In this document: positions 1 through 64,000 of the stretch, one piece after another | Layout: each line of letters starts with the position of its first letter | Numbering within the stretch: the stretch's first letter is position 1 | Source: Solirubrobacter pauli | Lineage (GTDB): Bacteria; Actinomycetota; Thermoleophilia; Solirubrobacterales; Solirubrobacteraceae | Length of the DNA stretch: 64,000 nucleotides | Assembly: GCF_003633755.1 (NCBI RefSeq) | Contig: NZ_RBIL01000001.1 | Location: 3,085,426-3,149,425 of the forward strand | Direction: 5' to 3' | The notes under the pieces: generated by a model | The model's input: only the letters and a program-made list of their open reading frames with translations | Told to the model about the DNA's origin: nothing | The model's database searches: none | Position numbers and translations under genes: made by a program

Positions 1-210
1 GCCGGCGCCCTGGTTGAACATCAGCACGGTCGGCGGGCGGCCGCCGGTCGAGGCGCTCGCGTGCGCCTCGTAGACCAGCTCGTGCTCGCGCAGCGCGTCG
101 AGGCGCTGCGCGACGGTCGACCGCGCGAGGCCGGTCTGCTTGACCAGGTCCGCCCGCGTCACGGCATCGCCGTTCCTGATCAGCCGGAGTAGCGTCCCTG
201 CTCCCGTCAC
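1..210 (-). CDS. ROK family transcriptional regulator, N-terminal part (cut by window edge)
   Basis: The complementary strand encodes the start of a third ROK-type regulator. After a GTG start come a winged-helix segment (LIRNGDAVTRADLVKQTGLA) and the TGGRPPTVL linker that leads into the sugar-kinase-like ROK domain; the rest lies outside the window. The segment is nearly the same as the N-termini of the next two genes, so this is a tandem paralogue set. The GTG at 208-210 is preferred because an AAGGGAG ribosome binding site lies at 218-224. An ATG at 237-239 opens a different frame that stops after ten codons in a GTGA overlap with this GTG. Confidence 0.85.
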   Translation of the reverse strand, partial: MTGAGTLLRLIRNGDAVTRADLVKQTGLARSTVAQRLDALREHELVYEAHASASTGGRPPTVLMFNQGAG

Positions 211-239
211 GACTTCGCTCCCTTCAGACCCAGCGCCAT
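207..239 (-). other. Ten-codon upstream ORF overlapping the first ROK start
   Basis: Reading from the ATG at 237-239, the frame encodes MALGLKGAKS and stops at TGA 207-209, sharing bases with the GTG start of the ROK gene. The ATG sits 7 bases after the TTAACT element shared by the ROK promoters, which fits a leaderless start. It could be a leader peptide that couples translation to the regulator, or chance. No protein family is recognisable. Confidence 0.35.
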
Positions 240-245
240 TTCGCT

Positions 246-258
246 CAGTTAACCAGGG
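246..258. promoter_or_regulatory. Shared ROK upstream motif, copy 1
   Basis: CAGTTAACCAGGG reads CTGGTTAACTG on the gene strand, close to the motifs before the other two ROK genes. It contains the palindrome GTTAAC. It may be an operator for the ROK proteins or a -10 element (TTAACT). Confidence 0.45.
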
Positions 259-351
259 ATTAGCCCGACTTACCTAAGGATTTGGACCAAAGTTTCACAT
301 GATTGGACGGAAGGTCGAATCCCTTTTCTCATCTTCCGGACGAAGTGAGCG

Positions 352-1575
352 TCAGGCGACTGACCACTGACGGCCGCGCACGACCTCGGCCTGCACGATC
401 CGGTCGATGACCCCGGGGTCGAGCACGTGCTCGATCACCATGATCGCCGCGCCGACGACGCCGGCCCGGTCACCCAGCTGGGAGTGGCCGAGGCGCAGGT
501 CCCGCGTGGCCATCGGCAACGAGCGTCCGAAGGACATCTCGCGCATGCCCGCGAGGAGCTGCTGGTGCACCTCCGACAGGTCGCCGCCGATGATCACGGC
601 GCCGGGGTTGAAGAAGTTGATGCACTCGGCGAGCACCTCGCCGATCGCGCGGCCCGCCTCGCGCACCGCCTGCGCGGCCTCGGGCTCGCCCTCGTGGACC
701 AGCCGGACGACATCACGTGCGGTCGTGGCGTCCAGGCCCGCTCGCCGGAGCCGCGCCGCGAGCGCGCGCCCGCCGGCCACGGCCTCCAGGCAGCCCAGGT
801 TCCCGCACCGGCAGACGACGTCGGTGTGGCCCGCGAGCCGCACGTGGCCGATGTCCCCCGCCGCGCCCTGGGCGCCGCGGTGGATCCGGTTGCCGGAGAT
901 GATCCCGCAGCCGATGCCGGTGCCGACCTTCACGTAGAGCAGGTGCTCGCAGCCGCGCCAGTGCGTCCAGTGCTCGCCCAGCGCCATGATGTTCACGTCG
1001 TTGTCGACGAGCACCGGCACCTCGTAGTGCTGGGAGAACCAGTCCGGGATCGAGAAGCCGTCCCAGCCCGGCATCATCGGCGGCGCGACCGCCTCCCCGC
1101 GCGAGAAGGCGACCGGCGCCGGGATCCCGACCCCGATGCCCCGCACGTCCTCGCCGCTGCGACCGGCCTCGGCGAGGAGCTCGGTGAAGCGCTCGTTGAC
1201 CCAGAACAGGACCTGCTCGGGCAACCGCGCGATGTCCACGTCGTAGGCGCGCTCGGCGAGCGGCGCCCCGGACAGGTCGGTGACGGCGAGTCGCGCGTGG
1301 GTCGCGCCGAGCGCGGCCACGAGCACGACGCCCGCGGAGCGGTTGAAGGCGAGCACCGTCGGCGGCCTGCCGCCCGTGGACGCGCTCCCTCCCGCCTCAT
1401 AGACCAGCCGATGAGCCATCAGGGCCTCCACCCGCTGGGCGACGGTCGAACGTGCCAGGCCTGTTCGCCGTGCGATGTCAGCGCGCGTGACCGCCTCCCC
1501 GTCCCGGATCAGCCCCAGCACACGCCCGGCCCCCACCGGCGCGCTGGGGCTTTGACTCTCTCCTGCGGTCAACAT
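352..1575 (-). CDS. ROK family transcriptional regulator
   Basis: A 407-residue ROK protein: an N-terminal winged helix-turn-helix (about residues 18-65, TRADIARRTGLARSTVAQRV), then the actin-like sugar-kinase fold. The ROK zinc signature is CRCGNLGCLE (about 256-265), and a phosphate-binding motif VKVGTGIGCGI precedes it. ROK regulators sense sugars or sugar phosphates and repress uptake operons; here the likely target is the divergent sugar operon at 2968. The ATG at 1575 has no ribosome binding site but follows TTAACT by 7 bases. A GTG at 1536 would match the start of the neighbouring paralogue and is the alternative. It probably acts as a cytoplasmic dimer. Confidence 0.9.
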   Translation of the reverse strand: MLTAGESQSPSAPVGAGRVLGLIRDGEAVTRADIARRTGLARSTVAQRVEALMAHRLVYEAGGSASTGGRPPTVLAFNRSAGVVLVAALGATHARLAVTDLSGAPLAERAYDVDIARLPEQVLFWVNERFTELLAEAGRSGEDVRGIGVGIPAPVAFSRGEAVAPPMMPGWDGFSIPDWFSQHYEVPVLVDNDVNIMALGEHWTHWRGCEHLLYVKVGTGIGCGIISGNRIHRGAQGAAGDIGHVRLAGHTDVVCRCGNLGCLEAVAGGRALAARLRRAGLDATTARDVVRLVHEGEPEAAQAVREAGRAIGEVLAECINFFNPGAVIIGGDLSEVHQQLLAGMREMSFGRSLPMATRDLRLGHSQLGDRAGVVGAAIMVIEHVLDPGVIDRIVQAEVVRGRQWSVA

Positions 1576-1581
1576 GAGCGC

Positions 1582-1594
1582 GAGTTAACCAGAG
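1582..1594. promoter_or_regulatory. Shared ROK upstream motif, copy 2
   Basis: GAGTTAACCAGAG lies just before the ATG of the second ROK gene. On the gene strand it reads TCTGGTTAACTCGCG, matching copy 3 at all but one position over 15 bases. Candidate operator or -10 element of a leaderless promoter. Confidence 0.5.
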
Positions 1595-1608
1595 ACGCAA
1601 CACGAAAT

Positions 1609-1618
1609 CGACACAACT
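1609..1618. promoter_or_regulatory. CGACACAACT element, copy A
   Basis: The decamer CGACACAACT sits upstream of the second ROK gene. It recurs as its reverse complement between the third ROK gene and the sugar operon (2895-2904). It could be a regulator site; no binding protein is known. Confidence 0.3.
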
Positions 1619-1719
1619 CGCGAAGGTTTCCGCTTTAAGAGGGCGCTATCGCGAACTTAGGCGCGGTTCTTTTGCGTAGGGACAGGGGAAAGTGACACGT
1701 TTCAACGCTGACACTTTGC

Positions 1720-2832
1720 TCAATGACCGTTGTCGCGGCGGTGCACGAGCCGGTTCACGGAGGCCTCGGCCAGGACGTGCTCGATCGCCATCACGGCCGC
1801 GCCGGTCGTCTCCGCGGCCTCGCCCAGGCGCGTCGCGGTGACGATGAGGTCACGGGTCGCCATCGGGAGCGAGCGCGTGAAGGCGGTTCCCCGCAGGCCG
1901 GCCAGCAGCGGCTCGGAGGCGGCGGCGAGCTCCCCGCCGAGCACGATCGCGCCCGGGTTGTAGAAGTTCACGCACGCGGCGAGCACCTCGCCGACGGCGC
2001 GCCCCGCCTCCCGGACGGCGCGGACGGCCTCGGGATCGCCCGCGTGGACGAGCGCGACGACGCCCTCGGGGGTGGCGACCTCGCGCCCGGCCGCCTGCAG
2101 GCGCTCGACGAGCGCCCGCCCGCCCACGACCGCCTCCAGGCACCCCGTGTTCCCGCATGCGCACGGCACGTCCGCGTGCCCGGGGACGCCGATGTGGCCG
2201 AGTTCGCCCGCGGTGCCGCGCGCGCCGTGGTGCACGCGGCCGTCGGCGACGATCCCGCAGTCGATCGACGTCCCCACCGACACGTACAGCAGGTGGTCGA
2301 CGGCCTGCCGGCGTGTCCACTGCTCGGCGAGCGCGCGGAGGTTCACACGCCGGTCGACGAGCACGGGGGCGTCGCCGAGGACGGGAAGGTCCTCGCGCAG
2401 CAGCGGCTCGTGCTCCGCGTCCACCCCGATGCCCACGGCCCACACCCGCTGCGCCGGCACCTGCGCGTGCTCGAGCGTGGCCCGCAGATATGTCTGAAGG
2501 ACCCCGGGACCCATCATCGGGCCCTCATAGCTACGCTCCGCCACCGGCCTTGCGCCGAGGTCGGACACGACGACCCGGCAAAAGGTCGGTGAGACGGCCG
2601 CCGCGAGGACGACTCCGGCTGTAGGGTTGAACTCCAGCGTGGCCGGAGGGCGGCCACCGGTCGAGGGGCCGCTCACCTCGTTGACGAGGCCGAGCGTGAG
2701 GAGCGAGTGGACGCGTTCGGCGAGGGTCGAGCGTGAAAGCCCGGTGGTGAGCGTCAGTTGGGCTCTCGTCGTGGCGTGCGCATCGCGGATCAGCCGCAGC
2801 ACGGCGCCCGCGCCCGCTTGGGCCTCGAACAT
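1720..2832 (-). CDS. ROK family transcriptional regulator
   Basis: A 370-residue paralogue of the preceding gene with the same layout: winged helix (about 12-58), TGGRPPATLEFN linker, ROK domain with VSVGTSIDCGI and the zinc motif CACGNTGCLE (about 220-229). It is the regulator nearest the sugar operon that starts at 2968 on the other strand, across a 135-base intergenic region, so control of that operon is likely. The ATG at 2832 lacks a ribosome binding site and follows TTAACT by 6 bases, suggesting a leaderless message. The inducing ligand cannot be told from sequence. Confidence 0.9.
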   Translation of the reverse strand: MFEAQAGAGAVLRLIRDAHATTRAQLTLTTGLSRSTLAERVHSLLTLGLVNEVSGPSTGGRPPATLEFNPTAGVVLAAAVSPTFCRVVVSDLGARPVAERSYEGPMMGPGVLQTYLRATLEHAQVPAQRVWAVGIGVDAEHEPLLREDLPVLGDAPVLVDRRVNLRALAEQWTRRQAVDHLLYVSVGTSIDCGIVADGRVHHGARGTAGELGHIGVPGHADVPCACGNTGCLEAVVGGRALVERLQAAGREVATPEGVVALVHAGDPEAVRAVREAGRAVGEVLAACVNFYNPGAIVLGGELAAASEPLLAGLRGTAFTRSLPMATRDLIVTATRLGEAAETTGAAVMAIEHVLAEASVNRLVHRRDNGH

Positions 2833-2835
2833 GTC

Positions 2836-2850
2836 GCGAGTTAATCAGAC
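2836..2850. promoter_or_regulatory. Shared ROK upstream motif, copy 3
   Basis: GCGAGTTAATCAGAC immediately precedes the ATG of the third ROK gene. On the gene strand it is TCTGATTAACTCGC, the same core as copy 2. Candidate operator or -10 element. Confidence 0.5.
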
Positions 2851-2894
2851 TTGCGACGGACCTGGGCGGAAGTTCTGACGTTGTGTTCGGATTA

Positions 2895-2904
2895 AGTTGT
2901 GTCG
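2895..2904. promoter_or_regulatory. CGACACAACT element, copy B (inverted)
   Basis: AGTTGTGTCG is the reverse complement of the element at 1609-1618. It lies in the divergent region between a ROK gene and the sugar operon, 27 bases before the operon's -35 box, a position suited to a regulator. Confidence 0.35.
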
Positions 2905-2930
2905 TAAGCCAGAATCGGACATGCTTTTGC

Positions 2931-2959
2931 TTGACATCTGGGCTAAGCGGAATTAGCGT
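2931..2959 (+). promoter_or_regulatory. Promoter of the sugar transport operon
   Basis: TTGACA (2931-2936) is followed after 17 bases by TAGCGT (2954-2959). The ATG of the first gene is only 8 bases further on and no ribosome binding site is present, so transcription would start at or next to the start codon (leaderless). Confidence 0.65.
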
Positions 2960-2967
2960 CCGCGCCC

Positions 2968-4074
2968 ATGTCTGGAGGAGAGGCTCGCGTCGCCATCGCG
3001 GGGACGGGATTCATCGGTGCTGTCCACGCTCGGTCGGCGCGGCTCGCGGGTGCGCGCTTGGTCGGCGTCGCCGCGTCCTCGCCTGAGCGCAGCGCCCACG
3101 CCGCCGCCGTGCTCGGCGCCGAGCGGGCGTTCGGGTCCGCGGAGGAGCTGGTCGAGGCGCCCGACGTGGACATCGTCCACATCTGCACCCCGAACCACCT
3201 GCACCGGCCGCTGGCGGAAGCCGCGCTGGCCGCGGGCAAGCACGTGATCTGCGAGAAGCCGCTCGCGGTCGACGACCACGGCGCCGAGGAGATGCTCGAA
3301 GCCGCGAGCGCCGCCGGCCGGATGACCGCGGTGCCGTTCGTCTACCGCTTCTACCCCTGCGTCCGCGAGGCGCGCGAGCGCGTGCGCACGGGCGTGTCCG
3401 GTCCGGTCCGCCTGATCCACGGCGGCTACCTGCAGGACTGGCTGCTCAAGGCCACGGACGACAACTGGCGTGTCGACGAGCAGCTCGGGGGCGCTTCCCG
3501 CGCGTTCGCGGACATCGGCTCGCACTGGTGCGACCTGGCGGAGTTCGTCTCCGGCCACCGGATCACCCGGCTGTGCGCCCGCACGTACGCGGCGTACCCC
3601 GAGCGCGTGACCGAGGACGCCGTGATCCTCCAGTTCGAGACCGACCGCGGCGCGGTCGGCAGCGCGGTCATCAGCCAGATCTCGGCCGGCCGCAAGAACC
3701 AGCTCAAGCTCGAGATCGACGCCGCCGAGGAGGCGCTCGCGTTCGACCAGGAGGAGCCGGACGGCCTCTGGATCGGGCGACGCGAGCACGCGACGCTGCT
3801 CAAGCGCGACCCCGCGGTGCTCTCGCCCGCGGCCGCCCGCTACGCGACCGTGCCCGCCGGCCACCCGCAGGGCTACAACGACTGCTTCGACGCCTTCGTC
3901 GCCGACGCCTACGAGGCCGCCCGGACGGGCGAGGCCCCGGACGGGCTGCCGGACTTCCGTGACGGACTCCGCGCGGCCCGGATCACCGCGGCCGTGCTGA
4001 CGTCCGCCGAGACCGAGACGTGGGTCGACGTGCCGAGCGCGACGGCCTTGACCGCGGAGACCGCTGATGTCTGA
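2968..4074 (+). CDS. Gfo/Idh/MocA family NAD(P)-dependent oxidoreductase
   Basis: A 368-residue sugar or cyclitol dehydrogenase. The Rossmann motif GTGFIG lies at about 11-16, the family's EKP motif (HVICEKPLAVD) at about 93-103 with its catalytic lysine, and a C-terminal alpha/beta domain follows. Relatives oxidise inositols, or C3 of sugars (ThuB, AFR and glycoside 3-dehydrogenases). It is first in an operon with an ABC sugar importer; its last 8 bases overlap the ATPase gene. This suggests that it acts on the imported substrate. The substrate is not decided by sequence. Confidence 0.9.
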   Translation: MSGGEARVAIAGTGFIGAVHARSARLAGARLVGVAASSPERSAHAAAVLGAERAFGSAEELVEAPDVDIVHICTPNHLHRPLAEAALAAGKHVICEKPLAVDDHGAEEMLEAASAAGRMTAVPFVYRFYPCVREARERVRTGVSGPVRLIHGGYLQDWLLKATDDNWRVDEQLGGASRAFADIGSHWCDLAEFVSGHRITRLCARTYAAYPERVTEDAVILQFETDRGAVGSAVISQISAGRKNQLKLEIDAAEEALAFDQEEPDGLWIGRREHATLLKRDPAVLSPAAARYATVPAGHPQGYNDCFDAFVADAYEAARTGEAPDGLPDFRDGLRAARITAAVLTSAETETWVDVPSATALTAETADV

Positions 4075-5572
4075 TCAATCGCTCCTGCAGATGCAGGGCA
4101 TCCGCAAGTCGTTCGTCGGCGTGGAAGTGCTCCACGGCGTCGACCTCGACCTGCGGGCCGGCGAGATCCACGCGATCGTGGGCGAGAACGGCGCCGGCAA
4201 GTCCACGCTGATGAAGACGCTCGCGGGCGTCCACGCGCCCGACGAGGGCACGATCCGGATCGACGGCGAGGAGGTGACGTTCCACCACCCCGCCGCGGCC
4301 CAGGCCGCCGGCGTCGGCATCGTGTACCAGGAGTTCAACCTCCTGCCCGACCGCAACGTCGCCGAGAACGTCTTCATCGGCCGCGAGCCGCGCAAGGCGG
4401 GCCTCGTCGACCGTCGCCGGATGGAGCGCGAGACCGCCGCGCTGCTCGAGGAGGTCGGCGAGAGCAGCTTCGGCCCGCGCACGCCGGTCCGCTGGCTCTC
4501 GGTCGCCCAGCAGCAGGTGGTCGAGATCGTCAAGGCGCGTTCCCTCAACGCGCGCATCCTGGTGCTCGACGAGCCGACCGCCGCGCTGGCCGAAGGCGAG
4601 GTCGAGCTGCTCTTCACGCTCGTGCGCCGGCTGCAGGAGCTGGGCGTCGGCATCCTCTACATCTCGCACCGCCTGCGCGAGGTGTTCGCGCTGTCGGACC
4701 GGATCACGGTCATCAAGGACGGCGGCGTCGTCAAGACGCTCGACACGTCCGCGACCAACCAGCGCGAGCTCGTGAATCTGATGGTCGGCCGCGAGCTCGA
4801 CGGGTACTTCCCGCCGCGCGGCGACAAGGCCGACCTCGGCAACGTCCGCCTCGCGGTCAAGCAGCTCTCGACGCCGCTGCTGCGCGACGTGTCCTTCGAG
4901 GTGCGCGCCGGCGAGATCGTCGGCCTCGCGGGCCTGCAGGGCTCCGGTCGCACCCAGATCGCCCGCGCGGTCTTCGGCGCCGACCCGGTGACGGCCGGCA
5001 CGGTCGAGGTGGACGGCAAGTCCGTGCGCTTCAAGCATCCGCGCCAGGCGGTCAAGGCGGGCCTCGGCTTCATCACCGAGGACCGCAAGGCCGAGGGTCT
5101 CGCGCTCGCGCAGTCGATCGCCGACAACATGATGCTCGCCGTCCGGACCGTGCTGCCCGCGCGTAAGCGCCGCTCCACGCCGGGCTTGATGTCCGTCAGG
5201 GAGCTCGCCGAGGTCACCGAGCTGCGCGCCCGCGGTCCCGAGCAGGAGGTGCGCTTCCTCTCGGGTGGCAACCAGCAGAAGGTCGTCCTCTCCAAGTGGC
5301 TGCAGACCCAGCCGCAGATCCTGATCTTCGACGAGCCGACGCGTGGCATCGACGTCGGCGCGAAGGCCGGCATCCACGATCTGATCCGCAAGCTCGCGAA
5401 GGACGGCGTCGCCGTGTTGATGATCTCGTCCGAGCTCCCCGAGCTGATCGGCATGAGCGACCGCATCCTCGTCATGCACGAGGGCCGCCTCGCGGGTGAG
5501 CTCCCCGGCGGCGCGAGCGAGCCGCAGATCATGGAACTCGCGACCGGGGCGCAGGACGAGGTGGCGGCATGA
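4067..5572 (+). CDS. Sugar ABC transporter ATP-binding protein (RbsA/MglA type)
   Basis: A 501-residue protein with two fused ABC domains, as in ribose/galactose/inositol importers. Domain 1 has Walker A GENGAGKST (about 43-51) and Walker B LVLDEP (about 165-170) but a degenerate signature LSVAQQQ. Domain 2 has the canonical signature LSGGNQQK and Walker B ILIFDEPTRG; its Walker A is degenerate (GLQGSGRT), as is usual in the family. It powers the two permeases encoded directly downstream. Its start overlaps the preceding dehydrogenase and its stop overlaps the next ATG (ATGA). Confidence 0.95.
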   Translation: MSDQSLLQMQGIRKSFVGVEVLHGVDLDLRAGEIHAIVGENGAGKSTLMKTLAGVHAPDEGTIRIDGEEVTFHHPAAAQAAGVGIVYQEFNLLPDRNVAENVFIGREPRKAGLVDRRRMERETAALLEEVGESSFGPRTPVRWLSVAQQQVVEIVKARSLNARILVLDEPTAALAEGEVELLFTLVRRLQELGVGILYISHRLREVFALSDRITVIKDGGVVKTLDTSATNQRELVNLMVGRELDGYFPPRGDKADLGNVRLAVKQLSTPLLRDVSFEVRAGEIVGLAGLQGSGRTQIARAVFGADPVTAGTVEVDGKSVRFKHPRQAVKAGLGFITEDRKAEGLALAQSIADNMMLAVRTVLPARKRRSTPGLMSVRELAEVTELRARGPEQEVRFLSGGNQQKVVLSKWLQTQPQILIFDEPTRGIDVGAKAGIHDLIRKLAKDGVAVLMISSELPELIGMSDRILVMHEGRLAGELPGGASEPQIMELATGAQDEVAA

Positions 5573-6600
5573 CCGTGATCGATCCCTCCGAGCAGAGCCC
5601 GGGCACGCGCGCGGCCACGCGCAAGGAGCGCGTCGCCGGCTGGCGCGTGGGCGTGCTCGCCTCGCCCGCGGCGCCCGTCTACGGCGCGCTGCTGGGCATC
5701 ATCATCATCGCCTGGATCGTCGTCACGATCGACGGCGGCGAGTTCCTGACGACGGGCAACATCGTCAACATGCTGCAGCGCTCGGTCGCGCTCGGCATCG
5801 TCTCGCTCGGCCAGACCGTCGTGATCCTGCTGGGCTCGCTGGACCTGTCGGTGGCGGCGCTCATCTCGCTGTCGTCGCTCGTCACCGCGCAGCAGATGGA
5901 CGGCCAGTCCGGCAACGTCATCCCGGCCATCGTGATCGTCCTGCTGCTGGGCGCCGGCGTCGGCCTCGCCAACGGCCTGATCATCACCAAGCTGCGCGTG
6001 AACGCGTTCATCGCGACGCTCGGCATGGCGCTGATCCTCGGCGGCATCATCGAGAACGGCTGGAGCGGCCCGCAGGGCGGCGTGACCGACGGCTTCTCGC
6101 AGGACCTGGGCTACACGCGCTTCGGCGTGATCCCGATGTCCTTCATCCTCTTCGCCGTCGTCGCGGCGATCGTCTGGTTCGTCCTGCGCAGCACGCGGTT
6201 CGGCTACCGGGTCTACGCGGTCGGCGGCTCCGAGGACGTCTCGAAGCTGTCGGGCCTGCGCACGCACCGCACGATCATCGGCGCGCACATCCTCTGCTCG
6301 CTGACCGCGGTGATCACCGGCATCTTCCTGGCCTCGCGCCTGAAGGCGGGCACGCCGACGGTCGGCGCCGACGGCGGCTACGACCTCGAGTCGATCGCGG
6401 CCGTGGTGCTCGGCGGCACCGCGCTCACCGGCGGTCGCGGCGGCGTGATCGGCACGATCGGCGGCGTGTTCATCCTCGCCGTCCTCGACAACGTCTTCAA
6501 CCAACTCGAGTTCAACTCGTTCGTCAGGGATGTCGTCCGAGGCATCGTCATCATCGCCGCCGTCGCCATCTACGCGCGGCGCCAGGAGAAGAAGGCATGA
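5569..6600 (+). CDS. Sugar ABC transporter permease (RbsC family)
   Basis: A 343-residue membrane protein of the BPD_transp_2 type, with about eight to ten hydrophobic segments and the conserved loop SLDLSVAAL and C-terminal VVLGGTALTGGRGGV. It forms the channel for a monosaccharide or cyclitol with the ATPase upstream. It overlaps both neighbours by four bases. A second, different permease follows, so the importer is probably a heterodimer rather than the RbsC homodimer. Confidence 0.93.
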   Translation: MTVIDPSEQSPGTRAATRKERVAGWRVGVLASPAAPVYGALLGIIIIAWIVVTIDGGEFLTTGNIVNMLQRSVALGIVSLGQTVVILLGSLDLSVAALISLSSLVTAQQMDGQSGNVIPAIVIVLLLGAGVGLANGLIITKLRVNAFIATLGMALILGGIIENGWSGPQGGVTDGFSQDLGYTRFGVIPMSFILFAVVAAIVWFVLRSTRFGYRVYAVGGSEDVSKLSGLRTHRTIIGAHILCSLTAVITGIFLASRLKAGTPTVGADGGYDLESIAAVVLGGTALTGGRGGVIGTIGGVFILAVLDNVFNQLEFNSFVRDVVRGIVIIAAVAIYARRQEKKA

Positions 6601-7607
6601 GCACCGAGAACGTCAGCGCCTCGGGCTTCGGCGCCGACGCGGGAGACCGCGGCAAGCGCATCCTGAGCGCCCTGCTCAGCACCGGGACGATCTTCATCCT
6701 GCTGCTGATCCTGTGGGTCTGGATCACGATCCTGAACCCGACCTTCGCCGAGCCCGGGCCGTTCCTGGCCTACCTGAAGCGCTCGGCCCCGCTGGTGATC
6801 CTCGCGGCGGGCGCGTACTTCGTGCTCGTCAGCGGCAACTTCGACCTGTCGGTCGGCTCGCTCGTGACCGTGATGGTCGTGGTCGCGGCGCGCCTGATCG
6901 AAGGCGAGCCGAGCCGCACGTGGCCCGTGATCCTGCTGCTGCTGGTGATCGGCGCCGTCGTCGGCTTCGCGAACGGCTTCATCTCGACGATCCTGCGCGT
7001 GCCGTCGTTCATCACGACGTTGGGCATGCTGCTGATCCTCAACGGGGCCGTGTTCTGGTGGACGGGTGGCGCGCCACGCGGCGCGCTCTCGGAGAACTTC
7101 CGCTCGATCGGGCGTCAGGGGATCGAGGGGATCCCGTGGATCGAGCAGCTGCCGTGGTCCGTGATCCTGATGTTCGTGATCGGAGCCGCATCGGTGTTGC
7201 TGATGCGGGCCGACTTCGGACGCCAGCTGATCGCCACGGGTGACAACGAACGAGCCGCCCGCCTGTCGGGCGTGCGCGTGGACCGCGTGCGGATCCTGGC
7301 CTTCGTCCTCTCGGGCGTCCTGGCCGCCGTCGCGGGGATTCTGCTCGGAGGCTTCGGCGGGGTCTCGGCCCAGGTCGGCAAGGGCCTCGAGTTCGACGCG
7401 ATCACCGCCTGCGTGCTGGGTGGGGTCGTGCTCGGGGGCGGCCGTGGATCGGTCGTCGCCGCGATGGCCGGTGCTCTCACCCTCGAGGCGCTGTTCACGT
7501 GGCTCAACCTGCAGGGCATCTCCGGCGCGCTCGAGGACACCGTCCAGGGCGTGATCATCATCGGCGCCGTCGGCTTCGCCGCCTACCGGCTCCGCGGCGC
7601 CCGATGA
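6597..7607 (+). CDS. Sugar ABC transporter permease (RbsC family), second subunit
   Basis: A 336-residue permease of the same family as the upstream gene, with the matching motifs SGNFDLSVGSL and CVLGGVVLGGGRGSV. Its N-terminus is cytoplasmic and polar and is followed by about eight to ten membrane segments. The start is the ATG that overlaps the previous stop. Divergence from the first permease argues for an obligate pair. Confidence 0.92.
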   Translation: MSTENVSASGFGADAGDRGKRILSALLSTGTIFILLLILWVWITILNPTFAEPGPFLAYLKRSAPLVILAAGAYFVLVSGNFDLSVGSLVTVMVVVAARLIEGEPSRTWPVILLLLVIGAVVGFANGFISTILRVPSFITTLGMLLILNGAVFWWTGGAPRGALSENFRSIGRQGIEGIPWIEQLPWSVILMFVIGAASVLLMRADFGRQLIATGDNERAARLSGVRVDRVRILAFVLSGVLAAVAGILLGGFGGVSAQVGKGLEFDAITACVLGGVVLGGGRGSVVAAMAGALTLEALFTWLNLQGISGALEDTVQGVIIIGAVGFAAYRLRGAR

Positions 7608-7639
7608 AGCAGATGCACAACCAACGAGGAGGAACAGGG

Positions 7640-8872
7640 ATGATCTGGAGGAGACTGGCGGGGCCCGCGGCCCTGCTGGCGTGTTGTGCGACGTTCGCCG
7701 CTTGCGGCACCACGGATGACGGCGGCGGCGAGACCGCCGGCGGCGACTCGACCCCGGCCGCCACGGCGACCGAGGGTCCGAAGACCGATCTCGGCGCGAA
7801 CTCGGAGTTCTTCAACCAGGAGGACTACGACAAGCAGCTCGCTCAGCGCACGGCCACGCCCGAGGGCCCGGCCGACAAGCCGTGGGAGCAGATGATCGAG
7901 CCCGGCGAGATGGTCGACACGTCCAAGTACAAGGCCAAGAAGGCCGACAACTGGAACGTCTGCTTCTCGAACGCGGCCAACGACAACCCGTGGCGCCAGA
8001 ACGGCGGCATCACGATGAAGGCCGAGGCCGACAACACGCCGGAGATCGGCAAGTTCACCGTCGTCGACGCCGAGGCGAAGGACGACAAGCAGATCTCCGA
8101 CATCGAGGCGATGGTCTCGGGCGGCAAGTGCGACGCGATCATCATCGCGCCGAACACCACCGCGACCCTGACGCCCGCCGTCGAGAAGGCCTGCGAGTCC
8201 GACGTCCCGGTCATCGTGTTCGACCGTGGTGTCCAGACGGACTGCCCGGTCACGTTCATCCACCCGATCGGCGGCTACGCCTTCGGTGCTGACGCGGCCG
8301 AGTTCCTGCGCGACAACGTCAAGGAAGGCGGGAAGATCCTCGCCCTCCGCATCCTCCCGGGCGTGGACGTCCTCGAAACCCGCTGGTCGGGCGCCAAGGG
8401 CATCTTCGAGGAGGCCGGCCTGAACGTCGTCGGCGTCGAGTTCACCGACGGTGACGCGGCCAAGACGAAGTCGATCGTGTCCGACTACCTGCAGCGCGAG
8501 GGCTCCCTCGACGGCGTCTGGATGGACGCCGGCGCGACCGCCGTCGCCATGACGGAGGCGTTCGAGGACGCCGGCCAGGAGATCCCGTTCGTCACCGGCG
8601 AGGATCAGAACGACTTCCTGACGAAGTGGAAGGAAGACGGCCTGAAGGCGATCGCTCCGACGTACTCCAACTTCCAGTGGCGTACGGCGATCATCGCCAC
8701 CACGAAGATCCTCAAGGGCGAGGAGGTCCCGAAGGAGTGGATCCTCCCGCAGCCGAAGATCACGCAGGAGAACCTGGACCAGTACGTCAAGCCGGACATG
8801 CCGCCGCTCTACTACGCGCTGTGCGGCTGCGAGGACCTGCCGGGCTTCCCGCAGAAGTGGGGCGGCAAGTAG
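7640..8872 (+). CDS. Sugar-binding lipoprotein of the ABC importer
   Basis: A 410-residue periplasmic binding protein of the RbsB/peripla_BP_4 type. A short signal peptide ends in a lipobox (TFAAC), so the mature protein is lipid-anchored. A Ser/Thr/Gly-rich linker follows, then the two-lobed binding fold with SNAANDNPWRQNGG, a typical first strand-helix, and IIIAPNTTATLTP. The start at 7640 is chosen because GAGGAGG lies 7 bases upstream; an in-frame ATG at 7604 overlaps the permease stop but has no such site. The higher expression expected of a binding protein fits this separate strong ribosome binding site. Confidence 0.93.
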   Translation: MIWRRLAGPAALLACCATFAACGTTDDGGGETAGGDSTPAATATEGPKTDLGANSEFFNQEDYDKQLAQRTATPEGPADKPWEQMIEPGEMVDTSKYKAKKADNWNVCFSNAANDNPWRQNGGITMKAEADNTPEIGKFTVVDAEAKDDKQISDIEAMVSGGKCDAIIIAPNTTATLTPAVEKACESDVPVIVFDRGVQTDCPVTFIHPIGGYAFGADAAEFLRDNVKEGGKILALRILPGVDVLETRWSGAKGIFEEAGLNVVGVEFTDGDAAKTKSIVSDYLQREGSLDGVWMDAGATAVAMTEAFEDAGQEIPFVTGEDQNDFLTKWKEDGLKAIAPTYSNFQWRTAIIATTKILKGEEVPKEWILPQPKITQENLDQYVKPDMPPLYYALCGCEDLPGFPQKWGGK

Positions 8873-8876
8873 TCGC

Positions 8877-9734
8877 ATGAAGCTGGGCGCCAACACATGG
8901 ATCTGGGTCTCCCCGCTCACCGATGAGCGGCTGACCCAGCTTGCGCCGCGGGTGCGCGATATGGGGTTCGACGTCGTCGAGCTCCCGATCGAGCAGCTAG
9001 GGGACTGGAGTCCTGAGCACGCTGCGGAGGTGCTGGCCGAGCACGGGCTCGGCGCCTCGATCGCAGTGGCGATGGCTCCGGGGCGTGAGTTGTGTGGCGC
9101 TGACGCGGAGACGGTCGCGACGACCCAGGCGTTCCTGCGGGACTGCCTGGACGTCGCGGCCACGGTTGGGGCCGGCGCGATCGCCGGCCCCATCTACACC
9201 TCGACCGGCCGCACGTGGCGGATCGGTCCGGAGGAGCGCGCTTCGCTCTACGCGGAGCTGCGCGAGCACTTGAAGCCCATCGCCGACTACGCCGGCGAGG
9301 TCGGCGTGAAGGTCGGCATCGAGCCGCTGGTGCGCTACGAGACGTCGCTGATCAACACGGTCGAGCAGGCCCTGGAGGCCATCGACCCGCTGCCGTCGTC
9401 CATCGGGCTGCTGCTGGACACCTACCACGCCAACGTGGAGGAGAAGGACTTCGCCGGCTCGTTCCGCCTCGGCGGGCCGCGCCTGGTGCACGTCCACGCG
9501 TCCGCGAACGATCGCGGCGCGCCGGGGTCCGACCACATCGACTGGCTCGGGTTCCGCGACGCGATCGTCGACACCGGCTACGACGGGCCCGTGGTCATCG
9601 AGTCGTTCACCGCCCAGAACGAGACGATCGCCACCGCCGCCTCGGTGTGGCGACCGCTCGAGGCGTCCCAGGACGCGATCGCCGTCGACGGCGTGGCGTT
9701 CCTGCGCGGGCTGTTCGCCACCTCTGCCGTCTGA
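8877..9734 (+). CDS. Sugar epimerase/isomerase, TIM barrel (ketose 3-epimerase-like)
   Basis: A 285-residue AP-endonuclease-2-type TIM barrel. The four metal ligands expected of D-tagatose/allulose 3-epimerases are in place: Glu149 (GIEPL), Asp181 (LLDTYH), His207 (HVHA) and Glu242 (VIESF). It lies 4 bases after the binding-protein gene as the last gene of the operon. With the oxidoreductase it would process the imported sugar, for example by epimerising a keto sugar or inosose. Inosose or keto-sugar dehydratase functions are alternatives within the same fold. Confidence 0.88.
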   Translation: MKLGANTWIWVSPLTDERLTQLAPRVRDMGFDVVELPIEQLGDWSPEHAAEVLAEHGLGASIAVAMAPGRELCGADAETVATTQAFLRDCLDVAATVGAGAIAGPIYTSTGRTWRIGPEERASLYAELREHLKPIADYAGEVGVKVGIEPLVRYETSLINTVEQALEAIDPLPSSIGLLLDTYHANVEEKDFAGSFRLGGPRLVHVHASANDRGAPGSDHIDWLGFRDAIVDTGYDGPVVIESFTAQNETIATAASVWRPLEASQDAIAVDGVAFLRGLFATSAV

Positions 9735-9850
9735 CGGCGTCCCCACGCTCGTCGTGCCTGAGAGCGTCGCTCGTTGCACGCGCGCACGCGCGCACGTGAG
9801 CAACCGGCGATTAGTAGGCAAAAGTCCGTCACATTGTCGGTCAGAAGTCA

Positions 9851-9879
9851 TTGCGTCCTGCTGCTTCGCTTGCTAGCTT
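9851..9879 (+). promoter_or_regulatory. Promoter before the I78-like/MMPL pair
   Basis: TTGCGT (9851-9856), 17 bases, then TAGCTT (9874-9879). A GTG start follows 7 bases later without a ribosome binding site, again a leaderless arrangement. Confidence 0.5.
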
Positions 9880-9886
9880 CGCGGCC

Positions 9887-10279
9887 GTGAGGATGAGGTG
9901 GCTGGTCGCCATCGCCTGCGTCGCCGTGCTCGCTGTCGCGAGCATCGCCGTCGCCGCGCGTGGAGGCGACGATCAAACGACGCCCAAGGGCGCCAACCTG
10001 AGCACGATCAGGTGCCCGCTGGAGCCGACCGGCAAGACGGGCCCGGACGGGCAACCGCAGTACGCGCCCGCGAAGGACGCCTTCGACACGGCCACGCTGA
10101 TCGACCTGCCGCTGGCGGAGGCTCGCGCCAAGGCGGCGAAGAGTGGCTGCGACATCGTCGTGTCGATCCAGGACGGCGCCGGCCAGCCCGTGCCGATCGA
10201 CCTCAACCCCAAGCTCATCTACGTCTACACCGAGAAGGGCCGCGTCACCCAGATCGAAGGCGTCGGCGGCGGCATCTAG
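9887..10279 (+). CDS. Small membrane-anchored protein, possibly I78-inhibitor-like
   Basis: About 130 residues: a hydrophobic N-terminal segment (signal peptide or anchor, WLVAIACVAVLAVASIAVAA), a short linker, then a compact extracytoplasmic domain. The pattern LAEARAKAAKSGCDI...NPKLIYVYTEKGRVTQIEG recalls the potato-inhibitor-I-like (I78) family; this is a weak resemblance. Two cysteines could form a disulfide. The start is GTG 9887 (ATG 9893 also possible). It ends directly before the MMPL transporter with no gap, so the two are probably translated together, and it may be an accessory of that transporter. Confidence 0.7.
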   Translation: MRMRWLVAIACVAVLAVASIAVAARGGDDQTTPKGANLSTIRCPLEPTGKTGPDGQPQYAPAKDAFDTATLIDLPLAEARAKAAKSGCDIVVSIQDGAGQPVPIDLNPKLIYVYTEKGRVTQIEGVGGGI

Positions 10280-12403
10280 GTGACGTCCCGCTGGGCCGTC
10301 ATCGGCCTGTGGCTGCTGCTGGCGGCCGCGATGCTGCCGCTGCAAGGCCCGCTCCAGAGCCGCGCCGCGGACGAGAGCGACACGTTCCTGGCCCGCGGTT
10401 CGGAGTCCGCCGAGGCCAAGCGCGTGATCGAGGCGCACTTCCGCGCGGGCAGCGAGAGCGCCGCCGTGATCGCCTACTTCCGCGAGGGCGGGATCACGTC
10501 CGACGATCGCCTGCGGATCGCCGACGACATGAACCGCATCTGCGCCGCGGGGACGATCCCGACGCTCAAGAGCGTCGGCTCGCCGTACGGGCTCGCGTGC
10601 GGCGACGACGACCCGCTCGACCTGAGCCCGGGCGGCCCAGGGCTGCTGACCTCGTCGGACGCGAGCGTCGCGCTCGCGTCCGCGTCCCTCACCGACGACA
10701 GCACGCCGGTGGCCGAGGCCGCGGCGGCGACGATCCGCTCGATCGTCCCCTCGCCGGACGGCGACAAGAGCGGCCTCCGGGCCTGGGTCACGGGCGAGGT
10801 CGGATTCGAGGCCGACCGCAGCGAGGCCGTGAAGACGATCGACGAGACGCTCCTGCTCGTCACCTGCGGCGTGCTGATCCTCCTGCTGCTGGCCATCTAC
10901 CGCTCGCCGCTGATGGCCCTGGTCCCGATCTTCGTCGTCGGCGTCGCCTACGTGGTCGCGGGCGGGAGCACCTACCTGCTCGTCCGCGCCGGGGTGACCA
11001 CGGTCAGCGGGCAGTCGACGGCGATCCTGATCGTGCTCATGTTCGGGGCGGGCACGGACTACTGCCTGCTGCTCGTGGCGCGCTTCCGAGACGAGCTGCG
11101 CCGGACCGCGGACGTGGACGCCGCGATCCGGCGGGCGAGCGAGCGCACCGCGCCCGCGATCCTCTCGGCCGGGGCGATCGTCGTCGCGGCGATGCTCGTG
11201 CTCGTCGTCGCCGACTACAACGCCACGCGCGAGATGGGCCCGATCCTCGCGCTCGGCATCGCGGTGATGGTCGTGGCCGGGCTCACGCTGCTGCCGGCGC
11301 TGCTCGGCGTGCTCGGCCGGCGCGCGTTCTGGCCCGCGGTACCCCGCGTCGAGGAGCGTCCGCGCCCGGTCGCGCCGCTCTGGCGCCGCGTCGGGCAGCT
11401 GGTGCAGCGGCGGCCCGCGCTCGTGGCGGCCGGGGTCACGGCGCTGCTGGTCGCCGGCGCGCTCGGCAACCTCGGCGGGCGTGAGCCGCTCGACTTCTCC
11501 GAGTCCTTCCGCAGCCCGCCCGAGTCGGTCGGCGGCGAGCAGCTCATCAGCGAGCGCTTCATCCCCGGGCGTGCGGCGCCCGTCGAGCTCGTGATGCCCT
11601 ACGGCGATCGCGAGGCCGTGCTCGGCGGCCTCACCAGCGGCGCCCGCACCGCGGTGGAGGAGGCCTACCTGTTCGCCGCGTCGGTCCCGAAGCGCGAGGG
11701 CGGGGAGTCCGAGCTCGCGCTCGCCCAGGCGTACCTGAAGCTGGAGCCGTTCTCGGACGCCGCGACCGACGCCATGCCCGAGCTGCGGCGGGTCGCGCGC
11801 GAGGCCGCGGGTGGCGAGCGCGTGCTGCTGGGCGGGGAAGTGCCTGAGGCCTACGACACGCGTGAGGCGCTCAAGCGGGACAACCGCATCGTCGTCCCGC
11901 TCGGGTTGCTGCTGATCCTCGTGATCCTCGGCGTGCTGCTGCGCGCCGTGGTCATGCCGCTGTACGTCATCGCGACCGTGATCCTGTCCTTCGGCTTCGC
12001 GCTCGGCGTCAGCTCGCTCATCTTCACGCACGTGATGGGCCAGCCGGCGAGCGACCAGACGCTCGAGCAGTTCGCGTTCATCTTCCTGGTCGCGCTGGGC
12101 GTCGACTACAACGTCTTCCTGCTCGCGCGCATCCGCGAGGAGCGCGTTCGCGCGTCATCCACGCGTGACGCCGTGGTCACCGCACTGGAGCGCACCGGCG
12201 GCGTGATCACGAGCGCCGGCCTGGTGCTCGCGGCGACCTTCAGCGTGCTGATGGCGCTACCGCTCGAATCGCTGTTCCAGGTGGGCTTCGTCGTCGCCCT
12301 CGGCCTGCTCGTCGACACCTTCCTGGTACGGGCCCTGCTGGTGCCCTCGCTGGCAGTTCTTTTGGGAGAACGCAATTGGTGGCCCGGCTCGCCGGTCACT
12401 TAG
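10280..12403 (+). CDS. MMPL family (RND superfamily) transporter
   Basis: A 707-residue integral membrane protein with the MMPL layout: one N-terminal helix, a large outer loop (about 25-185), a six-helix bundle, a second helix and outer loop (about 375-530), and a second six-helix bundle. The signatures FGAGTDYCLLLVARF and VALGVDYNVFLLARIREE carry the Asp-Tyr pairs used in proton transfer. The family exports lipids or siderophore-like molecules, using proton motive force. The GTG start directly abuts the previous stop. Cargo unknown. Confidence 0.92.
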   Translation: MTSRWAVIGLWLLLAAAMLPLQGPLQSRAADESDTFLARGSESAEAKRVIEAHFRAGSESAAVIAYFREGGITSDDRLRIADDMNRICAAGTIPTLKSVGSPYGLACGDDDPLDLSPGGPGLLTSSDASVALASASLTDDSTPVAEAAAATIRSIVPSPDGDKSGLRAWVTGEVGFEADRSEAVKTIDETLLLVTCGVLILLLLAIYRSPLMALVPIFVVGVAYVVAGGSTYLLVRAGVTTVSGQSTAILIVLMFGAGTDYCLLLVARFRDELRRTADVDAAIRRASERTAPAILSAGAIVVAAMLVLVVADYNATREMGPILALGIAVMVVAGLTLLPALLGVLGRRAFWPAVPRVEERPRPVAPLWRRVGQLVQRRPALVAAGVTALLVAGALGNLGGREPLDFSESFRSPPESVGGEQLISERFIPGRAAPVELVMPYGDREAVLGGLTSGARTAVEEAYLFAASVPKREGGESELALAQAYLKLEPFSDAATDAMPELRRVAREAAGGERVLLGGEVPEAYDTREALKRDNRIVVPLGLLLILVILGVLLRAVVMPLYVIATVILSFGFALGVSSLIFTHVMGQPASDQTLEQFAFIFLVALGVDYNVFLLARIREERVRASSTRDAVVTALERTGGVITSAGLVLAATFSVLMALPLESLFQVGFVVALGLLVDTFLVRALLVPSLAVLLGERNWWPGSPVT

Positions 12404-12425
12404 GTATTCCATGGTGCAAAAGGTC

Positions 12426-12455
12426 TTGACAGGTCAGATTGAAGTGAAGTAGCTT
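12426..12455 (+). promoter_or_regulatory. Promoter of the first giant secreted protein gene
   Basis: TTGACA (12426-12431), 18-base spacer, TAGCTT (12450-12455). The rest of the 157-base gap is a leader of about 100 bases ending in a strong GGAGGAGGAG ribosome binding site (12543-12552), 8 bases before the ATG. Confidence 0.7.
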
Positions 12456-12560
12456 CGCCGCCAGGTATGCGCCGAACTCCGTAGGAGAACGGCGGAGTCC
12501 AATCGCCAGCAACGCACCGGGGGAGAGGGAATCGGGCCCCGGGGAGGAGGAGTTCTAGGG

Positions 12561-15500
12561 ATGGCCGATCGACGGTCCTTCGGCATGCCCATGCGGCATG
12601 TCGTCTTGTGCGCGGCGCTGTTGACGCTGGTGGCGTCACTGCTGGTGCCCGCCATCGCGAACGCGCAGGGCAGCAAGCGCGTTCTGCTCTACACCGGCAC
12701 CACCGGCTACCGCCACTCGGACGCGATCGACAACGGTCGTCAGCCGGTGCAGACGGCTGTCCAGGCCGCCGGATACACGGTGGACTGGGAAGACTGCACG
12801 AACAACGGCGGCGGCGCGAACAACTGCGACAACGCCAACAAGAACCCGCGCATCTTCACGGACGCCAACCTCGCCAAGTACGACGCGATCCTGCTGCTGA
12901 ACGCGTCCTCGAACGGCGTGCTGTGGAACGACGCGCAGAAGGCCGCGATCATCAAGTTCGTCCAGAACGGCGGCGGCATCGCCGGCGTCCACAACGCCAC
13001 GGACATGGGCACCAGCCAGGAGTCCTGGAACTGGTGGGACGGCAACAACGGCAACTCCGTGATCGGCGCGACGATGGCCGGCCACGCCGCGACCAGCCTC
13101 ACCAACATCGGTCAGATCCAGGTCGCCGACCACAACCACCTCGCCACCCGCGACCTCCCGGACCAGTACGGGGTCGGTGACGAGCACTACAACTTCCGCC
13201 GCAACGTCCGCGGCACGCACCACGTGCTCGCCACGATCGACGAGCGGACCTACACCCCTGGCGGCAACGCCATGGGCCAGGACCACCCGATCACCTGGTG
13301 CAAGCTCTACGACGGCGACAACGTCAACGACAACACGGGCACCAACAAGTCGTACAGCGACGGCCGCACGTGGGTCACGTCGATGGGCCACTTCGGCGCG
13401 CAGTACACCGAGAACGGCGGCAACAACAACCTCATCAAGACGATCGTCGGCGGTCTCCGCTGGGTCGCCGGTGAAGGCCGCAAGTCCGACTGCTCGGGCA
13501 CCGTCTGGTCGTCCTACACCCGCGAGGTCGTCGTCCCCGACGCCAACAACCCGATCGGGATCGACGTCGCCAAGGACGGCAAGGTCTACTGGTCCGAGAT
13601 CGGCAACCCGATCTCGCTCGAGTCCACGGGCTACGTGAAGATGTACGACCCGGCCAAGCCGGCCGGCAACAAGGCCACGGTCATCTCGATCCCGACGCGC
13701 GCCGACCACGGCAACTCCGAGGACGGCGTCCTGGGCATGAGCCTGCAGCCCGGCTTCGACCTGAGCGATCCGACCAAGCGCAACCTCTTCGTCTACTACT
13801 CGCCGCGCAATCCCGACTGGCCCATGTCCGGCAACCAGCAGGTCGTCGGCTACAACCAGATCAGCCGGTTCACGCTGACCGCCGACGGCGCCTCCGCGGT
13901 GGCCGGCTCCGAGCGCGTCATCCTGCGCGTCCCCAAGGCCAAGATCAGCGGCTCGCCGTCCGGCTTCCCGGGCGGTCCGACCGACTCGGGCCCCGGCCAC
14001 GTCGGTGGTGCCGGCCTGGACTTCGACTCCGCCGGCAACCTGTACCTGGGCGTCGGTGACGACGTGTCCCCGAACGCCACGGGCCACAACGGCTACGCCC
14101 CGATGGACTTCCGCGCCAAGGAGCGCTGGGACGCCCGCAAGACGGCCCAGAACTCCGCGGACCTGCGCGGCAAGATCCTGCGCATCACGCCGAAGCAGGG
14201 GGACATCCCTGCCGACGCCGCTCCCGGCGTCGACGCGACCTACGCGATCCCGGAGGGCAACCTCTTCCCGGTCGGCACGGCGAAGACCCGTCCCGAGATC
14301 TATGCGATGGGCTTCCGCCAGCCGTTCACGCTGCACACGGACCCGAAGAACCCGGGCGTCGTCGGCGCCGGCGAGTACTGCCACGACAACTCCTCCAACG
14401 CGGCCAACCGCTCCCCGGCGGGCACCTGCGAGTGGGACCTGCTCAACAAGCCGGGCAACCACGGCTGGCCGATGTGCGTCGGCAACAACTCCGCGGCGAA
14501 CTCCATGTTCAAGTGGAACTACGCGACGGGCAGCTCGACCGGCCAGCAGTACGACTGCAACCAGACGAGCCTGCCGTCCGACATCCGCTGGGCGCCGTCG
14601 GGGCAGACCCCGGTCGAGCCGACCTTCGACGGCCTGGACACCCTCCCGGGGCCGGTCGAGAAGGCCACGATCTGGAAGAAGTACAGCGGCGCGGCCGATG
14701 GCCAGAGCACCGCTGACTTCGGCAATCTCGACGCCGGCGGCATGCAGCCGCTCGCCGGTCCGATCTACCGCTACCCCGAGGGCACCGCGACCCAGGGCGC
14801 GTTCCCGCGCTACTACGACGGCTCGTGGCTGATCGGCAACCGCGGCTCGGACAACGGCTTCTGGAAAGAAGTCAAGATGCGCCAGGACAACAACCAGATG
14901 CTGCGGGTCAGCGACTGGCTGCCCTACAACGGCGGCGTCAACCCGTCCAACGCGAACTCGAGCCTCGTCATCGGCACGCAGTTCGGCCCGGACGGCGCCC
15001 TGTACATGTCGCGCTTCTCCGTCGGCTGCTGCCGTGCGCAGACGGGCACCGGCAACCAGAACCAGATCGTGAAGATCTCGTTCAACGTCCAGGACGAGTG
15101 CCTCACGGACACGAACGCGCCGAGCGTCTCGGCCGACGTGACCGGCCAGGCCTACCCGGACCGTGCCAACACCTACGTCAACAGCGCCAAGCTCAAGCTG
15201 TCGGCCACCGACTCCGGCTGCGCCGGCGTCAAGGGCATCGAGTACCGCCAGCAGGGCTCGACCGAGTGGTTGCCCTACACGACGGACGTCACGTTCGAAG
15301 AGGGCAAGACGTACACGATCGAGTACCGCGCGACCGACCGCAAGGACAACGTGTCGGCGGTCAAGACGGCCTCGTTCGAGATCCTCAAGATCAACGACTC
15401 GACGGCTCCGGTCGTCAACGCCGCCACCAGCGGCAACAAGGACCAGCGCAGCTACTTCGTCGGCTCCGCCACGCTCACGCTGACGGCGACCGACAACGAG

Positions 15501-18500
15501 GTCGGGGGCTCCGGCGTCCAGAAGGTCGAGTACCGCGTCAACGGCGGCGCCTGGACCCCGTACCTGGCTCCGGTCGCGTTCAACACGGCCGGCAACTACG
15601 AGGTCGAGTACCGCGCCACCGACAAGGTCAACAACACGTCGGAGATCAAGAAGGAGACGTTCCGCCTCCTCGGCGGCGCGGGCTGCACGCAGGCCCGCTC
15701 GGATGAGTTCGACGGCACGGCGCTCGGCTCGCAGTGGGTGCGTCACACGCGCAACGGCGGCACGCCGCTCAGCGCGCTGACGTTCTCGAACGGCCAGCTG
15801 CACATGCCGACGGCCGACTTCGAGCTCGACGCCGCCGCGACGAACACGTCCGTCGGCCCGGTGAACTTCATCGGCCAGGACCTCAACTCGCTCGGCGACA
15901 ACTGGCAGGTCGAGACCGAGTTCACCGTCAAGTACACCGGTGGTTGGCAGAACACCGGCCTGATCGTCTACAACGGCGACAACAACTTCTTCCGCTCGTC
16001 GATCACGCACAGCCTCTCGGCCGGCAACATCTACGTCGAGCAGTCGAAGGACAACCCCTCCAGCACGGAGGGCGCGCGTTCGCAGGCCGGCAGCAACATC
16101 ACGGTCGCGCCGAACAAGAACGACGCGATCACGATCCGCATGCGCTACACGCGCACCGCCGGCTCGAACACGGTCGTGCCGCAGTACCGGATCATGGCCC
16201 CCGCCTCCGCCGCCATGGCGGACTGGGCGGCCTTCGGTGGCGCGGCCAACTTCCTGGACCTCAACCCGACGTCCGGCGCTCGCCGTGACGCCGTCGGGTC
16301 CCGGATCGGCATCATCACCCAGTCCAACTTCCCGGGCACCACGGGCGCCAACCCGTACACGGGCACGCCCGGCACGGTGGACGTCAACTACTTCCGGGTC
16401 ACCCCGGATCCGCTGACCTGCGAGACGGACGCTCCGGCCACCACGGCCACCGTCGACCCGGCCGCTCCGGCCACGGGCGACACCTACGACCGCTCCGTCA
16501 AGGTCAACTTCTCCGCGACCGACACCGGCACCAACGCGGCGGGCGTCGAGAAGACCGAGTACCGCATCACCACCAACGGCGTCGCCGGCGAGTGGGTCAC
16601 CAAGACCAACGCCGCCAACGAGAGCCCGTTCGTGAACCAGATCACGGTCGCCAACAGCGGCACGCACCTCGTCGAGTTCCGCTCGACGGACAAGGCCGCC
16701 AACACCGAAGCGACCAAGTCGGTCACCTTCAAGGTCCAGCTGCCGGTCTGCGACCGCTCGGACGAGTTCGACGGCACGGAGATCCTGCCGCGCTGGATCC
16801 GTCACACGCGCAACGGCGGCACGCCCACCACGGGCCCGCTCGCGCCGACGGTCTCCGGCGGCCAGCTGCACCTGCCGACGAACGACCTCGAGATCGACGC
16901 CGCCGACAGCAACACCTCGGTCGGCCCGATCAACTTCCTCGGCCAGGACCTGCCCGCCCTGGGCAACGCCTGGACCGCGGAGACGCAGTTCACCGTGCAG
17001 TTCCGCGGTGGCTGGCAGAACATCGGCCTGGTCGTCTGGAACGGGGACAACAACTTCTTCCGCTCCACGATCACCCACAACCTGGGCTCTTCGGCGATCT
17101 TCGTCGAGAGCTCCAAGGACGCTCCGTCCTCGACCGAAGGTGCCCGCACCGGCGGCTCGAGCGCGAACATCCTGCCCAGCAACACCGGTCCGGTGACGAT
17201 CAAGATGCGCTACACGCGCGCCGCGAACGCCAACACCGTCACCGCGCAGTACCAGGTCGTCGCCCCGGCTTCGGCGGCCACCGCCGACTGGGTCAACTTC
17301 CCGACCATCACGGGCGGCCTGGACCTGAACCCGAGCAGCGGCGCGCGTCGTGACGCCACCGGCTCGCGGATCGGCCTGATCGCGCAGGACAACTGGCCGG
17401 CGGGCGGCACCTACCCGTCCAACGGCCAGCCGGCGATCGCGCACGTCGACTACTTCCGGGTCACCCCGGACAACTGCCCGACGGGCGCGGACCAGACGGC
17501 GCCGACGACGACCGCCACGGCGGCCCCGACGGCTCCGAACGGCACCAACGGCTGGTACACCTCGGACGTCAACGTGACCCTCGCGGGCAACGACGGCGCC
17601 AACGGCTCCGGCGTGGACAAGATCGAGTACAAGGTCGACGGCGGCGCCTTCGCCACCTACACCGCCCCGGTCGCGATCACGACCGCCGGCACCCACACGA
17701 TCGAGTTCCGCTCGACCGACAAGGCCGGCAACGTCGAGGCCACCAAGTCGCTGACGGTCAAGGTCGACAAGGTCGCGCCGACGACCACGGCGTCGCTCGA
17801 GCCGGCCACCGGCCCGTACACGGGCCCGGTCACGCTCACGCTGACGGCGGCCGACCAGCCCAACGCCTCCGGCGTGGCCAAGACCGAGTACATGGTCAAC
17901 ACCACCAGCCCGTTCAGCACCGTTGCGGCGGCCAAGCTGGCCAGCGCGGCGGCCGAGTGGGTCACCTACAACCCGGCGAGCAAGCCGCAGTTCAGCGCGC
18001 CGGGCAGCTACTCCGTCGACTACCGCTCGACGGACGCGGCCGGCAACGTGGAGACCGCCAAGACGGTGACCTTCACGATCGCCGGGCAGAGCAACGACAA
18101 GACCGCTCCGGTCACGACCAACACGCTCGACCCGGCCTCGCCCGGCGCCGGCCAGACGTACGTCGGCCCGGTCAAGGTGAAGTTCTCCGCGACCGACCCG
18201 GCCGGCTCGGGCGGCGGCTCCGCGGCCAAGACCGTCAAGGTCGAGGCGAGCGGTGACCGCTGGGCTCCGGACGCCGTGTCGCTCAACAACGGCGACAAGG
18301 TCGAGTGGAGCTTCCCGGCCGAGACCGCGACGTTCCCGCACGACGTGTGGGTGGTCGCGCCGGGCGGCAGCCAGGCCAACCCGACCCAGGTCACGAGCTC
18401 GATCGTGTTCCCGGGCGGCGATCCGGTCAGCAAGACGCTCGACCAGAACGGGGCGTGGACCTTCATCTGCAAGATCCACTCCGTCTACAACGCGGCCAGC

Positions 18501-19202
18501 ACCACCTGGACCGGCATGGTCGGCACGGCGACCGTCGCGGCGGCTCCGGCCGGCGAGACGCCGTCGGGCGTCGACTACACGGAGTACCGCGTGAAGACCG
18601 GCACGACCCAGGGTGACTGGGTCAAGGCCAACAACACGGCCGCGGCGAACCCGTTCGCGTCCGAGGTCACGGTCTCGGCGCTGGGCCAGCACACGGTCGA
18701 GTTCCGCTCGGTCGACAAGGCCGGCAACGTCGAGGCGACGAAGTCGGTCGGCTTCTCCATCAAGGAGGACACGGGCGACACCGTCACCGAGGACGCCGAC
18801 GTCAACGCCACGGTGCCGCGCACGCTCGGCATCTCGGTCAGCGGCGCCGCGACCTTCGGCGCGATCGTGCCGGGCGTGGACAAGGTCTACGACGCCTCGA
18901 CGAACGTGACCGTCACCTCGACGCTCACCGCCTCGAAGCTGACGATCCACGACTCCAGCGGGACCGCCCCCGGTCACCTGGTGTCCGGCACGTACGCGAT
19001 GCCGCAGGCGCTGCAGGTGGGCGTCGGCACCGCGTACTCGGCGCTCAGCGCCACCCCGACGACGTTGGGGACCTGGACCACGGCGCTGGCTTCCGAGCCG
19101 GTCACGCTGAAGTTCCGGCAGGCCGTCGCCAAGACCGACAAGCTCGTCGAGGGCAACTACAGCAAGCGCGTGACCCTGACCCTGGGGGCCACGACGCCGT
19201 AG
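12561..19202 (+). CDS. Giant secreted ThuA / glucose-sorbosone dehydrogenase / cupredoxin protein
   Basis: A 2213-residue exported protein. In order: signal peptide (1 to about 36, ending ANAQ); ThuA domain (about 40-305); PQQ-type glucose/sorbosone dehydrogenase propeller (about 330-848, with GHVGG carrying the likely catalytic His and GFRQPF the conserved Arg); two Ig-like repeats (about 853-1038); a concanavalin-like module beginning DEFDG (about 1046-1287); Ig-like repeat; a second DEFDG module (about 1399-1637); further Ig-like repeats; a cupredoxin domain (about 1891-1993, probable copper ligands His1927, Cys1970, His1973, Met1986) inserted within an Ig-like repeat; and a C-terminal beta domain ending NYSKRVTLTL. 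The combination suggests extracellular sugar oxidation with an internal electron acceptor. The start is set by a strong ribosome binding site. Confidence 0.93.
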   Translation: MADRRSFGMPMRHVVLCAALLTLVASLLVPAIANAQGSKRVLLYTGTTGYRHSDAIDNGRQPVQTAVQAAGYTVDWEDCTNNGGGANNCDNANKNPRIFTDANLAKYDAILLLNASSNGVLWNDAQKAAIIKFVQNGGGIAGVHNATDMGTSQESWNWWDGNNGNSVIGATMAGHAATSLTNIGQIQVADHNHLATRDLPDQYGVGDEHYNFRRNVRGTHHVLATIDERTYTPGGNAMGQDHPITWCKLYDGDNVNDNTGTNKSYSDGRTWVTSMGHFGAQYTENGGNNNLIKTIVGGLRWVAGEGRKSDCSGTVWSSYTREVVVPDANNPIGIDVAKDGKVYWSEIGNPISLESTGYVKMYDPAKPAGNKATVISIPTRADHGNSEDGVLGMSLQPGFDLSDPTKRNLFVYYSPRNPDWPMSGNQQVVGYNQISRFTLTADGASAVAGSERVILRVPKAKISGSPSGFPGGPTDSGPGHVGGAGLDFDSAGNLYLGVGDDVSPNATGHNGYAPMDFRAKERWDARKTAQNSADLRGKILRITPKQGDIPADAAPGVDATYAIPEGNLFPVGTAKTRPEIYAMGFRQPFTLHTDPKNPGVVGAGEYCHDNSSNAANRSPAGTCEWDLLNKPGNHGWPMCVGNNSAANSMFKWNYATGSSTGQQYDCNQTSLPSDIRWAPSGQTPVEPTFDGLDTLPGPVEKATIWKKYSGAADGQSTADFGNLDAGGMQPLAGPIYRYPEGTATQGAFPRYYDGSWLIGNRGSDNGFWKEVKMRQDNNQMLRVSDWLPYNGGVNPSNANSSLVIGTQFGPDGALYMSRFSVGCCRAQTGTGNQNQIVKISFNVQDECLTDTNAPSVSADVTGQAYPDRANTYVNSAKLKLSATDSGCAGVKGIEYRQQGSTEWLPYTTDVTFEEGKTYTIEYRATDRKDNVSAVKTASFEILKINDSTAPVVNAATSGNKDQRSYFVGSATLTLTATDNEVGGSGVQKVEYRVNGGAWTPYLAPVAFNTAGNYEVEYRATDKVNNTSEIKKETFRLLGGAGCTQARSDEFDGTALGSQWVRHTRNGGTPLSALTFSNGQLHMPTADFELDAAATNTSVGPVNFIGQDLNSLGDNWQVETEFTVKYTGGWQNTGLIVYNGDNNFFRSSITHSLSAGNIYVEQSKDNPSSTEGARSQAGSNITVAPNKNDAITIRMRYTRTAGSNTVVPQYRIMAPASAAMADWAAFGGAANFLDLNPTSGARRDAVGSRIGIITQSNFPGTTGANPYTGTPGTVDVNYFRVTPDPLTCETDAPATTATVDPAAPATGDTYDRSVKVNFSATDTGTNAAGVEKTEYRITTNGVAGEWVTKTNAANESPFVNQITVANSGTHLVEFRSTDKAANTEATKSVTFKVQLPVCDRSDEFDGTEILPRWIRHTRNGGTPTTGPLAPTVSGGQLHLPTNDLEIDAADSNTSVGPINFLGQDLPALGNAWTAETQFTVQFRGGWQNIGLVVWNGDNNFFRSTITHNLGSSAIFVESSKDAPSSTEGARTGGSSANILPSNTGPVTIKMRYTRAANANTVTAQYQVVAPASAATADWVNFPTITGGLDLNPSSGARRDATGSRIGLIAQDNWPAGGTYPSNGQPAIAHVDYFRVTPDNCPTGADQTAPTTTATAAPTAPNGTNGWYTSDVNVTLAGNDGANGSGVDKIEYKVDGGAFATYTAPVAITTAGTHTIEFRSTDKAGNVEATKSLTVKVDKVAPTTTASLEPATGPYTGPVTLTLTAADQPNASGVAKTEYMVNTTSPFSTVAAAKLASAAAEWVTYNPASKPQFSAPGSYSVDYRSTDAAGNVETAKTVTFTIAGQSNDKTAPVTTNTLDPASPGAGQTYVGPVKVKFSATDPAGSGGGSAAKTVKVEASGDRWAPDAVSLNNGDKVEWSFPAETATFPHDVWVVAPGGSQANPTQVTSSIVFPGGDPVSKTLDQNGAWTFICKIHSVYNAASTTWTGMVGTATVAAAPAGETPSGVDYTEYRVKTGTTQGDWVKANNTAAANPFASEVTVSALGQHTVEFRSVDKAGNVEATKSVGFSIKEDTGDTVTEDADVNATVPRTLGISVSGAATFGAIVPGVDKVYDASTNVTVTSTLTASKLTIHDSSGTAPGHLVSGTYAMPQALQVGVGTAYSALSATPTTLGTWTTALASEPVTLKFRQAVAKTDKLVEGNYSKRVTLTLGATTP

Positions 19203-19244
19203 GGACGAGATGACCCGCTAGGCACGCAGCACCCGAGTCACGTG

Positions 19245-19277
19245 AAGGCGGCCGCCCCTGGTCAGGGCGGCCGCCTT
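19245..19277 (+). terminator. Terminator hairpin after the first giant gene
   Basis: A 13-base-pair stem (AAGGCGGCCGCCC / GGGCGGCCGCCTT) with loop CTGGTCA, followed by CCGCGTTTT. It lies 42 bases after the stop codon. The stem core and loop recur after the second giant gene. Confidence 0.75.
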
Positions 19278-19326
19278 CCGCGTTTTGGACGAGACACCGA
19301 ACCGATGGTTGTGCGAGGGGAGAGGC

Positions 19327-22300
19327 ATGGCACGGAGTTGGGTAGGGCTGGTGCTTGCGCTGGTCGCGTTCGGGGCGTTGGCCCCGGCGACGGCCGCGGC
19401 GCAAGGGGAGACGGCGAAGGTCCTCATCTACTCGGGGACGACGGGCTACCGGCACGCGAACGGTGGTGAGGCGATCCAGCCCGCGGTCGTGGACCTGATC
19501 CAGGCGAAGCTGCAGGCCGCGGGCATCGCCAGCGACTACCGGACCTGCAGCGGGCACGGCACCGGTGCCGGCACGCTCCCGGGCTGTCGCAACACGACCG
19601 TCGGCAACCCCGCGATCTTCACCGCGGACAACCTCGCGCAGTACGACGCGATCTTCTTCTGGCAGGCGTCCTCGCTCAACCGCGGCGACACCACCAGCCC
19701 GCAGCTGTTCACCACGGGCGAGCAGGCCGCGATCGAGGCGTTCGCGCGCGCCGGCGGCGGCATCGCCGCGATGCACGCCTCGGTCACGATGGGCGCCGGC
19801 GCGGTCACGTGGCCCTGGTGGGACGCGCCGGGCGACAGCGCGATCGGCGCGCTGATGCCGGGCCACTCCGCCACCGACTCCAGCAACCTCGCGACGGTCG
19901 AGGTGTCAGACCGCCATCACCCCTCCACCAAGGACCTCCCCGACTCGTACCGCTTCGGCGACGAGCACTACACGTTCTCCTCGAACGTCCGCGGCACGCA
20001 CCACGTGCTGATGACGCTCGACGAGGAGAGCTACAACGTGGGCAGCGGCGTCACGCGCATGGGCGCGGACCACCCGATCGCCTGGTGCCGGATCTACGAG
20101 GGCGCGCGCATCTGGAGCTCGAGCCTCGGGCACTTCTCCGCCGCCTACCTGGAGAACGGCGGCGACAACCACCTCATCAAGCACCTGGTCGGCGGCGTCC
20201 GCTACGTCGCGGGCACGGCGGGCAAGGACTCCGACTGCGGCGCCACGGTGTGGACGAACTTCTCGCGCACCGTCCTCGCCGACGACCTGCGCGGCGCGAT
20301 CGGCATGGACATCGCGCGCGACGGCAAGGTCTACTGGACCGAGATCGGCAACCAGGCCCTCAACTCCGAGGGCCGGCTGCGGATGTACGACCCGCAGGCC
20401 AAGGCGACGAGCACGCTGCTGACGCTGCCGACCCGCGCCGACCATGAGTCCTCCAACGACGGCGTGCTCGGCATGGCCCTGGACCCGGGCTTCGCCACCA
20501 ACCGGCAGCTCTACATCTACTACTCGCCGCGCTTCGACCCGGGCTGCAACTCCTGCCTCGTCGTCGGCCACAACCTGATCAGCCGGTTCACGCTCAACGC
20601 GGCGGGGACCGCGGTCGTCACCGGCTCCGAGCAGGAGATCCTGCGCGTGCCCAAGGTCAAGGTCGGCAACGACAACAAGGACGGCGTCGCGGGCCAGAAC
20701 ACCTACAGCGCGCACGTCGGCGGGGGCACGCTGAGCTTCGACTCCGAGGGCAGCCTCTACATCGGCACCGGCGACGACGCCGATCCATTCGGCGCCGGCG
20801 GCAACGGCTACGCGCCGCTCGACCAGCGCTATCCGGAGCGCTACGACGCGCGCAACACCTCGGCCAACACGAACGACCTGCGCGGCAAGGTGCTGCGGAT
20901 CAAGCCGCTCGCGAACGCCGCCGGCGCCGCGGGCGTCGGCACGACGTACTCGATCCCGCCGGGCAACATGTTCGCCCCGGGGACCGCGAAGACGAAGCCC
21001 GAGATCTTCGCCATGGGCTTCCGCAACCCGTTCACGGTCATGGCCGACCCGGCGCATCCGGGGACGGTCGTGGTGGGCGACTATGGCCCGGACGCCGCCA
21101 CGAACTCCGCGACGCGGGGCCCCGCCGGCATCATCGAGTGGAACCGCGTGACCAAGCCCGGCTTCTACGGCTGGCCGCTGTGCGCGGGCGACAACTCGGC
21201 CGCGAACTCCTACTTCCGCTACACGTTCCCCAACGGCCCGTCCGGCGCGCGCTACGACTGCTCGACGGCTTCCATCCCGAACGAGTCGTCCTTCAACACC
21301 GGCCTGGCGGGCATCCCGGGCCCGGCGGTGGGCGCCGACGTCTGGCACAAGCGGACGGGCGATCACCCGGCGCGCTTCGCGATCCCGACCCGCTCGAGCC
21401 CGCAGGAGTCGATCACCGGCCCGATCTACCGGTACGATGCCGCGAACCCGTCGGACACCAAGTGGCCGGCGTACTACGACGGCGCCTGGTTCATCCTCGA
21501 CCGTGCGCAGAACTGGTGGCGCGAGGCACGCGTGCGCGACGACGGCTCGGGCCTGCTGCGCGTGAACGGCCTGTTCGGCTCGACGCAGTTCGGCGGGCCC
21601 AGCCACTCGTACCCGATCCCGGTCAAGTTCGGGCCCGACGGCTCGCTCTACGTCGCGACCTGGGATCACGACTGCTGCCGCGCGCAGCTGCCGGCGAGCC
21701 AACCGGGCCGGCTGATGCGGATCGACTTCATCGGCGACCAGGTGGACACCACCGCGCCGGTGGTGACGCCCGCGCTGACCGGCGCGCAGAACCCGTCCGG
21801 GGCGTACCTGGGCCGGGCGACGCTCGCCCTGGGCGCGACCGACAGCTCCGGCGTCTCACGCGTGGAGTACTCGCTCGACGGCACCGAGTGGACCCGCTAC
21901 ACGGAGCCGGTCGCGTTCACGACGCGCGGCACGTTCACCGTGCGGTTCCGCGCGACCGACCGGGCGGGCAACACCTCCGACGTCCAGCAGTCGACGTTCA
22001 CCGTCGTGGCGGGCGCGGCCTGCCTCCCGGCGCGGTCGGACGAGTTCAGCTCGACGCTGGACACGACGCGGTGGAGCTATCGCCACCCGACGACGCCCAC
22101 CGGCGCGCGGGCGCCCAGCGTGTCCAACGGCAGCCTCGTGCTGCCGCTCGGCGCGTACTCACTCGACCTGACCCGCACCGGCCCGTCGGCCATCCTCGGC
22201 CAGCCGCTGCCCGACGGCGACTTCGAGGTCGTCACCAAGATCACCTCGCCCGGGTTGGGCGGTGACAACGGCGGCCAGGGCAGCACCTACGCCCAGGTCG

Positions 22301-24363
22301 GCTTCAAGGTCTTCCAGACCAACGACAACTGGATCAAGGTCGCGCACACGCGCAACGCCGACAACAACCCGACCGGCACCGTCGCGACGTACTTCGAGAT
22401 GACGACGGAGACGGGCGGAACGCGCACGCTCGGCGCGCGCCAGGGCCTCGGCACCGGCAACCTGCCGACGTGGTGGATGCGCATCACGCGCGACGGCAAC
22501 ATCATCCGCGGTGCGTACTCGCTGACCGACCCCGACGGTGGTGGCGGCGGCGCGACGTGGATCGAGATGGGCGTCAACGCCAACCTCGACACGCTGCTGC
22601 CGGCGTCCGCCGGCCCGCGCTACCTGTCGCTCTACGGCGGCAACGGGTCGGGTTCGGCGAGCTTCGACTACGTGCGGTTCAACCCGGACGCGCCGACGGA
22701 CCAGTCGGCGCCGGTGTCCACGCACACCGTGGCCGCCGCCGACGGCACGAGCGGCTGGCACCGCACGCCGGTCGACGTGACCGTGACCGCGGCCGACGAC
22801 GGCGAGTGCGTCGCGGGTGTGGACAAGACCGAGTACCGGGTCGGCACCGGCGCGTTCGCCGCCTACACGGCGCCGATCCGCGTGGCCGACGACGGCACGC
22901 ACGCGATCGAGTACCGCTCGATCGACAAGGCCGGCAACGCCGAGACGGCGAAGGCGCTCACCGTCAAGCTCGACGGCACGGCGCCGACGACGACCGCGAG
23001 CACCGACCCGTCCGGCGCCGGGCCGCACCCGGGTCCGGTCACGCTGACGCTGAACGCGGCTGACGCGACCTCCGGCGTGGCGCGGACCGAGTACCGCGTC
23101 GACGACGCCGGCGCGTTCGCGGGCGCAGCCGCCGCCGCGCTCGCGGCGCCCGCGGAGTGGCAGGTCTACTCCGCGGCGAGCAAGCCCACGTTCACCGCCG
23201 ACGGCAGCTACGCGATCGAGTACCGCTCGACCGACGTCGCCGGGAACGCCGAGACCCCGAAGACCGTGACGTTCGCGGTCGGCACGCCGACGAGCGACGC
23301 CGGCGCCCCGGTCACCACGGCGGCGCTCGACCCCGCGCTGCCCGGCGCCGGGCAGGCGTACACCGGCCCGGTGACGGTGCGGTTCTCGGCGCGTGACGTC
23401 GCGCCGGCGGCCAACGTCGACGTCGACGCCAACGGCACCGCGTGGACGCCGTCGGCGGTGACCCTGACCGCGGGCGACACGGTCACGTGGCGCTTCGGCG
23501 CGACCGCGGGCAGCGCCCACGACGTGTGGCTCGTCCCGCCGGGCGGCGATCCGAGCCCGACGGGCCCGGATCTGACGAAGGTCTCCGACATCGTGTTCCC
23601 GGGCGGCGCACCCGTCTCGCGCGCGCTCACCCAGACCGGCACGTACACGTTCGTGTGCCGGCTGCACGCGGCGTTCACCGGCGGCGCGTGGACCGGCATG
23701 GTCGGCACGGCGGCGGTCGCCGCGGGTGGCGGCAGCGGCGTCGACTTCACCGAGCACCGCGTCGACGGCGGCGCGTGGGCGAAGGCGACCAACACGGCCG
23801 CGGCGAGCCCCTTCGCGTCCGAGGTGACGGTCGCGGCGCTGGGCCGGCACACGGTCGAGTTCCGCTCGGTCGACAAGGCCGGCAACGTCGAGGCGACGAA
23901 GTCGGTCGAGTTCTCGATCGAGGAGGACACGGGCGACGCCGTCACCGAGGACGGCGACGTCACCGCCACGGTCTCGCGCGCGCTGGGCCTCTCCGTGAGC
24001 GGCGCGGCGACCTTCGGCGCGATCGTGCCCGGCGTGGACAGGGTCTACGACGCGGAGACGCTGATCACCGTCACTTCGACGCTGCCGGCGACGAAGCTGA
24101 CGGTCCACGATGCCGGCGCCACCGCCACCGCCGGCCATCTGGTCTCCGGCTCGCACGCGATGCCGCAGGCGCTGCAGGTCGGCGTCGGGACCGCGTTCTC
24201 GGCGCTCAGCGGCACACCGGCGACGCTCGCGACGTGGACGACGGCGCTCGGGTGGGAGCCCGTCACGCTCAAGTTCCGGCAGCCCGTCGCGAAGACCGAC
24301 CGGCTGGTCGAGGGCAACTACAGCAAGCGCGTGACCCTGACCTTGGGGGCCACGACGCCGTAG
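19327..24363 (+). CDS. Giant secreted ThuA / glucose-sorbosone dehydrogenase / cupredoxin protein, paralogue
   Basis: A 1678-residue paralogue of the preceding gene. Signal peptide (1 to about 27, ATAAAQ); ThuA domain (about 30-290); dehydrogenase propeller (about 322-800, with AHVGGG and GFRNPF); Ig-like repeat; one DEF-type concanavalin-like module (about 901-1120; the first protein has two); two Ig-like repeats; an Ig-like repeat split by a cupredoxin domain (ligands His1398, Cys1444, His1447, Met1458); and the same C-terminal beta domain ending NYSKRVTLTLGATTP. The ATG at 19327 has GGGGAGAGG just upstream. It probably has the same chemistry with a different substrate. Confidence 0.93.
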   Translation: MARSWVGLVLALVAFGALAPATAAAQGETAKVLIYSGTTGYRHANGGEAIQPAVVDLIQAKLQAAGIASDYRTCSGHGTGAGTLPGCRNTTVGNPAIFTADNLAQYDAIFFWQASSLNRGDTTSPQLFTTGEQAAIEAFARAGGGIAAMHASVTMGAGAVTWPWWDAPGDSAIGALMPGHSATDSSNLATVEVSDRHHPSTKDLPDSYRFGDEHYTFSSNVRGTHHVLMTLDEESYNVGSGVTRMGADHPIAWCRIYEGARIWSSSLGHFSAAYLENGGDNHLIKHLVGGVRYVAGTAGKDSDCGATVWTNFSRTVLADDLRGAIGMDIARDGKVYWTEIGNQALNSEGRLRMYDPQAKATSTLLTLPTRADHESSNDGVLGMALDPGFATNRQLYIYYSPRFDPGCNSCLVVGHNLISRFTLNAAGTAVVTGSEQEILRVPKVKVGNDNKDGVAGQNTYSAHVGGGTLSFDSEGSLYIGTGDDADPFGAGGNGYAPLDQRYPERYDARNTSANTNDLRGKVLRIKPLANAAGAAGVGTTYSIPPGNMFAPGTAKTKPEIFAMGFRNPFTVMADPAHPGTVVVGDYGPDAATNSATRGPAGIIEWNRVTKPGFYGWPLCAGDNSAANSYFRYTFPNGPSGARYDCSTASIPNESSFNTGLAGIPGPAVGADVWHKRTGDHPARFAIPTRSSPQESITGPIYRYDAANPSDTKWPAYYDGAWFILDRAQNWWREARVRDDGSGLLRVNGLFGSTQFGGPSHSYPIPVKFGPDGSLYVATWDHDCCRAQLPASQPGRLMRIDFIGDQVDTTAPVVTPALTGAQNPSGAYLGRATLALGATDSSGVSRVEYSLDGTEWTRYTEPVAFTTRGTFTVRFRATDRAGNTSDVQQSTFTVVAGAACLPARSDEFSSTLDTTRWSYRHPTTPTGARAPSVSNGSLVLPLGAYSLDLTRTGPSAILGQPLPDGDFEVVTKITSPGLGGDNGGQGSTYAQVGFKVFQTNDNWIKVAHTRNADNNPTGTVATYFEMTTETGGTRTLGARQGLGTGNLPTWWMRITRDGNIIRGAYSLTDPDGGGGGATWIEMGVNANLDTLLPASAGPRYLSLYGGNGSGSASFDYVRFNPDAPTDQSAPVSTHTVAAADGTSGWHRTPVDVTVTAADDGECVAGVDKTEYRVGTGAFAAYTAPIRVADDGTHAIEYRSIDKAGNAETAKALTVKLDGTAPTTTASTDPSGAGPHPGPVTLTLNAADATSGVARTEYRVDDAGAFAGAAAAALAAPAEWQVYSAASKPTFTADGSYAIEYRSTDVAGNAETPKTVTFAVGTPTSDAGAPVTTAALDPALPGAGQAYTGPVTVRFSARDVAPAANVDVDANGTAWTPSAVTLTAGDTVTWRFGATAGSAHDVWLVPPGGDPSPTGPDLTKVSDIVFPGGAPVSRALTQTGTYTFVCRLHAAFTGGAWTGMVGTAAVAAGGGSGVDFTEHRVDGGAWAKATNTAAASPFASEVTVAALGRHTVEFRSVDKAGNVEATKSVEFSIEEDTGDAVTEDGDVTATVSRALGLSVSGAATFGAIVPGVDRVYDAETLITVTSTLPATKLTVHDAGATATAGHLVSGSHAMPQALQVGVGTAFSALSGTPATLATWTTALGWEPVTLKFRQPVAKTDRLVEGNYSKRVTLTLGATTP

Positions 24364-24382
24364 CCGCACCGGCGGCGGGCTC

Positions 24383-24411
24383 AGCGGCCGCCCCTGGTCA
24401 GGGCGGCCGCT
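24383..24411 (+). terminator. Terminator hairpin after the second giant gene
   Basis: An 11-base-pair stem (AGCGGCCGCCC / GGGCGGCCGCT) with the same CTGGTCA loop as the terminator at 19245, then TTTGCGTT. Its 3' edge touches the -35 element of the next promoter. Confidence 0.75.
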
Positions 24412-24439
24412 TTGCGTTCTGGGCCGGACCCGTTACATT
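24412..24439 (+). promoter_or_regulatory. Promoter of the oxidoreductase-DUF993-isomerase operon
   Basis: TTGCGT (24412-24417), 16 bases, TACATT (24434-24439). A LacI-type operator follows immediately, at the expected transcription start. Confidence 0.6.
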
Positions 24440-24446
24440 GCCTCGT

Positions 24447-24460
24447 GGCAAACGCTTTCC
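24447..24460. promoter_or_regulatory. Candidate LacI-family operator
   Basis: GGCAAACGCTTTCC is an interrupted palindrome (GGNAANCGNTTNCC) with the central CG typical of LacI/GalR operators. It begins 7 bases after the -10 box, where a repressor would block initiation. The LacI gene at 27551-28513 directly follows this operon and is the natural candidate regulator. Confidence 0.65.
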
Positions 24461-24472
24461 GTGAGGAGAAAA

Positions 24473-25624
24473 GTGGGACAGCGCGTCGTCGGAATCATCA
24501 TGAACGGGGTCACCGGCCGGATGGGGATGAACCAGCACCTCATCCGCTCGATCCTCGCCATCCGCGAGCAGGGCGGCCTGCCGATCGGCGGCGGGGACGT
24601 CATCTGGCCCGAGCCACTGCTCGTCGGGCGCAGCGAGGGCAAGCTCGCCGCGCTGGCGCGGCAGCACGGGCTGGAGCGCTGGTCGACGGACCTGGACGCG
24701 GCGCTCGCCGATCCGGCCTACGAGGTCTACTTCGACGCGCAGCTCACCTCGGCGCGGCCGCCGGCCGTGGAGAAGGCGATCGCCGCGGGCAAGCACATCT
24801 ACTGCGAGAAGCCGGTCACGCCGGACGTCGAGACCGCGCTGGCGCTCGGCCGGGCCGCGCGGGACGCGGGCGTCAAGGCCGGCGTCGTCCAGGACAAGCT
24901 CTTCCTGCCGGGGCTGCTGAAGCTCCAGCGGCTCGTGCAGTCGGGCTACTTCGGGCGCATCATCGCCGCGCGCGGCGAGTTCGGCTACTGGGTCTATCCC
25001 GGGCCCGACCCGGCGCCGCAACGGCCCTCGTGGAACTACCGGCGCGAGGACGGCGGCGGGATCATCAGCGACATGTTCGCCCACTGGCGCTACGTGCTCG
25101 ACAACGTGTTCGGGCCCGTGCGCTCGGTGCTGGCGACCGGCGCGACGCACATCCCGACGCGGATCGGCGAGGACGGGCAGCCCTACGAGGCCACGGCCGA
25201 GGACGCGGCCTACGCGATCTTCGAGTTCGACGGCGGCCTCGTCGTGCAGATGAACTCGTCCTGGTGCGTGCGCGTGAACCGCGACGAGCTGTTCGAGCTG
25301 CAGGTCGACGGCACCGAGGGCAGCGCCGTCGCCGGCCTGCGCGGGTGCAAGATCCAACCCGCGGTCGGCACGCCCAAGTCGGTCTGGAACCCGGACCTGC
25401 CCGACCCCGTCGCGCACCGCGAGTCGTGGCTCGAGGTGCCCGCCACCGAGCCGCCGGAGAACGGCTTCAAGCTCCAGTGGGAGGCGTTCCTGCGGCACGT
25501 CGTGCTCGACGAGCCGTTCCCGTGGGACTTCGTGGAGGGTGCGCGCGGCGTGCAGCTCTACGAGCTCGCCGAGCAGTCGTGGCGCGAGCGGCGCTGGATC
25601 GACGTGCCGGAGCTGACGTTGTGA
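24473..25624 (+). CDS. Gfo/Idh/MocA family oxidoreductase
   Basis: A 383-residue NAD(P)-dependent sugar oxidoreductase with an unusual first loop (GIIMNGVTGRMGMNQHL) and the EKP motif HIYCEKPVTPD carrying the likely catalytic lysine. GTG 24473 is chosen because GAGGAG lies 4 bases upstream. Its stop overlaps the GTG of the DUF993 gene. It is only distantly related to the oxidoreductase at 2968, so the two operons likely handle different substrates or steps. Local context (DUF993, isomerase, GMC oxidase) suggests interconversion of hydroxyl and keto groups on a sugar or glycoside. Confidence 0.9.
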   Translation: MGQRVVGIIMNGVTGRMGMNQHLIRSILAIREQGGLPIGGGDVIWPEPLLVGRSEGKLAALARQHGLERWSTDLDAALADPAYEVYFDAQLTSARPPAVEKAIAAGKHIYCEKPVTPDVETALALGRAARDAGVKAGVVQDKLFLPGLLKLQRLVQSGYFGRIIAARGEFGYWVYPGPDPAPQRPSWNYRREDGGGIISDMFAHWRYVLDNVFGPVRSVLATGATHIPTRIGEDGQPYEATAEDAAYAIFEFDGGLVVQMNSSWCVRVNRDELFELQVDGTEGSAVAGLRGCKIQPAVGTPKSVWNPDLPDPVAHRESWLEVPATEPPENGFKLQWEAFLRHVVLDEPFPWDFVEGARGVQLYELAEQSWRERRWIDVPELTL

Positions 25625-26754
25625 GGCTGCCGCGCGCGGACGGGACGCTGGAGGAGTACACGCCGCAGCTGCGCGAGCCGCTTCCCGTGCTGGGCAGCGA
25701 GCCGCGGTCGCGCGTGTGCTTCGCCGCGGCGCACGTCGTCGCGGACCCGCTGGCCGGCGGCGACCCGACCGGTCCCGCGCAGGTCGACTGGGAGGCGACG
25801 CTCGCCTTCCGCCGGCACCTGTGGGCGCACGGCCTGCGGGTCGCGGAGGCGATGGACACGGCCCAGCGCGGCATGGGCCTCGACTGGGCGGCGACGCAGG
25901 AGCTGATCCGGCTGTCGGTGGCCGAGGCCAAGGCCGAGGGCGGCCGGCTCGCGTGCGGCGCGGGCACCGATCAGCTGACCGGCCCCGCGTCGCTGGACGC
26001 GGTGCGCGCGGCCTACGAGGAGCAGCTCGCCTTCATCGAGGGTGAGGGCGCGCCGGTGATCCTGATGGCCTCGCGCGCGCTCGCCGCGGCCGCATCGGGG
26101 CCGGACGACTACCGAGCCGTCTACGGGCATCTGCTCTCGCAGGCCGGCACGCCGGTGGTCCTGCACTGGCTCGGTGACATGTTCGACCCGCTGCTCGCGG
26201 GCTACTGGGGGTCGCACGACCTCGACGCGGCGGCGGACGTCGTGCTCGACATCATCGAAGCCCACGCCGACAAGGTCGACGGCATCAAGGTCTCCCTGCT
26301 CGACGACGCGCGCGAGATCGCGCTGCGGGAGCGGCTCCCGGCCGGCGTGCGGATGTACACGGGCGACGACTTCAACTACCCGGGCCTGATCAAGAGCGGC
26401 AGCGACGCGCTGCTCGGCATCTTCGACGCGATCGCGCCGGCCGCCGCGGCGGCGATGCACGCGCTCGACGCGGGCGACGAGGCGCGCTACGACGCGCTGC
26501 TGGCGCCGACGGTCCCGCTCTCGCGCCACATCTTCAAGGCGCCCACGCCCTACTACAAGACGGGCGTCGTCTTCCTCGCCTATCTCAACGGCCACCAGGA
26601 CCACTTCCGGATGGTCGGCGGCCTCGAGAGCGGGCGCTCGGTCGTGCACCTGAGCGAGCTGTTCGTCCTCGCCGACCAGGCGGGGCTGTTGCGCGAGCCC
26701 GACCTGGCGACCGCGCGGATGCGGCTGGTGCTGGAGCTCGCGGGCGTGTCATGA
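25621..26754 (+). CDS. DUF993 family protein (aldolase-like TIM barrel)
   Basis: About 377 residues matching the DUF993 family, which resembles dihydrodipicolinate synthase-type Schiff-base aldolases. Visible marks are VVLHWLGDMFDPLLAGYWG in mid-protein, DGIKVSLLD (a lysine at the position expected for a Schiff base) and TGDDFNYPGLIKSG near the C-terminal third. No reaction is firmly known to me for the family. In this operon it would cleave or dehydrate a keto sugar made by the oxidoreductase. The GTG start overlaps the previous stop and its own stop overlaps the next ATG. Confidence 0.85.
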   Translation: MRLPRADGTLEEYTPQLREPLPVLGSEPRSRVCFAAAHVVADPLAGGDPTGPAQVDWEATLAFRRHLWAHGLRVAEAMDTAQRGMGLDWAATQELIRLSVAEAKAEGGRLACGAGTDQLTGPASLDAVRAAYEEQLAFIEGEGAPVILMASRALAAAASGPDDYRAVYGHLLSQAGTPVVLHWLGDMFDPLLAGYWGSHDLDAAADVVLDIIEAHADKVDGIKVSLLDDAREIALRERLPAGVRMYTGDDFNYPGLIKSGSDALLGIFDAIAPAAAAAMHALDAGDEARYDALLAPTVPLSRHIFKAPTPYYKTGVVFLAYLNGHQDHFRMVGGLESGRSVVHLSELFVLADQAGLLREPDLATARMRLVLELAGVS

Positions 26755-27539
26755 ATCGCCTGTCCTTCAACTCGATGACCGCGGACCGGTGGCCGCTGGC
26801 CGAGGTGATCGACGCGTGCGCGGAGCACGGCATCGGCTGGATCGGCCCGTGGCGCCACAAGCTCGCCGAGCTCGGCGTCGAGGAGGCGCGGCGGCGGATC
26901 GACGACGCCGGCCTGCGCGTCTCCAGCCTCTGCCGCGGCGGCTTCTTCGCGGCGGACGGCGCCGACGAGGACAACCGGCGCGCGGTGGAGGAGGCCGCGG
27001 CGCTGGGCACGGACGCGCTCGTGCTCGTCTGCGGCCCGCCGACCACCAAGGACCTGGCCGCGGCGCGCGACGTCATCGAGGCCGGCATCGAGCGCCTGCT
27101 CCCGCACGCGAACGAGCACGGCGTGCGGCTCGGGATCGAGCCGCTGCACCCGATGATGATCGGCGAGCGCTCCGCCATCAACACGCTCGCGAGCGCGCTG
27201 GACATCGCCGAGCGGATCGGCGATCCCGGCGTCGGCGTCGTGATCGACGTCTACCACACGTTCTGGGACCCGACCCTGCCCGAGCAGGTCGCGCGCGCGG
27301 CCGGCCGGATCGTCGGCTACCACGTCAACGACTGGCTCGCCGCCACGAAGGACACGGTCTTCGAGCGCGGCATGATGGGCGACGGGATCATCGACCTGCC
27401 CGCGTTCAGCGCGCTGATCGACGCGGCCGGCTACGACGGTCCGATCGAGGTCGAGATCCTCAACCCGGCCATCTGGGACCTCCCGCGCGAGACGCTGATG
27501 CGCACCACCGTCGAGCGGTTCGAGGCGTGCGTCTTCTAG
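26751..27539 (+). CDS. Sugar phosphate isomerase/epimerase-like TIM barrel
   Basis: A 262-residue xylose-isomerase-like (AP endonuclease 2) TIM barrel. Predicted metal ligands are in GIEPLHP, VIDVYHTFWDP, YHVNDWL and EVEIL. It overlaps DUF993 by ATGA and ends the operon. Members of the fold act as epimerases, inosose dehydratases or glycoside 3-keto eliminases, so the precise reaction is open. Confidence 0.85.
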   Translation: MNRLSFNSMTADRWPLAEVIDACAEHGIGWIGPWRHKLAELGVEEARRRIDDAGLRVSSLCRGGFFAADGADEDNRRAVEEAAALGTDALVLVCGPPTTKDLAAARDVIEAGIERLLPHANEHGVRLGIEPLHPMMIGERSAINTLASALDIAERIGDPGVGVVIDVYHTFWDPTLPEQVARAAGRIVGYHVNDWLAATKDTVFERGMMGDGIIDLPAFSALIDAAGYDGPIEVEILNPAIWDLPRETLMRTTVERFEACVF

Positions 27540-27550
27540 GGGCCCGCCCC

Positions 27551-28513
27551 CTACGTGGTCGACCGCACGCGCAGCGCGTGCGGCAGCACGACGTCCTCGG
27601 CGTGCTGCTCGAGGACGGCCTGCGCCGCACGCCGGCCCATCTCGTGCAGCGGCACGGTGACGGTGGTGAGCCCGACGAAGTGCGCCGGCCGCGTGTCGTC
27701 GATGCCGGTGACGGCGACCTGCCCGGGCACGTCGACCCCCGCGTCACGCAGGCGCACGAGCAGCCCGATCGCCGCCTCGTCGTTGGCCGCGACCACCGCG
27801 TCGGGCAGCGTGTCGCGCGCGAGCAGGGCCTCGGCGGCGCGGACGCCGTCCTCGTAGGCGAAGCCGCCCGCGATCGCGTCGGTGCCACCGGCGCGGGTGA
27901 AGCCCGCGAGGCGCTGCGCGCTGGTGTGCAGCCCGGCGGGACCTTCGACGAACGTGATCCGCTCGTGCCCGAGGCCGCGCACGTACGTCGTGATGTCGTG
28001 GGCGGCGGCCTCGTTGTCGAACAGGATCGTGGGGGCCTCGAAGTCCCGCTGCGCGAGCGCGACGACCACCGCGCCGCGCGTGCGGGCGTCGGCGACCGCG
28101 ACCGCGAGCTCCGCCGCCACCGGGTCGCCGGCGCGACCGCTGCCGGCGAACACGATGCCCGCGGCGTGGTAGTCGCGCAGCTGGCGCAGGTGGCCGAGCT
28201 CGGCCTCGCTGCCCAGCTCGGCGCTGCAGACCATGGTCAGGTACCCCAGCTCCGCCGCGACCGCCTCGACGCCGCGCGCGATCTCGGCGAAGTACGGGTC
28301 GACGATGTCCCCGACGATCACGCCGATGATCCGCGAGCTGCGGGTGACGAGCGCGCGGGCGAGCGCGGACGGCGCGTACCCGAGCTCCTCGGCGGCTTTG
28401 AGGACGCGGCTGCGCGTCGCCTCGGAGACGGGATGCGCGGAGCCGTTGAGCACGCGCGAGCAGGTTGCGATCGAGACGCCGGCGTGCCGGCTGATGTCGC
28501 TGAGCGACGCCAC
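27551..28513 (-). CDS. LacI family transcriptional regulator
   Basis: A 320-residue LacI/GalR repressor: DNA-binding helix-turn-helix at the N-terminus (SLSDISRHAGVSIATCSRVL, about 3-22), hinge helix (about 48-60, PSALARAL), and a periplasmic-binding-protein-like effector domain. The GTG at 28513 is the family's usual start; it has a TAAGGT element 7 bases upstream and no ribosome binding site, so it may be leaderless. It is divergent from the GMC oxidoreductase gene and convergent with the operon carrying the candidate operator at 24447. Confidence 0.92.
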   Translation of the reverse strand: MASLSDISRHAGVSIATCSRVLNGSAHPVSEATRSRVLKAAEELGYAPSALARALVTRSSRIIGVIVGDIVDPYFAEIARGVEAVAAELGYLTMVCSAELGSEAELGHLRQLRDYHAAGIVFAGSGRAGDPVAAELAVAVADARTRGAVVVALAQRDFEAPTILFDNEAAAHDITTYVRGLGHERITFVEGPAGLHTSAQRLAGFTRAGGTDAIAGGFAYEDGVRAAEALLARDTLPDAVVAANDEAAIGLLVRLRDAGVDVPGQVAVTGIDDTRPAHFVGLTTVTVPLHEMGRRAAQAVLEQHAEDVVLPHALRVRSTT

Positions 28514-28544
28514 GGGTGGGACCTTAGTGAGGAGGAGAGCGCTG

Positions 28545-30146
28545 ATGGAACATGACGTCCTGATCGTGGGGGCCGGGCCCTCGGGTGCGATCACGGCGAA
28601 GCGGTTGGCGGAGGAGGGCTTTCGCGTGCTCGTGCTCGAGCAGGGCGACTGGCCGGACTACTCGAAGGCCACCGTCCACCGCGAGGACTTCCCGCTCACC
28701 GCGGGCCGCGACTGGGGCTGGGACCCGAACCTGCGCCAGGCGCCGGGCGACTACCCGATCGACGACACCGAGTCCGACATCACGGCGCTGATGTGGAACG
28801 GGGTCGGCGGCGGCACGGTCGTGTACGCGGCGCAGTGGCAGCGGAACATGCCGTCGGACTTCCGCGTGAAGACGCTCGACGGCATCGCCGACGACTGGCC
28901 GATGACCTACGAGGACCTCGAGCCCTACTACGTCCGCGTCGAGCGCGACTTCGGGATCTCCGGGCTCGCCAACGACACCGCGTTCCCGCCGGGCGAAGGC
29001 CCGCCGCTGCCGCCCGTGCCGCTCGGCCCGGCCGGCCGACGCGTGGCCAAGGCCCACAACGACCTCGGCTGGCACTGGTGGCCGGCGCCGAACGCGATCG
29101 CCACGCGCGACTACGGCGGACTGCACGCGTGCCAGCAGGTCGGCACGTGCCTGCAGGCCTGCGCGTACGGGGCGAAGGGCACGGCCGACCTGACGCACTG
29201 GCCGCGCGCGCTGGAGCTCGGCGTCGAGCTGCGCACCCGGGCCCGCGTGCGCGAGCTGATCGTGCGGCCGGACGGCCTCGTCGGCGGTGCGCGCTACATC
29301 GACGCCGACGGGAACGAGCAGGAGGCCCGCGCGGGCGTCACCGTGCTGGCCGCCAACGGCGTCGGCACGCCGCGGCTGCTGCTGCTCTCCGGCGACTCGC
29401 CCGACGGGCTCGCGAACTCGTCGGGCATGGTCGGCAAGCGGCTGATGATGCACCCGTTCGGGACCGTCGTCGGCGTCTTCGACGAGGACTTCCGCGCCTG
29501 GCAGGGCCCGTGGGGCCAGTTCATCCACTCGCTCGAGTTCTACGAGACCGACGAGTCGCGCGGGTTCGTGCGCGGCGCGAAGTGGGGCCTGCAGCCGACC
29601 GGCGGCCCGTTCTCGATGACGAGCGCGTACCCGTGGGGCGCCGAGAACGAGATCTGGGGCGAGGGCTTCCAGGACGCCGTGCGTGGGCGGCTCGGGCACT
29701 CGACGATGTGGGGGATCATCGCCGAGGACCTGCCGGAGGAGTCCAACCGGGTCGTGATCGACCGCGTCAACCGCGACGCCGACGGCGTACCGGGCGCGAA
29801 GATCGAGTACCGCCTGTCGGAGAACTCGCGGCGGCTGGTGGAGTTCCACCAGGCGCGCGCGAAGGAGTCGCTGCTCGCGGCGGGCGCGCGGGACGTGGTC
29901 GTCGCGCCCTTCATCCGCTCCACGGGCTGGCACCTGCTCGGCACGACCGTGATGGGCACCGACCCGGCGACGTCCGTCGTCGACGCCCAGGGCCGCTGCC
30001 ACGACGTGCCGAACCTGTATGTGTTCGACGGCAGCGTCTGGCCGACCAGCGCGGGCATGAACCCGACGGCGACGATCGCGGCGCTCGCGCTGCGCTTCGC
30101 CGAGCAGCTGATCGAGACCCGGCGCGAGCAGAAGGTGGCGGCCTGA
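28545..30146 (+). CDS. GMC family FAD-dependent oxidoreductase
   Basis: A 533-residue flavoprotein. The N-terminal dinucleotide motif is VGAGPSGAITAKRL (about 8-21); a cysteine-containing stretch CQQVGTCLQACAYG lies near 190-203; and the C-terminal active site has the GMC His in STGWHLLGT and Asn in SAGMNPTATIAA. No signal peptide is visible. Relatives oxidise glucose, gluconate or C3 of glycosides. The small downstream gene resembles the helper subunit of gluconate 2-dehydrogenase-type complexes, which supports a sugar substrate. GGAGGAG lies 7 bases before the ATG. Confidence 0.92.
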   Translation: MEHDVLIVGAGPSGAITAKRLAEEGFRVLVLEQGDWPDYSKATVHREDFPLTAGRDWGWDPNLRQAPGDYPIDDTESDITALMWNGVGGGTVVYAAQWQRNMPSDFRVKTLDGIADDWPMTYEDLEPYYVRVERDFGISGLANDTAFPPGEGPPLPPVPLGPAGRRVAKAHNDLGWHWWPAPNAIATRDYGGLHACQQVGTCLQACAYGAKGTADLTHWPRALELGVELRTRARVRELIVRPDGLVGGARYIDADGNEQEARAGVTVLAANGVGTPRLLLLSGDSPDGLANSSGMVGKRLMMHPFGTVVGVFDEDFRAWQGPWGQFIHSLEFYETDESRGFVRGAKWGLQPTGGPFSMTSAYPWGAENEIWGEGFQDAVRGRLGHSTMWGIIAEDLPEESNRVVIDRVNRDADGVPGAKIEYRLSENSRRLVEFHQARAKESLLAAGARDVVVAPFIRSTGWHLLGTTVMGTDPATSVVDAQGRCHDVPNLYVFDGSVWPTSAGMNPTATIAALALRFAEQLIETRREQKVAA

Positions 30147-30565
30147 TGGCGCTGACCGACGCGCAGCGCGCGCAGCTCGGCGCGATCGCCGACCAGCTGA
30201 TCCCGGCGGGCGGCGGCATGCCGAGCGCCTCCGAGGCCGGCGTCGCCGGCCAGTACCTGGACGAGGTGCTCACGTCGCTGCCCGACCTCGGCCCCGCGCT
30301 GGAGACGGCGCTGGCGGCCGTCGACGGCCTCGAGCCCGACGCCGCGCTGGCCGTCCTGCGCGAGGACCCGGCGGCCTGGGGCGTGCTCACCGCCGTCGTC
30401 CCGGGCGCCTACTTCATGAACCCCGCGATCCGCGCGGCGATCGGGTATCCCGGCCTCGAACGGCGCCCGATCGACGCGTCGGCGGAGCCGGACTACCTGC
30501 AGGACGGGCTGCTCGACTCGGTCATCGCCCGGGGACCCGTCTTCCGGCCCACGCCGACTGATTGA
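30146..30565 (+). CDS. Gluconate 2-dehydrogenase subunit 3-like small subunit
   Basis: A 139-residue, mostly helical protein starting LTDAQRAQLGAIADQLIPAGGGMPSA, the pattern seen at the N-terminus of small subunits of GMC sugar dehydrogenases. There is no Tat or Sec signal, unlike many relatives, matching the unsignalled GMC partner. It overlaps the GMC gene by one base (TGATG), so the two are surely co-translated and probably form a complex. Confidence 0.8.
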   Translation: MALTDAQRAQLGAIADQLIPAGGGMPSASEAGVAGQYLDEVLTSLPDLGPALETALAAVDGLEPDAALAVLREDPAAWGVLTAVVPGAYFMNPAIRAAIGYPGLERRPIDASAEPDYLQDGLLDSVIARGPVFRPTPTD

Positions 30566-30575
30566 CTGCCGCCCT

Positions 30576-30887
30576 ATGCCAACCCTGACTGAAGGCCGCA
30601 TCCGACACGGCGTCGTGTTCACCCTCAAGCACGCGGAGGGCTCGCCGGAGGAAGCCGACTTCCTGCGCGCGAACGCCGAGCTTGCGTCGATCCCCGGCGT
30701 GGAGGCCTTCGAGCTGATGCGCGAGGTCAGCCCGAAGAACCCGTACCGCTTCGCGCTGACGATGGAGTTCGCCGACCGCGCGGCGTACGACGCGTACAGC
30801 GCGCACGCCGACCACGTGGCGTTCGTCGAGGGCCGCTGGGTCCCCGAGGTCGCCGACTTCATGGAGATCGACTCCGAGGCGCTGTGA
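30576..30887 (+). CDS. Dabb (stress-responsive A/B barrel) domain protein
   Basis: A 103-residue single-domain protein with the Dabb pattern: an N-terminal strand IRHGVVFTLKH, a mid-region with FALTMEFADRAAYDAY, and the C-terminal HADHVAFVEGRWVPEVADF. Dabb proteins are dimeric ferredoxin-like barrels, some of them enzymes. It lies 10 bases after the GMC small subunit and overlaps the next gene, so it is probably part of the same operon. Confidence 0.88.
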   Translation: MPTLTEGRIRHGVVFTLKHAEGSPEEADFLRANAELASIPGVEAFELMREVSPKNPYRFALTMEFADRAAYDAYSAHADHVAFVEGRWVPEVADFMEIDSEAL

Positions 30888-31702
30888 ACCCGCCGCGGCG
30901 CGCGCTGGACGCCAACGCGCGCCGCAACGCCGCCGGCGGCCTCGGCCGGCTGTGGCGCTGGCGCGGCGCGCGGGCCGCGGCCTGGGCGCTCCTCGAGCGC
31001 CACGTCGCGCCGGGCGCGGCCGTCGCCGTGGTCGGTGCCGGCAACGGGCACGACCTGCCACTGCGGCGGCTCGGCCGGCGCGCCGGCCGGCTGGACCTGA
31101 TCGACCTCGACGAGCGGGCACTGCGACGCACGCGCCGGCGGCTGCGCGTGAGCGGCGTCCGGGCCGAGGCGATCGCGCAGGACGTCACGCACGGCGCGGC
31201 CGACGCGCTGCTGCGGCACATCATCGGCGGCCGCCCGCGCGGCGCGGCCCCGACGGTGCGGGCGGTCGGGCGCCCGCCCTACGACGTCGTGATCGCCGAT
31301 CAGCTCCTCAGCCAGCTGCTGTACCCGGCGCTGTCGGACTCGCCGCTGAGCCCGCGCGTCGTCAACGCCGCGTTGCGCACCCATGGACAGTCCCTCACCA
31401 ACGCCGTCGTCGGCGGGTTCGCGGCGTCCGCGCCCGGTGGGCTGCTCGTCCTGGTCGAGGACGTGCTCGGCTGGTGGGCGGGCCACGACCAGCCGTTCGC
31501 GCTCGACGATGTCCTCGCGCTGACCAATCCCGACGAGGCGCTGGCGCTGGTGGAGCGCGGGCGTCCCGCCCGCGGCGCCGACGGCCGCCTCGCCCTGACG
31601 GTGGCGCGTGCGGAGGTGATCGACCGGGCGTTCTGGCGCTGGCCATTCGCCGCCGGCACGGACTACCTCGTGTGCGCGACGGTCGCCCGGTGTGCGCTCT
31701 GA
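30884..31702 (+). CDS. SAM-dependent methyltransferase-like protein
   Basis: A 272-residue protein with a class I methyltransferase core: VAVVGAGNGHDLPL (motif I-like, about 48-61), DLIDLDERALRR (motif II) and YDVVIADQLLSQLL. An arginine-rich N-terminus precedes it. The substrate is not recognisable. The GTG start overlaps the Dabb stop by four bases. Confidence 0.72.
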   Translation: MNPPRRALDANARRNAAGGLGRLWRWRGARAAAWALLERHVAPGAAVAVVGAGNGHDLPLRRLGRRAGRLDLIDLDERALRRTRRRLRVSGVRAEAIAQDVTHGAADALLRHIIGGRPRGAAPTVRAVGRPPYDVVIADQLLSQLLYPALSDSPLSPRVVNAALRTHGQSLTNAVVGGFAASAPGGLLVLVEDVLGWWAGHDQPFALDDVLALTNPDEALALVERGRPARGADGRLALTVARAEVIDRAFWRWPFAAGTDYLVCATVARCAL

Positions 31703-31715
31703 CAAGCTTGCGCCG

Positions 31716-32078
31716 ATGGCCGAGGAGCCACCACCGCAGGAGCTCGACCAGGCGCGCCGCACGTCGATGGCCGCTGAGCGCACGTGGCTCGCGTGGTGGC
31801 GGTCCGCGCTCGCGGCGACCGCCGGCGCGCTCGGCGTCGGCCGGCTCGCGCCCGAGGTGCTCGACGTCGCCCCCTGGCCGTACGTGCTGCTCGGCTGCGC
31901 CTATGCGGTGCTCGCGATCGGGCTGCTCGTCGTCGGCGCGCAGCGTCAGCGCGACCTGGAGCGGGCGTTGCGCACGGGCAAGCACAGCCCGCTGACGTTC
32001 CGGACCGTGGCGATCTTCAGCGGCGGCGGCATCCTGCTCGCCGTGCTCACGGTCGTCCTCGTGATCGCCCAGATCTAG
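31716..32078 (+). CDS. DUF202 small membrane protein
   Basis: A 120-residue protein with the DUF202 signature (AAERTWLAWWRSALA) followed by three hydrophobic segments (about 28-42, 52-73 and 98-118). The function of the family is unknown. The ATG at 31716 is chosen; a GTG at 31692 is also in frame. Confidence 0.85.
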   Translation: MAEEPPPQELDQARRTSMAAERTWLAWWRSALAATAGALGVGRLAPEVLDVAPWPYVLLGCAYAVLAIGLLVVGAQRQRDLERALRTGKHSPLTFRTVAIFSGGGILLAVLTVVLVIAQI

Positions 32079-32122
32079 GAGCTAGGCGCACAGCCGCTCG
32101 CCAGGTAGGGAAGATGCGCAGG

Positions 32123-32509
32123 ATGTCCCGTGCTGTGCTGGTCGTCGACGACCACCCAACGGTGGCGTTGGCCCTGCGGCTGTACTTCCGCCGGCAAGGC
32201 CGGTTCACCGTGGCCGCCGACGCCGGGACGGCGGCCGACGGCCTGCGGGCGCTCGCGCAGGGTCGCTTCGACGTCGTCCTGCTGGACCTGCACCTGCCCG
32301 ACCTCAGCGGCGTCGAGCTGGTCCGGGCGTTTCGCGCCGCGGCTCCGGACACGCCGCTGATCCTGCACTCGGCCGCCGACGACACCGCGGAGGTGGAGGC
32401 CGTCCGTCCCCTCGTCGACGCCGTCACCCTCAAGTCGCAGATGCCCGAGGTGCTCGCGGCACTGGAACGCCTGACCGGCGAGGATGCGTATGGTGGGCCA
32501 CGCTCGTGA
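32123..32509 (+). CDS. Single-domain response regulator (CheY-like receiver)
   Basis: A 128-residue receiver domain without an output domain: acidic pocket VVDDH (about 8-12), phosphoacceptor Asp in VLLDLHLPD, Ser in LHSAADD, and Lys in TLKSQ. Its stop overlaps the GTG of the PAS kinase, so it is that kinase's likely partner. The start at 32123 is preferred because AGGGAAG precedes it by about 9 bases; 32114 is also possible. Confidence 0.88.
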   Translation: MSRAVLVVDDHPTVALALRLYFRRQGRFTVAADAGTAADGLRALAQGRFDVVLLDLHLPDLSGVELVRAFRAAAPDTPLILHSAADDTAEVEAVRPLVDAVTLKSQMPEVLAALERLTGEDAYGGPRS

Positions 32510-34698
32510 CCGACCGTCGTACCGCCGCATCCGAGACCGAGTTGCTCGCCGCCGTGATCGCGAGCGTGTCCGACGCCGTCGTGACCACCGACGAGAACGC
32601 CGGGATCACGTACATGAACGCGGCGGCCGAGGCGCTCTACGGCGTGCGCTGCGAGGACGTGTGCGGCCAGAGCACGATCCGCACGTTCCTCGCCGAGCAC
32701 GAGCAGGAGCGCGGCCGTGACCTCGCGCGCCGCCTCTACGAGGGCGAGACGCTCCCGCGGGACCTGCAGCTGCGGATGCGTCGCGCCGACGCGACCGAGT
32801 TCGACGGCGAGCTGAACGCCTTCCTGGTGCGCGACCCCGACGGCTCCGTCCTGGGCCTGGCGGCGCTCGTCCGGGACGTGACCGCGCGGGTGGCCGCGGA
32901 GGCCGAGTCGCAGACGCTGCGCGCCGTGCTGGAGTCGGCGTCGGAGGGCATCATCTGCCTCGACGACGCCGGCGTGATCCACTTCTTCAGCCCCGCTGCG
33001 GAGCGGATCTACGGCTACCGCGCGGACGAGATCATCGGCGAGCCGGTCAGCGTCCTGGTCGCCGAGCACCGGCAGCAGTTCCTGGAGGCCTTCAAGGCGC
33101 GCGTCCGGGCGGGCGAGTCGGTGCGCCGCATGACGGTCGCGCGGCGCAAGGACGGCTCGCACGTCGACGTCATGATCAGCGCGGGCCCGATGCGCAGTCC
33201 GGCGGGGGCGGTTCAGGGCTTCGTGGTCACCACGCTCGACATCTCGGAGCGCCGCAGCACGCAGCGGCTCCTCGACCTCGTGATCGAGCACGCGCCGATG
33301 GTGGTCGCCGTCAAGGACCAGCACGGCCGCTACCGGATGTTCAACCGGATCGGGGCGGAGTCGCTGGGGCTCGACCAGCACGCCGTCGTCGGCAGCACGG
33401 ACGAGGAGCTCTTCGGCTCCGAGCTCGCGGCGCGCTTCAGCGACCGCGACGAGGAGGTGATGGAGCGCGGCGAGCCCATCACCTACCAGGAGGACGTCCA
33501 GGTCCCGATCGGGATGCGCCACTTCGTCACCACCAAGTTCCCGCTGCGCGACGCCGCCGGGGTCGTCGACGGGATCGGCATCCTGGCCGCGGACGTCACC
33601 GAGATCCGGCAGGCCGAGTCCGACCGCGCGCGCCTCGCGGCGCTCGTGCAGTCCGCGCCCGACGCGATCATCGCCCAGGATCGCGACGGCCGGATCGCGA
33701 CCTGGAACCCCGGCGCCGAGGTGATGTTCGGTCTGTCCGCCGAGGAGGCGATCGGTCGTGACGGCGCCGAGCTGATCGTCCCGGCCTGGGAGCGCGAGCG
33801 GTTCTGGGCGGACTTCGCGGAGGTCCGCAGCGGCCGCACGCTGACCAAGCGCTGCACGCGCGTGCGCGCCGACGGCTCGGTCTTCCCCGTGCGCGTGTCG
33901 GCGGCGCCCGTGCGGATGCTCGACGGCGCCTGGTCCGGCACGCTGTCGATGGTCCGCGACATCACCGACCTGGTCGCGGCGGAGGCCGAGCTGGAGGCGC
34001 GGGCCGCGCAGCTCGAGCGCTCGAACGCCGATCTCGAGCGCTTCGCCTACGCGGCGAGCCACGACCTGCAGGAGCCGCTGCAGTCGATCAAGCTGAGCGC
34101 CGGGGCCGTGATCGACGCCGCCGCCGAGCGGCTCGACGAGGACGAGCGTGAGCTGCTGACGCACATCGACACGGCCGCCAGCCGGTTGAGCGGCCAGATC
34201 CGCGGGCTCCTGCAGGTCGCGCGCGTCGCGCTCGGCGAGGCGCCGGAGGAGCGCGTGCCGGTCGAGGCGGCCGTCCAGGACGCGCTCGACGCGTTGCGCG
34301 CCGCGGCCCACAACGCGGGTGCCCGGATCGACGTGCACCGGCCGCTGCCGGACGCGCTCGTGCCACGCGCCGAGCTCGCCCTCGTGCTGCAGAACCTGAT
34401 CGCCAACGCGATCAAGTACGCCCGGGAGGGCGAGCCGCCGCGGATCACCGTCTCCGGCATGGTGGGCGACGACGCGCTCGAGCTGCGCGTGGTCGACGAC
34501 GGCATCGGCCTCAGCGACGCCGACCGCGCGCGCGTGTTCGACCTGTTCGAGCGGGCCCAGCCGGACGTGCCCGGCACCGGCCTCGGGCTCGCGACCGCGC
34601 AGCGGATCATCGAACGGCACGGCGGCACGATCACCGCCAGCTCGGCCGGGCCCGGTCAGGGCTCCGAGTTCACCGTGTGGCTGCCGCTCAAGCCTTGA
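32506..34698 (+). CDS. Multi-PAS sensor histidine kinase (soluble)
   Basis: A 730-residue kinase with no membrane segment. Four PAS-type sensor domains (about 10-125, 135-255, 260-375, 380-490), a HisKA dimerisation domain with the phospho-His in ASHDLQEPLQS (about 525), and an ATPase domain with N box NLIANAIKYA, DDGIGL and GTGLGLATAQ. The 'SHDLQEPL' variant is common in phytochrome-like kinases that pair with single-domain receivers, as here. GTG start in a GTGA overlap. Confidence 0.93.
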   Translation: MTDRRTAASETELLAAVIASVSDAVVTTDENAGITYMNAAAEALYGVRCEDVCGQSTIRTFLAEHEQERGRDLARRLYEGETLPRDLQLRMRRADATEFDGELNAFLVRDPDGSVLGLAALVRDVTARVAAEAESQTLRAVLESASEGIICLDDAGVIHFFSPAAERIYGYRADEIIGEPVSVLVAEHRQQFLEAFKARVRAGESVRRMTVARRKDGSHVDVMISAGPMRSPAGAVQGFVVTTLDISERRSTQRLLDLVIEHAPMVVAVKDQHGRYRMFNRIGAESLGLDQHAVVGSTDEELFGSELAARFSDRDEEVMERGEPITYQEDVQVPIGMRHFVTTKFPLRDAAGVVDGIGILAADVTEIRQAESDRARLAALVQSAPDAIIAQDRDGRIATWNPGAEVMFGLSAEEAIGRDGAELIVPAWERERFWADFAEVRSGRTLTKRCTRVRADGSVFPVRVSAAPVRMLDGAWSGTLSMVRDITDLVAAEAELEARAAQLERSNADLERFAYAASHDLQEPLQSIKLSAGAVIDAAAERLDEDERELLTHIDTAASRLSGQIRGLLQVARVALGEAPEERVPVEAAVQDALDALRAAAHNAGARIDVHRPLPDALVPRAELALVLQNLIANAIKYAREGEPPRITVSGMVGDDALELRVVDDGIGLSDADRARVFDLFERAQPDVPGTGLGLATAQRIIERHGGTITASSAGPGQGSEFTVWLPLKP

Positions 34699-35053
34699 CC
34701 AGGTCGGCGGCGGCCTGGGCCGCCACGTGCAGGCCGGCGGCCTTCTCCACGTAGCGGTCGGCCCCGGCGGCCAGCGCGGCGGCCGCGGCGTGCTCGGCGT
34801 CGAACGCCGAGAGCACGAGGATCGCGCAATCCGGACGCGCGGCGCGCACCGCGCCCGCGACCTGCAGCCCGTCCATCCCGGGCATCGCCAGGTCGAGCAC
34901 GACGAGGTCGGGCTCGAGCGTGCGCGCGAGCTCGACGGCTTCCGGGCCGTCGGCGGCCTCGCCCACGACCTCGAGGCCGGGACGGGTCGACAGCACCGTG
35001 CGCAGGAGCTTGCGCATCAGGTCGTGATCGTCGGCGAGGAGCACCCGTGCCAC
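34688..35053 (-). CDS. Single-domain response regulator (receiver only)
   Basis: A 121-residue receiver domain: ARVLLADDHDLM, phosphoacceptor in DLVVLDLAMPGMDG, Ser in LVLSAFD, Lys in YVEKAAG. No output domain. GTG 35053 is used because the receiver fold begins right there. It lies 16 bases downstream of the degenerate membrane sensor gene on the same strand, so the two probably work together. It overlaps the end of the convergent kinase gene by 11 bases. Confidence 0.85.
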   Translation of the reverse strand: MARVLLADDHDLMRKLLRTVLSTRPGLEVVGEAADGPEAVELARTLEPDLVVLDLAMPGMDGLQVAGAVRAARPDCAILVLSAFDAEHAAAAALAAGADRYVEKAAGLHVAAQAAADLVKA

Positions 35054-35069
35054 AGCGAGCCAGTATCCC

Positions 35070-35633
35070 TCAGGCGGGCGTCGTTCGACGCAGTGAGCCA
35101 GGCTGGACCTCACCGGGAACCAGCTCGCTCATCATCCGCTGGGCCTGCTGCAGCGTGCCGTCGAGGACGACGCGCGCCTCGTCGTCGCGGCCGAGCCCGT
35201 CCAGCTCGCGGGCGGCGAGCAGCCCTTGGACGATGTTGTCGTTGATCTCCAGGGCCCGCTGGCGCTGAAGCGCGCGGTCCGGGTACAGCGACGCCGGGCC
35301 GGTCTCCGCGTCCGCACGGCGGCGCAGCCCCAGGTAGAGCAGCCCGACGGCGGCCGCGACGAACGGCAGCGGCACCGACGCGAACGTGAGCGCCTCGCGC
35401 AGCGCGAGGCCCGCCTCGTTCTCGACGCCGATGCTCGGCAGCAGCATCTGCAGGCCGCCCCAGGCGCCACGGATCGCCACGGTCGCCATCACGAGGGTCA
35501 TCGCCAGCCCGAGCGGGTTGGCGTGGAACGAGAGCTGCTCGGTGCGGTGCAAGCGGACGGCCATCAGCGTCGCGATCACGGCGTAGGTGAGCGCGGTCAG
35601 CAGGTTCCCAAAGGTGACGAGCTGCCAAACCAT
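35070..35633 (-). CDS. Membrane protein with degenerate histidine-kinase dimerisation domain
   Basis: A 187-residue protein with three clear membrane segments in the first 125 residues (LLTALTYAVIATLMAV, LAMTLVMATVAI, PFVAAAVGLLYLGL) and a cytoplasmic tail with the pattern QRALEINDNIVQGLL. The tail aligns by eye with the HisKA_3 motif 'RELHDxxxQxL', but the phospho-accepting His is replaced by Asn. No ATPase domain follows. It may be a scaffold or phosphatase-like partner of the receiver encoded next. The ATG at 35633 has an unusually close GGAGG; an upstream start is possible. Confidence 0.65.
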   Translation of the reverse strand: MVWQLVTFGNLLTALTYAVIATLMAVRLHRTEQLSFHANPLGLAMTLVMATVAIRGAWGGLQMLLPSIGVENEAGLALREALTFASVPLPFVAAAVGLLYLGLRRRADAETGPASLYPDRALQRQRALEINDNIVQGLLAARELDGLGRDDEARVVLDGTLQQAQRMMSELVPGEVQPGSLRRTTPA

Positions 35634-35677
35634 CCTCCAGAAGGATCGCCTTTCTGAGGCGACCAGGCACGCTCGGG

Positions 35678-35691
35678 TCCCCCGCACGGGG
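35678..35691. repeat. GC hairpin in a divergent intergenic region
   Basis: CCCCCGCACGGGGG is a 5-base-pair stem with a GCAC loop between the divergent sensor-like genes. It could be an operator or an RNA leader structure; nothing further is seen in these 75 bases. Confidence 0.35.
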
Positions 35692-35708
35692 GTGCTTTGC
35701 TTTGACAG

Positions 35709-36494
35709 GTGAGCGAGCTGGACGCGTTCGAGCTGCGGTACGACGCCTTCGGGCGCTGCGCGGTCCGCGTGGGCGGCGGCGCGCGCGTCCTGGAGCGGCA
35801 CGTCGAGCCCGCGCCGCCGGCCGCGCCGTGGAGCCTCGAGGCCCGCTGCGGAATCGCCGCCGGCTGGCTGCTCGCGGTCCGGGCACCGGACGACCCCGAG
35901 GAGGCCCGGGTGCTGCTCGAACGCGAGGTCCAGCGCCGCACCGCGCTCGCGCACGAACGGCGGCTCGCCGAGCTGAGCGCGTCACAGGGGGAGCTGCTGG
36001 AGCGACTCACGCACCGCCTGCGAACCGACGTGACGACGCTGCAGGCGGTGGTCGACGGCGCGCTGCTCGGCGCGTTCGGCGCCGCCGAGCAGGCCGAGAT
36101 CGGCGCGCAGGTCGCGGCCACCGCGGCCGAGGCCCAGCGGCGCCTGACCGCGGCGCGCGAAGTGATGGGCGTGCTCGCCCCGGCGGCGCCCCGGGACCCG
36201 GAGCCGATCGCGGCGACGCTGCGGGCGGAGCTCGAGGGCGCGGGGCGCGAGGCGACCGTCACGGTCCACGCGGAGGAGGAGCCGTTCACGTTCCTGCCCG
36301 GCCCCGGCTGGGCGGCGTGCGCCCGGCGGCTCGCCGCCGATGAGCGCCTCGCGGCGTTCACCGTCACCGCCGACGAGCACGGCTGGCGGGTGGCGGCGGA
36401 CGGAACGCTGACCCATGCGGCCCAACTCGTCGTCGCGGCCGGTGGCTTTGCTGACACGGAGCTCGTCCTTCCCGCTGCCGCACCGGCATTCTGA
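35709..36494 (+). CDS. Histidine-kinase-like protein lacking ATPase motifs
   Basis: A 261-residue soluble protein. A helical region LLERLTHRLRTDVTTLQ (about 97-113) resembles a HisKA phospho-acceptor helix, with His in THRLRTD where 'SHELRTP' is usual. The following region aligns in position with an ATPase domain, but the N, G1 and G2 boxes cannot be found. It precedes a NarL-type regulator by 50 bases on the same strand. It may have lost kinase activity and act as a phosphotransfer or regulatory partner. GTG start. Confidence 0.6.
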   Translation: MSELDAFELRYDAFGRCAVRVGGGARVLERHVEPAPPAAPWSLEARCGIAAGWLLAVRAPDDPEEARVLLEREVQRRTALAHERRLAELSASQGELLERLTHRLRTDVTTLQAVVDGALLGAFGAAEQAEIGAQVAATAAEAQRRLTAAREVMGVLAPAAPRDPEPIAATLRAELEGAGREATVTVHAEEEPFTFLPGPGWAACARRLAADERLAAFTVTADEHGWRVAADGTLTHAAQLVVAAGGFADTELVLPAAAPAF

Positions 36495-36544
36495 CCATCG
36501 GGAAGCCCCGTTCACTTCACTAGGATTGACCGCCGGAGGCCCAG

Positions 36545-37180
36545 TTGTCAGCGCTGTCTGTTCCCGTGGTGCTCGTCGACGACCATCGGATGGTCCTGCT
36601 CGGCCTACGCACCCTCTTTCACAATCGACCCGAGGTGGACGTCGTCGCCGTCGCGCATGATGCGGACGAGGCGATCGAGGCGTGCCGCACCCAGCAACCG
36701 CGGGTCGCGGTCGTCGACGTGTCGCTCGACGGCAGCAACGCCGACGGCTTCGAGCTCTGCCGCCGGCTGCGTGCCGAGCTGCCCGAGGTCGAGGTCGTCT
36801 TCTACACCGGCATGGACGACATCGGCATCGCCGAGCGGGCGTTCGCGTCGGGGGCCCAGGGCATCGTCTCCAAGGGCGACTCGGCGGGGGACCTGCTGCG
36901 CGCCGTGCTGCTCGCGTCGCGCGGGCGGACCTACACGTCGCCGGTGTTCGCCGCGCAGGCCGACGGGCGGGACTTCGAGGAGCTCTCGCCGAAGCAGCTG
37001 ACGGCGCTGCGGCTGCTGGCCGCCGGGCTCGAGCGCAAGCAGATCGCGGAGCGGATGAACATCGGCGAGGAGACCGTCAAGTCGCACCTCAGCGAGGTGC
37101 GTCGCAAGCTCGGCGCCCGCACCTCCGCGCAGGCCGTCGCGATCGGCCTGATCAACTCGCTGTTCGACTACGGCGAGTAG
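36545..37180 (+). CDS. NarL/FixJ family response regulator
   Basis: A 211-residue two-domain regulator: receiver (about 6-125; acidic pair LVDDH, phospho-Asp in VAVVDVSLDG, Lys in IVSKGD) and LuxR-type helix-turn-helix (about 142-205; LSPKQLTALRLLAAGLERKQIAERMNIG). The TTG start is supported by GGAGG five bases upstream. A TAGGAT element lies at 36521-36526. Probably paired with the kinase-like gene before it. Confidence 0.93.
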   Translation: MSALSVPVVLVDDHRMVLLGLRTLFHNRPEVDVVAVAHDADEAIEACRTQQPRVAVVDVSLDGSNADGFELCRRLRAELPEVEVVFYTGMDDIGIAERAFASGAQGIVSKGDSAGDLLRAVLLASRGRTYTSPVFAAQADGRDFEELSPKQLTALRLLAAGLERKQIAERMNIGEETVKSHLSEVRRKLGARTSAQAVAIGLINSLFDYGE

Positions 37181-37313
37181 CCCGAAGCGCCTCGCGCGCT
37201 GATTGCTGAGCGGCCTTGCGCGCGGTGATCTGACAACGCTCAGGGCAGGCTCCCCGCTTCGGGGGACCCGTCGCTGGGCAGGTCGCGGACGCGCCACAAG
37301 ACTGCGCCGCCTG

Positions 37314-37838
37314 ATGACCACCGCCCGCCCCGCGGTGGCCGGCTTCGCGCTGTCCGCCGTCCTCCTGATGCTCTTCGCCACGCCGTCGTTCGCCGCCTGC
37401 TCCGGGGCGGACGCACACGGTGGATCCGCCTCGGCTCGTGCCGCGGCGATGCGCTGCCTCGTCGCCGAGACCAGGGCCGCCGCCGGCCGCCCCGCGCTGC
37501 GGTCGGCCGCCTCGCTCGGGCGCTCCGCCGCCATCAAGGCCGCCACGCTCGGCCGCTGCGGCACCTTCAGCCACACGCCGTGCGGGCAGTCGATGACGGC
37601 GCCGATGCGCAAGTCCGGGTACGCCGGCCGCTGCTTCTCCGTCGGCGAGAACCTCGCCTGGACGACCCGCGGCGCGACGCCCCGCGAGGTGCTGCAGAGC
37701 TGGCTGGAGTCGCCGCCGCACCGCGAGACGCTGCTCGACGCCCGCTACCGCGACACGGGCGTCGCCCGGCGCGTCGTCACCCTCAACGGCGCGGGCCGCG
37801 TCGAGGTGTGGGTGCAGCACTTCGGCCGCCGCTGCTAG
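37314..37838 (+). CDS. Secreted CAP (SCP/PR1) domain protein
   Basis: A 174-residue exported protein: signal peptide (1 to about 27, ATPSFAA) and a CAP domain with the family marks FSHTPCGQSM, GENLAW and SWLESPPHRETLLD. Several cysteines fit an extracytoplasmic location. The function of bacterial CAP proteins is mostly unknown. The 133-base upstream region holds a GC hairpin (CTCCCCGCTTCGGGGGA, near 37250-37266) and no obvious promoter. Its end overlaps the convergent GntR gene by 4 bases. Confidence 0.88.
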   Translation: MTTARPAVAGFALSAVLLMLFATPSFAACSGADAHGGSASARAAAMRCLVAETRAAAGRPALRSAASLGRSAAIKAATLGRCGTFSHTPCGQSMTAPMRKSGYAGRCFSVGENLAWTTRGATPREVLQSWLESPPHRETLLDARYRDTGVARRVVTLNGAGRVEVWVQHFGRRC

Positions 37839-38500
37839 GCGCGGCGGCGGGCGAGCGCACGGGCGCCGCTCAGGTGCTGGCGCAGCAGCTCGGAGGCCCG
37901 CTCGGCCTCGCCGGCCGCGAGCGCGGCCGTGATCTCACGGTGCTCGGCGATGAAGCGCTCGATCCGGGACGGGTCGCGCGCGACCGTGGTGGCGGCGATC
38001 CGTTGGTGGCGGTCGGCGCGCGCGTCGTAGGAGCGGGCGAGCAGCGCGTTGCCGGCGGCGGCGACGATCGCGCGGTGGAAGGCGCGGTCGGCGCGCGCGA
38101 AGCCGGCGCCGGCGGAGCTCAGCGCGCGCTCCTGCGCCTCGATCGCCTCTTCGAGCTGCGCGGTCAGGTCCGTGCCGGCCTCGGCGGCGCGGCGCGCGCA
38201 GTGGCACTCGATCAGCTCACGCGCCTCGTGCACGTCGTCGGCCTCGGACGCGCTGATCGGGACGACGAGCGCGCCACGGCGTGGGTAGAGCTCCACGAGC
38301 CCTTCCGCCTCGAGCTGGCCGAACGCCTGGCGCAGCGGTGTGCGGCTGATTCCGAGCTCGCGCGCGAGCGCGTTCTCGCTCAGGAGGGTGCCGCCCGGGA
38401 AGCGCCCGTCGAGCAGCCGTTCCTTGACGTGCGCGTACGCGCGCTGAGCGGCGCTTTGGACGCTCGGTCGATCCGGACTGGACGAAGGGACGACAGGCAC
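37835..38500 (-). CDS. GntR family transcriptional regulator (FCD/FadR type)
   Basis: A 221-residue regulator: N-terminal winged helix (about 18-82; LSENALARELGISRTPLRQAFGQLEAEGLV) and a helical FCD ligand domain (about 90-215) with His residues in AFHRAI and AEHREI suited to metal binding. FCD regulators respond to organic acids. A strong inverted repeat 24 bases upstream of the start (38524-38561) is its likely operator, so it may regulate itself and the small membrane peptide gene on the other side. Confidence 0.92.
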   Translation of the reverse strand: MPVVPSSSPDRPSVQSAAQRAYAHVKERLLDGRFPGGTLLSENALARELGISRTPLRQAFGQLEAEGLVELYPRRGALVVPISASEADDVHEARELIECHCARRAAEAGTDLTAQLEEAIEAQERALSSAGAGFARADRAFHRAIVAAAGNALLARSYDARADRHQRIAATTVARDPSRIERFIAEHREITAALAAGEAERASELLRQHLSGARALARRRA

Positions 38501-38523
38501 GGCTGAATCGACCAGCTATGGTA

Positions 38524-38561
38524 GGAGACATCTTGGATGCAAGTTGGCTCCAAGTCTCTCC
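38524..38561. promoter_or_regulatory. Inverted repeat, candidate GntR operator
   Basis: Arms GGAGACATCTTGGA (38524-38537) and TCCAAGTCTCTCC (38549-38561) form a long imperfect palindrome. Inside it, CTTGGATGCAAG (38532-38543) is a CTTGNNNNCAAG palindrome of the type bound by FCD-type GntR proteins. It lies between the GntR gene and a divergent small gene. Confidence 0.6.
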
Positions 38562-38640
38562 TCCCCAACTCCCTGTGCGTCCGTGGCCACTCCCCTATAG
38601 GCCGCGGGCGCACGCTCTCCACAACAGAAAGGACGCCACC

Positions 38641-38715
38641 ATGACCGGTGTTGTCTTCCTCGTCTGCGTCAGCGCCCTCCTGATCGGGTCGCTCGTCATC
38701 AGCAGCGACGCGTAG
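38641..38715 (+). CDS. 24-residue membrane peptide
   Basis: The ATG at 38641 is preceded by AAAGGA at good spacing. It encodes a peptide that is almost entirely one hydrophobic helix (TGVVFLVCVSALLIGSLVI) and ends SSDA. A -10-like TATAGG is at 38596-38601, upstream of the reading frame. It resembles KdpF-sized peptides only in length and hydrophobicity; no kdp genes are nearby. Its position behind a GntR operator suggests a regulated small protein. It overlaps the end of the convergent gene by 17 bases. Confidence 0.55.
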   Translation: MTGVVFLVCVSALLIGSLVISSDA

Positions 38716-39097
38716 CCACGACCGCGAGCACGGGTAGCGCGACGACGGCCAGCAGGCCAGTGGTCTGCGCGACCGCGTCACCCGTGCTGAAGCCGTCCAG
38801 GTGCGTGATGTGGAAGATCGCGTGCGCCACCGCCGCGACCGACCACGCCACGCACAGGGGCACGATCAGCGCGCTCGCGAGCGTGACCGCCGCCCAGGCG
38901 AACAGGATCGCGAACGCGAGGTAGAAGCCGCCGACGTCGCGGACCAGGTGCTCGTTGTACGGCGGCAGCAGCTCCACCCAGCCGCGGCCGAGCGGGAACT
39001 GCGCGTAGAACGAGCCTGGGCCCAGCGTGCCTTCCAGCCCGGGCAACAGCGCCGACAGCGCGACGAGCGCGAGGGACACGCGCAGGACGAGCCTCAT
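38699..39097 (-). CDS. Small integral membrane protein (four helices)
   Basis: A 132-residue protein with four hydrophobic segments and the motifs PPYNEHLVRDVGGFYLAFA and HAIFHITHLDGF, resembling DUF4345-type membrane proteins. It is the last gene of an operon behind a SigJ-type sigma factor (ATGA overlap). Function unknown. Confidence 0.78.
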   Translation of the reverse strand: MRLVLRVSLALVALSALLPGLEGTLGPGSFYAQFPLGRGWVELLPPYNEHLVRDVGGFYLAFAILFAWAAVTLASALIVPLCVAWSVAAVAHAIFHITHLDGFSTGDAVAQTTGLLAVVALPVLAVVATRRC

Positions 39098-39954
39098 GCC
39101 TGCCGTCCCAGCTTCTCGGGGTTGCGCTGGATGTCGATCGCGGTGATCCGCCCGTCGTCGACCGTGAAGCTGATGACGGACAGGACGCCGTCGCGCCCGG
39201 CGCCGGCGAGCCCGGGCATGCCGTTGACGTCGACGAGGTCGAAGGTCACGCCCGCGCCGCCGCTCTTGGCCAGCGCCTTGACGGTCTTGGCCACGCGCTC
39301 GGCACCGTGCAGCGGCTTGCGCGAGGCGGTGACGACGCCGCCGCCGTCCGCCGTGAAGACGACGTCCGGGTGCAGCACGCCCAGCAGCGCGTCCATGTCG
39401 CCCTCGAGCGCGGCGGCGGCGAACGCGCCGATGATCTCGCGCTGCTGCTGCGGGGTGGCGGGGAAGCGCGGCCGCCGCGCCTCGACCGCCTTGCGGGCGC
39501 GCGAGGCCTGCTGACGGGCGGCCGCGGGGCTCGTGCCCAGCGTGGCCGCGACCTCGTCGAACGAGTACCCGAACACGTCGTGCAGGACGAACGCCGTCCG
39601 CTCGGCCGCCGACAGCGACTCGAGCACGACGAGCAGGGCCAGCGACACGTCATCGGCGCGCACGGCCGCCTCCTCGGGGCTCGGCTCGGACACCAGCGGC
39701 TCGGGCAGCCACGGCCCGACGTACGCCTCGCGCCGCACGCGCGCGGACTTCAGCGTGTCCAGGGCGAGCCGCGACACGGTGGTGATGAGCCAGCCCTCGA
39801 GGTCACGGATCGCGCCGCTGTCGGTGCGCTGGAGCCGCAGCCACGCGTCCTGCAGGACGTCCTCCGCCTCCGCGAGGCTGCCGAGCTGCCCGTAGGCGAT
39901 CCGCAGCAGCCGCGGTCGCAGCGCCTCGAACCGCTCGGCGAGCGTGGCGGTCAC
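39094..39954 (-). CDS. sigJ: SigJ-type ECF RNA polymerase sigma factor
   Basis: A 286-residue sigma factor: region 2 (about 7-75; LRIAYGQLGSLAEAEDVLQDAWLRL), region 4 (about 112-165; TAFVLHDVFGYSFDEVAATLGTSPAAARQQASRAR) and a C-terminal SnoaL-like domain (about 175-280) characteristic of the SigJ group. SigJ-type factors have no classical anti-sigma; the extra domain is thought to control them. The GTG at 39954 overlaps the stop of the upstream NAD(P)-binding gene, fixing the start. Confidence 0.9.
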   Translation of the reverse strand: MTATLAERFEALRPRLLRIAYGQLGSLAEAEDVLQDAWLRLQRTDSGAIRDLEGWLITTVSRLALDTLKSARVRREAYVGPWLPEPLVSEPSPEEAAVRADDVSLALLVVLESLSAAERTAFVLHDVFGYSFDEVAATLGTSPAAARQQASRARKAVEARRPRFPATPQQQREIIGAFAAAALEGDMDALLGVLHPDVVFTADGGGVVTASRKPLHGAERVAKTVKALAKSGGAGVTFDLVDVNGMPGLAGAGRDGVLSVISFTVDDGRITAIDIQRNPEKLGRQA

Positions 39955-40661
39955 TGCGCCAGCCAGGCGTCGAACGTCACCTGGCCCTTCCACGCGCCCG
40001 GGTTCGTCAGCCCACCGTCCCGGAGGGCGCGCGTGGCCGGCAGCCGCACCGGCACCGCGTGCGAGCCGGTCGCGGCGCGCCAGCGGCGGGCGAGCTCCCG
40101 GGCCGACACCACCTCGGGCCCGGCGAACTGCGTGATGCTCAGCGACGGGGCCGCCTCGGCGGTCTCGGCCAGCGCGCGGCCGACCTCACGCGGGTCGACG
40201 GGCTGCAGCGGCGCGGATACCGACGGCAGGACGCCGAGCTTCGCCGTCTTGGCGAACGCCTGCGCCACCAGCGTGTGGAACTGCGTCGCGCGCACGATCG
40301 TCCAGGGCACGCCACCGGCCCGGATCGCCGCCTCCTGGGCGAGCTTGAGCTTGTAGTACGGCCCGCCGACGCGGTCGATGCCGACGATCGACACGCCCAC
40401 GTGGTGCTTGACGCCTGCCTCGGCCTCGGCGCGCAGCAGCTGCTCCGTCCCCTCGACGAGGACCTTCCGGCTGCCGTTGGCGGCGTCGATGACGACGTCC
40501 ACGCCGGCCAGCGCCCGGGCGAGCCCTTCGCCCGTCGTCAGGTCCACGGGGAACTCCGGCGCGTGCCGCGACAGCACCCGCACCTCGTGCCCGCGCACGC
40601 CCAGCTCACGCGCCGCCTCGGCGCCCACCGTTCCGGTTCCACCCACGATCGCGATCTTCAT
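39951..40661 (-). CDS. NAD(P)-binding atypical short-chain dehydrogenase (NmrA-like)
   Basis: A 236-residue Rossmann-fold protein with MKIAIVGGTGTVGAEAARELG at the N-terminus and the atypical-SDR pattern HHVGVSIVGIDRVGGPYYKLKLAQE (split here: HHVGVSIVG, then YYKLKLAQE with the Tyr-Lys pair). Such proteins are often encoded with SigJ-type sigma factors. It probably senses or acts on a redox substrate. The ATG at 40661 is chosen because the Rossmann motif follows at once. Confidence 0.88.
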   Translation of the reverse strand: MKIAIVGGTGTVGAEAARELGVRGHEVRVLSRHAPEFPVDLTTGEGLARALAGVDVVIDAANGSRKVLVEGTEQLLRAEAEAGVKHHVGVSIVGIDRVGGPYYKLKLAQEAAIRAGGVPWTIVRATQFHTLVAQAFAKTAKLGVLPSVSAPLQPVDPREVGRALAETAEAAPSLSITQFAGPEVVSARELARRWRAATGSHAVPVRLPATRALRDGGLTNPGAWKGQVTFDAWLAQ

Positions 40662-40696
40662 GTGCAGTGGACGAGCCGGCCCCCGCGAGTGTGACG

Positions 40697-41218
40697 TCAA
40701 TCGCCGATCGGGAGCGGGATCGCCGGATCCAGCGCCTTCTCCTGGTCGGCGTTCGCGTGGTCGAACACGCGGTCGCGGATCTTCGAGTCGGCGGAGAAGA
40801 GCTCGTCGTTGGCGTCACGGAGCTCGGTCTGCTTGCGCAGGACCGCGGTGCGGTCGTCGGGCTTGGTGCGCAGCTGGGCGACGAAGGCGTCGAAGGCCGT
40901 GATCGTCCGGCGCGTGATCCGCATGTAGTCGGCGAGCGTCGCGCGCAGGTCCGCCGTCTGCAGCGCGCGGACCTCCCGCTCGGCGGCCGCGAGCTTGGGC
41001 GGCACCCGGTCGAGCGCGGTCTGCGCCGCTGCGAGCTGATCCTTGTCGAGCGCCTCGGCTGCGGCGACCATGTCCGCGGCGACCGGCTTGTACGCGGCCG
41101 CCCAGCGCGTGACCGTGCCGACCTCCGCGTCGGTCATCGGCGTCTTGTCACCGCACCCCGTCAGCAGCGCGACCGCCATCGCCGTGACCAGAACGAGTCC
41201 CCTCCTCATGACGGGCAT
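40697..41218 (-). CDS. Putative lipoprotein, helical
   Basis: A 173-residue exported protein with a lipoprotein signal (RRGLVLVTAMAVALLTGC) and a mature part made of long, charged helices (LDKDQLAAAQTALDRVPPKLAAAEREV), probably a helical bundle. No known family is recognised. The ATG at 41218 or 41209 could be the start. It is divergent from the F420-type oxidoreductase gene with only 23 bases between, so their promoters must overlap. Confidence 0.72.
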   Translation of the reverse strand: MPVMRRGLVLVTAMAVALLTGCGDKTPMTDAEVGTVTRWAAAYKPVAADMVAAAEALDKDQLAAAQTALDRVPPKLAAAEREVRALQTADLRATLADYMRITRRTITAFDAFVAQLRTKPDDRTAVLRKQTELRDANDELFSADSKIRDRVFDHANADQEKALDPAIPLPIGD

Positions 41219-41228
41219 TGTTGCCGGA

Positions 41229-41234
41229 TAGCCT
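41229..41234 (+). promoter_or_regulatory. -10-like TAGCCT of a leaderless promoter
   Basis: TAGCCT lies 7 bases before the ATG of the LLM-class oxidoreductase, with no ribosome binding site. The same TAGCCT precedes the CYTH gene at 46808. Confidence 0.4.
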
Positions 41235-41241
41235 CGTGACC

Positions 41242-42015
41242 ATGAGCCAGTTCCGTGTCGGTGTCCAGGTCCAGCCGCAGCACGCCAGCTTCGACGCCAT
41301 GCGTCGGGCGTGGCAGGAGGCCGACGCGCTCGGCGTCGACTCGATCTTCACGTGGGACCACTTCTTCCCGCTCTACGGCGACGCGGACGGCGCGCACTTC
41401 GAGGGCATCACGACGCTGACGGCCTTGGCCGCGTCCACCGAGCACGCGCAGGTCGGCGCGCTCGTGATCTGCAACTCGTACCGCAACCCCGAGCTGCTGG
41501 CCGACGCGCACCGGACGATCGACCACGTGTCGGGCGGGCGCGCGATCCTCGGCATCGGCGCCGGCTGGTTCCAGCGCGACTACGACGAGTACGGCTACGA
41601 GTTCGGCGAGGCCAAGGACCGCCTGCGGGACCTGCGCCAGGCGATGCCGCGGATCAAGGACCGGATCGGCAAGCTCAACCCCCAGCCGCTGGGCACGCTC
41701 CCGATCCTGATCGGCGGCAGCGGCCCGAAGGTCACGCTCAAGCTCGTCGCTCAGTACGCGGACATGTGGCACTCGTTCGGTGACGCCGAGGACTACAAGC
41801 GCAAGAACGGCATCCTCCTCGAGCACTGCGAGGCCGAGGGCCGCGACCCGGGCGAGATCGAGCGCACGTGGGGCGTGAACGACCTCGAGCACGCCGACGC
41901 GCTCGCCGCGGAGGGCGTCCAGCACTTCATCATCGGCATCGGCGGGGACGGCGAGGGCTACGACCTGAGCCCGCTGCGCGAGCTGGTCAAGTGGCGCGAC
42001 GCCCACAACGGCTGA
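41242..42015 (+). CDS. LLM class F420-dependent oxidoreductase
   Basis: A 257-residue luciferase-like TIM barrel. Marks include FRVGVQVQPQHASFDAM at the N-terminus, FTWDHFFPLYG (about 36-46), LVICNSYRNPELLADAHRT and ILGIGAGWFQRDYDEYG. This is the F420-dependent glucose-6-phosphate dehydrogenase/reductase-like subgroup of Actinobacteria. The substrate is unknown. The ATG follows a TAGCCT element by 7 bases. Confidence 0.9.
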   Translation: MSQFRVGVQVQPQHASFDAMRRAWQEADALGVDSIFTWDHFFPLYGDADGAHFEGITTLTALAASTEHAQVGALVICNSYRNPELLADAHRTIDHVSGGRAILGIGAGWFQRDYDEYGYEFGEAKDRLRDLRQAMPRIKDRIGKLNPQPLGTLPILIGGSGPKVTLKLVAQYADMWHSFGDAEDYKRKNGILLEHCEAEGRDPGEIERTWGVNDLEHADALAAEGVQHFIIGIGGDGEGYDLSPLRELVKWRDAHNG

Positions 42016-42761
42016 CCCCCGCCGGGGACTTCGACTACGAGGCCGCGGGCGACGGCTACGCCCGCCTGCGGCGGACCGACCCGCGGCTCGCGGCGGTGGT
42101 CCACGGCGCGCTCGGCGACGCGCGCACGGTGCTCAACGTCGGCGCCGGCTCGGGCTCCTACGAGCCGGAGGACCGGTACGTGGTGGCGGTCGAGCCGTCG
42201 GCGGCGATGCGCGCGCAGCGGCCGCCGGACCGGCCGGCGGTGGACGCGGTGGCCGAGGCGCTCCCGTTCGACACCGGCACCTTCGACGCGGCGATGGCGA
42301 TGATCACCGTGCATCAGTGGCCGGACCTGGAACGGGGGCTGGGGGAGCTGCGGCGCGTCGCGCGCGGCCCCGTCGTGGTGCTGACGTTCGACCCGGACGC
42401 GCTGCTCGGCTTCTGGCTCGCGGACTACGTGCCGGAGCTGCTGGAAGCCGAACGCCCGCGGATGCCGGCCATCGCTCGCATCGCGGCGGCGCTGGGCGGC
42501 GAGGCGGAAGTGGCCGCGCCGCCGATCCCGCGCGACTGCGTGGACGGCTTCATCGAGGCGTACTACGCGCGCCCCGAGGCGTTCCTGGACGCCGACGTGC
42601 GCGCGGCCCAGTCGGCGTGGGCGCACACGGGCGCGGACGTGACGTCCGGCCTGGCGAGGCTCCGCGAGGACCTGGAGGACGGGGGGTGGGACGAGCGCTA
42701 CGGCGACCTCCGCAAGCGACCCGAGTACGTCGGGTCCTTGCGGTTGGTCACCAGCAGTTGA
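41991..42761 (+). CDS. Class I SAM-dependent methyltransferase
   Basis: About 256 residues with motif I VLNVGAGSGSYEP, an acidic residue at the end of strand 2 in VVAVEPS, the AEALPFDTGTFDAAMAMITVHQW motif (split: AEALPFDTGTFDAAMA, then MITVHQW) typical of the methyltransferase-11 group, and a C-terminal helical part. The start is uncertain: GTG 41991 overlaps the previous gene by 25 bases, while a rare CTG at 42012 would overlap by four. The small-molecule substrate is unknown. Confidence 0.85.
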   Translation: MARRPQRLTPAGDFDYEAAGDGYARLRRTDPRLAAVVHGALGDARTVLNVGAGSGSYEPEDRYVVAVEPSAAMRAQRPPDRPAVDAVAEALPFDTGTFDAAMAMITVHQWPDLERGLGELRRVARGPVVVLTFDPDALLGFWLADYVPELLEAERPRMPAIARIAAALGGEAEVAAPPIPRDCVDGFIEAYYARPEAFLDADVRAAQSAWAHTGADVTSGLARLREDLEDGGWDERYGDLRKRPEYVGSLRLVTSS

Positions 42762-42867
42762 GGAGCGTGGCCGCGGCGGGACGCGGCACCTCGCGCACGA
42801 CCGGGACGGCGAACGCGTGGGAGGTGGGGCGGCGCGGCGTGCTCACGACGAGGGTCATGGCGATCAC
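42748..42867 (-). CDS. Small ORF, 39 residues, unknown
   Basis: It begins GTG at 42867 in a GTGA overlap with the small ORF upstream (an ATG at 42858 is in frame). The peptide has no hydrophobic helix, several Pro and Arg residues, and ends LLNCW. No family is recognised. The overlap with its partner, the usual sign of translational coupling here, is the main support. It overlaps the end of the methyltransferase gene by 14 bases. Confidence 0.35.
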   Translation of the reverse strand: MIAMTLVVSTPRRPTSHAFAVPVVREVPRPAAATLLNCW

Positions 42868-42953
42868 CGGCCGGCGCGACGGCGCTTGAGGTCGTCCTGC
42901 TGCGCCTGGGCGAGGTTCAGATTGATCAGCGAGGGGTTCATGACGTTGACCAT
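42864..42953 (-). CDS. Small ORF, 29 residues, unknown
   Basis: It encodes MVNVMNPSLINLNLAQAQ followed by a charged end, QDDLKRRRAGR. It resembles by eye the short 'MNP...' helical peptides common in Actinobacteria, with an amphipathic helix and a basic C-terminus. There is no clear ribosome binding site. The remaining bases between 42954 and 43097 hold no gene I can see. Confidence 0.4.
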   Translation of the reverse strand: MVNVMNPSLINLNLAQAQQDDLKRRRAGR

Positions 42954-43097
42954 CTTCGCTTCATGAGGCCGTTGCTCCCAGGCGGGTGACCAGCGTCTGG
43001 AGGTGCGGTTCCCGCCTGCCAGGAGGGGGTCAGCCGCACCCCTGCAAAAGGGCTTGCAGGAAGCAGGACTTGCGCGGGCTAGTGTCGTGCGCCGGTC

Positions 43098-44234
43098 ATG
43101 CACCACCTTCGTCGTCTCCTGCCGCTCGCGGCGCTCGCCGCCGTGCTCGGATCGAGCGCACCCGCCCACGCCCAGGAGTCGCTCAGCGACCGTGCCGCGC
43201 GGCTGCGAGCCGCCGTCGCCACCGAGGAGGCGAAGATCGCGGACACGCGGGAAGGCCTCGCCGACGCCAACGCGCGCCTCTCCAAGCTCAACGCGAAGCT
43301 CAGCCGGCGGCGCGAGCAGCTCGACGACACGCAGGACGAGCTCGTGCGCACCCGGGTGCGGCTCACGCGGCTCGAGCGCAAGCAGACCACGGCCGAGAAG
43401 CAGCTCGCCGAGAACCTGCGCCAGAGCTACATGGACGGTGAGCCGACGTTCGTCGGCGTCGTGCTCAACGCCGACGGGTTCGCCGACCTGGTGTCGCGCT
43501 TCGAGTACGTGCGCCGGATCGCCCGCCGCAACGCGTCGGTGCTCGGCGACACGCGTGACGCGCGCGAGAAGGTCCAGGGCATGACGGTCGAGCTCAAGAA
43601 GCTGCGCACCACCTACGCCGAGCTGGCCAAGACCGCCGAGAACGACCGCGACCAGGCCGACGCCATCCGCACGGCGCTGCTCAACCGGGAGGCCGCGCAG
43701 CTGCGCCGCCGCAATGGCAGCGCCGCGCAGCTCGCGTCCGTGAACGGCCGGATCGCCGCCATCCAGCGGCGCCAGCGCGCGGCCGCGCGACGGGCCCGGG
43801 CGGCGCTCACCGCCACGCGCCAGGCGCCGTCGAGCGGGGGTGGCGGTGGCGGCGGAAGCACGTCCAGCCCGAAGGTCGGCGGCGACGTCGTCGGCCGGAT
43901 CGTCGCGGCCGCCAACGAGATCGCCACGACGCCCTACGTCTGGGGCGGCGGCCACGGCGGGTCCTCGGGCGGCTACGACTGCTCGGGCTCGATCTCCTAC
44001 GCGCTCGCCGCGGCGGGCCTGCTCAACGGCTCGCTCGACTCGACCGGCTTCATGAGCTGGGGCGAGCCCGGCCCGGGCAAGCGCGTGACGATCTACGCCA
44101 ACGCCGGCCACGCCTACATGGTCGTGGACGGCCGGCGCTACGACACGAGCGCCCTCTCGGGCGGCGGCACGCGCTGGACGTCGGAGATGCGCAGCTCCGC
44201 GGGCTTCGTCGCCCGTCATCCTCCTGGGTTGTGA
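43098..44234 (+). CDS. Secreted NlpC/P60-type peptidoglycan hydrolase with coiled coil
   Basis: A 378-residue exported protein: signal peptide (1 to about 25, SAPAHA), a long coiled-coil (about 30-245, interrupted near 115-145), a Gly/Ser linker (SSGGGGGGGS), and a C-terminal NlpC/P60 domain (about 265-378) with catalytic Cys in GYDCSGSISYA and His in NAGHAYMVV. This RipA/CwlO-like plan cleaves cell-wall peptides; the coiled coil usually controls activity. Its stop overlaps the GTG of the next gene. Confidence 0.9.
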   Translation: MHHLRRLLPLAALAAVLGSSAPAHAQESLSDRAARLRAAVATEEAKIADTREGLADANARLSKLNAKLSRRREQLDDTQDELVRTRVRLTRLERKQTTAEKQLAENLRQSYMDGEPTFVGVVLNADGFADLVSRFEYVRRIARRNASVLGDTRDAREKVQGMTVELKKLRTTYAELAKTAENDRDQADAIRTALLNREAAQLRRRNGSAAQLASVNGRIAAIQRRQRAAARRARAALTATRQAPSSGGGGGGGSTSSPKVGGDVVGRIVAAANEIATTPYVWGGGHGGSSGGYDCSGSISYALAAAGLLNGSLDSTGFMSWGEPGPGKRVTIYANAGHAYMVVDGRRYDTSALSGGGTRWTSEMRSSAGFVARHPPGL

Positions 44235-45496
44235 TCCGCGAGAGCTGGGGCATCCACGCGCGGGCGCTCGACCGGCTCGCGCTGGCGCGTCGTGACACCG
44301 AGAACGTCGCCGAGCTCGTCGCCGCGAGCGGGATCTCCCGCCGCGGTGTGCAGGAGGCGCTGCGCGAGCCCAACTACGACCCGCCGGAGGACGCCCGGCG
44401 TCCGCTCGACGCTGCGACCGTCCGCGCGTGGCAGGCGCAGCTGCCGGCGCCCGACCGCAACCTCGACCACGTCGCCGCCACGGCCGAGACCGCGATCAAG
44501 CGTGCGCGGTTCCTGCACGAGACGTACTGGCTCGACGGCGCGCACCTGATCTGCGTCGGCGACCGTGACCTCACCTCGCTGGCGGTCGCGACTTTCTCGC
44601 CCGGCGTGCGCGTGACCGTCGTCGACGTCGACGAGCGCGTCCTGGCCGTGATCCGGAGGATCGCCAAGGCCGACGGCCTGAACGTGCAGACGGCGTATGC
44701 CGACCTGCGCCAGGGCCCGCCGGCGACGCTGCGCGAGGCGGGCGACCTCGCCTTCACCGACCCGCCGTACACGCCGGAAGGCGTCGGCCTGTTCGCGGCA
44801 CGCGGCCTGCAGATGCTGCGCCAGGACGATCATGCGCGCGTGCTGATCGCGTACGGGCACGGCGAGGCGCAGTCCGCGCTCGGGTACGGCGTCCAGGAGT
44901 CGATCCACGCGCTCCGGCTCGAGATCGAGGCGCTCTACCCGCAGTTCAACCGCTACGCGGGCGCCGAGGCGATCGGCAGCGCCAGCTCGCTGTACGTCAC
45001 GCGACCGACCCGGCGCACATGGGCGGCCGCGGACAAGCAGGGGCGCGCCTCGGCCCGCATCTACAGCGGCGGGGCGGCGTCGCTGGAGTCGAGCGCGCCG
45101 TCGCTGCCCGACCTCGGCGGCGCGCGCCGCGAGACGCTGGAGCTGGACGTGAGCGCGCAGCCCGCGCTCGCGCTGCGCGTGCTGCTCGCGGCCCCGGCCC
45201 GCACGCTCGTCCTGCGCGGTGCCGGCGACCTTCCGGACCTCTCGGCGCTGTACACGCGGGATGGCGACACGTTCACGCTGCGCGACGGCACGCTCCTGCG
45301 CGCGATCGCCGACCGCTCGAAGTCCAAGCTCGGCAACGCGTGGCGCGAGGCCATCATCGCGGCCACGCCGATGACCAAGAACGAGGCCCGCGCGCTGATC
45401 GCCGGGCACGCGGCGACGAGCGACCTGCTCGACCGCCGGCTCATCGAACTCCCACGCGATGGGCTCGAGGACTTGTTGGCCGCCCTCGCGGAGTGA
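44231..45496 (+). CDS. Bis-aminopropyl spermidine synthase-like protein (BpsA/DUF43)
   Basis: A 421-residue protein with an N-terminal winged-helix part (about 5-50), then a Rossmann-type aminopropyltransferase core: CVGDRDLTSLAVATF (about 111-125), VTVVDVDERVLAVI and LAFTDPPYTPEG (about 172-183). These match the layout of branched-polyamine synthases of thermophiles, where the first motif is usually GDDD; here it is GDRD. A C-terminal extension of about 150 residues follows. It may modify polyamines or another amine. GTG start in a GTGA overlap. Confidence 0.8.
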   Translation: MIRESWGIHARALDRLALARRDTENVAELVAASGISRRGVQEALREPNYDPPEDARRPLDAATVRAWQAQLPAPDRNLDHVAATAETAIKRARFLHETYWLDGAHLICVGDRDLTSLAVATFSPGVRVTVVDVDERVLAVIRRIAKADGLNVQTAYADLRQGPPATLREAGDLAFTDPPYTPEGVGLFAARGLQMLRQDDHARVLIAYGHGEAQSALGYGVQESIHALRLEIEALYPQFNRYAGAEAIGSASSLYVTRPTRRTWAAADKQGRASARIYSGGAASLESSAPSLPDLGGARRETLELDVSAQPALALRVLLAAPARTLVLRGAGDLPDLSALYTRDGDTFTLRDGTLLRAIADRSKSKLGNAWREAIIAATPMTKNEARALIAGHAATSDLLDRRLIELPRDGLEDLLAALAE

Positions 45497-45509
45497 AAGA
45501 CTCCCGCGC

Positions 45510-46634
45510 ATGGGTCTCGAGGTCTTCGACGAGCAGTCGGTCCTCCTTCGCGTGGCGACGCTCGTCGCGCGGGAGACACGCCTCGACCACGTCTTCGAGC
45601 AGGTGTCGGTCGAGGCCGCCAACCTGCTGGGGATCGACGCCACGGGCGTGATGCACTACCTCGACGACGGCCGCGCGGTCGTGGTCGGGGTCTACCGGGT
45701 CGGTGGCGCACGGATGCTGCCGGTCAACGCCGAGCTGGACTTCGACCGCGCCGAGAGCGCGCTCGGCCGCGCGAGCACGACCAAGGCGCCCGCGCGCGTG
45801 TCCTCCTACGACCGCTCGCGCGGCGAGCTGCCGGCCGTGATGCGGTCGATGGGGATGAACGTCTCGATCGCCACGCCGATCCTGATCGACGGTGAGCCGT
45901 GGGGCGCGATCGTCGGCACCGCGCCGGACGAGGAGGCGCTCCCGCCCGGGCACGAGCAGCGCCTGGTCGGCCTCGCGGAGCTGATCGCGCAGGCGATCGT
46001 CAATGACGCGCAGCGCGCCGAGCTGGCCGCCTCACGCACCCGGCTGCTGGAGGCGGGCGACGAGACGCGGCGCCGGCTCGAGCGGCTCCTGCACGAGGGC
46101 GCGCAGCAGCACGTCGTGGCGTTGGCGCTCAAGCTGCGCGTGGGGATCGGCCGCACCGACCCCGCGAGCGCGGAGGCCGAGGTGCTGCGCGACGCGCTCG
46201 CGGACGCGATGGAGGCGAGCGCGGAGCTGTCCGAGCTCGCGCGCGGGCTGCATCCGGCCGTGCTGTCCGAGCGGGGGCTCGCCGCGGCGCTGCAGGCGGT
46301 CGCCGCGCGGTCCGAGCTGCCGGTCAACCTGCGCGCGCTGCCCGGCAAGCGCCACTCGGCCGTGATCGAGACGACCGCGTACCTGATGGCCGCCGAGGCG
46401 CTCGCGAACGCGGCGGTGCACGCGCGGGCGAACGAGTGCTGGCTGCACGCGGACGACCGCGGCGAGGTGCTCGTGGTCGAGGTGCGCGACGACGGCATCG
46501 GCGGCGCCGCGGTGCGGCCCGGCGGCGGCCTCGAGAGCATCGCGGACCGGGCGGCCGCGCTCGGCGGGACGTTCCTCGTCGAGAGCCGCGCCGGCGGCAC
46601 CGCCGTGCGGATCGAGATCCCCATCGCGGGCTAG
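45510..46634 (+). CDS. GAF-domain sensor histidine kinase (HisKA_3 type)
   Basis: A 374-residue soluble kinase: GAF domain (about 8-165), HisKA_3 dimerisation region with phospho-His in RLLHEGAQQHVVALALKL (about 195-212), and an ATPase domain with EALANAAVHA, VRDDGIGGA and GGGLESIADRAAALGG. No membrane segment. No receiver is encoded beside it, so it is an orphan. The following 173 bases hold only the promoter-like TAGCCT of the next gene. Confidence 0.92.
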   Translation: MGLEVFDEQSVLLRVATLVARETRLDHVFEQVSVEAANLLGIDATGVMHYLDDGRAVVVGVYRVGGARMLPVNAELDFDRAESALGRASTTKAPARVSSYDRSRGELPAVMRSMGMNVSIATPILIDGEPWGAIVGTAPDEEALPPGHEQRLVGLAELIAQAIVNDAQRAELAASRTRLLEAGDETRRRLERLLHEGAQQHVVALALKLRVGIGRTDPASAEAEVLRDALADAMEASAELSELARGLHPAVLSERGLAAALQAVAARSELPVNLRALPGKRHSAVIETTAYLMAAEALANAAVHARANECWLHADDRGEVLVVEVRDDGIGGAAVRPGGGLESIADRAAALGGTFLVESRAGGTAVRIEIPIAG

Positions 46635-46795
46635 TGTCGCGAGTCGGACGTTGGCGTGCTGATAGCGGGCCCGATCGTCGTGGCTGGGGGTCGCCGGTGA
46701 TCCGGCGCATACCGGGTGTACGTGCGGGATCGCCGGCGGCCGCCAGGCGCGGCGAGACGTCCGCTAGCTGCCCGCGAACTTCTGAGTCGGGGCAC

Positions 46796-46801
46796 TAGCC
46801 T
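46796..46801 (+). promoter_or_regulatory. -10-like TAGCCT before the CYTH gene
   Basis: TAGCCT ends 6 bases before the ATG at 46808; no ribosome binding site is visible. Same element as at 41229-41234. Confidence 0.4.
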
Positions 46802-46807
46802 CGTCGG

Positions 46808-47266
46808 ATGGAGATCGAACGCAAGTGGGTGCTGGACTCGCCCCCGGCCGGGTTGGAGCAGCACCGCTCGCAGCGCTTCGAGCAGGGCTACCTGGCGGTC
46901 GACCCGGCCGGCGCCGAGGTGCGCGTGCGGCGCAAGGACGGCGCGACGGCCGTGATGACGGTCAAGGTCGGTGCCGGCCTGGTGCGCGGCGAGGAGGAGT
47001 GGGAGATCGCGAACTTCGACGCGCTGTGGCCGCTCACCGAGGGCCGCCGGGTGCTCAAGACGCGCTACTTCGTCCCGCTCGGCGACCTGACCGTGGAGCT
47101 CGACGTCTACGCCGGTGACCTCGACGGCCTGGTGACCGCCGAGGTCGAGTTCCCGGACGAGGCGTCGGCGCGCGCGTTCGTGGCGCCGGCGTGGCTCGGC
47201 CGCGACGTGACCGAGGACAAGCGCTACGGCAACCGCGTGCTCGCCGTGGAGGGCATCCCGAGCTAG
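46808..47266 (+). CDS. CYTH domain protein (triphosphate tunnel metalloenzyme)
   Basis: A 152-residue single-domain protein starting MEIERKWVL, the ExExK signature of CYTH enzymes. Further tunnel residues are in EVRVRRKDG, MTVKVG, LKTRYFVP, VELDVYAGDLDGL and EVEFPDE. Bacterial members hydrolyse inorganic triphosphate or similar substrates with a divalent metal. It overlaps the convergent dehydrogenase gene by 4 bases. Confidence 0.93.
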   Translation: MEIERKWVLDSPPAGLEQHRSQRFEQGYLAVDPAGAEVRVRRKDGATAVMTVKVGAGLVRGEEEWEIANFDALWPLTEGRRVLKTRYFVPLGDLTVELDVYAGDLDGLVTAEVEFPDEASARAFVAPAWLGRDVTEDKRYGNRVLAVEGIPS

Positions 47267-48006
47267 CGCACCTGCTCGGTCGGCCGGACCAGCAGCTCGT
47301 TGATCCCCATGTGCCGTGGGCGCGTGACCATGTAGGCGATCGCGTCCGCGATGTCCTCGCTCTGGAGGATCGGGTAGTCGCTGCCCGCGGTGCTGAGCGC
47401 GTCGCGGACCTCGGGGCGCAGGTGGTGCGTGAGCTCGGTGGCGACCGCGCCCGGCTCCATCAGGCCGACGCGCACGTGGCGCTCGGTCACCTCCTGGCGC
47501 AGCGCCTCGCTGAACACGCCGACCGCGTGCTTGGTCGACTGGTAGATGCCGCCGCCCACGCCGACGCGGCGGCCGGCGACGGAGCTGACGTTGATCAGGT
47601 CGGCGACCCGGCGCGGCTCCTGCTCGGCCGCCCGGATCAGGTGCGGCAGCGCCGCGTGGGCGACGTACATCAACCCCTTCACGTTGAGGTCGATCATCCG
47701 GTCCCACTCCTCGACCGGCGCGTCGACGATCGGGCCGAGGAGCATCACGCCCGCGTTGTTGATGACGATGTCCAGGCGGCCGAGCTCGGCGGCGGTCGTC
47801 TCCACGGCGGCGGTCGCCTGGTCGCGCTGGGTGACGTCGGCCTCGATCGCGAGGCCGCCGATGTCGCCCGCGAGCGCGTCGAGCCGGTCCTTGCGCCGCG
47901 CGGCGACCGCCACCCGCGCGCCGCGCTCGGCCAGCGCGCGGGCGGTCGCCTCACCGATGCCGCTGCTCGCGCCCGTGACGAGCGCGACGGTGCCTTCAAG
48001 AGTCAT
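47263..48006 (-). CDS. Short-chain dehydrogenase/reductase
   Basis: A 247-residue classical SDR: cofactor motif TGASSGIGEA (about 11-20), NNAGVM (about 86-91), catalytic Ser in NVSSVAG, and Tyr-Lys in YQSTKHA (about 156-162). The Arg residues after strand 2 (AVAARRKDRLD) suggest NADP(H). Substrate unknown. Confidence 0.95.
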   Translation of the reverse strand: MTLEGTVALVTGASSGIGEATARALAERGARVAVAARRKDRLDALAGDIGGLAIEADVTQRDQATAAVETTAAELGRLDIVINNAGVMLLGPIVDAPVEEWDRMIDLNVKGLMYVAHAALPHLIRAAEQEPRRVADLINVSSVAGRRVGVGGGIYQSTKHAVGVFSEALRQEVTERHVRVGLMEPGAVATELTHHLRPEVRDALSTAGSDYPILQSEDIADAIAYMVTRPRHMGINELLVRPTEQVR

Positions 48007-48016
48007 GCGTGCAGCG

Positions 48017-49312
48017 TTACACCTTCAGCTTCGCGGTCACGCGCTTGCCGGCGAACGTGGCCTTGACCGTGACGCGCTTGCCCTTGCGGACCTTGAAGGT
48101 GACGGACACCTTGCCGGACCGGCCGACCGTGGCGGTCTTCGTCTTCGCGCCGAGCTTGAACGTGGCCTTGCCGGCGGCGCCGGTCGTCAGCGTCGCGCGC
48201 AGGCCGCCCTTGCTCCGGGCGAGCTTGAGCTTGAGCGCCGGCGTCTTCGTGGCCGGGGCCTTGGTGTCCGGCGCGGGCTGACCCGTCTGCGCGGCGGTCG
48301 GGGCCGGCACGTCCGCCGGGCCCCAGTCGGGGCTCTTGGCGCCCGGGAGCACCAGCGTCCCTGGGCCGCCTTCGGCGCAGTTCTCCGGGATCGAGGTGAC
48401 GTGGACGCCCTCGGCGGTGCCGTACGCGAACGCGCGGCCGCTCGGCGCCATGCTCGTGCTCAGGAACTTGGCGCCGACGAGGCCCCAGCACGGCTCCGCC
48501 GTCGGCACGTTCACATGGTTGGTGAACGGCGTGTGGTCCCAGTCGGGCGCGCCGAACGGGTTCATCGTCGTGCGGTAGACGCGCAGCTTCTCGTCGCTGA
48601 AGCCGGCGATGCCGATCGCGTACTGCAGGTCGCGGCCCATGTCCATGGCGATCACGCCGAGGCCCTGGTTGTTGTCGTAGAACCAGTGGTCGACCGCCGG
48701 GTTGGGCCCGCCGAGCTTGGTGAGCACCGCGTCGTCGTTGAGGATGCCGGCGGGGTCCGAGCGCAGCAGCGTCTCGTTGTCGAGCCAGACCGGCCACATC
48801 CAGCCCGTGAGCAGGCCGTACGTCTCGAACGGCGTGAAGCCGTCGCTGTTGGACACGAGCGTGCCGTGGGAGAGCTTGTAGGCGACGCACGGCGGCACCG
48901 TCAGCTCGTTGCAGCCGGGTGCGGTGTCGTAGGAGTCGTTGAAGTACTCGTAGGCGACCTTCGTGCCGTCGGGTGAGATCTGCGGGTTGAACGGGCCGTG
49001 GAACTTGTTGACCGGGCCGGGCTGCGGCGCCCCGTCGCTGATCGGCGTCAGGAAGTCCGCCAGCACCTTGCCGTCGCGGCCGAGCTTGTGCAGGCGCTCG
49101 CCCGGCGCGAGCGCGATCATCGTGCCGTCGTCGGCCTGCGACACCGACGAGTAGATGCCGGTCGACGTGACCTGGACCGTGCGGGCGCCGTCGGGCGTGG
49201 CGAGGAAGACGTTGCCGCCCTGGATGTAGGCGATCGAGTCGGCGAACGCGGGCGCGGAGACGAAGAGGGACAGCCCCGCGACAGCGGCGGTGAGAAGGGA
49301 GAAGCGCAACAT
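48017..49312 (-). CDS. Secreted TolB-like propeller protein with lysine-rich C-terminal domain
   Basis: A 431-residue exported protein: signal peptide (1 to about 24, SAPAFA), a propeller of WD40/PD40-like repeats (about 27-330; IAYIQGGNVFLATPDG, PQISPDGTKVAYEY, MAPSGRAFAYGT), a Pro/Ala/Thr linker (about 335-360) and a very basic beta-rich C-terminal domain (about 362-431) full of Lys and Thr. The tail may bind cell-wall polymers. A binding target cannot be named. Confidence 0.8.
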   Translation of the reverse strand: MLRFSLLTAAVAGLSLFVSAPAFADSIAYIQGGNVFLATPDGARTVQVTSTGIYSSVSQADDGTMIALAPGERLHKLGRDGKVLADFLTPISDGAPQPGPVNKFHGPFNPQISPDGTKVAYEYFNDSYDTAPGCNELTVPPCVAYKLSHGTLVSNSDGFTPFETYGLLTGWMWPVWLDNETLLRSDPAGILNDDAVLTKLGGPNPAVDHWFYDNNQGLGVIAMDMGRDLQYAIGIAGFSDEKLRVYRTTMNPFGAPDWDHTPFTNHVNVPTAEPCWGLVGAKFLSTSMAPSGRAFAYGTAEGVHVTSIPENCAEGGPGTLVLPGAKSPDWGPADVPAPTAAQTGQPAPDTKAPATKTPALKLKLARSKGGLRATLTTGAAGKATFKLGAKTKTATVGRSGKVSVTFKVRKGKRVTVKATFAGKRVTAKLKV

Positions 49313-49374
49313 TTGGCCGCCAGGCTGACCTCCGTGGCTTGCCGCGGCCTTGCCGGCGCCTTGCCGGAAACAGA

Positions 49375-49391
49375 AAGAGGGACAGTCCCTC
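49375..49391. repeat. Palindrome AGAGGGACAGTCCCTCT
   Basis: A 17-base palindrome (8-base arms around one A) between two minus-strand genes. It resembles short REP-type palindromes; only one copy is in the window. It may also act as a second hairpin after the terminator at 49410. Confidence 0.5.
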
Positions 49392-49409
49392 TCTAAGAAA
49401 GCGCACCCC

Positions 49410-49435
49410 CGCGCCGGCGAGTCTCCGCCGGCGCG
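49410..49435 (-). terminator. Terminator after the ApbE gene
   Basis: CGCGCCGGCG / CGCCGGCGCG form a perfect 10-base-pair stem with a 6-base loop. The stem can be extended by flanking CGCACCC/GGGTGCG. On the minus strand CTTTCTT follows. It lies just past the stop at 49451. Confidence 0.75.
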
Positions 49436-49450
49436 AATCGGGTGCGTTCC

Positions 49451-50407
49451 TTACGAGCTGCTGGGCGCGGATGGGGTTCCGCTGGGCGCCGCTACGCCGT
49501 TATCGGGCGCACTGGTCTGCGGCATGAGCTCCTCCAGTTCCGCGTGGACCTTCGACTCATCCGGGTCCGGTTCCTGCATCATCGAGCGGCCGTCGTCGAA
49601 CACGACGAGCCCGCCGTGCACGAGCCACGACGGGTCGGCGCTGAGCAGCGCGGCCTTCGCGCGCCACTCGGCCTCGACGGCCGTCGGCGCCAGCGCGGTC
49701 GCCTGCACGACGCCCGTGAACGCCGGCCGGCCGGTCGCCGGGTCGAGCAGGTGGTGCGCGGGGCGGCCGGCCGCGTCGAGCCAGGACCGCTTGCCGATCC
49801 CGCTGGTGGCGACCGCGCCGTCGTGGACCTCGAACACGTGCAGGCCAGGCCCGCCGAACGGGTCGGTCACCTCGAGCGTGCGCCGGCGGCCGCGGAACCG
49901 CAGGTCGCCCCCGCAGTCGACCGCGAACGGCCCGTCGGCCTCCTCGGCGAGCAGGTCGGCGAAGAGCCCCTTCGCCAGCCCGCCGGAGTCGAAGGCGAGC
50001 TCGGGCGGGCGGCGCACGAAGCACGCGTTCTCGGCGCGCAGCACCGCGAACGCGGTTCTCTCCGGCCGCGGGCGGGCCGGCGCGCGGAGCGGGGCGAGCG
50101 CGAGCGCCACGTCCAGCGGGACGGGCGCGCCGAGGTCGGTGCGGTAGCCGGCCGCCTCGATCGCGTGCAGCAGCGTGCCGTCGACGAGCCCGCCGGTCGC
50201 GGTCGCCGCCACGTGGATCGCGGTCAGCAGCCGGGCCATGTCCGCGCTGATCGGGACGAGCTCGCGCGGGTCGCGGTTCAGGCGCGAGAGCTCGGAGCCG
50301 GGCTCGAAGCGCGAGAAGCGCCGATGCCAGGCCTCCAGCCGCCGGCGCGCGCCGGGCTCGTCGCCGCCCCACACGCCGCAGCGCGAGCCGAAGCAGTCGA
50401 ACCTCAT
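49451..50407 (-). CDS. apbE: FAD:protein FMN transferase (ApbE family)
   Basis: A 318-residue protein of the ApbE family, which attaches FMN to Thr/Ser of membrane redox proteins. Marks: RFEPGSELSRLNRD (about 34-47), FDSGGLAKGLFADLLA (FAD/Mg region), VDCGGDLRFRG and AVATSGIGKRSWLDAAG...HHLLDPATGRP. No signal peptide is seen. It overlaps a ferric-reductase-like membrane gene (ATGA) and is the last gene of a three-gene operon, suggesting it flavinylates a partner in this redox system. Confidence 0.92.
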   Translation of the reverse strand: MRFDCFGSRCGVWGGDEPGARRRLEAWHRRFSRFEPGSELSRLNRDPRELVPISADMARLLTAIHVAATATGGLVDGTLLHAIEAAGYRTDLGAPVPLDVALALAPLRAPARPRPERTAFAVLRAENACFVRRPPELAFDSGGLAKGLFADLLAEEADGPFAVDCGGDLRFRGRRRTLEVTDPFGGPGLHVFEVHDGAVATSGIGKRSWLDAAGRPAHHLLDPATGRPAFTGVVQATALAPTAVEAEWRAKAALLSADPSWLVHGGLVVFDDGRSMMQEPDPDESKVHAELEELMPQTSAPDNGVAAPSGTPSAPSSS

Positions 50408-50916
50408 GTCGCGGGAACGAGTCGGCGGGTCAGCAGCGCGGCGGCGGGCAGGACGACCATCCCCGCGGCGACCAGGAACCAGGCGGCGCCCGCGTCCGTG
50501 CCCGCCCCGACGGCGTGCACGAGCCCGAGCGCCCAGGCCAGCGCGGTCCAGCGGTGCAGCTTGCGCCAGCGGGCGACGCCGATCTTCGTCCGGAAGTAGT
50601 ACGAGACGCCCAGAAGCGCCAGCAACCACCCGCCGACGATGCCCAGACCCGTCCAGAACGGCCGGTAGTCGATCAGGAACGGGATCGAGATGTCCGCCAG
50701 CGAGGGATCGAGGTAGCGGTCTCCGAGCAGCGCGAGCGCGTGCACGGCGAGCGCCACCAGCGTGCCGAGCGACAGCGCCTCGTGCAGCACCCGCAGGTCC
50801 TTGCGCGTGCTCATGCGGCCGCCCATGAGCAGGCCCAGCGCGACGGCGGCGCTGGCCGCCAGCAGCGCGGAGATGCCGGCGGCACGGCTCGTGATCCAGA
50901 AGACGTGCTCGCCCAT
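50404..50916 (-). CDS. Ferric-reductase-like transmembrane protein (b-type cytochrome)
   Basis: A 170-residue membrane protein with about five to six helices and paired His residues suited to haem (LHEALSLGTLVALAVHALAL; KLHRWTALAWALGLVHAVG). This is the ferric-reductase-like/YedZ-type core. The ATG overlaps the small gene upstream and its stop overlaps apbE. It probably passes electrons across the membrane to a flavinylated acceptor. Confidence 0.88.
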   Translation of the reverse strand: MGEHVFWITSRAAGISALLAASAAVALGLLMGGRMSTRKDLRVLHEALSLGTLVALAVHALALLGDRYLDPSLADISIPFLIDYRPFWTGLGIVGGWLLALLGVSYYFRTKIGVARWRKLHRWTALAWALGLVHAVGAGTDAGAAWFLVAAGMVVLPAAALLTRRLVPAT

Positions 50917-51200
50917 CACGACTGCCCCGTCGACAGCGACGAGCCGTCGTCCGCGCCGGTGCCGGTGTCCGGCACCGAGCTCGTGCCCTGGTCCGACCAC
51001 GTGTCCTCGGGCGTCGCCTGCGACGCCGAGGTGGTGGTCCGGGTGGTCGAGGCCGTCGTCTCGGCGCCCATCGAGCCGTCCCACGCCACCGCGCCCCAGG
51101 CGAGCACGAACGAGGCGAGGACGGCGGCGATCACGCGCTGATGGGCCGCCCGGACGCGGCGCGCGCGGGCGGCGAGGAGCTCCTGGGCACGAGTGGTCAT
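50916..51200 (-). CDS. Small membrane-anchored protein with Ser/Thr/Asp-rich tail
   Basis: A 94-residue protein: basic N-terminus, one membrane helix (VIAAVLASFVLAWGAVAW, about 23-40), then a low-complexity outer tail rich in Thr, Ser, Asp and Gly. It is the first gene of the ferric-reductase/ApbE operon. The Thr/Ser-rich tail could be a flavinylation target, but the canonical DxxxSGA(S/T) motif is not found. Function unknown. Confidence 0.7.
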   Translation of the reverse strand: MTTRAQELLAARARRVRAAHQRVIAAVLASFVLAWGAVAWDGSMGAETTASTTRTTTSASQATPEDTWSDQGTSSVPDTGTGADDGSSLSTGQS

Positions 51201-51262
51201 GCCCCCAGGGTCGGGCTCGCGACCGAGAGCCGGCTGCGAGGACCCTGAGAAGATGCTGGGTA

Positions 51263-51904
51263 ATGGCGGTTCTGTTTGACCTCGACGGCGTGCTGATCGA
51301 CTCGCGCGCGCCGTTCCTCACCAGCCTCAACCACGGCTTCGACACGCTCGGGCTCGCCCGCCGCGACCCGGAGGAGCTGCTCCCGTACATCGGCCCGCCG
51401 TTCAAGGTCGCGTTCCCCGGGCTGCTCGGCGTCGGGCCCGACGACCCGCTCGTCGACGCGCTGATCGACGCCTATCGGGAGCGCTACGCCACCGCGATGC
51501 TGGAGGAGACGACCCTCGCGCCGGGCATCGCCGAGGCGGTCGCCGGGCTCGACGGCCCGCTGGCGGTGGCCACGTCCAAGCCGCACCGCTTCGCCGACCC
51601 GATCCTCGAGCGCCTCGGCCTGCGCGATCGCTTCGCCTTCGTGTTCGGGCCCGAGCTGGACGCACGCGCCGAGACCAAGGCCGAGACGATCACGCGCGCG
51701 CTCGAGCAGCTCCGCACCACCGACGCGATCATGATCGGGGACCGTCGCTTCGACGTCGAAGGCGCGCACGCGAACGGCATCCGCTGCATCGGCGTCACCT
51801 GGGGCATCGGCACCCGCGAGGAGCTCGAGACGGCCGGCGCGGACGCGATCATCGACGACCCGCTCGAGCTCGATCCGACGATCCGCGTAATGTCCCGCCC
51901 GTGA
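51263..51904 (+). CDS. HAD family hydrolase (phosphoglycolate phosphatase-like)
   Basis: A 213-residue HAD phosphatase: motif I FDLDGVLIDS (about 5-14), motif II VATSKPH, Lys in the motif III region (AETKAET), and motif IV IMIGDRRFDVEGAHANG. The cap is helical (C1), as in Gph and pyrophosphatase-type enzymes. There is no ribosome binding site. GTGA overlap with the next gene. Confidence 0.92.
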   Translation: MAVLFDLDGVLIDSRAPFLTSLNHGFDTLGLARRDPEELLPYIGPPFKVAFPGLLGVGPDDPLVDALIDAYRERYATAMLEETTLAPGIAEAVAGLDGPLAVATSKPHRFADPILERLGLRDRFAFVFGPELDARAETKAETITRALEQLRTTDAIMIGDRRFDVEGAHANGIRCIGVTWGIGTREELETAGADAIIDDPLELDPTIRVMSRP

Positions 51905-52392
51905 TTGCTGCGTTCAACCTGTACACGGTCTCGCTGTTCCTCCACATCAGCGCCGCCATCGTCGGCCTCGGCGCGACGTTCGCGCTCTCGATCGCCTTCC
52001 CGCTCGCGGTCCGGATGGGCGACCCGCGCCACCTGCTGTTCATGCACCGGCTGAACCTCGAGGTGATCACGAAGCTGGCCAGCCCGGCGCTCGCGCTGAT
52101 CCTCGTCACCGGCATCGTGCAGGTCCTCGACAGCGACTTCATCGGCTTCGGCGACGCGTGGATCAGCACCGCGTTCGTGCTCGTGATCATCATCGGCGGC
52201 CTGCAGGGCGCCTACTTCACGAAGACCGACCGCAAGCTCGCCGCGCAGGTCGAGTCCGAGCTGGCGAGCGGTGCGACCGAGCTCTCGCCCGAGTATCAGC
52301 TGGAAGCGCGGCGTGAGGGCAGCATGGGCGCGCTCACCGGCCTGCTCGTGCTGGCGACCGTCGCCGTGATGGTGTTCAAGCCAGGCGCGTAA
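51901..52392 (+). CDS. DUF2269-type integral membrane protein
   Basis: A 163-residue protein with four helices (about 8-32, 55-80, 88-108 and 140-158) and conserved His residues in FLHISAAIVGLG and LFMHRLN, which may bind haem or metal. The family's function is unknown. GTG start overlapping the HAD stop. Confidence 0.8.
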   Translation: MIAAFNLYTVSLFLHISAAIVGLGATFALSIAFPLAVRMGDPRHLLFMHRLNLEVITKLASPALALILVTGIVQVLDSDFIGFGDAWISTAFVLVIIIGGLQGAYFTKTDRKLAAQVESELASGATELSPEYQLEARREGSMGALTGLLVLATVAVMVFKPGA

Positions 52393-54553
52393 CCGGCTGC
52401 AGCGCCAGCGCGGCGAGCTCGGCGGCCGGCATCGGGCGGCCGATCAGGAAGCCCTGGCCGTAGTCGCAGCCGCTCTCGGTGAGCAGCGCGTGCGCCTCGT
52501 CGGTCTCGATGCCCTCGCCGACGGCGCGCAGGCCGAGGTTGTGCGCGAGGTCGACGATCGTCTGCACGATGGTCGCGGCCTCCGGGTCCTCGTCCATGCC
52601 GAGGATGAAGGACTTGTCGATCTTGAGCTCCTGCACGGGCAGCTCACGCAGGTAGGCGAGCGAGGAGGAGCCCGTGCCGAAGTCGTCCAGCGAGAGCTCG
52701 ATCCCGAGCTCGCCGAGCTTGTTCATGATCTCGATCACGCGCACCGGGTCGGCGGCGACGATCGTCTCGGTGATCTCCAGCAGCAGCATCGACGGGTCGA
52801 GCTCCCACTTCTCCAGCAGCGCCTTCACGTCGACCGGCAGGCCGAGGTCGAGCAGGTTCGGCGCACCGAGGTTGACGGCGACCGGGAGGTTCAGGCCGGC
52901 GGCCTGCCAGCGCGCGCACTGGCCGAGCGCGTCGTCGAGGACGCGCAGGGTGAGCGGGCGCATCAGGCCGGTCTGCTCCGCGAGCGGCAGGAACGCGCCC
53001 GGGCCGAGCAGGCCGAACTGCGGGTGCTCCCAGCGCACGAGCGCCTCGGCGCCGCGGACCGTCCCGCTCTGCAGGTCGAACTTGGGCTGGTAGTGCACGA
53101 CGATCTGGCCCGACTCGATCGCGTCCGGCAGCTCGCCGATCAGGGCGAGCCGCGCGCGTGAGTGGCCGTCGCGCGACGCGCTGTAGACCTCGTAGCCGAC
53201 GCCGCGGCTCTTGGCCGAGTACATGGCGATGTCGGCGCGCTGCATGAGCGACTCGACGTCGCGGCCGTGCTCGGGGAACATCGCGATGCCGACGCTGGCG
53301 CGCACGAGCATCGTCATGCCCTGGAAGCGGAACGGCTCCTCGATCGCCGCGCCGAGCTTGCCCGCCATCACCTCGGCGGCCTCGACGGTCGTGTCGAGCG
53401 GCATCAGCACGGCGAACTCGTCGCCGCCGACGCGGGCCACGAGCGAGGCGCCGGGCGCGCACGCTTCCAGCCGCGGCCCGATCTCGCGCAGCAGCCGGTC
53501 GCCGGCCTGGTGGCCGAGCGTGTCGTTGAGCTCCTTGAAGTGGTCGAGGTCGATCAGCAGCAGCGCGAGCTTGGTCTTGGCGGCGCGCGCGGCGGTGGTC
53601 GACTCGTCGAGGCGGGCGAACAGCTTGCGGCGGTTCGCGAGGCCGGTGAGCGGGTCGTGCAGCGCGTCGTGCTCGCGCTGGGCGGCGAGCGCGCGCAGCT
53701 CGTCCTCGAGCTCGCGGCGGTCGGTGGCGTCGCGCATGTTGAGCACGAAGCCGCCGACGCTGGTGTCGTGCAGGCGGTTGGCCGCGACGACGTCGAAGTG
53801 GCGGTGGCCGCCGGCGCCGTGCGCGAGGCGCAGCGTCAGGTTGCGGCGCAGGTCGGGCTTGCCGTCGGCGTCGGCGAAGTAGCCGTCGAGCGCGGGCCGG
53901 TCGTCGGGGTGGACGAGGTCGTGCACGCGCGTGCCGACGATCGCGTCGGGCGCATGGCCGAGCACGCCGCGGATCGACTCCGCCTGCCAGCGCACCCGCT
54001 GGTCGGCGCCGACGATCGTCACCACGTCGGTGGAGTTCTGGACGATCGAGTTCAACCGGCGCTGGATGGTCTCGGAGGTGCGGAGCGCGACCAGCAGGGC
54101 CTGGGCGAGCAGCGGCGCGAGGGCGACGGCGGCGACGCGCGCCATGTCGGCCTCCATCTGCTCCTCGCCGCGGCCGGCGTGCGCGCCGAGCAGGGCCGCC
54201 ATCCACAGCACGTACCGGGCCACGGCCAGCGGGAAGCCGCCGTAGAGGCTGCGGAAGAGGATGCCCAGCAACGGGAGGAACGGGTCGCCCGGCGCCACGT
54301 GCAGGATCAGGAAGACGGCGTAGGCCTCGAACGGCTCGAGCGCGAGCGCGAAGCGACGCCGCTTGTAGCCGAGGATCCAGTAGCCGCCGAGCGCCAGCGA
54401 CAGGACGACGCCCGCGAGCTTCGCGGGCGCGCTGGCGTCACCCGTCGGGACCGTCAACGCCGCCTGGGCCGCGCCGGCGACCGCGAACGCGAGGAAGAGC
54501 AGCCGGAACCGCGCGAACGGGGTCTGGGGCAGCTTGACGGCGGGTCGGATCAC
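52376..54553 (-). CDS. Membrane GGDEF-EAL protein with PAS domain
   Basis: About 725 residues: four to six membrane helices (1 to about 165), a PAS domain (about 175-290; IVQNSTDVVTIVGADQRVRW), a GGDEF domain with intact VARVGGDEFAVLMP (about 395), and an EAL domain with intact EALVRWEHP and DDFGTGSSSLAYL (about 475-720), plus EGIET. Both c-di-GMP-making and -breaking motifs are complete, so it may be bifunctional. GTG 54553 is chosen because AAGGA precedes it and the frame upstream looks non-coding. Divergent from the synthase fusion gene. Confidence 0.9.
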   Translation of the reverse strand: MIRPAVKLPQTPFARFRLLFLAFAVAGAAQAALTVPTGDASAPAKLAGVVLSLALGGYWILGYKRRRFALALEPFEAYAVFLILHVAPGDPFLPLLGILFRSLYGGFPLAVARYVLWMAALLGAHAGRGEEQMEADMARVAAVALAPLLAQALLVALRTSETIQRRLNSIVQNSTDVVTIVGADQRVRWQAESIRGVLGHAPDAIVGTRVHDLVHPDDRPALDGYFADADGKPDLRRNLTLRLAHGAGGHRHFDVVAANRLHDTSVGGFVLNMRDATDRRELEDELRALAAQREHDALHDPLTGLANRRKLFARLDESTTAARAAKTKLALLLIDLDHFKELNDTLGHQAGDRLLREIGPRLEACAPGASLVARVGGDEFAVLMPLDTTVEAAEVMAGKLGAAIEEPFRFQGMTMLVRASVGIAMFPEHGRDVESLMQRADIAMYSAKSRGVGYEVYSASRDGHSRARLALIGELPDAIESGQIVVHYQPKFDLQSGTVRGAEALVRWEHPQFGLLGPGAFLPLAEQTGLMRPLTLRVLDDALGQCARWQAAGLNLPVAVNLGAPNLLDLGLPVDVKALLEKWELDPSMLLLEITETIVAADPVRVIEIMNKLGELGIELSLDDFGTGSSSLAYLRELPVQELKIDKSFILGMDEDPEAATIVQTIVDLAHNLGLRAVGEGIETDEAHALLTESGCDYGQGFLIGRPMPAAELAALALQPVTRLA

Positions 54554-54709
54554 CTTGTCCTTGAGTTTCGGACAGATGGCCGAGGTCTTTAGCCGGACGT
54601 TCGATTCTTGGCGCCGCGTGGCGGTTTCCGCGTGACCGACATCACATTCAAGGTCTCTCACCGGTCGGCCGATGGATGCGTATCACGATCCGATTTGTGG
54701 GGGAACACC

Positions 54710-57100
54710 GTGCCGACTGCTGAAGAGCGCCTGGCGATCCTGGACGAAGTACTGACCGAGGCGGCCGGCAAGGGCCTGCTGCAGCTTTCACCCGACGACG
54801 TGGCGCCGCTGGATGGTCGGACGATCTCCCTGGATGGCCGCTCGGTCGTGAGCTTCGGCTCGTGCAGCTATCTGGGCCTCGAGCTGGACCCGCGGATGAA
54901 GCAGGCGACGATCGACGCCGTCCTGCGCTACGGCACCCAGTTCTCCAGCTCGCGCGGGTACCTGTCCTCGCCGCAGTACCTCGAGCTCGAGACGCTGCTG
55001 AGCCAGATGTTCGGCGGCCACGTGCTCGTCACGCCGACGACGTCGCTCGGGCATCTGTCGACGCTGCCGGTGCTCGTCGACTCCACGGACGCGGTCCTGC
55101 TCGACCATCAGGTCCACGCGTCCGTCCAGATGGCCGCGAACCAGCTGCGCGTGAAGGGCACGGCGGTCGACCTCGTCCGCCACAACCACATGGAGCGGCT
55201 CGAGGCGATGATCAACCGCCTCTCGAAGGACCACGACCGGATCTGGTACATGGCCGACGGCGTCTACTCGATGTTCGCCGACCTCGCGCCCTTCGCCGAG
55301 CTGCGTGCGTTGCTCGACAAGTACCCGCAGCTGTGGCTCTACGTCGACGACTCGCACGGCGTCGGCTGGGCGGGGCAGCACGGGCGCGGCCCGGCGCTCG
55401 ACGTCCTCGGCGGCCACCCGCGCGTGATCGCCGCGTGCTCGTTGAACAAGTCCTTCGGCGCCGCCGGTGGCGCGATCGTGTTCCCGGACGCCGAGCTGCG
55501 CCGCCGCGTGAAGACGGGCGGCGGCCCGATGATGTTCTCCGGCCCGATCCAGCCGCCGCTGCTCGGCGCCGCGATCGAGTCGGCCAAGATCCACCTGTCG
55601 GACGAGCTGCCGGCGCTGCAGGCGGCGCTGCGCGAGCGCGTCGAGCTGTTCACGTCGTTGTGCTCCGAGCACGGCATCCCGCTCGCGACCACTGACACCA
55701 CGCCGATCCGCTACGTCCCGCTCGGCCTGCCGGTCGTCGCGCACGACGTGATCGGGCAGATCCTCGCGGACGGCTACTACACGAACCTCGGCACGTTCCC
55801 GGCGGTGCCGATGAAGCACGCCGGCGTGCGCATCACGCTCACGCTGCACCACACGGTCGAGGACATCCGCGGGCTGGTCGAGTCGCTGGCGCGGCACGTG
55901 CCGGCCGCGCTCGAGCGCGCGGGCGAGGCCGCCAAGCGCCGCCACGCGAAGATCGTCGGCGAGCACGGTCCGGCGCTGGCGATCGAGCACCACGTCTCGG
56001 CCGACGCGCTCAACGCCGCCGAATGGGACACGCTGCTGGGCGAGCGCGGCACGTTCACCGTCGACGGCCTGCGGTTCCTCGAGCGCGCCTTCGGGCAGCC
56101 GGGCGAGCGCCCCGAGGACCAGTGGGCGTTCCACTACTACGTCGTGCGCGACCGCGCGGGCAAGGCCGTGCTGGCCACGTTCTTCACGGCGGCGCTGTGG
56201 AAGGACGACATGATGGCCTCCGCCGCCGTGTCCGACCTCGTCGAGGCGCGGCGTGCCGAGGACCCGTACTACCTGACGTCCACGACGTTCGGGATGGGCT
56301 CGCTGCTGACCGAGGGCGACCACCTGTACCTGGACCGCAACGCCGACTGGAAGGGCGCGCTGGACCTGCTGATGGCGGCCGTGTCGGAAGACGCGCGCGC
56401 GGCCGGGGCCGGCACGATCGTGTTCCGCGACCTGCACGCGGCGGACCTCGAGCTGGCCGAGGCGGTGCGCGAGCGCGGCTACGTGAAGACGTCCCTCCCA
56501 CAGTCGCTGGTGTACGAGCCGGTCCACGGCGGAGACGCGGAGTGGCTGGCGAAGCTGTCGGTCAAGGCGCGCGTGCACCAGCGCAAGTCCGTGCTGGCGT
56601 TCGACGACGCCTACGAGGTCGAGTGGCTGCGCGCGGGCGGCCGCGAGGTGAGCGACGCCGAGCTCGACCACCTGTACGCGCTGTACCTCGCCGTGCAGGC
56701 GCGCGGGCGCGACCTGAACTCGTTCCCGCTGCCCAAGGGCTTCCTGCGCGACATGCTCGCCCACCCGTCGTGGGAGCTGATGACGCTGCGGCTGAAGGAG
56801 AGCGGGACGGTCGTGGCCTTCGGCGCGCACTTCGTCGGCACGCGCCACTACGCGCCGATGGTCGTCGGGCTCGACTACGACTACACGCGCTCGCACGGCG
56901 CCTACCGCCAGGCACTGCGCCAGGCGGTCCTGCGCGCGCGGGAGCTCGGCTCCAAGCGCGTCCTGCTGGGCATGGGCGCGACGTTCGAGAAGACCCGCTT
57001 CGGCGCGCATGTGCAGGAGCGCGTGGCCTTCGCGCAGGCGAGCGACCATTACTCGAGCGAGGTGCTCGCGGCGCTGGCCGCCGACTCACACGGCGCCTGA
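54710..57100 (+). CDS. Alpha-oxoamine synthase fused to FemAB-like/GNAT acyltransferase
   Basis: About 796 residues. The N-terminal half (about 1-405) is a PLP-dependent alpha-oxoamine synthase (BioF, KBL and serine palmitoyltransferase family): SYLGLELDPRMKQA, SSRGYLS, YVDDSHGVGW, and the Schiff-base lysine in ACSLNKSFGAAGGAIV. The C-terminal half (about 440-790) is an acyltransferase of the FemAB/GNAT type (VHQRKSVLAF, FGAHFVGTRHYAPMVVGLDYDY, LGMGATFEKTRFG). This could make and N-acylate a long-chain base. GTG 54710 follows GGGGGAAC; an earlier GTG at 54632 is possible. Confidence 0.85.
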   Translation: MPTAEERLAILDEVLTEAAGKGLLQLSPDDVAPLDGRTISLDGRSVVSFGSCSYLGLELDPRMKQATIDAVLRYGTQFSSSRGYLSSPQYLELETLLSQMFGGHVLVTPTTSLGHLSTLPVLVDSTDAVLLDHQVHASVQMAANQLRVKGTAVDLVRHNHMERLEAMINRLSKDHDRIWYMADGVYSMFADLAPFAELRALLDKYPQLWLYVDDSHGVGWAGQHGRGPALDVLGGHPRVIAACSLNKSFGAAGGAIVFPDAELRRRVKTGGGPMMFSGPIQPPLLGAAIESAKIHLSDELPALQAALRERVELFTSLCSEHGIPLATTDTTPIRYVPLGLPVVAHDVIGQILADGYYTNLGTFPAVPMKHAGVRITLTLHHTVEDIRGLVESLARHVPAALERAGEAAKRRHAKIVGEHGPALAIEHHVSADALNAAEWDTLLGERGTFTVDGLRFLERAFGQPGERPEDQWAFHYYVVRDRAGKAVLATFFTAALWKDDMMASAAVSDLVEARRAEDPYYLTSTTFGMGSLLTEGDHLYLDRNADWKGALDLLMAAVSEDARAAGAGTIVFRDLHAADLELAEAVRERGYVKTSLPQSLVYEPVHGGDAEWLAKLSVKARVHQRKSVLAFDDAYEVEWLRAGGREVSDAELDHLYALYLAVQARGRDLNSFPLPKGFLRDMLAHPSWELMTLRLKESGTVVAFGAHFVGTRHYAPMVVGLDYDYTRSHGAYRQALRQAVLRARELGSKRVLLGMGATFEKTRFGAHVQERVAFAQASDHYSSEVLAALAADSHGA

Positions 57101-57125
57101 ACTTGAACGTCCAGGACGCTTAAGC

Positions 57126-57845
57126 TCAGCGGTTGTGGTTGACGGCCTCCACGTTGTGGCCGTCGGGATCGAGGACGAAGGCCCCGTAGTAGCCGGGGTG
57201 GTACTCGGCGCGCTCTCCGGGCGCGCCGTTGTCCTCGTATCCCGCCTCGATGGCGGCCGCGTGGAACGCGTCGACCTTGGCGTTCGTGTCGGCGCTGAGC
57301 GCGATGTGCACGTGTTCGGTGACGGGCTCGCCGGTGACGTAGGAGAACGACGCGCCGTCCGTGATGATCTGGACGTGGTCGGGCTCGTCGACGCCGATCG
57401 CGTGCCCGGTGGCGACGTAGAAGCGCCTGATCGCCGCGACGTCGCGCGTGCGCAGCCACAGGTGGTCGATCGCGCCCGTCTCCCGCGTCCGGCCGGTGTA
57501 GACCGCCTCGACGCTGTTGCCGTCCGGGTCGCGGAGGAAGCCGCCGTAGTAGTCCTCGCGGTACTGGGGGCGAGGGCCGGGCGCGCCGTCGTCCTGGTAG
57601 CCGGCGTCGACGCCGGCGCGGTGGAAGGCGTCCACGAGGTCGTGGGACGGCGCGAAGAACGCGATGTGCAGGTGCTTCGTGACCGGACCGTCCGTGCCGA
57701 TCGCGAAGTCGCCCCACTCGGTGTACGTCGGGTCGTCGTGCCGCTCGAGGCCGAGCACCGGCAGGACGGTGTCGTAGAAGCGCTGCGACGCGTTCAGGTC
57801 GGCGACGCGGATGCCCACATGGTCGATCACACGGTCATTGTGCAC
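57126..57845 (-). CDS. Two-domain VOC (glyoxalase-like) protein
   Basis: A 239-residue protein made of two tandem VOC domains (about 1-118 and 124-236), both beginning IDH(V/L) and both ending with DPDGxxVEAV. Each has the His/Glu pattern of vicinal oxygen chelate metal sites. The GTG start overlaps the stop of the cytochrome gene upstream by 11 bases. A dioxygenase or resistance-type function is possible; the substrate is unknown. Confidence 0.88.
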   Translation of the reverse strand: MHNDRVIDHVGIRVADLNASQRFYDTVLPVLGLERHDDPTYTEWGDFAIGTDGPVTKHLHIAFFAPSHDLVDAFHRAGVDAGYQDDGAPGPRPQYREDYYGGFLRDPDGNSVEAVYTGRTRETGAIDHLWLRTRDVAAIRRFYVATGHAIGVDEPDHVQIITDGASFSYVTGEPVTEHVHIALSADTNAKVDAFHAAAIEAGYEDNGAPGERAEYHPGYYGAFVLDPDGHNVEAVNHNR

Positions 57846-58191
57846 CGAGCAGGAAGGTGACCAAACGTTCGAGGTCCGGCGGGCTGATCCGGGTCGCGAA
57901 GTCGTCGGGCATCGGGCCGTCGCGGGGCGGCGCGACGATCGCGCGCTGCACGTCCTTCCGGCTCGCGCCGACCAGCGCCACCTCGAGGTCCGGGCCGATC
58001 GGGGCGGTCGAGCCGGCCGGCGCGAACGTGTGGCAGGAGCCGCAGCCCTGCTCGATGAAGACCGCGAGGCCGTCGCGGGTGGGCTTCGTCGCGGTCGTCG
58101 CGGTGGAGTCGCCTCCGCCGGCGAAGGCGGCGATCGTCATCGCCGCCCCCGCGCAGACGAGGCCACCGGCGGCGAGGGTGGTGGCTCTCAC
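57835..58191 (-). CDS. Small c-type cytochrome
   Basis: A 118-residue protein: one N-terminal helix (TTLAAGGLVCAGAAMTIAAFAGG) as signal or anchor, then a class I cytochrome c domain with haem motif CGSCH (about 60-64) and a likely axial Met in DGPMPDDFA. The GTG start overlaps the stop of the upstream gene. Probably an extracytoplasmic electron carrier. Confidence 0.88.
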   Translation of the reverse strand: MRATTLAAGGLVCAGAAMTIAAFAGGGDSTATTATKPTRDGLAVFIEQGCGSCHTFAPAGSTAPIGPDLEVALVGASRKDVQRAIVAPPRDGPMPDDFATRISPPDLERLVTFLLGAQ

Positions 58192-58691
58192 GCCGCCTGC
58201 GGTTCGTGCCGCCGGTGCCGTCGGGCGAGGAGCAGCACCGCGGCCAGCAGGAAGGCGAGGCCACCGAGCGCGAGCAGGGTGACGTTCGGGCCGCCTTCGT
58301 CGGTCGCGGTCGCGGGCGCGGAGACGGGCCCGCCGATCCGCACCGCCGGGAAGGTGTGCGGCTGCTGCGTGATGAAGCCGTCGTTGACCTCGTACGTCCA
58401 CGTCCCGGCCGTCGGGAACACCACGTTCGCGCGGTACACGCCGGGCTTGCCGGTCGGCGCGGCGTCGAACGTCCGCGTCGCGTCGCCGCTGCGGATCGTG
58501 ACCGTGGGCTGCACGTCCACCAGCGGCGTCCGCCCGTGCTGGAGCACGGTCAGATCGACGGTCCACGGGTCCCTGGGTTGCGTGCCCGCGGGCGTGGAGC
58601 TCAACCCGACCGTGGCCCACCCACCGGCCATCGCGGCGGGCGCGAGCACCAGCATCGCCAGCACTGCAAGAGCGATCAGCAGACGGCGCAC
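58188..58691 (-). CDS. YtkA/CopC-like extracytoplasmic protein with C-terminal anchor
   Basis: A 167-residue protein: signal peptide (1 to about 22, APAAMA), an Ig-like beta domain (about 24-122; GVYRANVVFPTAGTWTYEV typical of YtkA/FixH-like domains), a linker, and a C-terminal membrane helix (about 138-158) with a basic end. The GTG start has GGAGG six bases upstream. In an operon with the cytochrome c, it may handle copper or assist cytochrome function. Confidence 0.8.
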   Translation of the reverse strand: MRRLLIALAVLAMLVLAPAAMAGGWATVGLSSTPAGTQPRDPWTVDLTVLQHGRTPLVDVQPTVTIRSGDATRTFDAAPTGKPGVYRANVVFPTAGTWTYEVNDGFITQQPHTFPAVRIGGPVSAPATATDEGGPNVTLLALGGLAFLLAAVLLLARRHRRHEPQAA

Positions 58692-58760
58692 CGTGCGCCT
58701 CCTTTCCTCGAACGCCCTCTATACGCCCGCCGGTCGGCAGAGGTTCCCCCGAACCTAAAG

Positions 58761-58791
58761 GAACCTAAATGGGTCTGACCCCTTTAGGTTC
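58761..58791. repeat. REP-like palindrome, copy 1
   Basis: GAACCTAAA...TTTAGGTTC flank GGGTCTGACCC, making one hairpin. The 20 bases 58771-58790 are identical to 58838-58857. A further GAACCTAAAG stands at 58751-58760. Confidence 0.75.
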
Positions 58792-58833
58792 GGAGCCAGG
58801 CCCGAATGTGCCGATTTGGTGCAGGTTTGCGTT

Positions 58834-58857
58834 AAAGGGGTCTGACCCCTTTAGGTT
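58834..58857. repeat. REP-like palindrome, copy 2
   Basis: AAAGGGGTCTGACCCCTTT (58834-58852) is a perfect palindrome around one T, followed by AGGTT as in copy 1. It lies 7 bases before the start of the exonuclease-like gene. Confidence 0.75.
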
Positions 58858-58864
58858 GGAGCGG

Positions 58865-59782
58865 GTGCGGACCGTCGTCGCCGTTCTCTTCGCGCTGCCC
58901 TGGATCGGGTGGGCGCTGCTGCGCACGCTCGGGGTGGAGGCGCCGTTCCCGCTCGTCGCGGCGATCGCCTTCACGCCCTACGCGGCGCTCACGTCGCCCG
59001 CGCCGGTGGTGCTGGCGCTGATCCTGCGGCGCAAGGCCGTCGCGATCGTCTCGGGCGTGGCCGCGGTCGCGCTGGCGTTCGCGATGGTGCCGCGGGCCGT
59101 AGCCGGGCCGCAGCCGGAGGCCGGCGGGCCGCGGCTGGTGGTGATGACGTCGAACCTGTGGCTGGGGCGCGCGGACGTGCCGGCGGTGCTGCGGGTCGCG
59201 CGCGAGCACGACGTGGACGTGCTGAGCGTGCAGGAGCTGCGGCCGAAGATGCTGCCGAAGTTCGAGACCGACCAGTTCCCGCACCGGATCCTGCTGCCCG
59301 ACGCGGGCGCGGCGGGTGCCGGGCTGCTGTCGAAGTACCCGCTCGCCTCCTCCGGCGGCGAGCTGCAACCCGAGGCGGTGTTCACGGTCGAGGGCGCGCC
59401 GCCCGTGCGGATCAAGGCCGTGCACCCGCGTCCGCCGGTGACCTTCGAGGCGGCACCCGACTGGCGACGCGCACTCGAGGCGCTGCCCAGCTCCGACGGC
59501 GTCGGCGACGTCCGCATCCTCGCGGGCGACTTCAACGCGACGCTCGACCATCCCGAGCTCCGCGCCCTGCTGGACCGCGGCTACACCGACGCCGCCGACG
59601 CCACGGGCGAGGGCTGGACGCACACCTGGCCGGCCGGGACCAAGTCCGACCGCGCGCTGCCGCTGACCATCGACCACGTGCTCGTCGACGAACGCGTGCG
59701 CGTCGAGAAGGTCACGGTCGTCGACATCCCGCGCAGCGACCATCGCGCCGTGATCGCGGAGCTGCGGCTTCCCGACCGTTAG
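58865..59782 (+). CDS. Endonuclease/exonuclease/phosphatase family membrane protein
   Basis: A 305-residue protein: two to three N-terminal membrane helices (about 4-75), then an EEP domain (about 95-300) with SNLWLGRAD, catalytic Glu in VQELRP, GDFNATLDHP and SDHRAVIAEL. Such membrane-anchored EEP proteins are common in Actinobacteria, and their substrates (DNA, lipid or sugar phosphate) are unknown. GTG 58865 is chosen because GGAG lies 4 bases upstream and upstream codons are repeat-derived. Confidence 0.88.
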   Translation: MRTVVAVLFALPWIGWALLRTLGVEAPFPLVAAIAFTPYAALTSPAPVVLALILRRKAVAIVSGVAAVALAFAMVPRAVAGPQPEAGGPRLVVMTSNLWLGRADVPAVLRVAREHDVDVLSVQELRPKMLPKFETDQFPHRILLPDAGAAGAGLLSKYPLASSGGELQPEAVFTVEGAPPVRIKAVHPRPPVTFEAAPDWRRALEALPSSDGVGDVRILAGDFNATLDHPELRALLDRGYTDAADATGEGWTHTWPAGTKSDRALPLTIDHVLVDERVRVEKVTVVDIPRSDHRAVIAELRLPDR

Positions 59783-59813
59783 TCGGTTCGCTTCCGACCG
59801 GATGTCGGTGGTC

Positions 59814-59827
59814 CGCAACCGCTTTCG
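59814..59827. promoter_or_regulatory. LacI-type operator-like palindrome
   Basis: CGCAACCGCTTTCG fits CGNAANCGNTTNCG and matches the operator candidate at 24447-24460 at 11 of 14 positions. It lies just before the structured RNA candidate. Confidence 0.35.
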
Positions 59828-59829
59828 CC

Positions 59830-60023
59830 AGCAGAATCTCCCTCAGGAGAAAGGGTGCTGCACACGCACTCCGAGTCCCGGCCTCTCCTCCCAGGGACTC
59901 GGATTCGGTGGCGGAACCTCCCGGCCAGGCCTGGACAACCTGGCCGGGAACTCCGCATCACAGACACCGAGAGGTGGACAGCAGGCAGAGTCACGGGGCC
60001 CCATCGGGGCCCCGTTTCTCGTT
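59830..60023 (+). ncRNA. Candidate structured RNA ending in a terminator
   Basis: No gene lies in the 255 bases after the exonuclease-like gene, but strong helices do: CCGAGTCCC/GGGACTCGG (59871-59902), CCCGGCCAGG/CCTGGCCGGG (59920-59948) enclosed by GTGGCGGA/TCCGCATCAC, and the terminator at 59994. Either an independent small RNA or a long structured 3' region of the preceding message. It does not match a riboswitch or RNA family I can name. No confident promoter. Confidence 0.45.
59994..60023 (+). terminator. Strong intrinsic terminator
   Basis: CGGGGCCCC / GGGGCCCCG form a perfect 9-base-pair stem with an ATC loop, followed by TTTCTCGTT. It ends plus-strand transcription before the convergent ligase gene. 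Confidence 0.85.
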
Positions 60024-60037
60024 AAAGGGAGGCGCCT

Positions 60038-61183
60038 CTACGCGGCGAGCGCGAGCTGCGGGCGCGGCGGAGAGAACTCCGCCTGCAGTGTGTGCAGCAG
60101 GCCGCGCAGGCCGGCCGGCTCGGAGGCGATCGCGCGCTGGCGCGCGGCGCCGGGGTCGCCCGCCAGATGGGCCAGCAGCTGCAGCTCGCGCTCGCAGCCC
60201 AGCTCCCGCGCGTGCGGCCAGCAGGCGTCGACCAGGGTGGCGAGGCGGCCCGAAGCGGGCACGCGGCGATCGCGGTGCGGGTCCAGCAGCTGCGCGTCGA
60301 TGCCGTCGCGGGCGGCCAGGAACCGGTTCTCGTCGAGCACCTCGGGCGCGTGCGCGAGCTCCGGCTCGGCGCACGTGCCGAGCGCCTCGCAGCGCACGAG
60401 GCACTGGACGAGCGCGACCAGCGCGGCCGTGTCGCGGATCCGCGTCTGCGCGTCCATCACCCGCACCTCGAGTGTGCCGAGCTTGGGCTGCAGGCGCACG
60501 TCCCACCAGATGAACGTCGGCTCGGGGATCGCGCCGCAGCGGATCAGCAGGTCGATCGACTCGACGTACTCCGCGTAGCCGTCGAACTCACGCGGGATCC
60601 CGGTGCGCGGGAACGCCTGGAAGACGGGCGTGCGGGCGCTCGCGAGCCCGCTGTCGCGCCCGCGCGTGAACGGCGAGTTGGCCGACAGCGCCAGCAGCAC
60701 CGGGATGTGCGCGCGCATGCCGTTCAACGCGCGCGTCGCCAGCTCGGCGTCGGGCACCGCGACGTGCACGTGCAGCGCGAACGTCGGCTCGCGCCGGGCC
60801 AGCTCCCGCAGCGACTGGTGCAGGAACTGGTAGCGCGCGCCCGGAGAGACCTCGACCTCCTCGGCCGTGACCAGCGGGTGCGTGCCCGCGACCGCGGCGC
60901 GCAGGCCGAGCGACCGGACCGTCGCCGCGAGGCCGGCGCGCATCGTGCGCAGCTCGGCGGTGGCGTCGGCGACCGTCGCGTGCGGGTTCGTGGCCAGCTC
61001 GAGCGCGAGCCCGTGCGTCTCGCCGCGGGCGTGCTCGGACAGCTCGTCCGGCATCACGCGCAGAACGTCCTCCGAGCGCCACGCGGGCGACCCGTCGACC
61101 TCGAGCAGCATGACCTCTTCCTCGACGCCGACCGTCCAGGGTGCCGCCGTCGTCTTCCAGTTCGCCCACGCTGCCGAAGCCAT
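60038..61183 (-). CDS. Carboxylate-amine ligase, YbdK/GCS2 family
   Basis: A 381-residue ATP-grasp-like ligase of the glutamate-cysteine ligase 2 family: VGVEEEVMLLE (about 18-28), HGLALELATNPHAT, FALHVHVAVPD, SANSPFTRGRDSG, TFIWWDVRLQPKLGTLEVRVMD (split: TFIWWDVRLQP, LGTLEVRVMD). The family joins glutamate to an amine such as cysteine; many actinobacterial members have unknown acceptors. The ATG at 61183 is chosen because the domain starts soon after it and the longer upstream extension looks non-coding. Confidence 0.9.
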   Translation of the reverse strand: MASAAWANWKTTAAPWTVGVEEEVMLLEVDGSPAWRSEDVLRVMPDELSEHARGETHGLALELATNPHATVADATAELRTMRAGLAATVRSLGLRAAVAGTHPLVTAEEVEVSPGARYQFLHQSLRELARREPTFALHVHVAVPDAELATRALNGMRAHIPVLLALSANSPFTRGRDSGLASARTPVFQAFPRTGIPREFDGYAEYVESIDLLIRCGAIPEPTFIWWDVRLQPKLGTLEVRVMDAQTRIRDTAALVALVQCLVRCEALGTCAEPELAHAPEVLDENRFLAARDGIDAQLLDPHRDRRVPASGRLATLVDACWPHARELGCERELQLLAHLAGDPGAARQRAIASEPAGLRGLLHTLQAEFSPPRPQLALAA

Positions 61184-61288
61184 GTAGGCAGCGTGTCGCG
61201 GCGGTGGCCTGACGTGTTCCACCCTGCGGTCCAGACTTCGCGGGTGAACGTTGTACGAGCGGTCGTGGTCGAGGTCCCGAACCGCCCG

Positions 61289-61294
61289 TACATT
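61289..61294 (+). promoter_or_regulatory. -10-like TACATT before the S51 peptidase genes
   Basis: TACATT lies 7 bases before the ATG at 61302, with no ribosome binding site; the same hexamer precedes the operator at 24447. Confidence 0.4.
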
Positions 61295-61301
61295 CGAAGC
61301 C

Positions 61302-62042
61302 ATGAAGCGTGGACGTCCACCGCAGATCGTGGCTTATGGAGGAGGCGGCTTCTCCATGGAGCCGAACAATCCACTCCTCGACGAGTACGTTCTCGGGCTC
61401 TGTCGACGTAAGAAGCCGAAGGTCTGCTTCTTTCCTTCCGCCAGTGGCGATGCAGACCACTACGTCGTGCGCTTCTACAGGCACTTCTCGAGCGAGATCT
61501 GCGACCCGTCGCACATCTCCCTGTTCCGCCGCGACTGCGGGCCGGGCTCCGTGCGCGAGCACCTGCTCAAGCAGGACATGATCTACGTCGGCGGCGGATC
61601 GATCCTGTCGCTGCTCGGCGTCTGGCGGGCCCACGGCATCGACGAGGACCTCCGCGCCGCGTGGCAGGCGGGTGTCATCCTTGTCGGCGTGTCCGCCGGC
61701 TCGCTCTGTTGGTTCAACTCAGGCCTCACGGCCTACCACCACGACGCGAAGCCCTACGAAGGCCTCGGCTTCCTCTCGCACTCGAACGCGGTGCACTACG
61801 ACGAGGAGTCGGACCGGCGCCCGGCCTACCACCAGGCGCTGAAGGACGGCATGCCCGGCGGATATGCGGCTTCGGACGGGGCCGCCCTGCACTTCATCGG
61901 TGACGACCTGCACCGCGTGGTCCTCTCGCGCCCGAAGGCTCGCGCCTATCGGGTCGAGGTCGCGGGCGAGGACGTCGTCGAGCATCCGCTGGAGGCGACC
62001 TACCTCGGTGAGCGACCCAAGCTCGAGCTCGCAGCCGCTTAG
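61302..62042 (+). CDS. Peptidase E-like (family S51) protein
   Basis: A 246-residue protein with YGGGGFSMEPNN at the N-terminus, IYVGGGSILSLLGVW, and the serine nucleophile elbow GVSAGSLCWF (about 130-139), as in peptidase E and cyanophycinase relatives. It probably cleaves Asp-containing dipeptides; the exact substrate is open. A second paralogue overlaps its 3' end. Confidence 0.9.
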   Translation: MKRGRPPQIVAYGGGGFSMEPNNPLLDEYVLGLCRRKKPKVCFFPSASGDADHYVVRFYRHFSSEICDPSHISLFRRDCGPGSVREHLLKQDMIYVGGGSILSLLGVWRAHGIDEDLRAAWQAGVILVGVSAGSLCWFNSGLTAYHHDAKPYEGLGFLSHSNAVHYDEESDRRPAYHQALKDGMPGGYAASDGAALHFIGDDLHRVVLSRPKARAYRVEVAGEDVVEHPLEATYLGERPKLELAAA

Positions 62043-62802
62043 GCCACCCACGATCCTCGCGATGGGCGGGGGCGGCTTCACGATGGAGCCGGAGAACCCC
62101 GCCCTCGACGACTACGTGCTCGGGCTGGCGAGCGCGAAGGTGCCCAGGATCTGCCTGCTGCCGACCGCCTCCGGCGACGGCGAGGCGCAGATCCGGCAGT
62201 TCCACGCGACGTTCGGCGCGCGAGCCTGCGAGCCGATGCACATCTCGCTGTTCCGGCTCGGCAGCCGGCCGATCCCCCTGCGCGAGACGCTGCTCGCGCA
62301 AGACATCGTCTACGTCGGCGGCGGGTCGATGCTCGGCCTGCTCGCGGTGTGGCGCGCGCTCGGGCTCGACAAGATCCTGCGCGAGTGCTGGGAGTCCGGC
62401 GTGGTCCTCGCGGGGCTGAGCGCGGGTGCGATGTGCTGGTTCGAATGGGGCGTGACGTCGTCGCTGGGCTCGCCCGCGCCGTCGCCGGGGCTCGGCTTCC
62501 TGCCCGGGTCGCTCTCCGTGCACATGGACGGCGAGCCCGCGCGGCTCCCCGTCTGCCGAGCGGCGATAGCGGACGGCTCGATCCCGCCCGGCTACGCCGC
62601 CGACGACGGCGTGGCGCTGCTCTTCCGCGGTGACGAGCTCGACGAGGTCGTCTCCTCACGCCCGAACCGCCAGGCGTTGCGGATCGGCCCGGACGGCACC
62701 GAGGAGCTGCTGACGCCGCGCCTGCTCGCGCGGCCGGACCGGTTCGGCGACGAGGCGGACATCGCCGAGTACCGGGCCGTGCGCGCGCTGCGGGCGCGTT
62801 AG
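62008..62802 (+). CDS. Peptidase E-like (family S51) protein, paralogue
   Basis: About 264 residues, with MGGGGFTMEPENP, IVYVGGGSMLGLLAVW and the nucleophile motif GLSAGAMCWFEWG parallel to the gene before. GTG 62008 overlaps that gene by 35 bases; the next in-frame ATG (62062) would remove the first core strand, so the longer start is preferred. It ends in a 4-base overlap with a convergent gene. Confidence 0.88.
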   Translation: MSDPSSSSQPLRPPTILAMGGGGFTMEPENPALDDYVLGLASAKVPRICLLPTASGDGEAQIRQFHATFGARACEPMHISLFRLGSRPIPLRETLLAQDIVYVGGGSMLGLLAVWRALGLDKILRECWESGVVLAGLSAGAMCWFEWGVTSSLGSPAPSPGLGFLPGSLSVHMDGEPARLPVCRAAIADGSIPPGYAADDGVALLFRGDELDEVVSSRPNRQALRIGPDGTEELLTPRLLARPDRFGDEADIAEYRAVRALRAR

Positions 62803-64000
62803 CGGGCGACCGCGCGCCCGCCGTGCCAGGTGGCCTCGACGTAGACGCGCGTCCGCGCCTTGCCGACGCGCACCGTCCGCGTCCCCTTGGCCAGTTTGAC
62901 CGTGCGGCGGGCGAGCACGCGCCGGGTCTTCGCGTCCCGCACGCGCACGACGACCGTGCGCGCGGCGTCCGAGCGCAGCCGCACGCGGCCGTCGCGCAGC
63001 CGGGTGACGGTGACGGGCGCGCGGGTCGCGACCCGTGGCGCGGGCGTGGCCGAGCCGCCGCTCGGGGCGCGTGTACCGGGCGCGGGCGAGCCGCCCGGGC
63101 TGGGTGACGCGCCGCCCGGGTCCGACGAGCCGCTGGGGGCCGTCGCGCCGCCCGGGGCCGACGAGCCGTCGGGGTCTGACGCGCCGCCCGGGCCGGTGGC
63201 GCCGCCTGGGTTCGATCCACCGCCTGGGTCCGTGGCCGGGCCCGGGTCCGTGGGCGTCCCCGGCCCCGGCGTGACCGTCGGTGGCACTTCGCCGGTGGGG
63301 CCGAAGCGCGCGAAGTGGTTCGTCGCGCCCTGCGTCATGAAGCTGAAGGTGCCGCTCGCCAGCAGGCGGTCGCCGCCCAGGGCGAGCAGGAAGGACGGGC
63401 CGACGTTCGGCTCGGGACGGAACGCGGTCGGCTGGTTCGTGGTCACGTCGATCGAGCCGAGCTTCCAGCGCGGCTCGCCCGCGATCGTCGAGAAGGTGCC
63501 GCCGAGGAACAGCTGCGAGCCGTCGAGCGCCAGCGACTCGACCCGGCCGTTGACCGCCGGCGCGGGCAGGGCGGCGAGGTTCGCGTCCAGGTGCTGGAGC
63601 CCGCCGGCGATCGTTCCACCGAGCCAGACGCCGCCGGCGCCGTCGGGTTCGATCGCGAAGACCCCGCCCGTGGGCAGGGCGCTCGCGGCGATGGGGGCGC
63701 GCGTCGCCGCGTCGTAGGCGCGCAGCTCGCACCGGCCGACCAACAGCCGCGAGCCGACCACCGCCAGCGAGTACACCGGGCAGGAGTCGTACGGCGCCCA
63801 GTCGAGCACGTGCCCGGTCGTCAGATCGATGGCGCCGAGCCCGAACACCTGGCGGCCGCCGAGCTCGAACACGTCGCCGCCGACGTACAGCGTCGTCCCG
63901 TGCACGGCGAGCGCGCGGACCTCGCCCTGCACTGATGGCAAGCCGGGGCGCCAGGCGCCGGTCCGGGCATCGACCGCCGCGAGGTGCTGCTGCGCGTGGC
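62799..64000 (-). CDS. Propeller-repeat secreted protein, C-terminal part (cut by window edge)
   Basis: The open frame runs to the window end without a start. It encodes beta-propeller repeats (LAAVDARTGAWRPGL, LGAIDLTTGHVLDWAP, KLGSIDVTTNQPTAFRP, each after a 'LYVGG' or 'LFLGG' strand), a low-complexity Gly/Pro/Ser/Asp linker of about 70 residues (coded near 63040-63290), and a basic beta-rich C-terminal domain (about 65 residues, KTRRVLARRTVKLAKGTRTV). The plan resembles the secreted propeller protein at 48017, including the cationic tail. Likely a cell-surface protein. Confidence 0.8.
   Translation of the reverse strand, partial: HAQQHLAAVDARTGAWRPGLPSVQGEVRALAVHGTTLYVGGDVFELGGRQVFGLGAIDLTTGHVLDWAPYDSCPVYSLAVVGSRLLVGRCELRAYDAATRAPIAASALPTGGVFAIEPDGAGGVWLGGTIAGGLQHLDANLAALPAPAVNGRVESLALDGSQLFLGGTFSTIAGEPRWKLGSIDVTTNQPTAFRPEPNVGPSFLLALGGDRLLASGTFSFMTQGATNHFARFGPTGEVPPTVTPGPGTPTDPGPATDPGGGSNPGGATGPGGASDPDGSSAPGGATAPSGSSDPGGASPSPGGSPAPGTRAPSGGSATPAPRVATRAPVTVTRLRDGRVRLRSDAARTVVVRVRDAKTRRVLARRTVKLAKGTRTVRVGKARTRVYVEATWHGGRAVAR

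What the first reader, a model, noticed from the sequence alone, without database searches (positions are those of the whole stretch)
12561..24363. Secreted sugar-dehydrogenase giants with a built-in blue-copper domain
Both giants carry a PQQ-type glucose/sorbosone dehydrogenase domain, a ThuA domain and a cupredoxin domain with His, Cys-x2-His and Met ligands (His1927/Cys1970/His1973/Met1986; His1398/Cys1444/His1447/Met1458). A dehydrogenase and a one-electron carrier in one exported chain suggest a self-contained extracellular oxidation device. The ThuA domain might then process the oxidised (keto) sugar.
Basis: partly seen in the sequence, partly recalled or inferred. Interest (0 to 1): 0.85.

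Follow-up and report, generated by a model that had tools for sequence, protein, structure and literature searches.

The report
Keto-sugar enzymes with built-in plastocyanin domain
Two giant, apparently secreted proteins of a soil actinobacterium each join a sugar-oxidising propeller, a keto-sugar-type (ThuA) domain and a copper electron carrier in one chain, where relatives in another phylum carry a haem electron carrier instead, so the chain is probably a self-contained extracellular sugar-oxidation device, although its cofactor and substrate are unproven.

Summary
Both ORFs encode a signal-peptide-like N-terminus, ThuA, a GSDH beta-propeller (AlphaFold model closest to A. calcoaceticus glucose dehydrogenase), ConA-like and Ig-like repeats, and a plastocyanin-fold domain whose His/Cys-x2-His/Met ligands are invariant in 18 related copies.

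For a redox device: (i) Bacteroidota versions of the same core carry a fused cytochrome c; (ii) cupredoxin shows 3 changes on the GSDH tree, at two different positions, and recurs in a second actinobacterial family; (iii) stand-alone cupredoxin genes sit beside some ThuA-GSDH genes that lack one; (iv) paralogues put a 3-keto-disaccharide hydrolase domain in the same chain as ThuA, GSDH and cupredoxin; (v) the locus holds conserved genes typical of C3-oxidised sugar catabolism.

Against the literal "PQQ" claim: catalytic His144 and Arg228 are kept, but PQQ-clamping Lys377, Arg406 and Arg408 are lost in the giants, and no PqqC was detected in the genome. The cofactor is therefore unknown. Most actinomycete relatives sampled show no fused carrier.

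Verdict: a real, recurrent, apparently uncharacterised architecture; a new variant of a known kind.

The parts
12561..19202 (+). Giant 1, 2213 aa multidomain protein, probably secreted (ThuA-GSDH-2 Ig-ConA-Ig-ConA-2 Ig-[cupredoxin nested in Ig]-C-terminal domain)
   Evidence: SD-like ggaggaggag upstream
12678..13466 (+). Giant 1 ThuA domain (aa 40-302)
   Evidence: Pfam PF06283 3.5e-39; most invariant His/Glu/Tyr/Trp residues of the family kept
13491..15083 (+). Giant 1 GSDH beta-propeller (aa 311-841)
   Evidence: custom HMM; PF07995 5.1e-7 in the genome search; PDB 2ism match 9.6e-4; His144/Arg228 equivalents kept, Asn229->Gln, Lys377/Arg406/Arg408 lost
15696..16403 (+). Giant 1 first concanavalin-like domain (GH43_C2-like, aa 1046-1281)
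16755..17465 (+). Giant 1 second concanavalin-like domain (aa 1399-1635)
18240..18521 (+). Giant 1 cupredoxin (aa 1894-1987), nested in an OmpL47/Ig-like repeat; ligands His1927, Cys1970, His1973, Met1986
18792..19199 (+). Giant 1 C-terminal ~136-aa domain shared by many giants of this genome
   Evidence: no Pfam name
19327..24363 (+). Giant 2, 1678 aa multidomain protein, probably secreted (ThuA-GSDH-Ig-ConA-2 Ig-[cupredoxin nested in Ig]-C-terminal domain); the TTG start at 19285 is probably too early
19417..20208 (+). Giant 2 ThuA domain (aa 31-294)
   Evidence: Pfam PF06283 5.7e-35
20236..21729 (+). Giant 2 GSDH beta-propeller (aa 304-801)
   Evidence: PF07995 5.1e-17; AF2 pLDDT 83, pTM 0.90; best PDB sGDH 8re0/1cq1, E 5e-19; residues
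22033..22683 (+). Giant 2 concanavalin-like domain (aa 903-1119)
23422..23703 (+). Giant 2 cupredoxin (aa 1366-1459), nested in an Ig-like repeat; ligands His1398, Cys1444, His1447, Met1458
   Evidence: PF00127 1.2e-5; AF2 pLDDT 97 and plastocyanin match
10280..12403 (+). MMPL-family transporter immediately upstream, conserved next to giant 1 in 5 sister genomes
24461..25624 (+). Gfo/Idh/MocA oxidoreductase B
25621..26754 (+). DUF993 protein (PF06187), overlaps the previous gene by 4 bp
26751..27539 (+). AP_endonuc_2 / xylose-isomerase-like TIM barrel
28233..30146 (+). GMC-family FAD oxidoreductase (real start probably near 28540, MEHDVLIVGAGPSG; no signal peptide seen)
2968..4074 (+). Gfo/Idh/MocA oxidoreductase A, most like levoglucosan (C3) dehydrogenase, below that model's cut-off
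   Evidence: NF052479 161 bits, cut-off 650
4067..9734 (+). Sugar ABC importer (ABC_tran, BPD_transp_2, Peripla_BP_4) and D-psicose 3-epimerase-like TIM barrel
   Evidence: adjacent to the giant-1 orthologue in G002

Best explanation
Each giant is an exported glycoside-oxidising enzyme that carries its own electron acceptor. The GSDH propeller takes two electrons from a sugar (probably the C3 hydroxyl of a glycoside or oligosaccharide) with a bound quinone-type cofactor and hands them one at a time to the plastocyanin-like copper domain, which passes them to the cell's electron-transport chain. The ThuA domain then acts on the keto-sugar, perhaps cleaving it or aiding its cleavage, while the ConA/Ig modules hold the substrate or space the domains. 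The keto-sugar or sugar released is imported and converted by the neighbouring ABC importer, Gfo/Idh/MocA oxidoreductases and TIM-barrel isomerase/epimerases. SHOWN by computation: domains, folds, copper ligands, kept catalytic His/Arg, synteny, carrier swap and recurrence. INFERRED: export, C3 position, cofactor, substrate, ThuA reaction, direction of electron flow.
For: Propeller fold = sGDH. His144 and Arg228 equivalents kept in 13/13 giant-clade, 79/79 other actinomycete and 11/11 Bacteroidota/Rhodothermales sequences. Type 1 copper site invariant, plastocyanin fold. Ten Bacteroidota relatives carry one CxxCH after the propeller; Pfam confirms cytochrome c in all five of them that were scanned, four as ThuA-GSDH-PKD-Cytochrom_C and one as GSDH-PKD-Cytochrom_C beside a ThuA gene. 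Cupredoxin needs 3 changes on the GSDH tree, all forced by starred branches, once at a different position (N-terminal to ThuA), and recurs in another actinobacterial family. 4 of 12 stand-alone cupredoxin genes lie within 6 kb of a ThuA gene (0.5 expected, P about 0.001; 0.007 counting one per locus). Clade-B paralogues have ThuA, GSDH, PF06439 3-keto-disaccharide hydrolase (93-95 bits) and cupredoxin on one chain. MMPL-g1-g2-GfoB-DUF993-TIM-barrel order conserved in sister genomes; in G002 the importer cluster sits beside giant 1.
Against: Lys377, Arg406 and Arg408 (PQQ carboxylate clamp) are lost in the giants. No PqqC in the genome. Most actinomycete ThuA-GSDH proteins in the sample have no fused or adjacent cupredoxin and no CxxCH, so a carrier is not obligatory. 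Cupredoxins of the second lineage appear to lack the axial Met. The enrichment test was chosen after seeing the data. No biochemistry of any ThuA-GSDH protein was found in the papers searched.
Confidence: 0.5

Rival explanations
1. Classical PQQ aldose 1-dehydrogenase: the propeller oxidises C1 of free aldoses to lactones with scavenged PQQ, copper is the acceptor, and ThuA has an unrelated role.
For: Fold and catalytic His/Arg match sGDH. sGDH-type enzymes can take up external PQQ (background knowledge: E. coli and S. coelicolor Asd bind added PQQ).
Against: PQQ clamp residues lost; no PqqC; neighbours and sister paralogues point to C3-keto chemistry.
Confidence: 0.12
2. The propeller is not a dehydrogenase but a binding or lyase module (as HHIP, a GSDH-fold protein that is not an enzyme); ThuA does the chemistry and the cupredoxin is an independent add-on such as a copper store or a docking domain.
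For: Loss of Lys377/Arg406/Arg408; HHIP is also among the structural matches. A companion ~1050-aa protein has lost His144 and Arg228.
Against: His144/Arg228/Asn229 and Gly-Pro near-invariant across two phyla; association with two unrelated one-electron carriers.
Confidence: 0.23
3. The cupredoxin passes electrons for another secreted redox enzyme (e.g. an LPMO or other partner), the giant being mainly a scaffold.
For: Fungal AA12 pyranose dehydrogenase with cytochrome b drives LPMOs (title/abstract of PMC5960967); stand-alone cupredoxins exist near some loci.
Against: No LPMO was found among the window genes scanned; the GMC enzyme nearby shows no signal peptide.
Confidence: 0.1

Closest known systems
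Soluble PQQ glucose / aldose sugar dehydrogenases (A. calcoaceticus sGDH, 2ISM, 3DAS, YliI/Asd; Pfam GSDH)
   Same: six-bladed propeller fold, catalytic His144, Arg228, Asn229 (giant 2), Ca-site Gly-Pro (giant 2)
   Different: Lys377, Arg406, Arg408 absent; Gln246 position reads Arg; fused to ThuA, ConA, Ig repeats and cupredoxin
CAZy AA12 pyranose dehydrogenase of Coprinopsis cinerea (AA8 cytochrome b - AA12 - CBM1; PMC6881789, PMC4332668)
   Same: GSDH-type propeller plus a one-electron carrier and a carbohydrate-binding module in one secreted chain
   Different: carrier is blue copper, not haem b; ThuA domain present; only a weaker structural match (1e-8 to 1e-9)
Bacteroidota ThuA-GSDH-PKD-cytochrome c proteins, some with CBM6 (L118, L130, L137, L146; ThuA in a separate frame in L143)
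   Same: homologous ThuA-GSDH core, carrier placed C-terminal after Ig/PKD-like domains
   Different: haem c carrier instead of cupredoxin; no characterised member found
3-keto-glycoside pathways (PF06439 3-keto-disaccharide hydrolases BT2157/CCNA_01705 with LacABC, PMC9007349; levoglucosan LgdA-C, PMC7676230)
   Same: Gfo/Idh/MocA and sugar epimerase/isomerase-like neighbours; PF06439 domain fused in sister giants
   Different: giants 1 and 2 themselves have no recognisable PF06439 domain; the proposed oxidant is a GSDH propeller, not LacABC or an NAD enzyme
Plastocyanin / amicyanin (type 1 copper)
   Same: fold and all four ligands
   Different: ligand loop longer (C-x2-H-x10/12-M); nested in an Ig-like repeat of a giant protein

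Membership tests
GSDH / PQQ-dependent sugar dehydrogenase | six-bladed GSDH propeller fold | tested here: met
   (giant 2 modelled; giant 1 by homology)
GSDH / PQQ-dependent sugar dehydrogenase | catalytic His144 and Arg228 (sGDH numbering) | tested here: met
   13/13 giant-clade sequences
GSDH / PQQ-dependent sugar dehydrogenase | PQQ carboxylate clamp Lys377, Arg406, Arg408 | tested here: not met
   Gly/Ala/Ser; Asn/Ser/Gly/Thr; Ile/Leu in the giant clades (the gapped loop makes the exact partner of 406 uncertain, but no Arg lies there). AA12 also lacks Lys377 and uses a different Arg, so this is not decisive
GSDH / PQQ-dependent sugar dehydrogenase | PQQ available from own synthesis | tested here: not met
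   PqqC TIGR02111 absent in own genome; the probe works elsewhere in the phylum (8 of 298 over cut-off); scavenging not excluded; other pqq genes not searched
GSDH / PQQ-dependent sugar dehydrogenase | sugar oxidation activity with PQQ/Ca2+ | not testable with these tools
   needs protein
Plastocyanin-type cupredoxin | His, Cys-x2-His, Met ligands and Greek-key fold | tested here: met
Plastocyanin-type cupredoxin | blue copper absorbance / redox activity | not testable with these tools
   needs protein
ThuA (PF06283) | profile match over cut-off and family-invariant His/Glu/Tyr/Trp residues | tested here: met
ThuA (PF06283) | activity on 3-keto-disaccharides | not testable with these tools
   recalled from ThuA/ThuB trehalose work, not verified in the papers searched
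3-keto-disaccharide hydrolase (PF06439) | PF06439 domain in the chain | tested here: not met
   not found in giants 1 and 2; present in clade-B paralogues
CAZy AA12 | AA12 propeller subtype | tested here: not met
   no AA12 hit in Pfam at E<1; AA12 structures rank far below sGDH

The most novel reading that the evidence does not exclude
A widespread, uncharacterised class of secreted ThuA-GSDH enzymes oxidises glycosides to 3-keto-glycosides with a re-built (perhaps non-PQQ) quinone site and uses interchangeable built-in one-electron carriers, haem c in Bacteroidota and blue copper in several actinobacterial lineages, some with the 3-keto-disaccharide hydrolase in the same chain: a one-protein extracellular oxidise-and-cleave route that bypasses ordinary glycosidases.
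Probability: 0.3. Interest if true: 0.78.

Novelty: new variant of a known kind. Interest (0 to 1): 0.56.

Why it matters
25 ThuA copies over the family cut-off in one genome, 24 to 32 matches per genome in six of seven genomes of the genus, and relatives across Actinomycetota and Bacteroidota suggest that a large, apparently uncharacterised group of secreted enzymes performs oxidative glycoside breakdown. If the built-in copper is the electron acceptor, this would be a blue-copper counterpart to the haem-fused AA12 pyranose dehydrogenase, a candidate for direct-electron-transfer electrodes, and a handle on the function of ThuA, whose pairing with a dehydrogenase fold in one chain makes its role testable. 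The lost PQQ clamp also makes the annotation 'PQQ-dependent sugar dehydrogenase' questionable for proteins of this class.

Tried and rejected
(1) Chance motif: rejected; ligands are invariant in 18 related domains and the fold is plastocyanin. (2) Carrier unique to this window: rejected; found in paralogues, in the other genomes of the genus (G001-G005 by locus, G006 by hit) and in a second family. (3) Cupredoxin in or near the ThuA-GSDH gene of other actinomycetes: none in the 80-locus scan within the fetched flanks, so not universal. (4) PQQ synthesis: PqqC sought, not found; the first control set had no positive, so the phylum sample was used as control. (5) Literature on ThuA with sorbosone dehydrogenase, ThuA with Solirubrobacter, or cupredoxin with sugar dehydrogenase: no paper in the held library. 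(7) Two of three intended GSDH control sequences (L154, L155) were not usable at the C-terminal positions; only L153 shows the R-x-R motif. (8) The long minus-strand ORF 12636-18977 looks like a mirror ORF of a GC-rich gene, not a gene.

Full report
OBSERVATION. The two ORFs at 12561-19202 and 19285-24363 are genuine high-GC3 genes. The second probably starts at ATG 19327, which follows a purine-rich ribosome-binding-site-like stretch. Both begin with what looks by eye like a Sec signal peptide. Pfam and custom HMMs give the order ThuA - GSDH - Ig-like (OmpL47-type) repeats with one or two concanavalin-like domains - Ig-like repeats - cupredoxin nested inside an Ig-like repeat - a shared C-terminal domain. 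Giant 1's GSDH domain is divergent: Pfam hmmscan misses it, but the family is found there by genome search (5.1e-7) and it aligns along its length with giant 2 at 47% identity.

COPPER DOMAIN. In 18 aligned copies His, Cys, His and Met are invariant although identity to giant 2 falls to 26%. The profile finds plastocyanins in the PDB at 3.5e-15 with all four ligands aligned. An AlphaFold2 model (pLDDT 97) matches plastocyanin (1.3e-6). The loop from the second His to Met is longer than in plastocyanin.

PROPELLER. The AlphaFold2 model of the giant-2 GSDH domain (pLDDT 83, pTM 0.90) is closest to A. calcoaceticus sGDH (5e-19) and other PQQ sugar dehydrogenases; AA12 is more distant (1e-9). On an alignment anchored to sGDH the catalytic His144 and Arg228 are kept in all 13 giant-clade sequences, in all 79 other actinomycete sequences and in the 11 Bacteroidota/Rhodothermales sequences. 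Asn229 is Gln in the giant-1 clade. Lys377 and Arg408 are replaced almost throughout the family; at the Arg406 position about 60% of the actinomycete sequences have Arg or Lys, the giants neither. The canonical aldose dehydrogenase of the same genome (L153) keeps an R-x-R motif there. PMC6881789 names Lys377, Arg408 and the arginine pair shared by AA12 and sGDH as PQQ contacts; AA12 itself lacks Lys377, so loss of part of the clamp does not by itself exclude PQQ. PqqC is not detected in the genome, while the probe reaches its cut-off in 8 of 298 actinobacterial genomes. The cofactor is thus open.

IS THE CARRIER FUNCTIONALLY TIED TO THE ENZYME? Several lines. (1) Ten Bacteroidota relatives have one CxxCH after the propeller, and Pfam finds cytochrome c, after a PKD domain, in all five of these that were scanned (L118, L130, L137, L143, L146; 1.9e-5 to 3.9e-10); in L143 ThuA is in the neighbouring frame. 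Rhodothermales L120 has no carrier. (2) On the propeller tree cupredoxin needs three changes, all forced by starred branches: giants 1+2, the roughly 2500-3000-aa clade B, and a clade with the cupredoxin N-terminal to ThuA. One gain with losses, or domain exchange between the first two, is not excluded. (3) Genus g168 of another actinobacterial family has the same layout with the cupredoxin again between Ig repeats (L156, L157; a third genome has a 2694-aa frame with the domain, not fetched); there the axial Met position appears to read Gln/Asn. (4) Stand-alone cupredoxin genes lie beside ThuA-GSDH genes lacking a fused one (L045, L048) and near clade B (L046); 4 of 12 are within 6 kb of a ThuA gene, 0.5 expected (P about 0.001, or 0.007 counting one per locus; post hoc). 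(5) In clade B a 3-keto-disaccharide hydrolase domain (PF06439, 93-95 bits) lies in the same chain as ThuA, GSDH and cupredoxin, in three genomes. (6) Most of ThuA's family-invariant His, Glu, Tyr and Trp residues are kept in the giants, so that domain is probably active.

NEIGHBOURHOOD. The window flanks hold ROK regulators, a sugar ABC importer, a levoglucosan-dehydrogenase-like Gfo/Idh/MocA enzyme (below that model's cut-off), epimerase/isomerase-like TIM barrels, DUF993, a second Gfo/Idh/MocA and a GMC oxidoreductase. MMPL - giant 1 - giant 2 - GfoB - DUF993 - TIM barrel is conserved in G003 and G004 and, as far as the fetched stretch reaches, G001; G005 has the same order with giant 1 alone; in G002 giant 1 is followed by Gfo, importer and epimerase genes and then GfoB. 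This gene content resembles published 3-keto-sugar routes (PMC7676230: levoglucosan 3-dehydrogenation, elimination, hydration, reduction; PMC9007349: LacABC with DUF1080), but no pathway here is proven.

MECHANISM. Most likely: extracellular oxidation of a glycoside by the propeller, one-electron hand-over to the built-in copper, ThuA (and in clade B the PF06439 domain) processing the keto-sugar, then uptake. Fold, ligands, kept catalytic residues, carrier swap and synteny are computed results; export, C3 position, substrate, cofactor, ThuA chemistry and electron flow are inferred. The main counter-evidence is the lost PQQ clamp and the many actinomycete homologues with no carrier.

NOVELTY. 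Carrier-fused propeller dehydrogenases are known with haem (AA12). I found no paper in the held library on ThuA-GSDH fusions or on a sugar dehydrogenase with a cupredoxin, though that library omits most subscription journals. I rate it a new variant of a known kind.

Noticed in passing
whole genome G000 and genus relatives: ThuA is strongly expanded: 25 copies over cut-off in this genome and 24-32 matches in six of seven genomes of the genus (9 in G002), most in long frames.
   Followed up: partly
L046:10380-13562 and L066:10631-13765: A 1045-1061 aa ThuA-GSDH protein next to each of these clade-B giants has lost the catalytic His (now Arg) and Arg (now Ser), suggesting a degenerate propeller kept as a partner or binding module.
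   Followed up: no
L046:1367-10399; L064; L068: Giants of 2500-3000 aa combine ThuA, GSDH, ConA domains, a 3-keto-disaccharide hydrolase domain (PF06439) and a cupredoxin in one chain.
   Followed up: yes
window 18792-19199 and 23950-24360: A ~136-aa C-terminal domain ending ...TLGATTP is shared by many giants of this genome and has no Pfam name at E<1; possibly a cell-surface sorting or anchoring domain.
   Followed up: no
L156:4223-11368, L157:7315-16020: Cupredoxins fused to ThuA-GSDH in another actinobacterial family appear to have Gln/Asn where the axial Met should be, reminiscent of stellacyanin.
   Followed up: no
L158:3731-5830 and L159:5839-7788: Proteins joining a plastocyanin domain to a right-handed beta-helix.
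   Followed up: no
window 12636-18977 (-): A 2113-aa open frame mirrors giant 1 on the opposite strand; looks like a GC-rich mirror ORF, not a gene.
   Followed up: partly

What the first reader, a model, noticed from the sequence alone, without database searches (positions are those of the whole stretch)
18121..18770. Cupredoxin domain inserted inside an Ig-like repeat
The Ig-like repeat normally runs from VKVNFSATD straight to AGVEKTEYR (seen at about 16,500-16,570). In the last repeat the same flanks (VKVKFSATD and SGVDYTEYR) are separated by about 100 residues forming the cupredoxin. The same insertion occurs in the second giant (23,320-23,930), so it predates the duplication.
Basis: seen in the sequence. 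Interest (0 to 1): 0.75.

Follow-up and report, generated by a model that had tools for sequence, protein, structure and literature searches.

The report
Copper domain nested inside Ig repeat
Two neighbouring giant secreted proteins of a Solirubrobacter soil bacterium carry an intact plastocyanin-like copper domain plugged into one loop of their last Ig-like repeat; the same loop received a copper domain in a distant lineage of the same kind of sugar-oxidising giant, apparently independently.

Summary
In both giants the last OmpL47-type Ig repeat is split: its first third (model positions 1-34) and its remainder (39-91) are separated by 122 and 112 residues that are a plastocyanin-like cupredoxin with all four type-1 copper ligands. 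With the insert left out, each split repeat scores as one complete domain (92 and 88 bits). The predicted structure (pLDDT 94.7) shows a cupredoxin plus one FN3/Ig-like sandwich closed from both flanks, with weaker confidence only at the linkers. The nest occurs in all 7 Solirubrobacter genomes held (2-6 copies each), in one MAG of another family, and in 3 of 4 genomes of one genus outside the class. A tree test rejects a single origin of the nested cupredoxins (p-AU 0.0022), so at least two insertions into the same loop are likely. Nested copies sit in ThuA + GSDH-propeller proteins; relatives carry an un-nested cupredoxin or a cytochrome c on the same propeller, so I read the cupredoxin as an on-board electron acceptor (inferred, not shown). 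The Ig repeats also host a 3-keto-disaccharide hydrolase domain in another loop. Domain insertion as such is known; this pairing and its recurrence are a new variant.

The parts
12561..19202 (+). first giant (P0001, 2213 aa): signal-like N-terminus, ThuA, sugar-dehydrogenase-like propeller region, Ig (OmpL47-type) repeats, ConA-like domains, last Ig with nested cupredoxin, C-terminal domain
19327..24363 (+). second giant (P0002; ORF from 19285, probable ATG 19327): ThuA, GSDH propeller, Ig repeats, ConA-like domain, last Ig with nested cupredoxin, C-terminal domain
12678..13466 (+). ThuA domain of first giant
   Evidence: Pfam PF06283 E 3.5e-39
19417..20208 (+). ThuA domain of second giant
   Evidence: Pfam PF06283 E 5.7e-35
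20368..21192 (+). GSDH (soluble quinoprotein glucose dehydrogenase-like) propeller segment of second giant
   Evidence: Pfam PF07995 E 5.3e-17; weak PDB match to quinoprotein glucose dehydrogenase 1c9u
16428..16712 (+). unbroken Ig repeat, the nearest relative of the split host (55-56% identity)
18096..18197 (+). N-terminal part of the split host Ig repeat (strands A-B), first giant
   Evidence: HMM 1-34; strands 6-12, 21-23, 26-33
18198..18563 (+). insert of 122 residues; cupredoxin core about 18228-18542
18339..18341 (+). copper ligand His (model residue 82)
   Evidence: invariant in A5 and A8; aligned with plastocyanin
18468..18470 (+). copper ligand Cys (model residue 125)
18477..18479 (+). 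copper ligand His (model residue 128)
18516..18518 (+). axial copper ligand Met (model residue 141)
   Evidence: invariant in A5; aligned with plastocyanin
18564..18764 (+). C-terminal part of the split host Ig repeat (strands C-G), first giant
   Evidence: HMM 39-91; strands 159-168 to 216-223
23296..23397 (+). N-terminal part of split host Ig, second giant
23398..23733 (+). insert of 112 residues (cupredoxin), second giant; ligand codons start at His 23518, Cys 23656, His 23665, Met 23698
23734..23922 (+). C-terminal part of split host Ig, second giant

Best explanation
A type-1 copper domain of the plastocyanin family has been inserted into the B-C loop of an FN3/Ig-like (OmpL47-type) spacer repeat. 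Shown by sequence and prediction: the host repeat closes into one sandwich around an intact cupredoxin whose four copper ligands are kept. Inferred: cupredoxin N- and C-termini lie at the pole opposite the copper (established plastocyanin structure), so insertion through both ends tethers the domain by two short linkers and points the copper away from the stalk. Inferred: in these secreted ThuA + quinoprotein-dehydrogenase-like giants the copper site takes electrons one at a time from the sugar-oxidising propeller, or relays them to an outside acceptor, standing where relatives carry a terminal cupredoxin or a cytochrome c. The insertion most likely happened at least twice in this protein class. 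I put the nesting itself at about 0.97, recurrent origin at about 0.7, and the electron-relay role at about 0.5.
For: Nesting. Copper ligands invariant; in the distant lineage H, C, H are kept and Gln stands at the Met place. Conserved: 7/7 Solirubrobacter genomes with 2-6 copies each, a MAG of another family, and 3 of 4 genomes of one genus outside the class. Recurrence: one clade for all nested cupredoxins rejected, p-AU 0.0022; one clade for the Solirubrobacterales ones not rejected, p 0.355. Coupling to the dehydrogenase: ThuA in every cupredoxin-bearing giant scanned, with GSDH in all except P0001 (below cut-off) and a frame cut by a contig end. The same genome has an un-nested version, cupredoxin at the N-terminus followed by ThuA and GSDH (L119). 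A haloarchaeal ThuA-GSDH protein ends in a cupredoxin and a Runella GSDH protein carries a cytochrome c. The propeller of the distant homologue aligns with PQQ-type dehydrogenase structures including the HxGG motif. A sugar-catabolism gene neighbourhood surrounds the window genes.
Against: No copper binding, redox activity or PQQ binding has been measured. Several ThuA-GSDH relatives have no redox domain at all, so the cupredoxin is not essential to the class. A single PQQ-biosynthesis search (pqqC) found nothing, but its control was uninformative. Inter-domain orientation is uncertain (pTM 0.61) and the distance to the propeller is unknown. The insert of the first giant is only loosely constrained outside the ligands (dN/dS 0.5-0.8). 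The tree rests on 111 columns.
Confidence: 0.55

Rival explanations
1. The nested cupredoxin binds copper for another purpose (copper capture, stability, or electron exchange with an unrelated partner) and is not coupled to the GSDH propeller on the same chain.
For: No direct evidence of coupling; some relatives lack any redox domain; the genome holds 19 Copper-bind matches, many in other proteins.
Against: Cupredoxins are found repeatedly with ThuA-GSDH in different arrangements and lineages, and a cytochrome c replaces them in one.
Confidence: 0.25
2. Nested placement is neutral domain shuffling: a cupredoxin landed in a loop that tolerates insertions, with no benefit from nesting over tandem placement.
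For: Un-nested arrangements coexist in the same genus and genome (L035/L152, L119). The same repeats also tolerate other guests.
Against: Kept in 7 of 7 genomes with 2-6 copies, the same loop each time, and apparently two origins.
Confidence: 0.35
3. One single insertion event, inherited or passed between the classes, with the distant-lineage cupredoxin diverged so far that the short alignment misplaces it.
For: Same loop and same protein class in both lineages; only 111 columns and long branches.
Against: p-AU 0.0022 against one clade; the distant copies have shorter linkers and Gln instead of Met.
Confidence: 0.28
4. The two flanks are separate degenerate Ig fragments and the cupredoxin is an ordinary tandem domain between them.
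For: None found; no call supports it.
Against: Complementary HMM coverage 1-34 and 39-91, one 92-bit domain when joined; NCAM FN3 alignment across both halves, 92 residues, model range 1..224.
Confidence: 0.02

Closest known systems
Plastocyanin / type-1 copper proteins (PF00127)
   Same: Greek-key fold over residues 45-148 (Z 12.3 to 1bxu), four ligands His, Cys, His, Met in the family order
   Different: Embedded inside another domain of a giant secreted protein; in the distant lineage Gln replaces Met
OmpL47-type Ig-like repeat (NCBIfam NF047446), fold like FN3/Ig
   Same: The giants match NF047446; the host repeat matches the HMM of the unbroken repeats and aligns to NCAM FN3
   Different: B-C loop replaced by a whole domain; the prediction is a sandwich, not the beta-barrel of the family name
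RrgA pilus adhesin of pneumococcus (PMC5333627)
   Same: Elongated surface protein in which one domain is inserted into another and the host is built from both flanks
   Different: There D3 is inserted in D2 and D2/D3 in D1; D2 is called non Ig-like; no copper domain
Catalogue of domain insertions (Schaeffer et al. 2026, PMC13114784)
   Same: A1-B-A2 architecture; insertions in 20% of multidomain proteins
   Different: Main text names no cupredoxin or Ig host; inserts are usually smaller than hosts (median 115 vs 199), here the insert is about as large as or larger than its host
ThuA / PQQ-type sugar dehydrogenase fusion proteins (PF06283 + PF07995)
   Same: Same N-terminal order ThuA then propeller
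   Different: Others have no redox domain, a terminal cupredoxin or a cytochrome c

Membership tests
Type-1 copper protein (plastocyanin/azurin, PF00127) | Sequence profile match | tested here: met
   Second giant 26 bits against cut-off 21.2; first giant 19.6 bits, just under, but 24.7 and over in the genome search; profile of the nest vs PDB plastocyanin E 1e-9
Type-1 copper protein (plastocyanin/azurin, PF00127) | His, Cys, His and axial Met ligands | tested here: met
   H82, C125, H128, M141 invariant in 17 sequences
Type-1 copper protein (plastocyanin/azurin, PF00127) | Binds copper, blue absorption | not testable with these tools
   needs protein
OmpL47-type Ig repeat (NF047446) | Repeat profile covered by one domain once the insert is left out | tested here: met
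   92 and 88 bits, model 1-91, with an HMM of the window's own unbroken repeats; NF047446 itself hits the giants
Nested domain insertion (A1-B-A2) | Both flanks form one domain in a structure | tested here: met
   predicted model only: FN3 chain 2vkx_E aligned to 92 residues, model range 1..224
PQQ-dependent soluble sugar dehydrogenase (PF07995) | Profile match of the propeller | tested here: met
   second giant E 5.3e-17; the first giant shows no Pfam match at E 0.1
PQQ-dependent soluble sugar dehydrogenase (PF07995) | PQQ binding and sugar oxidation | not testable with these tools
   only alignment of the HxGG motif in the distant homologue

The most novel reading that the evidence does not exclude
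The OmpL47-type Ig repeats of these giants act as reusable sockets that accept whole functional domains at distinct loops (cupredoxin in B-C, 3-keto-disaccharide hydrolase or ConA-like domains after strand C), filled independently in several lineages, so that catalysis and electron transfer are mounted on the spacer stalk itself.
Probability: 0.45. Interest if true: 0.65.

Novelty: new variant of a known kind. Interest (0 to 1): 0.52.

Why it matters
It is a clear natural case of a redox domain mounted inside a spacer repeat rather than beside it, apparently reached more than once in the same enzyme class. It gives a testable system for asking whether two-point tethering improves electron transfer or stability, and it suggests that cupredoxins and cytochromes c are interchangeable built-in acceptors for ThuA / quinoprotein sugar dehydrogenases.

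Tried and rejected
Ordinary tandem cupredoxin: rejected by HMM coverage and model. Single origin for all nests: rejected at p-AU 0.0022, with the caveat of a short alignment. Structure of the Ig holding the 3-keto-disaccharide hydrolase: predicted from 6 similar sequences, pLDDT 57.6, inconclusive. A CHRD-like domain inside an Ig of the distant lineage: weak (CHRD E 0.02-0.034; N flank 0.7 bits at best), not claimed. PQQ biosynthesis gene pqqC: nothing found, but the control was silent too. First alignment A3 had one sequence on the wrong strand and was replaced by A4. Literature searches for a cupredoxin inserted into an Ig or FN3 domain returned no papers, which is no proof of absence. No family was found for the C-terminal domain 18765-19202.

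Full report
Observation. P0001 (12561-19202) and P0002 (19285-24363, probable start 19327) each carry ThuA, a sugar-dehydrogenase-like propeller (Pfam GSDH in P0002; no Pfam match in P0001), several Ig-like repeats that NCBIfam calls OmpL47-type, ConA-like domains, and a last Ig repeat with a copper-binding match. An HMM from the eight unbroken repeats covers the N flank with positions 1-34 and the C flank with 39-91. Leaving out the insert gives one domain of 92 or 88 bits, while the insert itself scores about zero. The gap between the two matches falls in the B-C loop.

Structure. AlphaFold2 on the split repeat of P0001 with 16 homologues gave mean pLDDT 94.7; the dips are at the linkers (residues 31-40 and 151-160). 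pTM 0.61 means the relative orientation is not fixed. Plastocyanins align to residues 45-148 (Z up to 12.3). An FN3 chain of NCAM aligns with 92 residues over the range 1 to 224, which I read as the two outer parts together. The nested-family profile finds plastocyanins in the PDB with His, Cys, His and Met in register; these four are invariant in 17 nested sequences.

Distribution. A third nested copy lies 178 kb away in the same genome, in a 3011-residue frame. All 7 Solirubrobacter genomes held have 2 to 6 nested copies, two of the six in one genome being cut by contig ends. Named species include S. phytolaccae, S. deserti, S. taibaiensis, S. soli and S. pratensis. In 232 genomes of the order, full-length nests appear only in this genus and in one MAG of another family; all other hits are un-nested cupredoxins or Ig pieces. 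In 396 genomes of the phylum, two from one genus outside the class also carry the nest, and 3 of 4 genomes of that genus do. In that lineage the axial Met is Gln.

History. The two host repeats of the window are closest to each other (78%) and next to the unbroken repeat at 16428-16712 (56 and 55%). P0001-type and P0002-type cupredoxins fall in separate groups shared by several species, so insertion most likely predates the duplication and the species. A tree of 70 cupredoxins puts the nested ones of the order together (with two free copies unresolved among them and an un-nested relative, L035, just outside) and those of the distant lineage elsewhere. The AU test rejects one clade for all nested copies (p 0.0022) but not for those of the order (p 0.355). 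With 111 columns this is good but not final evidence for two insertions.

Other guests. In the third paralogue and its orthologues, the repeat before the cupredoxin-bearing one holds a 3-keto-disaccharide hydrolase domain (PF06439, E 2e-28 to 2e-30) after strand C, with host coverage 1-64 and 59-91. A more distant case is in the same genome (L017), and an Elusimicrobia protein has a GH43_C2-type domain in the same region. Predicted structure for this nest was of low confidence, so it rests on sequence only.

Function. Every cupredoxin-bearing giant of this kind that was scanned carries ThuA, and nearly all carry GSDH by Pfam. The same genome has a giant with the cupredoxin first, then ThuA and GSDH. 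Among relatives found on plasmids and megaplasmids, a Haladaptatus protein ends in a cupredoxin, a Runella protein has a cytochrome c, a Natronococcus protein is fused to a 3-keto-disaccharide hydrolase, and four actinomycete or Paenibacillus proteins have none of these. The distant-lineage propeller aligns with PQQ-type dehydrogenase structures including the HxGG motif. The window genes sit among a sugar-binding protein, xylose-isomerase-like proteins, a Gfo/Idh/MocA oxidoreductase, DUF993 and a LacI regulator. I therefore favour an extracellular sugar or glycoside oxidation system whose electrons pass through the copper site. Copper loading, PQQ, substrate and electron path are all unmeasured.

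Comparison and novelty. Domain insertion is common (PMC13114784) and an inserted domain in a surface stalk is known in RrgA (PMC5333627). I found no report of a cupredoxin inside an Ig or FN3 domain in the library searched. The finding is a new variant of a known kind; its recurrence and its link to one enzyme class are what make it interesting.

Noticed in passing
L013 12351-13289 (own genome G000:C1, third paralogue); also L053, L054, L055, L057, L059, L061: A 3-keto-disaccharide hydrolase domain (PF06439) is inserted inside an Ig repeat after strand C, in the repeat just before the cupredoxin-bearing one.
   Followed up: partly
L119 2-7270 (-), own genome G000:C1 about 1.79 Mb: Giant with cupredoxin at the N-terminus, then ThuA, GSDH, PKD, CBM6, several ConA-like domains and a second ThuA: an un-nested counterpart.
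   Followed up: partly
window 18765-19202 and 23923-24363: C-terminal domain of about 145 residues shared by many Solirubrobacter giants (ends in FTLxxTTP-like), no confident family; perhaps a sorting or surface-attachment domain.
   Followed up: partly
L148, L149, L119, L013, L156 propellers: Vicinal Cys-Cys directly before the conserved propeller His (CCH) in many of these GSDH domains, but absent at that place in P0001 and P0002.
   Followed up: no
L072, L073 (distant lineage): A CHRD/SOD-like stretch seems to sit near the A-B part of another Ig repeat; statistics too weak to call it nested.
   Followed up: partly
L068 about residues 3161-3456 of the frame (Elusimicrobia): GH43_C2 ConA-like domain between two complementary Ig parts, in another phylum.
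   Followed up: partly
L051 14427-15020: Nested copy that has lost the long loop after strand C of the host repeat (NT..A.PF stretch missing).
   Followed up: no
L118 3727-5592 and L106: Free cupredoxin genes within about 8 kb downstream of the third nested paralogue, one with two cupredoxin domains.
   Followed up: no

Follow-up and report, generated by a model that had tools for sequence, protein, structure and literature searches.

An alpha-oxoamine synthase fused to a tandem-GNAT domain in Solirubrobacter pauli, a candidate synthase of an acylated amino-ketone signal

What a protein would make that carries an alpha-oxoamine synthase (AOS) and a FemAB/GNAT-like transferase domain in one chain is the question raised by a gene of Solirubrobacter pauli. 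The gene lies in a window of 64,000 nucleotides, which is the whole stretch of DNA analysed here, and the host genome is of 7.1 Mb. Such fused proteins are called bifunctional aminotransferase/GNAT in public annotation. In the open-access literature, nothing was found that links AOS and GNAT, PRK07505, DUF7793 or RteC with such an enzyme, nor any paper on the fusion or on the gene cassette described below.

Positions 54710-57100 (+ strand) form a single gene of 796 aa, in which the AOS and the tandem-GNAT/FemAB-like domain stand in one chain. The surrounding frame is open without interruption over 54608-57100 (+). The GTG at 54710 is the start kept across Solirubrobacter species, with the conservation of sequence beginning at V/MPTAEERL; the additional stretch of the frame that begins at 54608 lacks such conservation. 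The sequence-only reading of this DNA had given exactly the same limits, and its description of an AOS domain fused to a FemAB/GNAT-like domain in one chain is borne out by the frame, by the Pfam matches of relatives and by the fold; the predicted structure of the full chain has a pLDDT of 90.3 and a pTM of 0.85. The positions of the gene, its parts and its flanking genes are listed in Table 1.

Table 1. Features at the fusion locus, in positions of the window
Feature	Position	Strand	Remarks
Divergent neighbour gene with a hydrophobic N-terminus (by eye) and PAS_4, GGDEF and EAL domains	52376..54661	-	Pfam; conserved start may be near 54550
Probable promoter region common to the two divergent genes, provided that the neighbour has its start near 54550	54551..54709	.	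inferred
Shine-Dalgarno-like GGGGGAA 5' of the GTG start	54699..54705	+	G-run kept in the sequences of relatives
AOS-GNAT fusion gene, 796 aa, GTG start	54710..57100	+	flanking genes both on the opposite strand
N-terminal alpha-oxoamine synthase domain, residues 1-411 (AOS core 34-394)	54710..55942	+	
K247 codon, PLP lysine by homology	55448..55450	+	invariant in 32/32 fusions; role from knowledge of the AOS family
Linker, in which a long helix ends and the sole segment with pLDDT <50 lies (residues 416-418)	55943..55969	+	
C-terminal tandem GNAT / FemAB-like domain, residues 421-796	55970..57097	+	Pfam of relatives, fold, invariant residues
Convergent downstream gene, VOC (glyoxalase-type) look by eye; not thought to belong	57126..57845	-	

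The N-terminal domain matches PF00155 at residues 34-394 (Pfam, 6.9e-24). Six residues, K247, H136, D213, D214, H216 and R374, are invariant in all 32 aligned fusions; from work on BioF and SPT (serine palmitoyltransferase), we take them to be the PLP lysine, the stacking His, the Asp and His residues of the cofactor site and the carboxylate-binding Arg. With the residues of both the cofactor site and the carboxylate site invariant, and with a fold that matches AOS structures, the domain has the general characters of an alpha-oxoamine synthase, and its active site is intact as judged from the sequence. All the NCBIfam models of AOS enzymes match the window protein, and the cut-off of none of them is reached. 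The top model is PRK07505 (NF005697), which matches 32/32 members of the fusion family and gives the window protein 261.5 bits against a cut-off of 342. The scores (bits/cut-off) were 148.4/426.45 for BioF, 131.6/460 for Kbl, 139.2/500, 128.7/640 and 91.7/670 for the SPT equivalogs, and 57.8/428 for PRK07179 (alpha-hydroxyketone synthase). The nearest solved structure is Alb29 (Foldseek E 4.7e-33, TM 0.88 by target length). SPT is also among the nearest solved structures, and in the PDB sequence comparison the Alb29 entries gave 226-230 bits versus 185 for SPT.

A tree was built from 17 fused AOS domains and 13 further AOS, among which no proven SPT or CqsA sequence stands, and the fused domains formed one clade in it with a support of 100/100. 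Three stand-alone AOS from plasmids make the closest branch to this clade; "PRK07505" is the label given to them in the present analysis, and their records say aminotransferase class I/II-fold. A branch with a support of 100/100 parts the fused AOS from BioF, Kbl, HemA and the SPT-like enzyme of the host, the last of which itself stays under the cut-offs of the SPT models (417.3 of 640 bits). A stand-alone AOS on a plasmid of R. leguminosarum adjoins a response regulator, and two other stand-alone AOS do not.

The SPT-like gene of the host is located at G000:C1:3795230-3796390, about 650 kb from the fusion. Its neighbours are a fatty-acid hydroxylase (PF04116) and an ORF of 380 aa with no Pfam or NCBIfam match. 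No profile similarity was found between this ORF and the C-domain of the fusion (0.15%). The host was examined for a sphingolipid operon, and this candidate was dropped, with no PF04339 match genome-wide at E<=1. Among 24 genomes searched with the NCBIfam model SPT-CFB, none gave a match above its cut-off.

The C-terminal half of the window protein alone gave no Pfam match at E<=10. Among the family members, PF13480 (GNAT) was found in 22/32 (best 2.2e-11) and PF04339 (FemAB_like) in 10/32 (best 5.2e-9), by which the C-domain has the acyltransferase fold expected of a bCerS-type enzyme. The bacterial ceramide synthase bCerS itself belongs to this FemAB_like/GNAT-type group of acyltransferases. 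The profile of the C-domain aligned over 323 columns with a strong PF04339 protein, L134 (hhalign 2.6e-9). L134 was considered as a reference for bCerS and rejected, no SPT adjoining it by eye; it is a generic FemAB_like protein and not a proven bCerS.

Searches of PDB sequences with the C-domain gave nothing convincing. The AlphaFold model of the C-terminal half (pLDDT 93.3) matched FemX in Foldseek (1.5e-13) and was superimposed on Sbb17/FemX with a Z of about 22.8 and an rmsd of 3.1 A over 275 residues (9wqw). In the fold ranking, Sbb17, Sba18, FemX and FemA (Z 20-23) were followed by MprF and N-myristoyltransferase (Z about 17), and the sequence identity to the top structures was 11-19%. 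The modelled fold cannot tell acyl-CoA from aminoacyl-tRNA as the donor. The polar residues K498, D500, R515, H538, D574, N670, Y732 and K761 are invariant in the family, suggesting that the site is a working one.

The distribution of the fusion was surveyed by scanning 84,980 species genomes with the C-domain alignment, for which two peptide patterns were used, so that the count is an undercount. A total of 37 loci in at least five phyla were identified, near relatives such as L048 and L049 included, and in 34 of them the AOS is in the same frame as the C-domain; of the three exceptions, L052 and L081 have frame breaks and L060 is cut by the contig end. The loci span Solirubrobacterales, Blastococcus, Motilibacter, Actinoplanes, Mycobacterium angelicum, Paenibacillus, Bacteroidota and Sandaracinaceae, together with one deltaproteobacterial MAG and one cyanobacterial MAG. 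The fusion is not restricted to the host lineage, in which the sequence-only reading had placed an undescribed lipid. The nearest named matches of the scan belong to Solirubrobacter (93% over the C-domain for S. phytolaccae). In a set made up of the host and 150 relatives, 7/7 genomes of the host genus carry the full fusion, as does one further genus of its family, so that its presence is more than chance; the remaining listed matches are AOS-only. The class-wide C-domain search found 7/399 genomes (the host counted). The distribution is patchy: one flavobacterial family carries the fusion in 20/199 genomes, and the Actinomycetota sample in 1/396, that one being the host itself. In a Rosetta-stone search, 0/631 matching plasmid records cover 80% of the fusion, plasmid records gave no match for a flavobacterial C-domain, and phage records gave matches to the AOS domain only (10 records, all short of 80% coverage).

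All 8/8 Solirubrobacterales loci of the 84,980-genome scan that have upstream sequence share the divergent PAS-GGDEF-EAL gene. With 54 GGDEF matches in the host genome, a GGDEF neighbour would arise by chance at about 1-2% by our own arithmetic, the species that share this neighbour being related; one GGDEF adjacency alone would mean little, because GGDEF genes are common in the host. In the cyanobacterial MAG, the fusion has on both sides histidine kinases whose N-terminus looks hydrophobic by eye, hybrid kinases are near the fusion of Actinoplanes, and a response regulator is near that of the deltaproteobacterial MAG. In 26/37 loci, a gene for a sensor or a regulator, be it a histidine kinase, a response regulator or a protein of the GGDEF-EAL or AraC type, is located within about three genes, the genes being called by a simple script rather than a gene finder. 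L081 has DUF7793, with no kinase or AraC found near by. With the limited query set, neither a regulator nor DUF7793 was found near by in 10/37 loci, namely five of Blastococcus (L058 and L060-L063), Paenibacillus L059, Motilibacter L055, Sandaracinaceae L076, Mycobacterium angelicum L079 and L051; among these, L060 is cut at its upstream side and the contig of L051 begins inside the gene. The M. angelicum copy has PKS genes instead: after the fusion come a modular and a type III PKS. Among the conserved neighbours of the fusion, no CerR, ACP or acyl-CoA ligase partner was recognized by eye.

In Bacteroidota, DUF7793 adjoins the fusion in 16/16 loci, and a kinase or AraC-type gene is additionally present in 15 of the 16. 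Across 14 Bacteroidota genomes, a divergent DUF7793 lies upstream, within 3.5 kb, of 25 of the 26 full fusions, for which uniform placement expects 0.17; at G418:C299, the remaining fusion, a kinase gene takes this upstream place. This count leaves out the fragments or stand-alone matches G417:C178, G422:C11 and G429:C1, and the two pieces at G429:C2 are counted as one gene. Five genomes (G422, G423, G427, G428 and G430) hold exactly one DUF7793, which is at the fusion. Paralogous cassettes number two to four per genome in some Bacteroidota, and two or more full fusions were found in 9/20 genomes (G417, G418, G420, G421, G424, G425, G426, G429 and G433). A separate set of 18 further flavobacterial genomes with 19 full fusions, excluding the earlier-used G420 and G428 and omitting the fragments G577:C1:714060 and G579:C29, showed a divergent DUF7793 in 19/19, a PAS-AraC gene in 19/19, RteC in 15/19 and an HTH_17 gene in 14/19; the set is of the same family as many genomes of the first set, so that its rows are not independent in descent.

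Over their N-terminal 180 or so residues, the AraC regulators carry the same HAMP-PAS module as the kinases do (hhalign 99.6%, 1.8e-23), and by this similarity the module of the Bacteroidota cassettes is apparently one sensor with two outputs. The DUF7793 protein, called SpoIIAA-like, matches by profile the PDB entry 3bl4, an uncharacterised protein. In the Sandaracinaceae genome, DUF7793 and the fusion are on different contigs. RteC (6.5e-61) and TraG (4.7e-61) were confirmed by Pfam in representative flavobacterial loci, indicating that the flavobacterial cassette lies on conjugative elements. RteC is described in passages of an earlier report as controlling the excision and transfer genes of CTnDOT (PMC1976400). 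The one-chain fusion, the intact residues of the AOS site, both its folds, the single clade and the conserved cassette are established by these observations altogether.

We propose, with a probability of about 0.52, that the fusion is a bifunctional synthase of an acylated amino-ketone signal, comparable to CqsA/LqsA with a built-in N-acyltransferase. CqsA and LqsA are precedents for an AOS enzyme acting as an autoinducer synthase. The locus has the look of an autoinducer system because the gene for a putative synthase of a small lipophilic molecule is kept over great distances beside sensors, of which the output varies and the sensing part stays. We infer the amino acid, the acyl donor, the N-acylation, the signal role of the product and the neighbour as its receptor as follows. 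The AOS domain would condense an amino acid with an acyl thioester, with the loss of CO2, to yield an alpha-amino-ketone; the C-terminal tandem-GNAT domain would N-acylate this amino-ketone to an amide, stabilising the labile product; and the product would be sensed by the regulator encoded next door. The sensor would be the PAS-GGDEF-EAL protein (c-di-GMP) in Solirubrobacter and histidine kinases in other phyla, and in Bacteroidota it would be the HAMP-PAS module on either a histidine kinase or an AraC DNA-binding domain, with the SpoIIAA-like DUF7793 protein. In flavobacteria, the AraC-DUF7793-fusion-RteC cassette on conjugative elements would couple the level of the signal to excision and transfer.

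Several points stand against a signal as the product. The fusion would presumably work like an AOS-type autoinducer synthase, yet it falls below the membership cut-off of that family, and the distance of its AOS domain from known autoinducer synthases is large (57.8/428 bits with PRK07179). In flavobacteria, the neighbouring genes could be controlling a metabolic gene without sensing what it makes. Aminoacyl-tRNA, and not acyl-CoA, is the donor used by the C-domain's best fold matches, and in 10/37 loci neither a regulator nor DUF7793 was found near by with the limited query set. The product may alternatively be a minor structural lipid.

The sequence-only reading saw in the gene a serine palmitoyltransferase and a ceramide synthase in one chain, producing a sphingoid- or ceramide-like membrane lipid. 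The chemistry fits: the domain has the AOS fold with SPT among its nearest solved structures, the C-domain belongs to the FemAB_like/GNAT group, and an invariant S81 precedes R82 at the position of Ser in SPT/BioF and Val in Kbl (from portions of PMC11906848; the placement is our own reading of the alignment). In Caulobacter, Spt and then bCerS act sequentially in the cytoplasm, and the acylation comes before the reduction, according to sections of PMC11087976; by this precedent, condensation followed by acylation in one protein is plausible, but the further step to a sphingoid- or ceramide-like membrane lipid is not supported. The fusion is far under all the SPT cut-offs, the fused AOS is in a clade separate from the host SPT-like enzyme (in a tree without a proven SPT), and this enzyme gives the host an SPT-like AOS of its own, adjoined by a fatty-acid hydroxylase. 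Two or more full fusions in 9/20 genomes, the location of the gene on conjugative elements and beside regulators and the lack of a CerR, ACP or acyl-CoA ligase partner by eye among its conserved neighbours also argue against such a lipid. The sphingolipid pathway is thus not the best reading and is rather unlikely, since family, host SPT-like locus, paralogues and mobile context all disagree with it.

The donor and the use of the product may also be read differently. The C-domain might move an amino acid from aminoacyl-tRNA onto the amino-ketone, or onto the amino acid before the condensation, giving an aminoacyl-amino-ketone instead of a fatty amide; the top folds are indeed those of the aminoacyl-tRNA-dependent peptide synthases Sbb17/Sba18 and of FemX/FemA (Z 20-23), versus about 17 for N-myristoyltransferases. 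The fold, however, leaves the donor unfixed, GNAT relatives such as N-myristoyltransferase take acyl-CoA, and the sequence identity to these structures is 11-19%; we hold this chemistry to be improbable, to a greater degree than the sphingolipid. It is compatible with a signal as the product and competes on chemistry only. The least probable among these alternatives is an enzyme of secondary metabolism, in defence or competition, with the regulators merely controlling production. The nearest solved AOS, Alb29, is of the albogrisin pathway and uses L-glutamate (as given in excerpts of PMC11906848), and PKS genes follow the M. angelicum copy, but most loci have beside the fusion no other biosynthetic gene, only regulators.

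Resemblance of the proposed signal synthase to CqsA/LqsA lies in the PLP-dependent AOS fold, in the expected lipophilic ketone product and in the pairing with sensor or regulator genes, which was seen in 26/37 loci of the scan and in 19/19 of the separate flavobacterial set. CqsA/LqsA, in contrast, are single-domain enzymes without GNAT, the fusion does not reach the cut-off of their family, and its partners include GGDEF-EAL, AraC, DUF7793 and RteC besides kinases. As reported in parts of two papers (PMC3376566, PMC3285556), several bacteria carry clusters in which homologues of LqsA and of the sensor kinase LqsS stand together, and the enamino-ketone products of CqsA were probably lost in earlier sample preparation. 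Spt and bCerS are alike in that an AOS is followed by an N-acyltransferase, both cytoplasmic, with acylation preceding reduction (sections of PMC11087976), but they are encoded by separate genes in other gene company. The stand-alone AOS of the PRK07505 type, the best NCBIfam model and the closest tree branch, are of about 400 positions without a GNAT domain, and the model, for which the fusion falls short of the cut-off, is titled "hypothetical protein". Alb29, the nearest in structure, is unlike the fusion in being stand-alone and in serving a natural-product pathway with L-glutamate as substrate (excerpts of PMC11906848). FemX/FemA, Sbb17/Sba18, the C-domain of MprF and N-myristoyltransferase share the tandem-GNAT fold with the C-domain, but are stand-alone or have other domain partners, their donor being aminoacyl-tRNA (FemX, Sbb17, MprF) or myristoyl-CoA (N-myristoyltransferase). 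The flavobacterial elements resemble Bacteroides CTnDOT, with its RteA-RteB-RteC, in having an RteC-family regulator adjoining the cassette. They differ in the partners of RteC, which are an AraC-PAS regulator, DUF7793 and the fusion in these elements and the two-component pair RteA-RteB in CTnDOT.

To our knowledge, small-molecule cell-to-cell signalling is poorly known in Bacteroidota and soil Actinomycetota, as is the way in which flavobacterial conjugative elements decide on the timing of their transfer. We suggest, tentatively and with less confidence than for the synthase itself, that an undescribed signalling system is common to Actinomycetota, Bacteroidota and other phyla, in which an N-acylated or N-aminoacylated amino-ketone made by the one fused enzyme would be perceived by PAS-type sensors with interchangeable outputs (kinase, AraC or c-di-GMP). 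In flavobacteria, the system might form a transferable quorum-type switch on conjugative elements, by which the element would gauge the number of neighbours that already carry it and control the excision driven by RteC; DUF7793 would be a small partner that binds the ligand. The cassette, obtained by the reading of genomes, names a candidate synthase, a candidate sensor and a candidate regulator at once, and pairs of AOS and acyltransferase should not be taken as sphingolipid genes by default.

A cassette of an AraC gene, a DUF7793 gene and the fusion gene was identified in the flavobacterial loci L067-L070, L072, L074, L075, L078 and L160-L178, and in most of these it is followed by RteC and conjugative-element genes; MauE/DoxX-like, SusD-like or M16 peptidase genes, named by eye, lie near the cassettes. 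Three fusions were found in the cyanobacterial MAG UBA8530 (G433; L053, L130 and L131), each adjoined by a related histidine kinase gene. The fusion of Mycobacterium angelicum (L079, NZ_MVHE01000037.1), about 71% identical to that of the window, is followed by a modular PKS gene and a type III PKS gene, and would reflect either horizontal transfer or a contaminating contig.

Relatives of each domain also stand alone. The AOS-domain relative on R. leguminosarum plasmid pSK04 lies alongside the conjugation gene traA. The flavobacterial homologue of the C-terminal domain aligned with it by hhalign (98.7%, 3.3e-16), and no AOS gene was seen beside it.

Features outside the fusion loci
Feature	Location	Strand
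Stand-alone AOS-domain relative with adjoining response regulator gene, R. leguminosarum pSK04	L083:5067-7119	
Stand-alone C-domain homologue, 385 aa, flavobacterium G422:C11	L129:6052-7209	(-)
SPT-like AOS and neighbours, host genome	L158:6195-9209 = G000:C1 ~3795194-3798208	

The host encodes, separately from the fusion, an SPT-like AOS scoring 417.3 bits with SPT-CFB (cut-off 640) and 395.7 bits with SPT-beta (cut-off 500). A divergent 380-aa ORF without family match lies beside it and a fatty-acid hydroxylase gene (PF04116) comes after it, and this locus is a candidate for a true sphingolipid locus.
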